Source: Hawksworthiomyces lignivorus
Taxonomy: Eukaryota > Ascomycota > Sordariomycetes > Ophiostomatales > Ophiostomataceae
Length of the DNA: 42,387 nucleotides
Assembly: GCA_002917075.1 (NCBI GenBank)
Contig: NTMA01000157.1
Coordinates: forward strand, 1-42,387
Direction of reading: 5' to 3'
Shown here: one piece after another, positions 1 to 42,387 of the stretch
Position numbering within the stretch: position 1 is the first letter of the stretch
Layout of the letters: every line of letters begins with the position of its first letter
Made by a program: the position numbers and the translations under genes
The notes under the pieces: generated by a model
Databases searched by the model: none
Seen by the model: only the letters and a program-made list of their open reading frames with translations
What the model was told of the DNA's origin: nothing

Positions 1-31
<31 letters not shown>

Positions 32-39
32 AAAAAAAA
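1..39. repeat. Poly-A tract at window edge
   Basis: The first 39 bases are A except for one G. A simple homopolymer tract, with no gene association visible. Confidence 0.9.
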
Positions 40-273
40 AGAACAAAAAGATACCTAGCAAGGGAGAGATTTACAAGCGGCACTGTTTGGTCTGTTTGGT
101 GGTTGTTAGGTGCGGCGGTAAGGCAGCTAAGCGGGCGTGCAGAGAAAAAAAAGCTGCAGGCAGGAAAGGGGGCCAAGGGGGGGTGTGGGTGGAAAGGAAA
201 CAGGAAGGAGCGGCGCTGTGAATAAAAATACATTAAAGAGAAACAAGAAGAGATGAAAGAAGGAGGCGGGAAA

Positions 274-301
274 TGTCTCTCTCTCTCTCTTTCTCTTTCT
301 C
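274..301. repeat. CT microsatellite
   Basis: A run of CT dinucleotides passing into TTTCTC units, inside a longer pyrimidine-rich stretch (about 270-420). Such stretches are typical of fungal promoters and 5' leaders. Confidence 0.8.
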
Positions 302-838
302 TGTGCTCGCCAGCTTTCTCCTCTGTGCTTGACCCCTCTTTACGTCCACAGTGTCACTCTTTTCACTCTTGCAATTTTTCACTTTTGCCTCGTTCTTTCC
401 AGATGTTCCTATTTCTCTTTCTCAGATATGAAGGTATGCAGATGTATGCAGCGAGGCGGCATATTCGCAAATTCGGTGAATTACGGAAAGCTCGAGACAG
501 AAAATAGTAAATAGTATCTTACGAGTACTCCACTTGGAAGAGAGACACTTATAGGGGAAATGAGCTTTTCTAGGTCACCTGTTTCTCACTGCCTTCTCGT
601 TTTCTTCGTACTTTTTCCCGGCTTTTCTGGCGATAATCGGTAGTAGCACGACAGGCATTTTTTTCCTGGGTTCTGCTAACTTGTCCGTGACCTTGTGAAC
701 CGTTGTGTTTTTCATTACTTTTGGCTGCCTTCTTTTTTTTTAGACTGGGTCTCGAGCGACCGGGGATACGAAATTTTCCTTTCCTATTTGGTCTCTAGCA
801 TATAATTTTTTTTTTCTTTTTTGTTTCTTTTTGCTCTT

Positions 839-840
<2 letters not shown>

Positions 841-884
<44 letters not shown>
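841..884. repeat. Poly-T tract of 44 bases
   Basis: Forty-four consecutive T residues, preceded by further T-rich sequence from about 806. The length is exceptional for this window, and the true length may be uncertain because long homopolymers are error-prone in assembly. Confidence 0.9.
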
Positions 885-3762
885 CGCTGATGTGGGGAAT
901 TTTTGGATTTTTTTTTCCCGTCCTCTCTGTGCTATAATTGTAACTGCAATAATAATTTCCTTACGAGAGAAATGTCTGGGATAGACCCGAAACGAGTAAC
1001 GGAACATAGCTTAGTGGGCCAGGACTGGTTTTGCGCTCACACCCCCTCGACGCATGGGCGACGAAACCCGGGCGCGGTACACAGTCACAACCACAGCGGA
1101 ATTCCAGTGCTATCGCTTGTTTGGGGAAGGTCGCACGAGCAGCCCACTCACGCATTGCTCACCGTTTGCACAAGCCGTGAAGAGGGCGGTGGGCGCGCAT
1201 GTTTCTGACGAGCCTCTTCTGCGAAGGACAAAGACAGAAGAAGAAATTATCGCGGCGCCCAAATCTTGCAGATCGACGCCGCCTGTAAATCACGGAGGCT
1301 GGCTAGCTATCAGAAGAACTTTGCTGAGACAGCATATAATACTATGTAAGTACTGTTAGATAAGCCTAAGTCACGACCGAGGCAAGGGAGGAATCGCAGG
1401 TATAAAGAGAGGTGGAAGAAAGGGAAGAGGGAAATGAGGGGAGCAGCCTAGAAAGACGGAGTGCGTGAGAAGCTAGGCAGAACAAGGAGGGAGGGAAGAA
1501 GGCGGGCTGTGTCAGGGAGGTGAACAGCGCCAAAGCCAAGCCAGACTCGAATAAAAAAAGAAGAAGAGGACGAAATAAAGGAAGAATGAACGTAGGCAAG
1601 AAAAAAGACGAGAACAAGCCAACGAGAAGAGAAAAGGCGGTAACACATCTGTGATATCAGCACCAGTGCGGGACCAGTGAGGAGAAAGGAGCACGGAGCA
1701 GCATGGGATGGTGGGAGGCCAAAAGAAGGAAAGGAAAGAATATTAGAAGAAAGGCAAAGGGGGGTGTGTGTGGCTGCTGGAAGGGTGCTAGCGTGGACGT
1801 CTTAGTCTAAGCGGCATAGTGCATGCAGCAATATGCACGGCTGCCGCGCATCACTGAGTACGACTAGGTGGTAGCAGACGAGGATCAACTATTTCGACCT
1901 ACGAGCAATAGGCATACAGCGCGCGTGCAAGTACTGTGCACAAAGAAGCAAGTAAGCCCCCCGGGGAAGAGGCAGCGAACGGGGAGGCCATCCGGTGAGG
2001 TGAGAGACGAGGAAATCAATATGCGGAGTGCTGTAGCTCCGCGCCGGACGCAGCGCAAAGTGCACACGCAATACGTTTGCGCAGCACATCGTTGGTGATG
2101 TCGGTCTGATGTCGAAAGGAGGGAGGACCTATGGAGCATACGGGGCACCCGTCAAGTCCTTTTTGTCCGAGTCTGCAAAAATCCCCATAGGCTGTGTGGC
2201 CATGATGGCCCATCTGGGGGGCGCCCTGTCGTCCCTGGCTCGACTGGGTCCCTGGCGTCAAGTCACTTGCATGGAATCTTGCCGAGCCTTGATTTGATCT
2301 TTCGAGATTGCATGGGAGGCGAAGAAGCGAAAGCGAGCGAAGACAGTCTCAAAGACAGTGCAGGCAGCTCTTTTGGGCGAGACTGCTCCCAATATCTTCC
2401 TGATACCTGGACTGGGCTGTTTCGTCTCACAGTGCCGATGTGACGCAGCATTAACCGCGCACTTTGTACGAAACAGAAAAAAAAAAACCTCTTTCCTATT
2501 TTAAACACAGCCAATCACAGAACACGAAATTTCGATTGGCCCATCTCGTCCTGACATCACACGCTTTGTCTATTAGTGAAGGATCACTTACACATACCAG
2601 CGCGCACTTGACCGTTGGGAGGTGAGCAGATTCGGAAGCAGAGGCGGTTTCACATCGCGAGCGAAAACCAAGACGATGGCGTTGTCCAGAGCTGACATTG
2701 ATCTGGTGCCTGCCAAAGGAGAAAAACAGCAACCACAGGAGAGACAATCAATGGCGCTGCCAGGAGAGGAAAAAGAAATCTCTTCAATTGCCCGTTTTAT
2801 CCTATTGGGCGACCAGGGCGCTGCAGAGTTAGGCACAGGAGTCGATCAACAACAAATAAATTAGGAGCTATAGCTGAAAGGAGGCGGAGGTATATTGCAG
2901 CAGAGCCAGAGAGCTCGTATTTTACGTCTGCGAGAGCGCGCGACTGACAAAAAAAAGCTCTAAGCAGCCACGCAGAAAGGACGCGTGCTAACACTGAGCA
3001 CTAAGAAAACTCTGCTCTCTTAGCCAAAGGGCTGTTATTAATTTGTAGTTACCGGGAGCAAAGTTCTCTGGAGCTGCCGATGCTCTCTTTGCCTTTGCAA
3101 TCGGTATGCGACTGCTCAGCTTTCGCTAGGCTTAGGCTTAGATCCTTGCTACCGGAAAATAACCGAAAAGAAAAAAGCTTGAAATTGCCACGAGGTATTA
3201 AAATACTATTTTTTAAGATGGAGACGATTAGCCACATAACGGAAGGGCGGATGCAGAAAAAAAAATAAATAAAATCAAATAGAAAGAGAGAGTTTTTTTA
3301 CGCAGAGCGTGATGATTACTGCAGGCCCATCTCCTTCGCTTTTATTTTTTTTTCTTATTTTTTTTTCTACAAATATACGGGTCATATTTATGGGTGCGTT
3401 TTCGTCTTATACGAGTATGCTTGCGAGACTGGATATATGGGAGTACAGAGGCGAAAAGAGCTTCGGGGAGTGGCAACAAAACAAGATACTAAGCCTACTT
3501 TTGCTCCCGCGAGGTTCCGCTGTGCCTGGCCTCGGCTGCCCTGCAGCAAACCTCTTTTTTTTTTTTTAACCTCCCCTTCTTTTCCTCTTCTCGGTAGATT
3601 CTGCAATGCAACGCAACCACCCCCCCCAATTCCTCCACCTTCAGGATTACCTAACCATTCGACCGGGCGATTTCCTCAAATATCGTCATGGTGATAAAGG
3701 CGGTGAAGGCTTTCGTCGCGACTAAGCCATGCGGAGGGTACGCCCTTGTACTCTGCACCGGC

Positions 3763-3776
3763 ACGGAGTACTCCGT
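3763..3776. repeat. Perfect 14-bp palindrome ACGGAGTACTCCGT
   Basis: The sequence reads the same on both strands. Parts of it recur near 41233 (TACTCCGTAC) and 41910 (TACGGAGT). From memory, such TACGGAGTA/TACTCCGTA words are frequent dispersed elements in many filamentous ascomycete genomes; a function is not evident here. Confidence 0.7.
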
Positions 3777-4705
3777 ACGCCGTGGCTGGATGTACTTTTT
3801 GCACTTGGACGCTGACACATCCATTGGTTGCCCTATGTAATTTCTAGTTTGTTATTGGTTCGAGTTGCACCTCTACTCCCTTTTTTTTTTTTTGCCTTTG
3901 GCCTCTTTCTGGTGGTGGGTATTATCGATACTTCTGTCTTGTTCTTGTTCGAGGCCATGATCATATCTCAGCGGGAAGCTGTCTTTCCGTTTGACTTGCT
4001 TGATGCCATTAATTCGCTGATATTGTGAAACAAGAGCAACTAGTATTAAAAAAACCGCAACGCAAAGCTCATGCAAAAATAACAGTCCCAGCCATGCCCC
4101 TTTTTTCCCGTTTACAACCTTTCCTGTATACATGTCTTTGGCCAAATCGTATATTACCCCAAAGCTGGGAGATTCCGACCTTTGATATCTAGTAGTACAT
4201 ATTCGAGACAAAACGACATCCGTCGTGATTATCGTCAGATACCGCTGCGCTCCTTTTGGGTTTGTAATTTCCTCCCCCGGCCATCTAGTTCTCGCAGAAC
4301 CCCCTTTTATTCATAAGCTCAAAGGCCACGCCGTCAGCCGTGGTCGGCGTCCCTGTCCGAAATAAACGCCCAACCACCGCCTTCAATGCTCTCCGAATGA
4401 AAGACCCTGCCTTTGTAATCTGCTCTCCTTTTTGCTCCGCGTCTGGAAACAACAAAAATCATAACATATAAAGCTAGAAAGTGATGGACATGTGGGCAAT
4501 CCACATCTGCGTTTGTCCATTGCCTCTAGGCATACGTAGATATCTCCCGTGATATATAGCACTTTCGACAATGGGTATTCTTCAATATAGCAGAACATAA
4601 GCCAAAAATAATGCAAGAGATGCCGCTTCATGGTAGTCTCCCCTCAGCGCAGGCAGAGGTCAACGAATCAATACGCAGTACAGCTCGGCAGCTAGGGGCA
4701 GCTGT

Positions 4706-7700
4706 CTATGAGCGACCCGCCAGCGATGCAAAGCGTTCAGAAACCTGATTTGGCAATGTCAGCAAAGAGTCTACAGCAGCACTAAAGTCAGCGTATAATG
4801 AAAGACAATAAACAACGTACCTCAGGCGCGAGTTTGAGGAACGGGAGCTCGAAGAAGTAGTATCGTTCGTTCTTGACAAGCTCCGCAATGACTACCAGGA
4901 GGCCCCAAGGCTGGGGCCAGTAGTTGATGATTCTCTCAAAGAGAACGCGGCAGATCTGCTCCCGAATCTCCGTCTCCTCGGGGTCTGCCAGGTCGTGTCC
5001 GAAAATCTCAAACAGGGCCAGCCCAAAGAAGCTCGTGTGCGCATTGGGATACCGCAGCTGGTTGACAATGCTGGAGATGAAGTAGTAGCGCCCTTCGGGA
5101 GAGAGCTCGTGCAGCACCATCGAGAGCGTCGCCGTGTCTGCGCCGTCGGCCACGAAGACCGGCCCGCCGCTGCGTGCGCGCGCTGCAGCGTGATTTCCAG
5201 TGTATGCCACGACGGCATCGACGACGGCCACGTTGGTCGCGATGGGGACCTTGGCCCATGTCGTGTCCGAGTTCTTCGTCTCCGTCTTGCCGATGGCGTA
5301 CTTGATGTGCGCCACGATCTCTTCCGAGGGCCCCGACTCGAAGGCCTGGTCGAGCAGAGCCGCAAGGCCCAGGCGCGATAGTACGGGCGCCGGATCGTAC
5401 CGGCTGACCGGCCCGACCGATGCCTCTTCCATCCGGTCGAGACGCACGCTGGGAAGTAGCGGGTCTGGCAGCTTGGAGACCGAGCTGGGGTTGGCGAACA
5501 GGATGATGTTCAGCGGCTGCACCAGATACGGCGAGAGACCCTGGCAGAGCTCAATGTGGTTGGTCGCGAGGTAGTCGGGGAAGTCGTGGTACAGGATCAG
5601 CAGCAGCTTCAGCGTCGCCCGGTACAGGTCCCTGGTGAAGTTGGACGCCTCGGCCACCTTGAGCTGGTCGCTCGTGTAGGCCAGCATCTGCTTGATGATC
5701 TTGGTAAAGGCGTCCCACCCGGCGTTGCCGGGCACCTGCAGCAGAGACGGCATAAAGATTCTGTGCTTGATGAGCTCGACCCACGCGTAGACAAAGTACG
5801 GGAACGTCGCAGGCCCTAGGTCGTTGAAGCGCGTGGCAAACCGGAGCAGGATCTCGTTGCGGTCCGCGTTCGAGAGATGGTCCGAGATGCTGTTGGCGCC
5901 CACCAGCAGCATGCAGAAGAATCGGAAAAACACCCGCTGGTTGTAGACGTCGCCGCGCTGCACGTAGTGGTGGTTCAGCAGCATGATGGACAAGGCGAGG
6001 ATCGAATCCAGAAGCTCCACGCGGACGGAATGTCCCTCAGGCGCATCGCCGTCGGGGCCGCAGGCCTGGACGAAGATTGCAATCAGCTTCGCCACAGAGT
6101 CGATGCTCGCGTACGCGTCGGTCACGCTACTGCCGGCGTGCAGGCTGAGCTCAAACCGCTCCACCGACTTGTCGACGGCGATGCGGATGAACAGGAACAG
6201 GTCGTCCCGGTCTGCGATGATGCCTCTGGCCCGCATCTGCTCCACAAAGATGAACGGAATGTTCTCCGGCACGCTCGGCTTCTGGCAGAGGTGGACCCAT
6301 TCGTCAAAGATGTACTCGATCTGGTCCTTGCGCTGGGGGGTGAGCGCCTCGTGCGAAGTGATCTGCATCGGCGGCTGGGAGACGGGCGCGAGGATCCTGG
6401 CCTTGAACTCCTGGCCGCCGGGCACCTCTGGGTCTTCGTCGACCCAGGCCCACGCCTCTGCCAAGCTGTTCACGAACTGGGCATAGAGGATCAGTGGCGA
6501 GTCGCCGATGAGAGCCAGTTCCAAGAGGCGCATGAAGAAGACGATGGATCCGTCCTTTCTCTGCTTGAGAGACATTGCCATCGCGTTGTCGATGATGGAC
6601 CAGTCCAGGAGGCCGGTCGGCAGCAGGGAGGAGATGAGCGGCAGGCGGAGGAAGGCCGCTCCGGGCTGCGCTTGGAAGTACTGGCCAACCCTGCTCGTCA
6701 GCGCAGGGCCGGCGATCTTGCGCAGCGTCTCGAGCACGTGGACCAGGCTCTCGATCGCGAGGCTGTCTTCGACCATGGGGTTGAATAGCATCGGGCAGAC
6801 CTGGTCGGCCGCGTACACGGCAAAGTCCTCGGCGGACTGCTGCGCTTTGATGATTGTTTGGACTAGCGCGTCAATCACGTCGAGAACAGGGTGCGGGCGG
6901 GGCAGCTCGGAGAAGTGCTCCTCCATGGCGTCTGTGGCGGCGCGCTGCAGCTCGAGAACCAGCTTATTGACGCGCTCCATGAGCATTCTCACATCCACGT
7001 TTGGTCCCGCCTGTCGGCCATTCATCAAGGAAGCGGCCCCGCCAGCCGCAGCAGCGTTGTGCGCATGAGGATACGCCTGAAGCTGCGACGTCACGGAGGC
7101 GACCGAAGGGGTCTCGGCCGGCGTCGGCACGTTGGGAAGAGAGCTGTACTGATCTTGCAGAACCTCGTTTGCCAGCGAGCGCGTGGCGTCCGATGCCGAA
7201 GCGACATGGGCGGCCGAGATAGCGGAGCCTGCCGTGGGCCGCGGGTGGCGAGCAAAATCGTCATAGATGGCCATCTGATCAGCATTCAGGCCGTTCATGT
7301 TGGGGCTGAGCTTGTACGGGTTCGGGATGGTCATCGCCCACCGGCTCAGAGACGGATCGACGTAGGGCTCGTTGGGCCGCTGCATGCGATGGCGTCTGCG
7401 TGCCTCGATCTCGGGCTCGATCATCTCTTCAATCTCGTAGGCCGCCCGCTCCTCCGTCGCCTTCTCGATCACGCTCGACGCGTAGTCCAGGTTCGAGTTG
7501 ACGCACATGATGATGGTTCCTTCGGGGAGGCCCTGGGGGAGATCGGCGGAGAGCGAGCGCATGTAGTTGGTGAAATTGGCCCGCAGGGGCTCCTTGGAGG
7601 TGACCAGCGCGAGGCTGCCAGCGGTCGCCTTGACCATGCTCACGGCCGAGTTCCGAACGCGGGTCTCGTCTGGCTCCGTGGCGAAGTCCTTGTGGATCAT

Positions 7701-10700
7701 CTGCTGAGTGGCAATAGCAGCAATAGCGACTGATCTGTCGACGACCGGCTGGATGATGTCCTGCAGCGCCCGGACGAGCGCGTCCCGCACAATGTCTTCC
7801 AGCCTGGAGGCGCTGACCACCATCTCGCTGACGGGCGGAACGTGTACCTTGGTAATGAGCTCGGGAATCATGGCGACCATGCTGTTGGAGACGACGTTGG
7901 AGACCAGGCCGTGCGCTGCCGAGAGGCCACCGGCCGAGCCGACGCCGGCATGAGCGAGGCCGTTCAGAGACAGGTTGTCAAACGATTCGAGGGCGCCGGG
8001 TGGAAGCTCAGGCGGGAGCTCCATGGCCATGCGGTTCAAGATCTCGCCCGAGGGTTCGATGCTCTTGTGGTCGATGCTGAGGGTCTGGCAGAGGACCTCA
8101 ATCTCGAATTTGAGATTCAGCTTGAGCTCTGCGTTGTGGTACAAGTCGATGAGGAAGTGGATAATGTCCATCAGCCAGGGGTTGGGCGGCTTGAACACGT
8201 TGGAGTGCTCGCCCTGGGCGAGGACCTTGCAGACAAAAGGAATGGCCACGATCAGGCGCTTTGTGTCGTGCGCCTCGATCAGCAGCTGCTTGAATGCAAT
8301 GTTTCTATGGCGGATGGGCTTGTCCCGGGCGAGGGTCAGGAGGCCCAGCCAGCCGCCGAGGTTCTTCAGATGCGTTCTCTCTGTGGAGTTCTGCATAGTC
8401 GCCTCCGAGTTCAGCATCCGCGACACGCTCACGTACGTCTCGCGCAGCACCTCGGCCCACAGCGCTTTGTCTTCAAAATGGCTGACGAGCTGCAGGTAGA
8501 CCTTGTGGTAGTTGGGCTGCATCTTGGCGCGCTCTTCGACGAGGTGGCTGGCAAACCACTGCTGGTATTTGGTCTCCATCATGGCGTGGATGTCCAAAAA
8601 CATGGTCTGCAGCGTGCTAGCGGTGATGTTGTTGAGCAAGAACTGGATCTTGCCCTGGGTGTCGCCGTTCGGGTCTTCGTAGGAGATGCCAGGCGGCGGC
8701 GGGTCGACGTTGATGGAGACGAAGGGGGGATAGTGCTGTTCGGCCGCCGACGAGTCGTCGCCATTTCCATTCGTCATCGAGTCTCCGCCGGCAGAGGCGC
8801 CGGGAATGTGGGAGCCCGAAGCACGGCCGGCATCTTCTTCGCCCTCGCGCACGACATCGTCTGCCTTTTTCCAGGCTTCTGTTCCATGGAGGCTCTTGCA
8901 CTGCAGGAGCTGGCGGCAGAAGCCGGGCCACTCGCGGAAGCGCGAGTAGAGCTGCATGAGAGCCTGCATGCCGAACTTGAACATGGGGTGGTCCTGCTTG
9001 TGGTCGCGGACGGCCTCGAGGATCATGCCGAGGCCGACCTTAAGAGGCAGATCCGAAATGAGCTTGTGCGAGATGAGGCCGCCGAAGAGTACGGCAGTCG
9101 TAGCAAGCGCCTCGAGAGGATAGTCCCCGAAATGGCTGTATTCCTCGAACAGGCTGTTAATCATGCAGGCGAATATGTCTTGTTCCAGGGGGTCGCGGGA
9201 GTGCTTGTAGTGGTCCATGATGCGGACGACCTCGCGTACTTCGATCTCGTTACTGTACATCTTCTTGAAGTGCTCTTCCATCTTTGCGTTTGCCTCTTGC
9301 GGCAGGGCATGGCTGGTCTTCTCGCTGGCCTCGATGATGTCGTCGAAACCTTCTCCGTAGTTGATGAGGCGAGGGTAGATAGCGATGCACTGGCGCTGGA
9401 GCAGGACCAAGTCGGGAATCGGGGCCGTCTTCGGGAAGAAGTCTTCGAGAATGTTGAGCAGCGTGGAGACAGTACGCACTTTCAAGGGTACGTTTGCTTT
9501 GGCAGAAGGCTGCTGGCCGTCTGCGCTCTGGGTCTCGAGCTGGGACTTGATCATGAGGAACTGCATCAGCGGCCGCGCAATCTCAGCACTCCGGTCGGTG
9601 TTGTTCTTTGCCCATTCGGCGAGGTCGACGTAGCCCTGGCCGTGCGCGTAGGCTACGAGATCAAGGCCAAATCCATTGATGAGATAAATGAGCTCGTTTA
9701 GCCAGTTGTGCTTCACGGCGTGCTCGAAGATGAGCGGGAGCTCGCCGGGCTTCGACGCATGCGCGTCAATCAGCCGCTCCATCACCCACTGCTTGTCCTT
9801 CCTCCACAGGCTATCAAAGACGAAGTCCCAATTCGGGTGGCGCTTATAGAGGAAGTTCTCGAAGAGAGAAGTGAGAGTTTCGACGGCGGTAATGGGCCAC
9901 GGCTTGGGGACGCCAAAGGCAGAGACGACAAAAATGTCGAGGTTGGGGACGACGACGGTCTGGAAGAGTCGGCGGGCCTCGGTGTTGGTGGACGCGTGCT
10001 GCGAGTGGAGCGCAACGTGGAATATGGCAGAGATGGCGGCGAGCGACACGAGCGGATGCTTGGCGGCTTCGGCAGCGCGCTCGCGAACTTCGGGAAGGGC
10101 GTGGGCGTAGTCTTCGAGAGTGAAGGTAGGCTGGATGTCGGGAATGGTGGTGGCATCCAGCTGGTCAGCGGACAGCGATGCAAACGCAGAGATGAAGGAG
10201 AGCTGCGTTTCCGGGTTCTCCCAGTTGCCGCCCCAGAGGTGCTGAATGTCGAGAACGCTCGTGTCGTCCCGGGCGATGGGGACGAGAGCATTGTAGAGAC
10301 GGAGGAATTGCGGAGGGGAGAGGCGAGCGCTGCGCTGGTCAAAGTATGAAACCACGTCTTGCCAGCGGAAAGAGGAGGGGACGACACGCCGCAGCGCAGC
10401 CACGAGGACGGACGGGTTGTGTGAATGGGTCTGGCTGACGGTAGTGTAGGTCAAGGCGATTGACACCTGCTCTTCGGTGACGAGCGCAGCGGGTCGGTTC
10501 TGGAGATATGATGCACAGGCATCTTCGTCTCGGGTGAAGTCGACACCAGTCTTTTGTATGTAGAGGGCAAGGGCATTCGCAGGCTTGTCGGCCAGCACGC
10601 GCAGCAAGTCGAGGGCGGCAAGAACTTCGGGCGGAGGGCCGAGATCGACACCTTCGTAGCGTTGGCTGACCTTGTAGGCTAGCTCTGATTTGGCGGCGGC

Positions 10701-11747
10701 ATTGAAATTAGGAGGGTGCAGTTGAATGAAGCGGTCGACAATGATGGAGATGAAGCCAGAGCTGAGATCTTCGTGGTCGCCGTCTGGTTTCGTCAAGATG
10801 TTGACAAAGGTGGGAAAATTTGTGGATAAAATGGCGTCCGCTAGAAAAGGGGAGATGACTGTTAATATTGGCCTGGGAGGGGGGAAGAGAGGAGAGAGTG
10901 AAGAAAGCAGACTGCAGTAGACAGAAGATGACGGACCTTTCGTTTTGAGGTCAGAACGTGACCCAAGCTTGAAGGCCAGAGCTAGTATGGTCTTTTCGAG
11001 CGCATCCAGCTTGAAGTGTTCCATAAACGTGGACAGGTCGAAGTCACGAAAGATGTCTTCGGTGCCAATCTCTATGGACTCGGCAATCCTTCGAGCCTGT
11101 TCTGGGTCGTGTGATATCTTTTGCATCTCCGACGTCAAGACCTGGTAGGTTCCCGCACTGCCCCCCGGCCTGTTGAGGCCGGGGAATATTTGGGAAGCAC
11201 TACTGGCTACGAGACGAGCAAAGTATTTGGTGAAAACTTCCATACCGGACTCATCGATAAGCTGGAGAGTCGGGATAGTTAGTTCCTAGAGCTCCAAAGG
11301 TGACCGTCTCGAGACCCCGGGGGGGGGGGGGGGGGGGGGGGAGGGAGGGGAGATGAGAGAGGAAAGGGGAGAGGATGCCGCCAGTTTCGTTTGCTGGGCC
11401 ATATAATGGCCACTGGGGCAGACACGAAGCCCAGAGACATGCATTGATACCACAGAGGTGGCACCCAACGGTCTAAAAGGAGGCAGCTAGAACAGACGTA
11501 TGTCACTCACCTTTCTCAATTGCTCCCACTTTGAAGGGTCGTCTTTTTCTTCCTTGATGCTGCTCAGCAGAACAAACACCTGGGCAATGACGATTTTGGA
11601 GACAGAGCTTGTCCCGGTAGGACTGCCGGTGACCGGACTGGCACTCAATGCTGCGGCTTGCGAGGGATGGGGTGAGTGACTGGAGCCCGTTTGCAGGGCT
11701 TGGGCAGGACTCGGAGAGAACGTTCCCGCGCGAGGTGGTGGGACCAT
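4706..11747 (-). CDS. NOT1: CCR4-NOT transcription complex subunit 1 (NOT1/CNOT1)
   Basis: Scaffold of the CCR4-NOT deadenylase complex, which shortens mRNA poly(A) tails in the cytoplasm and also acts in transcription. Exons on the minus strand: 11747-11511, 11261-10937, 10840-4821 and 4744-4706, giving about 2206 residues, normal for the family. The visible architecture is an N-terminal HEAT region (about 80-900), a MIF4G domain that binds the CAF1 nuclease (about 905-1140), a CNOT9-binding DUF3819 segment (about 1180-1330, around HVPPVSEMVV) and the C-terminal NOT1 domain (about 1830-2195, around HDFPDYLATNHIELC). Splice sites were set by frame and by conserved joins (WEQLRK/LIDESGMEVF, DLKTK/ADAIL, APE/VSERFASL). 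The 96-nt second intron is frame-preserving and has no stop. The last exon encodes only 12 residues. The start is the least certain part: ATG 11747 fits a short serine/proline-rich N-terminus, while an in-frame ATG at 11876 or a further upstream exon is possible. Large open frames on the opposite strand are shadows. Confidence 0.95.
11319..11341. repeat. G23 homopolymer inside NOT1 intron 1
   Basis: Twenty-three consecutive G on the plus strand (C in the NOT1 transcript), followed by GAGGGAGGGG, about 60 bases from the NOT1 acceptor at 11262. The plus strand could form a G-quadruplex. Confidence 0.85.
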
Positions 11748-12105
11748 GAGGGAGAGCTGGCGAGGGGGATAAGGGAAGATGTTGCAACTATCCACGGGGT
11801 CGGACAGGAGCCACTTCCTCACCCGACGGAAGAGAAAAGAGGGAGCAGGGGAAGACGGGGGACAGGCGGCAAGCAACGGGGCGCAAGAAGCAAGGCTTCG
11901 GACATGGACAGGCGAAGAGTTTGCGGCGCACAGAGAGCTTTGAGCAGAAAGGAGGAGAGTGTGAGAAGGAAGACAAGAGAGGAGGCGAGACGGGCGAGCG
12001 AGACGGGAGAGACGAGAGAGGCGAGAAGGTGAAGAGAGGGTGAAGAGAGGTGGTGGGCGAGTGGGCTGTTGCTATCACGTAGGCAGGACAATTCTGCACA
12101 AACAG

Positions 12106-12134
12106 ACACACACACACGCACACACACACGCACA
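12106..12134. repeat. CA microsatellite
   Basis: CA dinucleotide repeat interrupted by two CG steps, in the presumed NOT1 leader. Confidence 0.85.
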
Positions 12135-12990
12135 GAAAGCGAGTCTCCAGAGTCAGAGCCTACACGAGTCGCGTAAAAACCTAGGCAGAAAACGCAGGGT
12201 CAGCATGAAGAGTCGAGTAGCGGACGGTAGATGCGAAAGAAGACGCGCCGATGATGGAAAGCGAGGGCCGAAGCGAAGGTGACAAGCGGTGGTTGATGCA
12301 CAACGTGGCATCCCAAGGGCGAAAATTCTCAGTTTTTCCAACGTCTGTGAGGGGAGGGGAGACGTTTTAGGCTCTTACCGTGTGGCCGCCGAGAGCGAAA
12401 AGAAAAGACGACGAATGATATAGAATATAGTACAAGACAGAAGCAGAACAAATCGGCGTCGATTGCTGGTGAGCGAGAGGTGTTTGATGGCGAGAGGGAG
12501 AGAGAGAAGATTGGTGATGGAAGGGGGGAGTTTGTGGTAGTAAGGTATGGGTAGTTGTGGTAGTTGTGGTGGTGGATGCAGTTTAGGAAGATGGGGATTT
12601 TGTGGTTGAATTTTTTAGAGGAAGGGGGCTCAAAGCGCCAGATGCAGTTGCTTTCCAGGGACTTGGCAAGGGACTTTGCAGCGGGTATTACTGGATGAGG
12701 CGGCCTGGGCGTTTGGGCTTTTGGATGCAATTAGGTGCAATTCCCATTTTTTTTTGCAGAAGGGGGGAAGCAGAAGGTGCAGGTTTCAGATTGATGCCTG
12801 ACGTTCCAGGCAGAAACACACTGATAGAGAGAGAGATAGAGACACAGGACAGAGACACAAAACAGAGACACACAGGCCTAGCCTGGATTCGGCAGCTGGC
12901 AGCCAATTGTAAGGTCTTGTTCCACGCAGGGAGGCACCTCCATAGAGGGAGCTTGGACCAGCTGCCACGAGCTAAAGCATGTGCGCAGGA

Positions 12991-13056
12991 GTAGGCGTAA
13001 CTAAGTACCTAGGCGTAAAAGACGTAAGTAGGCGTAAGTAGGCGTAAGTAGGCGTA
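12991..13056. repeat. Tandem repeat of GTAGGCGTAA
   Basis: A 10-bp unit GTAGGCGTAA appears at 12991, then with variants from 13010, and as four near-perfect adjacent copies from about 13021 to 13056. No gene or palindromic structure is attached to it. Confidence 0.8.
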
Positions 13057-13300
13057 ATATGTAGTGTTAAGCATAGCCGAACGTACGCCGTGGTCGTACA
13101 GCCAAACTCAGTATTATGGAATAGGTCAGCAGGCAGGCCTACTGAGCATTATTACGGGTAATAAGCTACATACTACTTTGTTCGTCTATGAGCCGGTCTG
13201 CACCCGCTCTTAACCTCGATTCGCCCGCATTTACATCCCACCCTGCAGGCAATTTCGTCCCGGCGAACAGCTCCAGCAGAGACTCGCAGCAAGCCGGAAG

Positions 13301-13356
13301 CAGCACCAGCAGCACCAGCAGCACCAGCAGCACCAGCAGCACCAGCAGCACCAGCA
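13301..13356. repeat. Tandem repeat of 9-bp unit CAGCAGCAC
   Basis: About six copies of CAGCAGCAC. They open long alanine-, glycine- or serine-rich frames on both strands, which I regard as repeat artefacts rather than proteins. Confidence 0.85.
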
Positions 13357-13698
13357 GTGGCGGCGGCAGCAGCAACAGAATATAACCCATTGCAACACCG
13401 CTCTGATCTGACTCGTAATTTATAGTTTCTTAAACATAGAACGTCGTCGTTTTTGTCAATTCGTTCACCCGACGATCTCCTCTCTAGAACCTCGTACATA
13501 AGAACGCTGTGCCTGCCGTGGTGGAACCACTCGGAACCCATTAGAAACAAGGTTGGACGAGAGCAAATCTGATCCTGCGTCCACAGCATTGCGCTCAAGT
13601 CTATACGCGGATACAAACACAGATACGCACGCACTTATATATTAGATAGGTCGGACCGGCGACTCACGGTCTTTTTTTTTTCTTTCTTTTTTTACGCC

Positions 13699-14568
13699 AT
13701 GCTGTTCATCGGCCTGACCGGGTCCATTGCCACGGGCAAGTCGACCGTCTCGGCTCTGCTCTCGGCCTCGCCCTACGACCTGACCGTCATCGACGCCGAC
13801 AAGCTGGCGCGGCAGGTTGTGGAGCCGGGCACGCCGGGCTACCGCAAGATCGTGGCCCACTTTGGGCCGACCACGCCGGACCTGCTGCAGGAGGCCAAGC
13901 CGGGTGAGGAGCCTGCCGCGGCCTGCCGGCCGCTCAACCGCGCGGCGCTAGGCCGGCGGGTGTTCGGCGACGACCCAGAGCGCCGCCGCGACCGCGCCGT
14001 GCTCAACGGCATCGTGCACCCGGCCGTGCGCGCCGCCATGTACCGCCAGATGCTGCGCAGCTACGCCTCTGGCAGCTGGGCCGTCGTGCTCGACGTGCCC
14101 CTGCTCTTCGAGAGCGGCCTCGACGTGCTCTGCGGCACCGTCCTCGTCGTCGCCGTCACCGACCCCCAGGTCCAGATGGCCCGCCTGCGCGCCCGCGACC
14201 CCCACCTGTCCGCCGAGGACGCCGCCAACCGCGTGCGCAGCCAAGGCGACGTCCGCGAAAAGGCCCGGCGCTGCGCGGCGCGCAACGCGGGCGGGCGCAG
14301 CAACAGCGCCGGCGCCACCAGCAGCAGCGACGGCCCTACAAAGACAGATGGCATCGTGCTCTGGAACGACGGCGACCGCGAAGACCTCGCCCGCCAGGTC
14401 GCCGTCGCCATGGAGCACATCCGCCGCGCCAGCCCGCCGTGGTGGCACAACATGCTGCTGGTGTGTCCGCCGCTGGGGCTGGCCGTCGCCGCATGGGCGT
14501 ACTGGCAGAACCTGCAGATCAACAAGCGGTGGGCAGCCGAGGAAGCAGAGCGGAAGGCGAAGCTCTGA
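13699..14568 (+). CDS. Dephospho-CoA kinase
   Basis: Catalyses the last step of coenzyme A synthesis: ATP-dependent phosphorylation of the ribose 3'-OH of dephospho-CoA. The protein is 289 residues from a single exon. The P-loop GLTGSIATGKST is at residues 5-16. The CoaE-type segment around DADKLARQVVEPGTPGY follows, then the conserved NGIVHPAVR region and the VLDVPLLFESGL motif. Compared with bacterial CoaE (about 200 residues) it has a loop after the substrate region and a C-terminal extension with one hydrophobic segment (about 251-267, LLVCPPLGLAVAAWAYW) followed by a basic tail. This suggests membrane anchoring by the C-terminus, as inferred for some fungal and animal orthologues. The start ATG lies just after a T-rich leader. 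It corresponds to yeast CAB5 by function; I leave the symbol empty because orthology was not tested. Confidence 0.93.
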   Translation: MLFIGLTGSIATGKSTVSALLSASPYDLTVIDADKLARQVVEPGTPGYRKIVAHFGPTTPDLLQEAKPGEEPAAACRPLNRAALGRRVFGDDPERRRDRAVLNGIVHPAVRAAMYRQMLRSYASGSWAVVLDVPLLFESGLDVLCGTVLVVAVTDPQVQMARLRARDPHLSAEDAANRVRSQGDVREKARRCAARNAGGRSNSAGATSSSDGPTKTDGIVLWNDGDREDLARQVAVAMEHIRRASPPWWHNMLLVCPPLGLAVAAWAYWQNLQINKRWAAEEAERKAKL

Positions 14569-15404
14569 TTGTTGTCACGTGATATACTAGCGATAGAGAA
14601 GAATGCGCATTTGTGCGGGACTGGTCCTCTTACATAGATGCGCGAGCGGCTGGCAGCAGTCTGCCGAGAGGAATTCTCTGGCTGTTTTCCTGTAACTTTT
14701 TTTATATGAATGACTTAAAGGGCCCAAGGAGCCAATGGCAATCCATGCGCACAGATAAAATGTAGACACGATACATGTGATCGGAAATGGTTCGCTGCAG
14801 AGCGCTGTTTCTCTCCCGCGTAAAGAGGTTTAATTCTTTATCAAATAAACAGATGCGCTTATTCGAAACAACGATCGAACAATATCGGGCCATATATTGA
14901 CAATTACAGGGAATTCGTAATATGGGAGCATCGCGCGGGAAAGGGCGCGATGCCTGCGTAGCTTGAGGGCCTGCACACGCTACGACGCAGTTGGGAAAGT
15001 GAGCAGGTGAGAAAGCTGCGGGGCGGCTGAGGCGTTGCCTGGGTGACGGGCCAAGTCAACAAATGCGGCCTCCGTCAGCTGTGAGCGTCACATTCACACA
15101 CCTCTTGTTGCCCTGCTACCCCCCTGTCTATATTGAAATACCATCTTGCATTTGGGCAAATCCATTATTACTTGACATTTCGGATATTGATAATCTGGTC
15201 GTGCCCTCTACTCTCTTTTCGTCTTCTACACCTCCCGTTTGAAAGACCACATTCCACACTCTTAACGAAGAGAATCATCGATAATTGAAATCTCGTCGCC
15301 AAACAGCTGGAGAAGAGAAAATAAAATAGACACTTACAAAGAAGCCACCTAATTGCTCTTGTCATCATCGTCGCCAAACTCTCTGCTCGCAGTTGCTGGT
15401 CACG
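14569..15404. other. Intergenic region upstream of the F-BAR gene
   Basis: No coding gene seen. The right half (about 15080-15400) is rich in C and T and precedes the F-BAR start, so it is the likely promoter and 5' leader. The left part contains the kinase 3' UTR. Confidence 0.5.
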
Positions 15405-18400
15405 ATGTTGACAGCAACGGCCGATGGGCCGACTGTGGCTCTCTCATGTATGCGTGCCTCCTCTCTCGCTTCCCGCGGGCCAAATATATTCATCCACGGC
15501 AGTTTGTCTTTACGGGAAATGCAAAGAAGCCTATTGCTAACACATCTTCGCTGCTAGTTGCCAACAACTTCTGGGGAAAGGACGATGCTGGCGTCGGTCC
15601 GCTTCTCGAGCGCATGCAAGGGGCGAAGCAGACTTGCGATGAGCTTCGGTCGTTTTATAACAGTAGGTGCCAAAATACCAAGGGGAGAATAGAGAGAGGG
15701 AGGGGGGAGCCTTCTTGGTTTTGTAATTGTCGTCCTCTGACACTCTTTGTTTCTGTATCGCAGCTCGAGCTTCGATCGAAGACGAATATGCCCGAAAATT
15801 AATGTCTCTCTGCCGGAAGCCGCTGGGGTCGCAGGAGTCAGGCGCCCTCAAGATTTCGTTGGACGTCATGCGCGGAGAAGTTGAGTCGATGGCCAAGCAG
15901 CACCAGTCTATTGCTGCTCAGATGAAGAGCGAGCTGGAAGAGCCGCTCGGCGCTTTTGCCGGTGCCATGAAAGAGCGGCGGAAGATTGTGCAGAACGGCA
16001 TCGAGAAGCTGCACAAAATCAAGATGCAACAGACACAGATGGTCAACAAGGTGAGACTTCTTTCGCTGATTTTACCTTTTTTTACTTTGTTTTGTTTTTA
16101 AAACTTTCCGACCAAGATGGCTGACATGCTCTCTAGACCCGGGACCGATATGAGCAGGAGTGCCTCAAGATTAAAGGTTACCTTGCACAAGGGCACATGG
16201 TCATGGGCCAAGAAGAGCGCAAGAATAAGGCCAAGCTGGAAAAGACGCAGATCAGCGTGGCTACATCCAATACGGAATACGAAAACGCCGTGAAGACTCT
16301 AGAAGAGACAACTGCCAGATGGAACCGCGAATGGAAGGCTGCAGCAGACAAGTTCCAGGACCTAGAGGAAGAGCGACTGGACTTCACCAAGAGCAGCCTC
16401 TGGTCGTTTGCCAACATTGCTTCCACCGTATGCGTGAGCGACGATGCGTCCTGCGAGAAGATCAGATTGTCACTCGAGAAACTGGAGGTCGAGAAGGATA
16501 TCTCTTCCTTTATTCAGGAGAGAGGCACTGGCCAGGAGATTCCGGATCCGCCAAAGTACATTAACTTCTGCCGCGGCGACCTGGACTCGCAGTCGGAGAC
16601 GTCCGAAGACGAAAACTACTCCGTGGCTCAGTTCCCTCGGAGCATCAATCCAGCGTACCGGACTTCGTCACCACAGCCTTCTACCTACGAGTCTCACCAC
16701 GACCCCAACTCTGCTCTCGCGCGAGATCTGGGCCACGAGGTCGAGATGCCCTCTGCTCGCGAGCCGACAGTTACGCCGCAAAAGGCGCCAGTGCAGGCAG
16801 CAACTAGTCCAGCTAGCATGCCTCGCCAATCAATCGAACATCAGCCTCATCAACAACCTCATCAACAGCCACAACACCGCCAGCAACAGCAACAGCAGAA
16901 GCTTCAGCTGCAACAGCAGCAGCAGCAGCAACAGAAGCTGCAGCTACAGCAGCAGCAGCAGTTGCAGCAGGGTAACGTGCCTTACGATCCGAATGACTTT
17001 GCCCCCGTACCTCACGACCCGTATCCAATGGACGGCATGACCATGCTTTGTCGCACAGGCGGACGGCCGGGATCAGAATTGAGCTCCCAAGTCAGCTCAA
17101 ACAGCGCAGCAACTTCTGCTCGTCCCTCGAGCCCTGACTCGCACAGCGACTTTTCCAATTTGACACCGTACTCTAGCCAAGAATTGCCCAGCGGAAAGGC
17201 ATCGCCGACAAAGCAAGAGGTAAGTGACACAGTGATGCAGGCTGACGACAAGAAGGTGCTCAAGAAGAAGAGTGGCTTCTTCCAGAACCACAGCCCATTC
17301 CGGCGTAAGAGCACGAAAGACATCTCTGCGGGCGCCGCTGCCTCGAACAGAAACACGTGGCACGTTCCAGCATCGCAGACGGCTCTGCAAGGATCGTCCG
17401 CCCCGTCGAATCGCGGATCCGTATATGGAGGCGGCCAGCAGCAGCAGCAGCAGCGCCATCTTCTGCACGACAGGACGGCAAGCCCCGATCCGATTGATGC
17501 TAACGCAAGCTTGGCACTGAATGTCGGGCAGAACGTGTTCCCCGTATCCACTCCGGATCGCCGCCAGGCAGGCAATGCTGGCGGAGGTCCCAGCAATGAG
17601 CCGGCGGCAGCGGAAGACGACCCGATTGCTCTGGCCCTGGCGGAGCTGAAGGGTGTGACAATCGGAAAGCAGTCCTCAGTGCGCATGTCGGCCGATCACT
17701 ACCACGGCATTGCAACGCCCGCGCCTGGAGCACGGGGTAGCGCTTTCAGCAACAACAGCGCTGCGGCTGCCGGCATGCGCGGCACACCTCCGCCTTCCTA
17801 TGACCAGCAGGTGCAGCGCCTAGGCGTGCCATCTCCGGCCGTGACGTCGAAAGCCATGAAACAGACGTCACAGAAGTTTGTCGAGCAGACACGGAGTATG
17901 TTCAGCCCGCCTGGCGGTGGTGTTGGCGGCGGCGGCAGCAGCGGCTATTCTGCCTCGCCGTCGCGCTCTGCCACTCGCAACAGCTACGATATGCCGCGGG
18001 CCGCGTCACCGGCACCACGGCGCAGCGCCTCACCTCTGCCAGCACAACAAGCAGATCCGCGCATGAGCCACCGGTCGGCATCGCCGAACCCCTACGGCAG
18101 CAACCGGTCGCAATCCCGGCCACGCCAGCAGGTGCCATCAGGCTCGCATCGGGGATCGGATCAGAGCTATTACAGACACCAATCGCCCAACGACATGTCG
18201 CGGGCAGCATCTCCGTCGCCGTACCGGAACGACTACAATAGTCGGCCGACGAGCAGCATGGGAAGCCACAACGCCGACATGGCAATGCAGCTGGCACAGG
18301 CACCATACGGAAACAACGACGACGGCTATGGTTCGCAGCGCAGCCGTGGCGGCGGCAGCCGGCCAGGGACGAGCAACTCCAACTCACGTGCCATGGGGCT

Positions 18401-18741
18401 CTACGAAGGAGGCGGCACGATGCGGCAGCGCAGCAGGAGCACGGCCGATCCGAACCGGCAGTACACACGCGATGGGCGCCCAATTATGCATTTTGGTAAG
18501 TGAAAAACCTGCTTCTGGCTCTCTCACAACAGCGCGTAGCGCCTCTACTAACAAGTTGATTCCTTCTCTAGCACGCGCACTTTATGTCTACCAGGCAGCC
18601 ATACCCGAGGAACTAGGCTTTGCCAAGGGCGACGTTCTCGCTGTCCTCAGGCACCAAGACGACGGATGGTGGGAGGCGACCGTCCAGGGAGGAAGCGGAC
18701 AAGTCGGTCTTGTTCCCAGCAACTACCTTCAGCCCTGCTAA
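15405..18741 (+). CDS. F-BAR and SH3 cytokinesis protein (Cdc15/Imp2/Hof1 family)
   Basis: Membrane-binding scaffold of the contractile ring and septum. Five exons: 15405-15447, 15558-15662, 15764-16050, 16137-18495 and 18572-18741, giving 987 residues. The tiny first exon encodes 14 residues and joins to restore VALSFANNFWGKDD, the family's usual start of the FCH domain; intron 1 has a perfect TGCTAAC branch site. The FCH/F-BAR domain covers about 15-300 (YARKLMSLCRKPLGS, MVMGQEERKNKAKLEK, DLEEERLDFTKSSLW). The middle (about 300-930) is disordered, with a poly-Gln/His tract (about 380-424) and Ser/Pro-rich repeats with many candidate kinase sites. The SH3 domain is at 932-987 (ALYVYQA..., DGWWEA, GLVPSNYLQP). 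The last intron has a TACTAAC branch site. The family function in septation is established; orthology to Cdc15 rather than a paralogue is inferred. Confidence 0.93.
16850..16970 (+). repeat. CAG/CAA repeat encoding a Gln/His-rich tract
   Basis: Imperfect trinucleotide repeat inside exon 4 of the F-BAR gene. Mixed CAG and CAA codons suggest the glutamine tract is maintained at protein level rather than being a fresh pure-codon expansion. Confidence 0.85.
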
Positions 18742-21123
18742 GGGACTGATGGGAATTGCCTCTAATGGGATATGAAGCTTCACGTTTTATTATATTTCTT
18801 CAACTTCACGGCCTTTCTCTGTCCCCAAGGACAATGATCATCGGTTATGACAACGGACGAAGAATAGAAGACTCGGTGGTTCAGGTCATGGTGTCATGAA
18901 TCTATTTCTCTCCCTCTTAGTTTGCCTTCCTATCCTCTTCTTCACTCGCCTGAGAGAGAGCTCCTGTCTAGTTCTTTCAGCAAGCGGACTCGTTTTCTTT
19001 ACCTATGCATATTTGGTCTTGCTTCTTTTTCTGTATACATATAACTTCATGGGATCCGGTTAATAAATTGAGATTTGAAATTATCGCAAGTCTTTGCATC
19101 TTTGTGCCTCTGTATATTTTGCATGTGAATTTTGCTTTTGTGACGTAGACGCGTAAAGTACGAGGTGTATTCCATCACTCCAGGCTGAAAAAGACACGAT
19201 CGAGGCAGGCGCTCCTTTGCAGCATAAATTGCCTTTCTAGTCAAAGGAGAAGCTTGCTTCCGTGTCAGGAGACAGAAGAGGCAGGTGCAGACGACGTGTA
19301 CGATACGCGAGTATCAGGGCAAGAATCGACGAAGCGGAGCGAATTCTCAAGGGTTCCTCGCTCTTCTCATGCTAGCATCACGAATTTGATGCGTTTTCAA
19401 GGCACGAACAAGCTAGCACGTCATATACAACCTAGACAGGTTCCTTCTCATCTTGGTATTCACAACATAGAATCGCAAGTGGCTTAGAAGACTCGGGAAA
19501 GCAGATAAATGTTAAAAGATAAAGAAGGCAAATGCAAAGAATAGAGAAATAGAAAATGCTGCGATTACCTAATTCAAGAGAGATTTACGAACCCCTTTGA
19601 AGGAGGGAGAATCGCGACCCTTCGGGCGCTCTTACCTTGACTCTCCTCTTTTCCTATTTGTCTCCTCGGGGATTTTTCTTTCATCTCTTCTTCCCTAGAT
19701 TCCATTTGATTGCTTTAGCATTTGATGATCAGAACATCTGCCTTTTTTTATTCCACAGAAAATCCACAATCTACCTCAGGAAATAAAAAAGAGAAATCAG
19801 GCATTTCCCTGAAGCAGGAGCGACCACCTCCATATAGCCCGCAACTGTTGTTTGCCTTTCTTATCGTAGACTGTCTTTGTCGCCTTTTCCATAACGTGAC
19901 GTACATGACTTACCTTGAAAACTTTCGAGAAATTTGTACCGTTCTTTGAGCTTGGTTTCCTTTTTTGTGAGCGTAGCTATTATCAGCGGAAGAAATGGCT
20001 CTCGAAAAGTAGAAAATAAAAATAGATGATGAAGGTCATCTGCAAAAGAAAAAAAAAACCAGAGCAATATCATACTATTGACAATAGGCAAACTCTAGCC
20101 ATGAATTTGAAAGGAGGCAATTGCCTGTAAGAAAATGAAATAGAAGGAAGGAAAGAGGCAGAGAAGAGAGAGCGTACCAGAGCATGAAAAGCAAGAAACA
20201 GGAGGAAGGAAAGCAGGAGGGAAATTCCTAGAGTTCCTATACTCTTGGTTTACTTCTTACTTCTTACTCTAACTTAGCAAAGGAAGGCACATTCTACATC
20301 ATGTATTCTCCGTCTCAGCTATGCGTTTCTAACCTGCAATGCGTTCTTTCCATTTTTATTTACATCGTGAAGTATTTAAGAAGAGAAAGAGCCTAGGAGG
20401 ACAAAAGGAAAACAATATAGTTTTGAAAATAGGAAAGAGGTCGACGAGAGAAGGTGCAAAACAGTGGCATCCGAAAATCTATAAGAACCCCCCTGAGATC
20501 TCGTTCCTTCTCAATCTGCCTCCTCTCTCTTCTTCTTCTTCTTCTTCTTTTTGATCCATTCCACCTTTATCGTCTTCATTCTCCTTTGCTCACCAATCTC
20601 ATCTGTGATCCATCATCGTCGTCGACATTATCGACATCTGCCCGAACCATGTTCCTCTCCTTTCTGTGTTCCTTTATCCCATCACTTTTCTTAATCTGCC
20701 TTGTCTCACGACAACTCCTCATTCCTCTTCAACCTTCATACCATCTTCACCACAAAGAGATCCAGCATATTTCATCCTCTGGCTCTTGGCTTTCTTGGCC
20801 CGAGGCTTCATCCAATTTCTTCATATTCTTTGTCCGCTACATACACAATCCTCTTGTCAATCTATTGGACCACTCCTGCTTCTCACTTTCCTGCTCTCCG
20901 ATGCAAGATCCAACACTTGCTGGTTATCTTGATTTCTCCATCGACAAATGCGTCTCTTTCGAGGGCAGTATTATCCCAGGATCTGCAAGCTCACGCCACC
21001 CTTTCTCTATCAAGCTTCTTTGAGCTTCTTCCTTTATTTGATTTTGCTTTCTCTTCATACCCACGAGGTGTAATCCGAATTTCCTCTCCTAGATTTGCTT
21101 CAGATATATTTTGATAGCCTAGG

Positions 21124-21150
21124 CATCGAAAATAACGCCAGTTTTCGATG
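21124..21150. other. Hairpin with 9-bp perfect stem
   Basis: CATCGAAAA (21124-21132) is the exact reverse complement of TTTTCGATG (21142-21150), with a 9-base loop. It lies about 240 bases upstream of the snoRNA candidate. It could be half of an H/ACA RNA, a processing hairpin, or chance. Confidence 0.5.
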
Positions 21151-21390
21151 GCATACATGTGGCATATCATCATGAGCAAGGAAATTGTTTTCCAATTCAA
21201 AAGTGAGTTACCTCTTGTAAGGTACATGCCCACATGGTTCCAGCACTGACATTATGCCTCGTTTGTTGAGTTATCTCAGTTCACTTCTGCGGTCCCTGCT
21301 GCCGCATACTATGCTCGAGATTCTGAAAGAGATCTCGTCATCATCGACATCAACAAAGAGGTGAGATAACCCTTCGAATTGTGAACATGT

Positions 21391-21471
21391 ACCTAATGAT
21401 GAGAAAACAAATCTCTGAGCGTGTTCCCTGTGACGATGAGATAAAAATATACCTTGTTACGAACTGAAGGG
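21391..21471 (+). ncRNA. Box C/D snoRNA candidate
   Basis: Box C ATGATGA is at 21396-21402, D' CTGA at 21415-21418, C'-like ACGATGA at 21433-21439 and D CTGA at 21464-21467. A short terminal stem pairs CCT (21392-21394) with AGG (21468-21470). The overall size of about 80 nt is normal for the class. The sequence just upstream of box D contains ACCTTGTTACGA, complementary over 12 bases to TCGTAACAAGGT, the universally conserved 3' strand of 18S helix 44. By the D+5 rule the target is the U in GUCGU, equivalent to E. coli 16S U1498. It sits within a putative intron (21361-21533), the usual setting for fungal snoRNAs. No target was recognised for the D' guide. Confidence 0.65.
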
Positions 21472-23077
21472 CAAGTTCTGAAGGAAGTGTTTTCTTTTGC
21501 TCTCGGGGGTTTCTTTCACTACTTATCCACCAGCTTCGGCAGACAAAAAGGAAAAATTCTCACTTTTAGGTGTCGAAATTCGCACTGCAAGTGACGCACA
21601 AATTTCCCTAGAAGCACTTCACAGCAAAAACTCGGCCTTCGTCAGGAGTGATTTTCCTCTTGTATTTGAGAAGCTGCAATTTCGGTTCATTGGTCTCATG
21701 GGTTTAACGCACTGAGAAAAAAAAAATCTGCCTCATGTTGTTGATGCTATGGTGTTGGTGACGTTGACTTGGGCATAATATGACAGCTCTGTATGATTCA
21801 TGGTGAAAAGGTTTCTGTATGTAATCAGACTTAATTTGATATTTGGGAGATAGGCAGGACAATCTAATTTTCTACCACACAAATGAGAAAAATAAAGACT
21901 TAGTTACCACAAAATATTCAGGTTCGTGATTTTGCTTCAAGCCCTTAGAGAAATGTTTTGTTTCTGTCTAAGAGATAGCTACTGTGCCACATCCTTCTGC
22001 TATGCTTAATCCAGGTGGTGCAGAATGCTTAATTGTAAAAGAGATAAATCCCTGCCTACGGCAATTTGTTTCTACCGGTGAGAAGCTCATCTTTTATTGA
22101 TAAGAGTACGCCTATTAAATTTGGACGATGTGCGTCTTAACTTCCATTAAAAATACATCCTGGCAAGCTGCTATAGGATATGACTGAAGCCCCTTGCTAA
22201 TCTAGCTGCTTCAGCTGGTGATCATTGACATTTTTCACCATGAACATCGAGAATACGGTGGTTTCACCAAGGCGAAAATCGTGGCTTCAAATCTTGATCT
22301 TGCCACGTCCCAAAATCTGTCTTGCTCGACAACGATCAGCTCTGTCGCTGAGTGCGCAATACTGAGTGCCAATGTTAACCCGCATCGTTTACCAAGCTGG
22401 CGATTCGTATCAATGTGCAACCCTAGCTTTTCGCCGAAGTTTATCAGGTCGAGACCACTTGTATTTCCATTGCTTTTCAGTCAAACAAAGGCAAACAAGG
22501 TGCTTTTTATCGAGTTTCTCGCTGCTTTCTCTGTTCATCGTGGTGACATCCCAGCTCCTGGTGATCGCCCATATGTTGCCGCCAACTAGTTTATTAACAC
22601 ACCTCCCGCCAGTCCAGCTCAGCCTAGTCGTTGTCGTTGCTGTATTGAAAATTTTCTGGCTAAAAAAATTTGGTACTCTAAAACGAGTTTTTTTTTCTTT
22701 TTTATTTTTTTTATTTTTTTTTTATTTAAAAAAAAAGTAAAACATAATACGTCTTTCAGTGGAATGAGGCCAAATTCGAAGGACTGAAATCCTTCACATG
22801 TAAAATGAGCTGTTTGCTGCTTTTGATTGGTTAGCGTCAGTTGCCTTATGACGACAAGTGTCACACCAGCTGCCATCGCAAGCCTAACAGGTTTCTGTCT
22901 CTCTCGCCCTTACAGCTGGACTCATGCGAGAAATTCTCATGCATCAAATAAAAGGATCGCCACACTTCTGGCTCATGCCGTTGGTTTCTTTTCTAAACAC
23001 TGAGCTTGACAATCACGTCCACAACAATGTGCGAGTGATCTGAGCGCTCCCCAGTTTTCACCGTGTAGCTGAAACGT

Positions 23078-24853
23078 ATGACAACGATGGTAAGCTTTCC
23101 CGGAATCTCGTTCGCGTCTCGCTTCGGAGTCGCATACTGAGAACACCTCTCGCAGGACGACCCCATTCAGCTTCTTGGCAGCGCCTATCGCGCTGCGACG
23201 TCCAAGGCGGCGCGGCGCACAGTTATCTATGCAGCTCTGCTGTTTGTCGGCGGCACCGTGCTCTACGGCATTTCTGTCATCGGCTACTTGGGCTTCTACC
23301 GCGACTATGTCCCGCATCAAGTGCGCACGATGCCAGTGTATCTCCAGTATGGGTGAGTAGAGGCGAGACGGGACAGTCCCATCGAATCTCCCTTCTTTCG
23401 CAGCGTTAATTGACCTGCGCACAGCCCCTCGAGCAGCGTCGCTGCCGGCAAGGGCGGCCGGCTCTTCGCGGCCGCCGACAGCGCCCTGCAGCAGCACCTT
23501 CACCTGCAGCAGCACCACCCCTTCGGCCTGACCGATTTGCGCGACCTTGGCCTTAAGACAGCCCAGGACTATGACATCGCCGTTGTCCTGACGCTGCCGC
23601 GGTCGCCTGCGAACCTTGCCGTCGGCAACTTCATGGTCGAGCTCGCCCTTGCAACTGCGGGCGCGGGCGGCGGCAGCGGCAGCGCAACCGGCAGCGTGAC
23701 CTCCATCACCTCTGCGGCGCGCCTGCCGCCCGCCAACCCGCGTGAATTCCTCGAGGCCAGCGGCCGGCGCGTCTTGTTCGCCGCTGCGCGGCCGGCGCTG
23801 GTCGCCTACACGGACCCGCTGGTCGCGCAGGCCGCGCGCCTGCTGCTGCTGCCGTACCACCTGCTGGCTCCCGCGGGCGCCGGCGAGCGCGCGCGCGTCG
23901 TCGTGCCCATGGCGGAGTCGCTGGCGTTTGGCGACAGCGGCAGCTCACCCGCCGTGCTCTTTCTGGAGATCCGCGCCGGTGGCGGGAGCGCGCATGAGCT
24001 GCAGACGTACGCGGCCGAGGTAGTCTTCTCGGCGCGCCTGCGCGGCCTGCGCTGGCTCATGTACCACCACCGCGTCTTCTCCTTTGTCCTGCTGACCTCC
24101 GCCTTCTGGTTGGTCGAGGTGCTCTTCATGGTCGTCGTGTTTGTCGTGCTGGGCGTCTTTTTCGGCGGCGGCGACAGCGTCGTAGAAGACACGTGGGGCA
24201 CGAGCGGCGGCTCGCCGCCGCCTCTTCCGCCAACGCGTGTCCCTCCGCGGATCAAGTCTGAAGACGATGATGCGGAGGCAGAAGAGAAAGCGGCAAAGCC
24301 CAGGGAGGCCGGAAGAAAAGGATCCGCTGTCAAGCAAGAGCCACCGGAAGACACACCTGGCAGGCAGGCGACTCGTCTGGCCTCTATTCCTGCCGCTACA
24401 GGATCCAGCCTGAAGCCCGTGGAGAGTGGCGGCTACGTCGAGGACGTCGAAGACAAGGAAGTCAACAGCAGCGACGATGACGAAGATAGCTTCGGCAGGT
24501 TGTCTAAAGGCGGACGCGGCGGCGCGCGGCAAGACTATGACGACGACTCTGACATGGAGGATTACGACGACAACGACGACGCCGAAGAGCTCCTTGCCCC
24601 ACCAAAGCGAAAGCAAAAGGGACCCTCTCCCGCGCCTGCTGGCCCGTCTTCTCCTAAGAAGGGAACCCACACGGCAAAGGACAAAGGGAGAGAGGCGCCC
24701 ATCGCAACAGGGCGGTCTTCTGCCACTTCCACGGGGAGCCCGGTACGGCAGAGAGCGCCGATGAAAGAGGCATCCAATGTGTCTGCCTCCGTAGGAAAGG
24801 AGAGTCCACCGCGGAAACGTGTCTCCCAGGAATTGCAGCCGAGGCAGCATTAA
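23078..24853 (+). CDS. Seipin (lipid droplet assembly protein)
   Basis: ER membrane protein that organises lipid droplet formation at ER-droplet contacts. Three exons: 23078-23089, 23156-23352 and 23425-24853, giving 545 residues. Exon 1 encodes only MTTM and joins in phase 0 to DDPIQLLGSAYR. A first transmembrane segment spans about 27-49 (VIYAALLFVGGTVLYGISVIG). The conserved lumenal seipin fold follows, with FYRDYVPHQVRTMPVYLQYG, YDIAVVLTLPRSPANLAVGNF and RRVLFAAARPALVAYTDP. A second transmembrane segment lies at about 287-318. The C-terminal cytosolic tail (about 320-545) is disordered and has acidic D/E clusters and lysine-rich patches. The tail makes the protein much longer than yeast Sei1 (about 285 residues). 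The lumenal domain has low-complexity insertions (a QQHLHLQQHH stretch and a glycine-rich GAGGGSGSATGS). The short first exon is the least certain part. Confidence 0.92.
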
Positions 24854-25083
24854 TGTTTGATTTTAGACTAATGTTTGGCTTTGTGCATTTCGTCTTTCTT
24901 CCTCGCGTCAAAGTAGCCATGTTGAGCGGGCGGGATCTGTTCGTCTGGTTCTTTTAAGTATTCGTTGAGCACATAGGGACATTTTATTTATTTTTATTCC
25001 GCTTCTATATCCCCTCGTCTTAACAGTTCTATAGCGGTCCATCTAATGCAATGGAGATTTTTTTTTTTTGCCTACGCCTCCCC

Positions 25084-26486
25084 TTACCATTCGCGTACCT
25101 CGCCGCCTGGACCAATGAAGCCGGGCGACACCCATGCTTTGGTGTCCTTGGACAGCCGGCGCACCTGCTCCTCGTCTACCTCGATGCCCAAACCCGGACC
25201 GGACAGCATCTCGATGTAGCCGTCCTGGACGTTCCACACCTCTGGGTTCTTTGTGTAGCTCGTGAGATCCTGCTGGCCCAGCTGGCTGTTGTAGTGGATG
25301 CCCAGGCTCATCTCCTGGATGGCAAAGTTGGGGCTGGCGAGGTCGACCTGGACGCAGGCCGCCAGCGCGATGGGGCCCAGCGGGCAGTGCGGGGCGAGGG
25401 CGACGTCGTACGTCTCGGCCATGGCGGCGATGCGGCGCAGCTCCGAGATGCCGCCGACGTGGCAGACGTCGGGCTGCAGGACGTCGACGTGCGGCAGAAA
25501 GGGCCGCACGTCCCAGCGGCTGTGCAGGCGCTCGCCTAGCGCGATGGGCAGCGACGTCAGCCCCGCCAGCTCCTGCACGCCCGTCAGGTGCTCCGACAGC
25601 AGCGGCTCCTCGATGAACAGCGGCCGGTGCGGCTCCAGCGCCTTGGCCAGCTGCTTGGCCATGGGCTTGTGCACGCGGCCGTGAAAGTCCACCCCGACGT
25701 CCATGCCCAGCGCCTTGACCGCCTGCACCCGCGCCACGCAGCCGTCCAGCGCCGACGGCACGTCCAGCCACCCCAGATCCTCGGTCGCGTTCATCTTGAC
25801 GGCCCGGAAGCCCTGCTCGCGGCGGGCGAGCCTGGTCCGGGTGGAAAAGGCAGTTAGAGAATGGAGCGAGTCGACCAAGCTAAAGCACGGGGGGTGATCG
25901 CCTCCAAGAAAAGCTGCTCTGCGCTGTACTTACGCCTGCTTCTCTACATCGTCTGGCCGGTCGCCGCCGATCCACGCATAGACGCGCAGCTTTGTCCTGA
26001 GCTTCCCGCCGAGTAATTGGTGAATTGGCACCCCCAGCTTCCGGGCTGCGGCAATCCGGAGGGGTTTCGTCAGTTCGTCTTAAAAGATGCACCGGGGGAA
26101 GCTGCTGGGAGAAAGGCGCTAACTTACCTTTCAAGTCCCACAGGGCGATGTCAATCCCCGATAGCGCGCTCATAAACACCGGGCCTCCTCTGTAGAAGCT
26201 TGTACGCCATGACAGCTGCCAGATGTGCTCAATGTCGCTATTTTGCATCAGCGGACAGATGCTTCTTCAATGTGGAGGGTAGGTCGCATCTGGATCGGCG
26301 TCCGGCTTACTCTGCCTCCATCCCCTTGTAGCGCTCAAACCATGCGTCAAGACAGCCCTCCACTGCCTGTGAATGCCCCTCTAGTGATGCCTCGCCCCAA
26401 CCGACATTGCCAGCCTCGTCGGTGATCTTGACAAAGAGCCACCGGGGCGGCACCCGAAACCATTCCATGGTCGCAATCTTACCCAT
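25084..26486 (-). CDS. D-galactonate dehydratase-like enzyme (enolase superfamily, DgoD type)
   Basis: Predicted Mg-dependent dehydratase converting an aldonate such as D-galactonate to its 2-keto-3-deoxy acid. Four exons on the minus strand: 26486-26311, 26237-26128, 26045-25934 and 25831-25084, giving 381 residues, the same size as bacterial DgoD. The start [20 protein letters not shown] matches the family start. Family landmarks are visible: VKMNATED (general base Lys region), [15 protein letters not shown] and IEEPL and [11 protein letters not shown] (metal ligands Asp, Glu, Glu), and LAPHCPLGP (catalytic His). It ends in GEVREW, like the bacterial enzymes. It is the left member of the six-gene cluster, and its promoter carries the shared TCGGAAAA element. 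Substrate specificity within the mandelate racemase subgroup cannot be fixed by eye; another sugar acid is possible. Confidence 0.92.
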
Positions 26487-26966
26487 ATTGCCGCTTTTTT
26501 TTTATGGACGAGGGCGTACGTCTGTTCAGCGGAAGGCGGCGCGGAAGCTGAAGCTCTCGGTTCGAACAGTTGATATTTCGCGCAAGGGATTTCTCACGAA
26601 GCTCTGCACAGTGAAGGATACGGATACCACGAGAACCCAAAAGGAGGAGAAACAATATCTACGATCAAATAGCTGGCCTAGACCTGAGGTATAGCTTTCG
26701 GCGTCGGCATAATGACCTCCAACGACCCCCCCACAGCGGTTGCGGGGTCGGAGTTTCGTGTACTTGCCAAATGGAGAAGGTTCTCGGTGCCTTTTACATG
26801 GCTGTGCTTTTCCGATCGCTTTTCCGGCGCTACCAAATCGCCATTTACGCTTTTCCATCTTCGCGTCTTAGGTTGCAAAGCCTAGCTTTGCCTAGCTTTC
26901 CAAACAAAACACGAGAAACAGGGTAAATTTTCTAGTCTATTCTTATGTAACGATGAGTTCTGTCTA
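26487..26966. other. Promoter region of the DgoD-like gene and 3' flank of the aldo-keto reductase gene
   Basis: A 480-bp gap between two minus-strand genes. It should hold the aldo-keto reductase 3' UTR (right side) and the DgoD-like promoter. It contains the shared cluster element as a direct pair at 26808-26827. No coding gene seen. Confidence 0.6.
26808..26827. promoter_or_regulatory. Candidate cluster regulator sites (direct pair) upstream of DgoD-like gene
   Basis: TTTTCCGA at 26808-26815 and TTTTCCGG at 26820-26827. On the minus strand these read TCGGAAAAGC and CCGGAAAAGC, 12 bases apart and about 320 bases upstream of the DgoD-like start. The first matches the strict shared word and the second differs at one position. 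Confidence 0.6.
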
Positions 26967-28344
26967 TCAATGAGCTGCATCATTGGCCTCTTTCAGCTTT
27001 CTTTGTGCAGCCTTCCATTCTTCGACGGCACCCTTAAGCGCATCCTCGGTCCACTCGCCAAAGATGTTGAGCCCTAGGCGCTTAGGGAAGTTGTATCGGC
27101 TATGGCGATCGAGGGAGTTAAGCTTGGCGAACACTTCATCCGGAAGCTTGAAAACTAATGGTTGAACGCTGTTAGCAAGCCACACACCTTGCTGCCAGGA
27201 TGTGGAGGTCATGAGGATGGGATGTACCTTGCAAGTTCTGCTGGATGCGACTCGGCGTGACAGACTTGGTCAAGACAACGGTACCTCTCTGTACCGCCCA
27301 GCTCAGAAGCACCTGCGCAGGCTCTTTACCAAGAGATTTGGCGAGCTCAATGACAACAGGATCATCTAACGCTCTGTGGCACCCCCCCGTTAGTAACTTT
27401 GTGGAGTAATGCAGAGCAGAGAATCAGGCGGAGGCTTACCTAGGCAAATTGTAAATGTTGTTGCCCATTGGACTATAGGCTTCGACAACAATGTCCTAGT
27501 TTGGTCAATACACTTTGTTTCAGCAACCAGAGTAATATGCAGTCAAGAATGCCTCGCTCACGTTTTTGTGGCACCATTCAAGCAGCTCTGGCTGCTGCAG
27601 ATATGGGTGCGCCTCGATCTGGTTGACAGCAGGTTTGATCTCGGCCGTCTCCCAGAGCTCTTCTATGCGCTCTTTTGTGAAATTTGACACACCAATGGTC
27701 CGTATTTTGCCTTTCTTAACCAATTCCTCCATCTTCTTCCATGTTTCGGAAATGGGCACATCAATAATAGCCATATGCTGAGTTGCTGGATTGATGGGAA
27801 ACCGCTCCGTGTCGTTGACTGGTTCAAACGCGACAGGCCAGTGAATCTATTTGTATTCCTATTAAAATTTGTGAAATGGACATATTTCTCCTCACAGAAC
27901 ATGCAACCTACCAGATAAAGATCTAAGTAATCGGTTTGGAGGTCGGCGAGCGAGATATCAAGGTGTCTCTCAACATCTTCGGGCTTGTGATGGGTGTTCC
28001 ATAATTTGCCGGTCAACTAATAGCAATGTTAGGAAGATGTCATCAAAGGCGTAGAGGAAGTGAAATTATACAGACGAAAATATCTTTACGATCTACACCA
28101 GATGCCTTGATGCCATCTCCGACTTCCTTTTCGTTGTCGTAGCATGCTGCTGCATCAATGTGACGGTAACCGAGCTTGAGAGCCGTTTCCACAGCGTTTT
28201 TGACCTCATTTGGCTTCGATTGCTTGATACATGTGTCAGACAATGAAGTACCAGTGACGAAGAAGCGACACTCACCCATGTACCCAAACCCACTGTTGGT
28301 ATGGAGAATCCAGAGTTCAGCTTGAAAGTTGTCGACAGAGACAT
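26967..28344 (-). CDS. Aldo-keto reductase
   Basis: Predicted NADPH-dependent reductase of aldehydes or ketoses (GCY1/YPR1-like fungal AKRs). Seven exons on the minus strand: 28344-28276, 28222-28076, 28016-27912, 27846-27562, 27495-27440, 27373-27228 and 27154-26967, giving 331 residues. Catalytic tetrad landmarks are present: Asp and Tyr in [13 protein letters not shown], Lys in [11 protein letters not shown], and His in [12 protein letters not shown]. The strand [20 protein letters not shown] and the cofactor segment [16 protein letters not shown] follow, as in the family. All seven joins keep frame and conserved sequence; the second donor (GTCTGT) is the weakest splice site. The gene is divergent from the transporter gene and shares the TCGGAAAA element. 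By context it may reduce the aldehyde released by the A-T-R enzyme or a sugar intermediate; this is inference. Confidence 0.94.
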
Positions 28345-28550
28345 TGTGGATGTACGTCCAAAGGTTGGTGCACGGGCTCTCTAAATTCAAATAAACCCGG
28401 TTATGCTACAGAAAAGAAACACTGTTCAATTGTTTCAATTCTTCGCCCTTTAATTTTGTTGTTTTGATTTAAACTGACCTCTCGTGAACATCTTGATTCC
28501 CCGTCCCCGCATTTGAAATTCCGGCACTCCGTCTGCTTTCCGGACAGCGA

Positions 28551-28575
28551 TCGGAAATGCATGCCACTTTTCCGA
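28551..28575. promoter_or_regulatory. Candidate inverted cluster regulator site upstream of aldo-keto reductase
   Basis: TCGGAAAT (28551-28558), a 9-base spacer, then TTTTCCGA (28568-28575). The CGG and CCG triplets face each other across 17 bases. It lies about 210-230 bases upstream of the aldo-keto reductase start. Confidence 0.6.
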
Positions 28576-29123
28576 CCATATAGGTGCTTCACTCACTTTA
28601 CTTAGCATGCGAATCAATAGATATTTGGAAGTCTCTTTTGACCAGAGAATGGGGATATTCGCCATACGGTATGCGGCTAGTTCTCTCGAGTTCATTTTTT
28701 ATAATATTCTTTTACGTGATATCACAATGTCACCCAGTGTTCGGATGTCGCCAACAGGCGTTTTAGTCTGTGCCGACTTTCTTTCATTCGGCATAAGCAG
28801 TGCATGAGCTGGAGGCTTCGCCAGACTCTGAAACATGAGTTAAATGCAATACATTTCTTGACAAGAATGGTATACACGGCCTTTTTCCTATGAGCTCCAT
28901 CGGCGAGGCTGTCAGCTTGACTCGGCAAGAACGCTTCGCCGTTGTATCGAGATGCCTCTCGAGTTTGAATGTTACACGCAATCCCAAATTACTCCATCAT
29001 TGCTGGAGCGTTGACAAAAAGTATAGGAGATATGCTCGATTAGCTGTTAGACTACAAGAGGCCGGGGCACGTTGGAGACTTGACCTGACTGAAATCATGG
29101 AGCATTCCCCAGGCAACCCCAGA

Positions 29124-29148
29124 TCGGAAAACCAAGTCGCTTTTCCAT
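29124..29148. promoter_or_regulatory. Candidate inverted cluster regulator site upstream of transporter
   Basis: TCGGAAAA (29124-29131), a 9-base spacer, then TTTTCCAT (29141-29148). It has the same geometry as the site at 28551 but the right half is imperfect (CCA instead of CCG). It lies about 320-340 bases upstream of the transporter start. Confidence 0.55.
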
Positions 29149-29358
29149 GCACTAGTCTGCCATCTCACCCCATGGGGAACTTACGGATGTAGTAAGACTA
29201 TTCTGTAGGGCAGTTTGGCCAAGTTTTTTCACCCTTTCTCCTTTTTGTCGGTTGTTAGACCTGGAAGCAAGGAACAGGTCATAACCTGGAATATTGGCTG
29301 GATATGACTGATAGATTGGCTCGGAAGCAACCCCAGGAATGAAAGGGGAGTCGTCCGG

Positions 29359-29366
29359 TATATATG
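29359..29366 (+). promoter_or_regulatory. TATA-like box of the transporter gene
   Basis: TATATATG about 100 bases upstream of the transporter ATG, followed by a CT-rich leader. Position and sequence suit a fungal core promoter. Confidence 0.4.
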
Positions 29367-29465
29367 AAGACAGGAGTCGCTATTCCTTCGAGAATTAGAC
29401 CGCTTCTTTCTATTTGTTTCTCTTTCTCTTCATTCGGTAAATTTTTTATCAGTATCAATACAACC

Positions 29466-31324
29466 ATGGCTGATCAACAGGTTATGCCGTCGGGACCGGC
29501 TAGCAAGCCCTCTTTTGTCCAAGTCGAAAGCAGTTCGGCCTACCAGCAGCATGACAGTGAAAAGGACGTGAAAACCATGTTGGCAGCACATGGAGGCGAT
29601 GTTGCTCTGGCACTCTTTCACAACGTGGATGAGATTGGCGAAGTAATTGATCCAGAAGAAGAGCGCAAGGTTGTCCGCAAGATTGATCTCATGCTCATTC
29701 CCATGTTTGCTGTCTCATACATATTTTTCTTTGTAAGGCCACAATTCGAACACAGCATGAAGTGATATAAGACAAGCAAATGCTAACGCAGATTCATGAT
29801 GCAGGTGGACAAAACTACGCTCTCATATGCAGCTGTCTTTGGTATCCAAAGTGACCTCCATATGGAGGGTGCCGATTACAGCTGGTTGTCATCGCTGTTC
29901 TACTTTGGCTTCCTAGCGTGGGCTATCCCGACCAACCTGCTGATGCAGCGCTTCCCCGTGGCCAAGTACCTGGGCGCAAACATCATGCTCTGGGGTATCC
30001 TTCTCATGTGCCAGGCGGCTTGCAGTAACTTTGCGTCTCTTGCCGTTCTGCGGGTCTTGGGCGGTGCAGTCGAGGCTGTTGCCGACCCGGCATTCATTCT
30101 CATCACTAGCATGTGGTATACTCGCAAGGAGCAGCCCGTTAAGATCGGTATCTGGTATACGGCAGTGGGTCTAGGTACGGCTTGTGGCGGCCTGCTCGGC
30201 TATGGCATCGGCCACATCCATGGTTCATTGCCCTCATGGAAGTATGAGTTCCTGATTATCGGTGCTTGCTGTACCGTCTGGGGTGCGGTCATCATGGCGT
30301 TTCTTCCCGACAACCCGGTCACAGCCCGGTTCTTGACAGACCGCGAGCGTCGCATCGCCGTTGAGCGGTTGCGAGACAACCAGACGGGCATTGAAAGCAA
30401 GACGTTCAAGCCGCGCCAAATGCTCGAGGCATTCATAGACTACAAGACGTTCTTCTTTTTCATGATTGCCTTTTGCCAAGCCATTGTCAATGGCGGTACC
30501 ACCAATTTTGGAACCCTCATCACCAAAGGCTTCGGATTCAATACTTGTAAGTCTCGCGCAGAATTGTGCTTTTGGCATACTATTTCTCACATTAACGTCC
30601 TCTTTCAAAGTGGCCACCACCCTCTTACAAATTCCGTATGGCGCTTTCATCTTCCTCATCATCTTGTTTAGCGTCTACGTCAACGACAAGCTGCCTCCGA
30701 ACAACCGCTGTTTTACGCTTGCTGTCTGTGTTCTTCCTTGTGTGGCGGGTGCTTTTGGGTTACACTATGTCCCAGACTCTCAGCGAGTTGGACGGCTCGT
30801 CTGCTACTATGTAAGCCCATATTAGCCAATCTTTCGTTGAATTACAACGCTGTAGTCGTCTCTAACAAGCCTTCAACTGCAGTTGACCGGATCTCTTAAT
30901 GCCTCTTTCGTTTTGTTGATGTCGCTGCAGACAGCTAATATCTCGGGACATACGAAAAAAGTTGTCACTTCGGCTTGCATGTTTCTAGGTTGGTCACTAT
31001 ACTTTTCTATTGATTTGCTCTTAACTATTGAATATTGCTAATGCAGTTGAAGGTTATTGCACGGGAAACATCGCAGGCCCTTTCTTTTATAAGACGGACC
31101 AAGCACCAACCTACCCGCTTGGGATCTGGAGCATGGTTGTAGTCCTGTTGCTAGAGATCGTCATTGTCATTGCGCTACGATTTCTCTTATCTTCTGAAAA
31201 CAAACGCCGCGACCGACAGCAGGGCATTGACCAGACACATCATCAGGAGCGCAGGGATTTGGATGCTACAGCCTTTGAGGATATGACGGACAAGGAGAAT
31301 CTCAATTTTAGATACATATACTAA
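29466..31324 (+). CDS. MFS transporter, anion:cation symporter family (Dal5/Tna1-like)
   Basis: Predicted plasma-membrane proton symporter for an organic anion. Five exons: 29466-29732, 29805-30546, 30611-30810, 30883-30988 and 31047-31324, giving about 530 residues with roughly twelve hydrophobic segments. Family landmarks: RKIDLMLIPMFAVSYIFFFVDKTTLSYA split by intron 1, YSWLSSLFYFGFLAWAIPTNL in the early helices, FLPDNPVTARFLTDRER in the central loop, and GYCTGNIAGPFFYKTDQAPTYPLG near the end. Exon 5 may begin at 31047 or 31053, because two in-frame acceptors lie six bases apart (CAG and AAG); the second gives the more family-like FLGYCTGN. Dal5 relatives carry allantoate, nicotinate, pantothenate and similar anions, and bacterial galactonate transporters belong to the same superfamily branch, which fits the neighbouring DgoD-like gene. 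The substrate is inferred only. Confidence 0.93.
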
Positions 31325-31500
31325 AGAGTCCCACTGAATGCAGCTTAGTTACAGACAAGAGCAAATTGACAGTTTGGATGGGTGGATCAACTGTGTCTTT
31401 TCCAACTGGGAGTAGCTTTCTGCTTTTGGATGTTCTAGCCTTTTGCCTTGTGGAATAACATCTTACTGCTTGATATTTATGTTTACTGCTTGCTCCTTGA

Positions 31501-32618
31501 TTAGAATATAGCAATGGCATTTGGCGGACTGGCAACGCCGCCCGGAACTTTGAGCGGCACGCTGCTCACAAAGAACGACCACCTGTTCAGTTCCTCACAC
31601 TTCTTCACCAATGCTTCCAAGTCAAACATCTCGCCGATGGGCACTCCCCACCCAGCCAGAACCCACTGGTGAAGCAGCCCGCCGCTTTGCATCTCTGCCT
31701 CCCAGGCCTCGCCCTTCCATATACCGCCCGTTTCGGTGTGTGCGCCGGCAATCGGCGCCTGCTCAAAGCTTGGAGCATCACCGGCCACAGCAGCAAAATT
31801 GCTCTCCCACAGCCACTGTAGCATGTCTGAGGTTGGCGATACGCCGAGGAAGTTAGGCTCCGGCCGGTCTGCTAGGGCCTTTCGTTCGGTAAACGTTAGC
31901 TTCTCGTAGGCTTCTGTGAAGCCGCTTCGTATAAAGAGGATGTCTCCTTTATGGATTGTCAGGCCCTGCTGCTGAATGCATTCTTTCAGATCATGGAGCG
32001 TAATGGCCGTCGACTCGAATGGCGCAATGGGCTGGTTGTGCTTCTTGCAATAGCCGGCATAGTCTATGAGAACTCCGCGGCCGACGATGCCTCCCTTTTC
32101 CACCCATGCTAATGGCGGAAAAGCCCAATCAGCCAAGTCAACTCTTCGAAGCTACATAATTTCTTATTTTGAACGATCTACTCACCGTCTATGCTAATCA
32201 CGTCAGGGCTCTCCAGCTGCTCGGCTGTCACGTTGCCGTAGAAGCGCTTTGCCTTCTGGTAGCCGTAATGCCGGAAGCCGTCCCACTGGCTGGAGCCCTG
32301 CGTGTTGAACTCGAGGTAATCATCATTGACGGTTCGAGGACGGCCTTCGGGATCGTTACGCACGATGCGCTTCCACTTGAGCGACGGCCGCCCAAAGCTG
32401 GGATTCGTGGGCTTGTTCAGAGACCAGTCCAGGGAGACACGCTCGCCCGTCCGGATTTCCTGCGCCGCAGCCGCCGCAACAACGGCCGGCGTCAGCATGT
32501 TCAATGCTCCCAGAGCGTCATTTTTTCCGTACAGGCCCCAGGCATTCCCAGGAGGGCCAGTCGGATCAAGAGGCAAGCTCAAGAAAGGAGGGCGCTCGGG
32601 GACGTCACTCGGTGCCAT
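31501..32618 (-). CDS. Cyclase-family hydrolase (PF04199, kynurenine formamidase/isatin hydrolase-like)
   Basis: Two exons on the minus strand: 32618-32186 and 32108-31501, giving 346 residues. The family contains metal-dependent amidohydrolases acting on N-formylkynurenine, isatin and related amides or lactams. Visible landmarks are WGLYGKNDALGALNMLTP at the start, the metal-site region NTQGSSQWDGFRHYGY, GRGVLIDYAGY, GDILFIRSGFTEAYEKL, VAGDAPSFEQAP and LHQWVLAGWGVPIGEMFDLE. The canonical HxGTHxDxxxH motif is altered: the first His is replaced by Gln and the second by Gln (SSQWDGFRH), as in the QWDG subgroup of fungal and bacterial relatives. The gene is divergent from the regulator gene, shares its 403-bp promoter, and is convergent with the transporter gene (176-bp gap). 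Its role in the cluster is unknown. Confidence 0.9.
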
Positions 32619-32800
32619 CTTCGAAGTTCGCTATCTAAGCTCTCAGGTTGAACTTTTCTGCAGTAAGCACGAGCTGAGCTTGTGTGAATTGGCTTGCTGA
32701 GCTTCTATCTGCCATATGAAACATGACCATCCTGAAGCCATGTCTATGACGAGCTGCTTGCGGGGAAGGCTATTGTGCTCGGGGTTGCATTCCTACGAGC

Positions 32801-32808
32801 TCGGAAAA
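32801..32808 (+). promoter_or_regulatory. Candidate cluster regulator site TCGGAAAA
   Basis: Exact match to the shared word, about 183 bases upstream of the cyclase-family start. Confidence 0.6.
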
Positions 32809-32913
32809 CGAGACGAGTGGATTGAAATGCGCCAACCAAATCAGAACAAAGGGCGGGGGGGATGACGGATAAGGCGCCGTCGAGCTGCTAGAGGCTGCCG
32901 AAACAAATAAAGC

Positions 32914-32921
32914 TTTTCCGA
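32914..32921 (-). promoter_or_regulatory. Candidate cluster regulator site TCGGAAAA (minus strand)
   Basis: TTTTCCGA on the plus strand, embedded in the extended form TCGGAAAAGC on the minus strand, about 108 bases upstream of the regulator start. Confidence 0.6.
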
Positions 32922-33021
32922 TCTAATTCGGCTCTCGCGCCCTGCTCCATATCCTTTCCTTCATTATGACAGATCTTTGGTGTTTTCCATCCCGTATCTC
33001 ACAATTCGGGCGGAAACTATA

Positions 33022-35648
33022 ATGAATTCTGATGTCTCGTCTCCACATCGGCAGCAGCAGGAAATCGAGCCGACGATCGATAGCCCTGCAGCGAAAAGAC
33101 GGAAAAGAGACAGCACCGTTTCACGGCAGCGTGTAACGCGTGCGTGCGATCGGTGCAAGAGGTATGGTGGCATCGTCTTCCCAGCCTGTAATTGCTAATA
33201 TGTTGGTTATTGATTCATTTGGATAGACGCAAGGTCCGCTGCACAGGGGTACGGCCCTGCGAGCATTGCATTGAGGCCGACGCGGTATGCACCTACGAAT
33301 CGTCGTATGCACGCGGCCGGCTGCCGTCGATTCCCGCATCGTATGGCGTGCTTGCCTCACCAGTCTCAACCGAGCCGTCGGTTCCTAGTCATCTGATGGA
33401 TGCCAGCCCTGGGCTGGACAGAGACCGGGATGCAGGAGTCCGAGACCAGCCGCCGGAGCCAACCGAACGCCTGTCCTTTCTGTCGGCGGCTGCGGTGGAG
33501 ATGGATCACCGGATGGCTGAAGGAGTGATGGTTCCTTCTGCCGCGACCGGAGGAATCCAAACCTCGCTTCCTGGCCCCGAGCCAGCTATAGCTGCATCAT
33601 CGCGGGTGTCTCCCGAGCCATCTCAAACGGATCGGCAGGGCCACTATGTCGGACCGGCATCAGGGGTGTCCTTTTTGCTACGTGTGCAGAAACGGCTGTA
33701 TGACAATGTTTCATTTTCACAGAAGTCCTCGTCGTCCATCTTTACGTTTGGAGACGCTCCGCTTCCAGAGTATGACGCCTCGTTCCCTCTTCTCTTGACG
33801 AGGCCGGAGGCTACCCATCTGCTACAGCATTATTTCGACTTTGCTGTGCCGACCCACCGATTCCTGCACCGGCCCACGGTGGAATCATGGCTGGATGAGT
33901 TTTACAAAACCAAAGGGCGCATGATTGACCGCGAAGATGGCCGCGCGCAGGTCGCTCTGCTTTTCATGATATTTGCTCAGGCAAGAGACTATCTCTCACC
34001 GTCGTCCGTGACCCCAGACATGGACAAAAGGTACCCATTCTGCCATCTTTCTGCCGAAGCTCGCCTTGTCTTTATTTCGATTCTTCTGTTTCTAATTTGC
34101 CATCTCAGCGCAATGTATTACCTTGCTGCTGAACAGCAGCTGTCCAAGGAAAAAGGGTCGGTCCGCCTTGCCAGCGTCCAGGCGCGCTTGTGCCAGTGCT
34201 TTTACCTTTTATCCCAATCTCGCATCAACCACTGCTGGAGCCTTTTTGGGACAACCGCACATCTTGCGCTTGCCATTGGGCTAAACCGAAATCGCCGTGC
34301 AGATCCAGCTGGCGGCGTTGGCTACATAGACGTCGAGTGCCGCAGACGCACATTCTGGTGCGCATACAGCTTAGACAACTATCTCAGTGCCGCACTTGGG
34401 AGGCCGCGCACTTTTCACGACGAAGACATCGACCAGGAACTGCCGTCTATTGTTGAAGATAAAGACTTGTTTCACGGCGAGATTAAGCTAACTCAGTCCC
34501 GTGGCCAGCCGTTGATGCTTGCTCCCGTTGCCCACGTCCGGTAGGGCAGCCATTTTGCTCTCCTACACACACCAAAAAAAAAAAGGCTTTGAGACTAACT
34601 CCCTTGAGACTGTCTAAGATTGTCAGCATGATCCTTCGCGACCTGTACTCGATCCGTCCAATATCTTCGGCTGCACGGGCAGCACTAACTGCAAAGCATA
34701 CCAAAGCGCTGGACGCTTGGCGCGGCGACATCACACGCTTTCTTGATGCTGATCATGTCTCGGCATCGCTATTGATCCCTATTTTCCAGCGTCAGAGGAA
34801 TGTGCTGAACTTGGCATACTGGCACGCCATGCTTCTAACACACCGGCCTCTCCTTCTAAGCAACTTTGCTTATCTTCAACGGAAAGGTGCCGGAACCAGT
34901 GCAAACGCCGGCACTGACTCGAGAGACCAGTCTGCGCGGACGCAGGCACAAGAGAGCATGAAGGCGTGTCTCAACGCGGCCATGCGCATTATTGAAATTG
35001 TGGATGAGCTCTTCCAGGGGAAGCAACTATTTCAAGCCTACTGGGTGTGTGACTTTGCTCGAAGAATCTCATCCTTTCGTATCTAAGACTGACTGTTTTA
35101 AGTTTACAATGTATTTTGCCTTCTCGGCGGTTGTTGTTGTGTATGTCTATATCATTCAACACCAGTCGTCGCTTCAGGAGACACATCGCGAATATCTTTC
35201 AGCAGCCGTCGAGTGCCAGAGCCAAATTGCGAGCCTGGCTGAGAACGGCTCCCTCACGCAAAGATACACGCTCGTCCTGGAAGAGCTCCGGCTTGTGACG
35301 CTCCACCACATGGAGCAGAATAAACAGCCGAATGGGCAGTCGAACGCACAATCGAGCGATCGGCCTGGAGGCAGCGGCAATTCCAGCAGCGCCGTTCCGG
35401 GCAGCAGTATCCAATATATTAGCGCTGGCATGGCCTCCCAGCCGGCCAGCATGACAAGCGTGGACAACCGGGCGTCGCTCGACGTTCCAAACTTACCTCT
35501 GGCGGAGCCAATAACTGAGTGGGATGGAAGTCCTAGCAGTTCTCTAGCTGATGTCACAAGCTGGGGATATTTCGATTCCATGGTCTCATCTGGTTTCTGG
35601 CCTCTTGATACTTTGCTCAGTAGCGACGACCAGCTGCTACGGATCTGA
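33022..35648 (+). CDS. Zn2Cys6 transcription factor with fungal-specific domain
   Basis: Probable pathway-specific nuclear regulator of the cluster. Five exons: 33022-33161, 33227-34030, 34109-34540, 34609-35044 and 35103-35648, giving 785 residues. The binuclear zinc cluster is split by intron 1 and restored as CDRCKRRKVRC...PCEHC...VC, with spacing C-x2-C-x6-C-x5-C-x2-C-x6-C (about residues 40-67). It is preceded by the basic stretch AAKRRKRD. The fungal_trans domain (PF04082) covers about 220-560 and includes DKSAMYYLAAEQQLSKE, SWCLFG-like NHCWSLFGTTAHLALAIGLNR, RRRTFWCAYSLDNYLSAALGRPR and AYWFTMYFAFSAVVVVYVY. An upstream in-frame ATG at 32977 is an alternative start. The 78-nt second intron preserves frame and lacks stops. 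The protein class binds CGG-containing sites, matching the TCGGAAAA elements across the cluster, including its own promoter. Confidence 0.94.
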
Positions 35649-35673
35649 CCGCTGAATTAATTCCTTAATTTTC

Positions 35674-35736
35674 AAAAAAATAAAAATAAAAATAAAAAAT
35701 AAAATAAAATAAAATTAAAAAATAAAAATAAAAATT
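35674..35736. repeat. A-rich (AAAAT)n repeat
   Basis: Imperfect AAAAT/AAAAAT units immediately 3' of the regulator stop codon. Confidence 0.85.
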
Positions 35737-36006
35737 TAAGCATCGTCTGATGATATCGTAAGCTGCGTCATAGCAAGCTTCAGAATTCTAAGGACTGCAT
35801 GGTGCTTTTGAAGACTTTCATAATTCTATTAAAAGGCACTTAGGAGCTTATACATTGTTCAGCACATCATTTCGTCCAATTACAAAAAGTATGCCTCACC
35901 CAGAGGTTCAATGAGGCGCCGAAAAGGCCTCATTGGCTCTGTTTCCGTCACTAACACGGATTGTGGATCCCGGGCGCTCCACGCTAAATACCGATGTTGT
36001 GGTAGA

Positions 36007-36056
36007 TTTTCCGAGTTGCTTTTCCGAGATGTGATGGCCCTGTTCGGAAAAGCAAC
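36007..36056. promoter_or_regulatory. Triple cluster regulator site with 13-bp inverted repeat upstream of A-T-R gene
   Basis: TTTTCCGA occurs at 36007-36014 and 36020-36027, and TCGGAAAA at 36044-36051. The last two extend to a perfect 13-bp inverted repeat: GTTGCTTTTCCGA (36015-36027) and TCGGAAAAGCAAC (36044-36056), with a 16-base spacer. The group lies 264-313 bases upstream of the reductase start and is the densest site group in the cluster. Confidence 0.65.
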
Positions 36057-36319
36057 TACATGCTTCATTTGTCCGGCACGACGCAGACTGGCCACACGCT
36101 GGTCTTTCTTAGATATGCGGATTACCTAGTTTGCGCATGTGGATTTCCTATGTTGTGTAGAGAGATGTGAGATCTAGATGCATACTCTATTGCGCCATTG
36201 TGACTATTTGCCACTCTACTTTGCTACTTCTTATATGCCGTCTCGCCTCTGTTGTGTATAGATCTCAACGCGAGGTCGTAAAGTAATTCGACATAGTATT
36301 ACAATCTCTCGCACTCATC

Positions 36320-39300
36320 ATGGCCACTACAGCACCGGCGGTGTCTCCCTTAAATCACTTCTTGGCTGCTGGCAGCGATGCCAGCATCAGGCAGGCTGAC
36401 TATGGCGCTGCAGCCTCTTTAAATGGCAGCTCCCTGGATGATAGCCCGCCGAGGATGGTCAACGACCTGTTGCTCCGTCGCGTCCGAGAAGCCCCGGATG
36501 CGCCATTCTTTGGTTATCCCGCTACTGCCAAGGGCAAGGCTGACTATGTCTTCTACACCGTCGATGAGATCAACCGGTATGCAGATGCGGCTGCACAGCG
36601 ATACTTGGAAGCCGGCGTCGTGCCCAAGGTGGGTTGCGTTCAATATCATGACTCTTACCTGCAATTAGAAGGAGCGGCACTGACAAATGATGTGCAGCAT
36701 CCCGGCGCCCAGAAAGCGGAGGTAGTGGCTCTCCTGGCGCCGTCCAATGTGGACTACGTCGTCTCCATATTCGCCCTCTCCCGGCTTGGGTTTGCTATCC
36801 TGTTCCTGTCAAACAGGCTGGCGGCAGACGCCATTACGAACCTGCTGCAGATGACAGACTGCACCAAGCTGATCGTCTCGCCGCACTACGCGTCCATGGT
36901 GGGCAAGCTGGCGGAAGAACACCCGCAGCAACCCGTCTCCGTCTACGACCTGGTAGACTCTGCGCGGTACACATCCACACATGCGGAAGCGAGCACAGGC
37001 GGCAGCGCAGTCGCGGCAGCGAGCGCGCTGGCGGCGGGCCAGGACCCGTCGTCGCGCATCGCGTTCATCATCCACTCGTCGGGCTCGACGGGCCTGCCCA
37101 AGCCCATCTTCCAGACGCACGAGGCCTGCCTGGCCAACTACTCGAGCGGCATCCCGTACCGGGCGTTTATCACGCTGCCGCTGTTCCACAACCACGGCAT
37201 CTCGACGCTGTTCCGCGCGCTGTGCGCGGGCAAGCAGGCGGCGCTGTACAACGCCAGCCTGCCGCTGGCGGGCAGCACGCTGGTGGAGGCGATCCGCAGC
37301 GCGGAGCCCGAGAGCCTGCACTGCGTGCCGTACGCGCTGAAGCTGATGGCGGAGGACCCGCGGGGCGTCGACACGCTGCGGCGCCTGAAGCTGGTCCTGT
37401 TTGGGGGTAGCAGCTGCCCGGACGAGCTGGGCGACCGCCTGGTCGCCGCCGGCGTGTACCTGGCCGGCCACTACGGAGCGTGCGTTTTCCTCCCCGCCGC
37501 AGCATCTGCGTCTGCATTCGCTGCTGCTCCTTGGACATGTCTGCTAACTCGCTTCCCAGGACCGAGATGGGCCAGCTGATGACGTCGTTCCGCGACCCGG
37601 AGACGGACAAGGACTGGGCGTACATGCGGCCGGTGGCGGCGGCCAAGCCGTTCCTGCGCATGGAGCCGCGCGGTGGCGACACGTTTGAGTGCGTGGTGCT
37701 GGACGGCCTGCCGTCCAAGGTGGTGTCGAACGCGGACGAGCCGCCCAACTCGTTCCACACGCGTGACCTGTTCGCGCAGCACCCGCGGCGGCCGGACGCG
37801 TGGAAGTACCTGGGGCGGATCGACGACCGCGTGACGCTGGTTAACGGTGAGAAGGTGCTGCCGATCCCCTACGAGCACCAGATCCGGCAGCACGACCTGG
37901 TGCGGGAGTGCGTCGTGTTCGGCGTGGGCCGCGCGGTGCCGGGCTTGCTTGTGGTGGCCGGCGACCGGGCGCGCGGCATGCCGCGGGCGGCGGTGCTGGA
38001 CGCTCTGATGCCGGCGGTTGAGGCGGCCAACGCGCGCACGGAGGCGTTTGGTCGCATCTCGCGCGAGATGGTCGAGGTGCTCGACGCCGACACCGACTAC
38101 CCGCGCACGGACAAGGGCACGGCGATCCGCGCGGCGGTGTACCGGCAGTTCGCGGCGACGATCGACGCCGTGTACGCGCGGTTTGAGGCGCCGACCGCCG
38201 CAGAGGATGACAGCGGCAGCGGCAGCGGCAGCGGAAAGACAAACGGCGCGCAGGGCCGGCTCGTCCTGGACGAGCCCGCGCTCGAGGCGTACCTGCTGGA
38301 CGTGTTCGCCAACAAGCTGGGCGTGGCGGGCCTGCAGGCCGAGACGGACCTGTTCGAGGCCGGCGTCGACAGTTTGCAGGCGCTGACGGCGCGGGCGCGG
38401 ATCGTGCGCGAGATCGAGCTGGGCGGCCGGGTGCCGGCGCAGAACGTCGTGTTCGAGCACCCGACCGTGCGCCTCCTGGCGCGGCACCTGGTGGCGCTGC
38501 GCTCGGCCGGCTCGGGCGACGAGACGTCCAGGTCGGCGGCCGCGGATGAGATCCAGGCAATGCGGGACCTCATTGCCAAGTACAGCGACTTCTCCGCCTT
38601 TGCGGCAGCGGCGCCGCAGTCGACGAGCAGCAAACCCAGCCCGTCGGAGACGGTCCTGCTGACGGGCGCGACGGGCTCGCTCGGCGCGCACATCCTGGCC
38701 CAGCTGGTGCGCGAGCCGCACGTGGCCCGCATCTACTGCCTGGTGCGGGTGGCGTCGGCAGAGGCCGCGGGAGAGCGCGTCCGCGCAGTCCTCCAGGCAA
38801 AGGGCCTAGACCCGCTGCCGGCTGCCAACGCAGAGCCGCAAGGGACCGACAAGGTAGTGTGCCTGGCGGCCGACCTGAGCCGGGCGGACCTTGGGCTGGA
38901 CACTGCAGCGGCGGCCGCCCTGCAACGCGAGCTGACCGCGGTGGTGCATGCGGCGTGGGCGGTCAACTTCAATCTGGGCGTGCGCAGCTTCGAAGCGCAT
39001 CATATCCGCGGAACGCGGCACCTGCTGGAGGCGTGCCTGAGCGGCACCGGCCGGCCGCCGGCGCGCTTCTTCTTCTGCTCGTCCATCTCGGCCGGCGCCG
39101 GCACACCCATCCCCGGCACGGTCGCCGAGGCGCCCATCGCCGACCTGGCGCACGCGCAGCCCATGGGCTACGCGCGGTCCAAGGTGGTGACGGAGCACGT
39201 GGTCGCCGCCGCCGCCGCGCAGACTGGCATGACGGCGCGCGTGCTGCGGCTGGGCCAGATCGTCGGCGACACGCGCTGCGGCATCTGGAACACTACCGAG

Positions 39301-39930
39301 GCCATCCCGCTGCTCGTCCGCAGCGCGCTGACCACGGGCGCACTGCCAGCTCTGGATGAGGTACGTTCCTTTTGGGTGGGGTGGAGGCTCTCTTCTCCCC
39401 TTCCTCCTCTCCCTCTCTTTTTGCTACCTCATAAAATAGGAAAGACTGACCTTGCTTCCGCACAGACGCCCTCATGGATGCCCGTAGACAAGATGGCCCG
39501 CGCGGTGCTCGAGCTGTCCGGGCTCGTTCGCGGCGAGGACGGCGCAGCTCGCCGCACAGAAGACGACGCCGACCTGTCGCTCGTCTACCAGGTGCAGAAC
39601 CGCCGCCTGTTCCGCTGGACAGACGAGCTGCTGCCAGCGCTCCGGGCGGCGGGCCTCGCGTTCCAGACGGTGCCGCAGCGCGAGTGGGTGGCACGGCTGC
39701 GGGCGTCAGACCCGGACCCCCGCCGCAATCCGGCCATCAAGCTGCTCGACTTCTTCGCTGAGAAGTACGACAATGACCGGCCAGGGCGCGCCGGGCTGGT
39801 GTTTGAGACGCGCCGCACCGAGGCGGCCAGCCAGGCCATGCACGACGGGTTCGACGTTATTGGCAGCGGCCTCGTCGAGAAGATGGCAGCCTGGTGGAAG
39901 ACGCAGTGGTCAGAAGCCCAAGAGCCGTAA
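36320..39930 (+). CDS. NRPS-like adenylation-thiolation-reductase enzyme (carboxylic acid reductase)
   Basis: Predicted to activate a carboxylic acid with ATP, load it on a phosphopantetheine carrier and release it reductively with NADPH as an aldehyde or alcohol. Four exons: 36320-36628, 36698-37479, 37560-39360 and 39466-39930, giving 1118 residues. The adenylation domain spans about 40-570 with core motif HSSGSTGLPKP (about 229-239), the A5-like HYGATEMG (about 361-368, rebuilt across intron 2) and GRIDDRVTLVNGEKV (about 450). The carrier domain has the phosphopantetheine serine in DLFEAGVDSLQAL (about 627). The thioester reductase domain (NAD_binding_4, Lys2-like, about 728-1118) has TGATGSLGAHIL (NADPH site) and the catalytic Tyr/Lys of YARSK (about 901). 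There is no condensation domain. Introns 1 (69 nt) and 3 (105 nt) preserve frame and contain no stops, so naive translation runs through them. The third exon is strikingly GC-rich. The enzyme needs a phosphopantetheinyl transferase encoded elsewhere. Substrate unknown. Confidence 0.94.
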
Positions 39931-42387
39931 GAGAAGCTGCGGTATGCTCCCTGCACAGAAGCCGAGCTGCTTGTTTACATCTCCAATCTGAAAACTAATG
40001 GAACTCTACAAAGTGAGGAAAGTGTAGACAGCCTTGATAGAATAGTAGAATATGCTTGTATGCGTGTACCTTCCAAATGGAGCAATGCAAGGCAGGCGCG
40101 ATCATGTCAGTTGCCCACGTGCACAGTGTAGAATACAGTGGCCTTTTACAGGAGACACATGTTCTGCATGCCAGCGGGCAGTCGGGCGTCATCACGGGGA
40201 GCCGCCCGTCACCTGCAACAAAACGGGCATTGTCTTGTGCAGAGATTCGATATGAAACAAAGAGAAACACATGTGAAGCGTGCGAGTGCGGGTCTCTAGT
40301 TCGCGCTTTTTTTTCTTCTTTTTCATTCCAGTCCTAGATAACGGTGGTTGTTTACTTATGACTACACTGACCAATTGCTAGCATTGTGCGGGATCGATTC
40401 ATGCTTCTAGGGAGCATAATCAGTGGCAGCGTGATTCTACAAACAGCCTCTTAAATGGTCACTTCGATGCATCAGTTGCTCCCCCCCAAAGAGAATCAAG
40501 AGCATTGTCTTCATTTGATCATGTCTCTGCGTAAACGATCATGTACTTACAGCATGACATGTCCTATCCCTAGACACGTGCAGAGACAGCTTGTACGAGC
40601 ACGTACTCGGTGTAAGATGCTCTTAAACGGGCAGTACTTTATGACACCCAAAGACACCCGAACTCGAGCCTGAGGTGGGGCGACCAGCGGCAAGCGTTCG
40701 GCCAGCACCCGCGCTAAAAAGCCCACTAGAAGCTCCTCCACGAATTGTTGAGCTCTTGGGCTCCTTTAGGTTCCTTTCGGGTTCCTCTATAATATTCCCT
40801 TTCCGGAACTTCTTCCCCGCTGTAGTCTTCCCTCTGCAGTCTTTTCCTCATTTGGCTGCCTGCCCTTCCGTCTCGCCTCGAGCAAAACCGCTGGCATCGC
40901 TGCAGTGCCAGAGCTCGCTCGCTCGCTCGAGCTTTTTAGACTCTGTACGAAGCAGCAGCACACTCACCGCCAGAACTCGAGGGACCCATGCGCCCGACTT
41001 GTTCTATTTTTCTTCACCTGCGCGCGCCAACAGCAGAAGTCAGCAGTAGTAGTCACGCACCCATGCAATTTATGCTGTCAAAAGAAGCCTGCGCAGCTTA
41101 AAAAAATTGCTTCGTGATCCGCACTTGTGCATGCGGATCTGAACGCAGATATAAATAACAAATACGAGTACGTTCTCGAGTTGCGAGCCGAGCTTCAGAA
41201 AAAAAAAATTTGCCACCTCCAGCTAGCAGGACGTACTCCGTACTCTGTATCTTCATTCTCCCTTGCTTCCGTTTCTTGATGTCCACCTGCGGGTATAACC
41301 AAATATTAAAGACACCAAGAGAACCAAAGCTCTCCAGTTGGGAAAAGCAGAGCAAATCACCAGCGAGACAAAAGAAAGCCCTCAGCTCCCGCAGGTACAC
41401 GACAGCTCGCAGCTCCGCGTATCCTAGCCGAAGAAAGGCCACCCATCCCTCCCCTCCTCTTCTGCCAGGCCAGGCTGCACTATCTATGCAGTATCTGCCC
41501 AAGCAAGATCAGCCAACAGAAATCAACCAAGGCGGCATATTATACGTCTTGTCTGTATCTTACATCCACACGTTGCTTGTACATCCACGCACGGCTTCGA
41601 CCCACGGAGGTGCTCTTTTCTGAGATCACCACAAGTTCCACACAGCATACGACCCCAGCACACTCCGTAAAATCGGCAAATCTAAAGCTGTGCTGATCTC
41701 TCTTTGACCACGCGCGGCCACCCAGGAGAAGTGCAAAGTTCAAAAAAGCACCAGGAAAAAAAAACCAGAAAGTCAAAACGTCAAAACGCCAAAACGCCAA
41801 AAACTAGAGCTCCATTTATGACGCCGGTTGCCACCTAGCCGAGCCAGTCTGCCCAATCTCTGCGAATTGTTGCTGCCCTGTAGGCACAGTAGCACTTCCA
41901 TCGTCATTGTACGGAGTGACTGATACTATCTCTGCGTCTTAATCTCTATCTTACCGACTTTCCTTCTCGTTCCCCCTTTCCGCCGTTTTCTACTTTGTCT
42001 GCTTCAATACAGTCTCCCAAGCCTCTTCGAGCGTCTTTTCGTAGTGAGGCTCTTTTTACTGGATGACGTCCAACTCTCCACACACTGCGAGGCACAAAGT
42101 TAATCAAAATTTATCTCCTTTAATATCCTTATTATCTGGCCATAATTAAGAGCATAAGATACAGTACATAGGAAAAGGGAAGAGGACAAGGGAAGTGACG
42201 AAGGACCTTAAGCCAGCTTCTTTCCGCTATTTACCCTCTGCCTTCTACCACTAAACTCCCCTGTTCTTTCCCTATTTGCCTTTCTTTCCTGCCTTATCCT
42301 TGTCCTCGAAGAGAAGGGCCAAATATTGTTCCCCCTCCGAAATTTTGTTGTTGGTTCTTTCCGCCCACGCTCCTTCCCTCCCCCCCC
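39931..42387. other. Intergenic DNA right of the cluster
   Basis: No coding gene is supported over 2.4 kb; the open frames are short and of low complexity. The first few hundred bases should include the reductase 3' UTR. From about 41900 the plus strand is pyrimidine-rich (stretches of CT near 41940-42060 and 42230-42387), like fungal 5' leaders, suggesting a plus-strand gene starting beyond the right edge. The shared TCGGAAAA element is absent. Confidence 0.45.
41772..41803. repeat. Short tandem repeat of (T/C)CAAAACG(C)
   Basis: Three to four degenerate copies of a CAAAACG-type unit 8-10 bases long in intergenic DNA. Confidence 0.7.

Follow-up and report, generated by a model that had tools for sequence, protein, structure and literature searches.

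A promoter word upstream of six clustered genes in Hawksworthiomyces lignivorus suggests a cluster-specific Zn2Cys6 regulator

Cluster-specific Zn2Cys6 regulators are a general kind in fungal pathway clusters, wherein the regulator gene lies inside the cluster and a shared word is found upstream of the cluster genes, including the regulator's own. The spacings CGG-N6-CCG, CGG-N10-CCG and CGG-N11-CCG are the labels of Ppr1, Put3 and Gal4, respectively, and the site of AlcR is of the GCGG type. For the comparison of motifs, we drew on excerpts of four papers (PMC5468973, PMC12941744, PMC5559640 and PMC7466126). According to these excerpts, the fission yeast Zn2Cys6 protein Pho7 recognizes an asymmetric site, 5'-TCG(G/C)AxxTTxAA, and binds two sites independently; monomer binding is considered by the authors, who also name AlcR as a monomeric Zn2Cys6 binder (PMC5559640). 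In the excerpted accounts of the other two systems, the site of yeast Rgt1, given as a glucose-responsive factor, is CGGANNA (PMC7466126), and the site of Aspergillus AmyR is either CGGN8(C/A)GG or CGGAAATTTAA (PMC5468973).

The locus compared here with these systems is a six-gene cluster of the ascomycete Hawksworthiomyces lignivorus, located on contig NTMA01000157.1 of assembly GCA_002917075.1; the window is the whole stretch of DNA that was analysed, 42,387 nt in length. An original prediction, made by eye from the letters, had proposed that the 8-mer TCGGAAAA defines a regulon of six genes, one of which encodes the Zn2Cys6 regulator of the set. An exact search of the window returned nine copies in total, eight of which stand in the cluster at just the positions that had been read by eye (Table 1), and the only other copy, as predicted, is at 5922 in NOT1 coding sequence, inside a 2165-aa frame that matches five CCR4-NOT subunit 1 families. 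The six genes were spliced by eye on GT-AG introns, and the resulting predicted models are all backed by Pfam matches. With these spliced models, the eight cluster copies do fall in intergenic DNA as proposed, within four upstream regions that total 2,675 bp, and the word is absent from the gap between genes C and D and from the counted 3' flanks of the cluster. Every gene has at least one copy at a distance of 101-335 bp from its ATG, close to the range of about 110-340 bases that had been estimated. The distances are 322 bp for A, 224 bp for B, 335 bp for C, 183 and 296 bp for D, 214 and 101 bp for E, and 306, 293 and 269 bp for F, two copies being common to D and E, which share one upstream region. 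The predicted starts of A and D resemble those of their relatives P0074 and P0004, and that of E resembles P0001 only loosely.

Table 1. Predicted genes of the cluster and the copies, near-copies and pairs of the promoter word between them (positions in the window).
Feature	Positions	Strand	Description
Gene A	25084..26486	-	Galactonate-dehydratase-family (MR/MLE) enzyme; 381 aa; 4 exons
TCGGAAAA site, promoter A	26808..26815	-	Exact search
Near-copy CCGGAAAA(GC)	26820..26827	-	Direct repeat 12 bp from the 26808 site; as 10-mer CCGGAAAAGC, 26818-26827; by eye
Partial site GGAAAAGC (TGGAAAAGC)	26849..26856	-	
Gene B	26967..28344	-	Aldo/keto reductase; 331 aa; 7 exons; Aldo_ket_red
Inverted pair TCGGAAAT-N9-TTTTCCGA, promoter B	28551..28575		Exact word 28568-28575 on -; TCGGAAAT at 28551 is a near-copy
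TCGGAAAA-N9-TTTTCCAT, promoter C	29124..29148		Exact word 29124-29131 (+) and degraded mate; same 25-bp geometry
Gene C	29466..31324	+	Major facilitator (MFS) transporter; 530 aa; 5 exons; MFS_1
Gene D	31501..32618	-	PF04199 'putative cyclase' family protein; 346 aa; 2 exons
TCGGAAAA site, D-E intergenic region	32801..32808	+	Exact search
TCGGAAAA(GC) site, D-E intergenic region	32914..32921	-	Exact search
Gene E	33022..35648	+	Zn2Cys6 transcription factor; 785 aa; 5 exons; Zn_clus, Fungal_trans
TCGGAAAA site, promoter F	36007..36014	-	Exact search
TCGGAAAA(GC) site, promoter F	36020..36027	-	Direct repeat 13 bp from the 36007 site
TCGGAAAA(GC) site, promoter F	36044..36051	+	Everted relative to 36020
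Gene F	36320..39930	+	Adenylation-carrier-reductase (A-T-R) carboxylate-reductase-like enzyme; 1118 aa; 4 exons

The 8-mer is part of a longer site of 10-12 bp, YCGGAAAAGC-like and often paired. The near-copies at 26820 and 28551, which are absent from the original prediction, both form pairs with exact sites, and together with the eight exact copies they give ten sites, which were aligned into a matrix of 12 columns. With a threshold of 14 bits, the matrix recovers its ten source sites, a further one in the window, which lies in NOT1, and two across 168 kb of background; the ten sites are no independent test of the matrix because it was built from them. CGG is preceded by T in nine of the ten sites and by C in the remaining one, and the cluster sites therefore do not have the GCGG core of the AlcR type; their likeness to AlcR lies in monomer binding, which is proposed for the cluster sites also. 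As in the asymmetric Zn2Cys6 site of Pho7, a TCGGA start is present in nine of the ten; however, neither the TTxAA half nor the full Pho7 pattern occurs in any of them, and the gene context is unrelated. The Rgt1 motif CGGANNA also fits 9/10 sites, although this motif is very loose and the comparison is one of the site only and not of the protein. The second form of the AmyR site opens with CGGAAA, and promoter B has CGG-N8-CGG twice, the final CGG of one being that of site 28551; however, neither AmyR form starts at any of the ten sites. The RhaR arrangement CGG-N11-CCG was likewise found at 0/10 sites, and the CGG-N6-CCG, CGG-N10-CCG and CGG-N11-CCG spacings start at none of the ten. The likeness to cluster-specific regulators is one of layout: gene E, confirmed as a Zn2Cys6 gene in the middle of the cluster, lies inside it, and the word is upstream of every gene including E. 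No publication pairing TCGGAAAA with a Zn2Cys6 protein was found in the open-licence literature.

Genome-wide, TCGGAAAA occurs 1,368 times in 43,707,421 bases (191 contigs), a count consistent with the 1.3 copies per 42 kb that had been expected beforehand; at this rate, the 2,675 bp of the four regions should hold about 0.08 copies (0.084). Under a Poisson model, the chance that they hold eight is 5.6e-14, a figure uncorrected for the fact that the word and the region were picked post hoc. The density in the four upstream regions is 2.99 per kb, compared with one copy in 54,980 bp of non-coding background (17 loci of the same genome, crudely masked), which is a 109.6-fold difference with a half-count added. 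An equal density elsewhere had been set beforehand as evidence against the regulon, and in this sampled background the density was not equal. When all 8-mers of the four regions were ranked with no prior choice, TCGGAAAA came first, being present in four of four regions and having three copies in 157 kb of background. In the window as a whole, its nine copies stand against a mean of 1.58 and a largest count of 6 in 100 dinucleotide shuffles. The extension to TCGGAAAAGC, which had been ascribed to several copies, is seen in four places in the window, where 0.09 are expected.

The clustering might in principle be produced by chance, local base composition or duplicated DNA, which we regard as highly improbable. 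The word and the region had been selected after looking, and A+T-rich bins, such as 28001-29000 with 44% G+C, favour A-tract words; however, eight copies of any word (words with three or more different letters being counted) were reached in none of 1,000 dinucleotide-preserving shuffles of the regions, wherein the maximum was 5, and TCGGAAAA itself had a mean of 0.19 and a maximum of 5 in 2,000 shuffles. As for duplication, pairwise agreement of the 20 bp that follow the ten 10-mers averages 28% and reaches 60% at most (45 pairs), and because of this low average agreement the ten sites are not one duplicated segment; 36020 and 36044 alone share a few more bases beyond the 10-mer. Chance, a duplicated segment and a composition effect were dropped in view of the shuffles and the disagreement of the flanks.

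The proteins predicted from the cluster include one candidate regulator and several putative enzymes. In gene E, the zinc cluster scores 30.5 bits against PF00172 (cut-off 21), with the pattern CX2CX6CX5-12CX2CX6-9C present, and the fungal middle homology domain scores 110.7 bits against PF04082 (cut-off 23). Gene A carries the N and C domains of MR/MLE enzymes (PF02746 and PF13378) and passes the NCBIfam galactonate dehydratase model NF010624, a bacterial model, with 502.9 bits vs a cut-off of 311; its nearest solved relative, 3rr1 (384 bits), is itself only a 'putative D-galactonate dehydratase'. Aldehyde reductases are among the matches of gene B, and gene D has no NCBIfam match. Gene F has the domains AMP-binding (PF00501), PP-binding (PF00550) and NAD_binding_4 (PF07993) in A-T-R order, and solved thioester reductase domains and carboxylic acid reductases are among its matches; it scores far short of the cut-off of NF041592, the equivalog model for bacterial carboxylic acid reductases (109.6 bits vs 1300). 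Judged by their families, the enzymes would dehydrate and reduce a putative sugar-acid substrate. For this enzyme set, no evidently relevant publication was found among the titles and abstracts of the open-licence literature.

Homologues of E come from many ascomycetes, the best among the matches listed being P0001 of Sporothrix eucalyptigena (60%), and gene F has a 70% match in Grosmannia clavigera; taken together, these matches suggest a fungus of the Ophiostomatales. Linkage was compared for E, F and B by using the best 120 listed homologues of each and matching contigs by size. Among these homologues, E and F were found on a common contig in other ascomycetes 18 times, E and B 18 times, F and B 41 times, and all three 12 times; the matched contigs, some of them megabases long, indicate co-location and not adjacency. 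In Pestalotiopsis fici, the locus tags 08542, 08544 and 08546 belong to genes of the B, F and E types, respectively, and in Verticillium dahliae g7020 is of the E type and g7021 of the F type. Fused gene models were also present, in four of the best 120 listed homologues of E and in one of the 120 of F. The regulator is joined to F in P0121 of G. clavigera, in the same order as here, to D's family in P0004, and to A's family in P0028, P0071 and P0074. A scan of viral contigs gave no relatives of the cluster DNA.

Gene E thus has the traits of a cluster regulator: it is inside the cluster, it is linked elsewhere to relatives of F and B and to members of the A and D families, and the motif is upstream of all six genes. 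We put the probability at roughly 0.6 that E is a cluster-specific, self-controlling regulator which acts on A, B, C, D, F and itself through the TCGGAAAA sites. The E protein would read CGG followed by an A-tract, with a consensus of about YCGGAAAAGC, and would bind the eight copies and the two near-copies; bound E would then switch on A, B, C, D, F and its own gene, autoregulation being proposed because copies lie in its own promoter. Of the six-gene regulon as originally predicted, the part that stands is a non-random word limited, within the window, to the upstream regions of the six genes apart from the copy in NOT1 coding sequence, and a Zn2Cys6 gene in the middle of the cluster; from these we infer E as the binder and the joint response of the genes.

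Alternatively, the sites might be used by a different, genome-wide regulator, either another Zn2Cys6 protein or an unrelated factor, that controls the cluster together with other genes; this seems unlikely to us. The 1,368 copies spread across the genome would suit such a factor, as would word pairs or triplets upstream of an S15-type hydrolase frame (C1:1298970; L001 4971-4994), upstream of an acyl-CoA-dehydrogenase-like gene (C57:399547; L002 4948-4983) and between DUF3425 and DUF1907 frames (C161:10397; L006 4898-4931), and these outlying groups are possibly distal targets or chance. However, neither copies nor pairs exceed their reversed-pattern controls. The word is rarer genome-wide than its reversed form (1,368 vs 2,077; for TCGGAAAAGC, 98 vs 119), and therefore the excess at the cluster is local; the 7-mer pairs amount to 17 vs 27 strand hits in direct, 12 vs 20 in inverted and 12 vs 28 in everted orientation. 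A wide regulator should also give other rich places, whereas four of the 98 genomic TCGGAAAAGC copies are here and every other 10 kb holds at most two; such a group of four arose in 3 of 20,000 random placements. A distal regulon, pursued by the genome-wide search for paired words, was not retained, the candidates found having counts not above the reversed-pattern control.

Paralogous clusters sharing the word were also considered and rejected. Four regulator paralogue loci of the same genome, on C111, C157, C29 and C182, are without enrichment (no TCGGAAAA in two stretches of 10 kb and one copy in each of two stretches of 9 kb), nor does any of them show a CGG word of similar strength; the code is therefore not seen in these relatives. 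At one of these loci (L025, G000:C111:192501-202500), a regulator paralogue is close to a dehydratase paralogue, and no TCGGAAAA is present.

Neighbouring sites form direct repeats at 12 bp in promoter A and 13 bp in promoter F, an inverted pair at 25 bp in promoter B, a 25-bp pair with one worn arm in promoter C and an everted pair in promoter F, and the two sites between D and E are about 111 bp apart. Because neighbours may be direct, inverted or everted, and because no CGG or CCG partner stands within 20 bp of site 29124 on either side, one E molecule per site, or weakly cooperating molecules, would be the likelier arrangement. A further pointer comes from the predicted structure of P0001, folded as a single chain (mean pLDDT 64.9), in which a confident zinc cluster at about residues 61-90 is followed by a low-confidence coil at 108-248; no dimerising helix is therefore predicted beside the cluster, and this predicted fold lends weak support to a monomer. 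Monomer-like binding at the cluster sites is accordingly favoured, although we take it as no more than about an even bet.

The other possibility, which we find somewhat doubtful, is that E acts as a conventional homodimer on CGG pairs, single copies being incomplete half-sites. This is a variant of the explanation preferred above, and the confidences given to the two overlap. A homodimer would fit the near-perfect 25-bp inverted pair CGG-N17-CCG in promoter B, the same geometry with one arm degraded in promoter C, and the direct CGG at N17 for sites 32914 and 36007, so that four of the ten sites (28551 and 28568, which are one pair, 32914 and 36007) have a CGG or CCG partner downstream at N17. 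It would also fit the two AmyR-like CGG-N8-CGG arrangements of promoter B, which lie at 28541 and 28542 on opposite strands. However, promoters A and F use direct repeats instead, site 29124 stands without a CGG or CCG partner as noted above, CGG-N11-CCG is absent from the four regions, and no single orientation and spacing suits all ten sites.

If E binds these sites as the regulator of the cluster, an ascomycete cluster that is linked in many species gains a switch, and overexpression of E could show what the cluster makes or degrades. Such binding would also be a data point on zinc-cluster proteins that read CGG without one fixed partner half-site. What had been a sequence-only hunch is now a precise and cheap test, involving one DNA-binding domain, a 10-bp word and six promoters.

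With less confidence, the enzymes may act on a sugar acid such as galactonate, which would be taken up by C, dehydrated by A, converted to an aldehyde via F and then to an alcohol via B, and a compound of this pathway might be the inducer. A more sweeping proposal, which we offer tentatively and consider rather less probable than its converse, is that a Zn2Cys6 regulator which reads DNA as a monomer, through a CGG-plus-A-tract code of its own (YCGGAAAAGC), runs a widespread, undescribed ascomycete pathway, wherein a sugar acid is dehydrated and then reduced by an A-T-R carboxylate reductase and an aldo/keto reductase.

Several minor features of the window were also observed. At about 19000-23000, a block of 40-42% G+C lies amid richer DNA, and the frames listed within it reach 196 aa at most. 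In promoter F, a 14-bp inverted repeat, AGTTGCTTTTCCGA / TCGGAAAAGCAACT, at 36014-36057 flanks the two inner sites. Upstream of gene E, an 18-codon frame occupies 32966-33022, and its stop codon TAA overlaps the ATG of E by one base (TAATG); if transcribed, this frame could allow reinitiation control.
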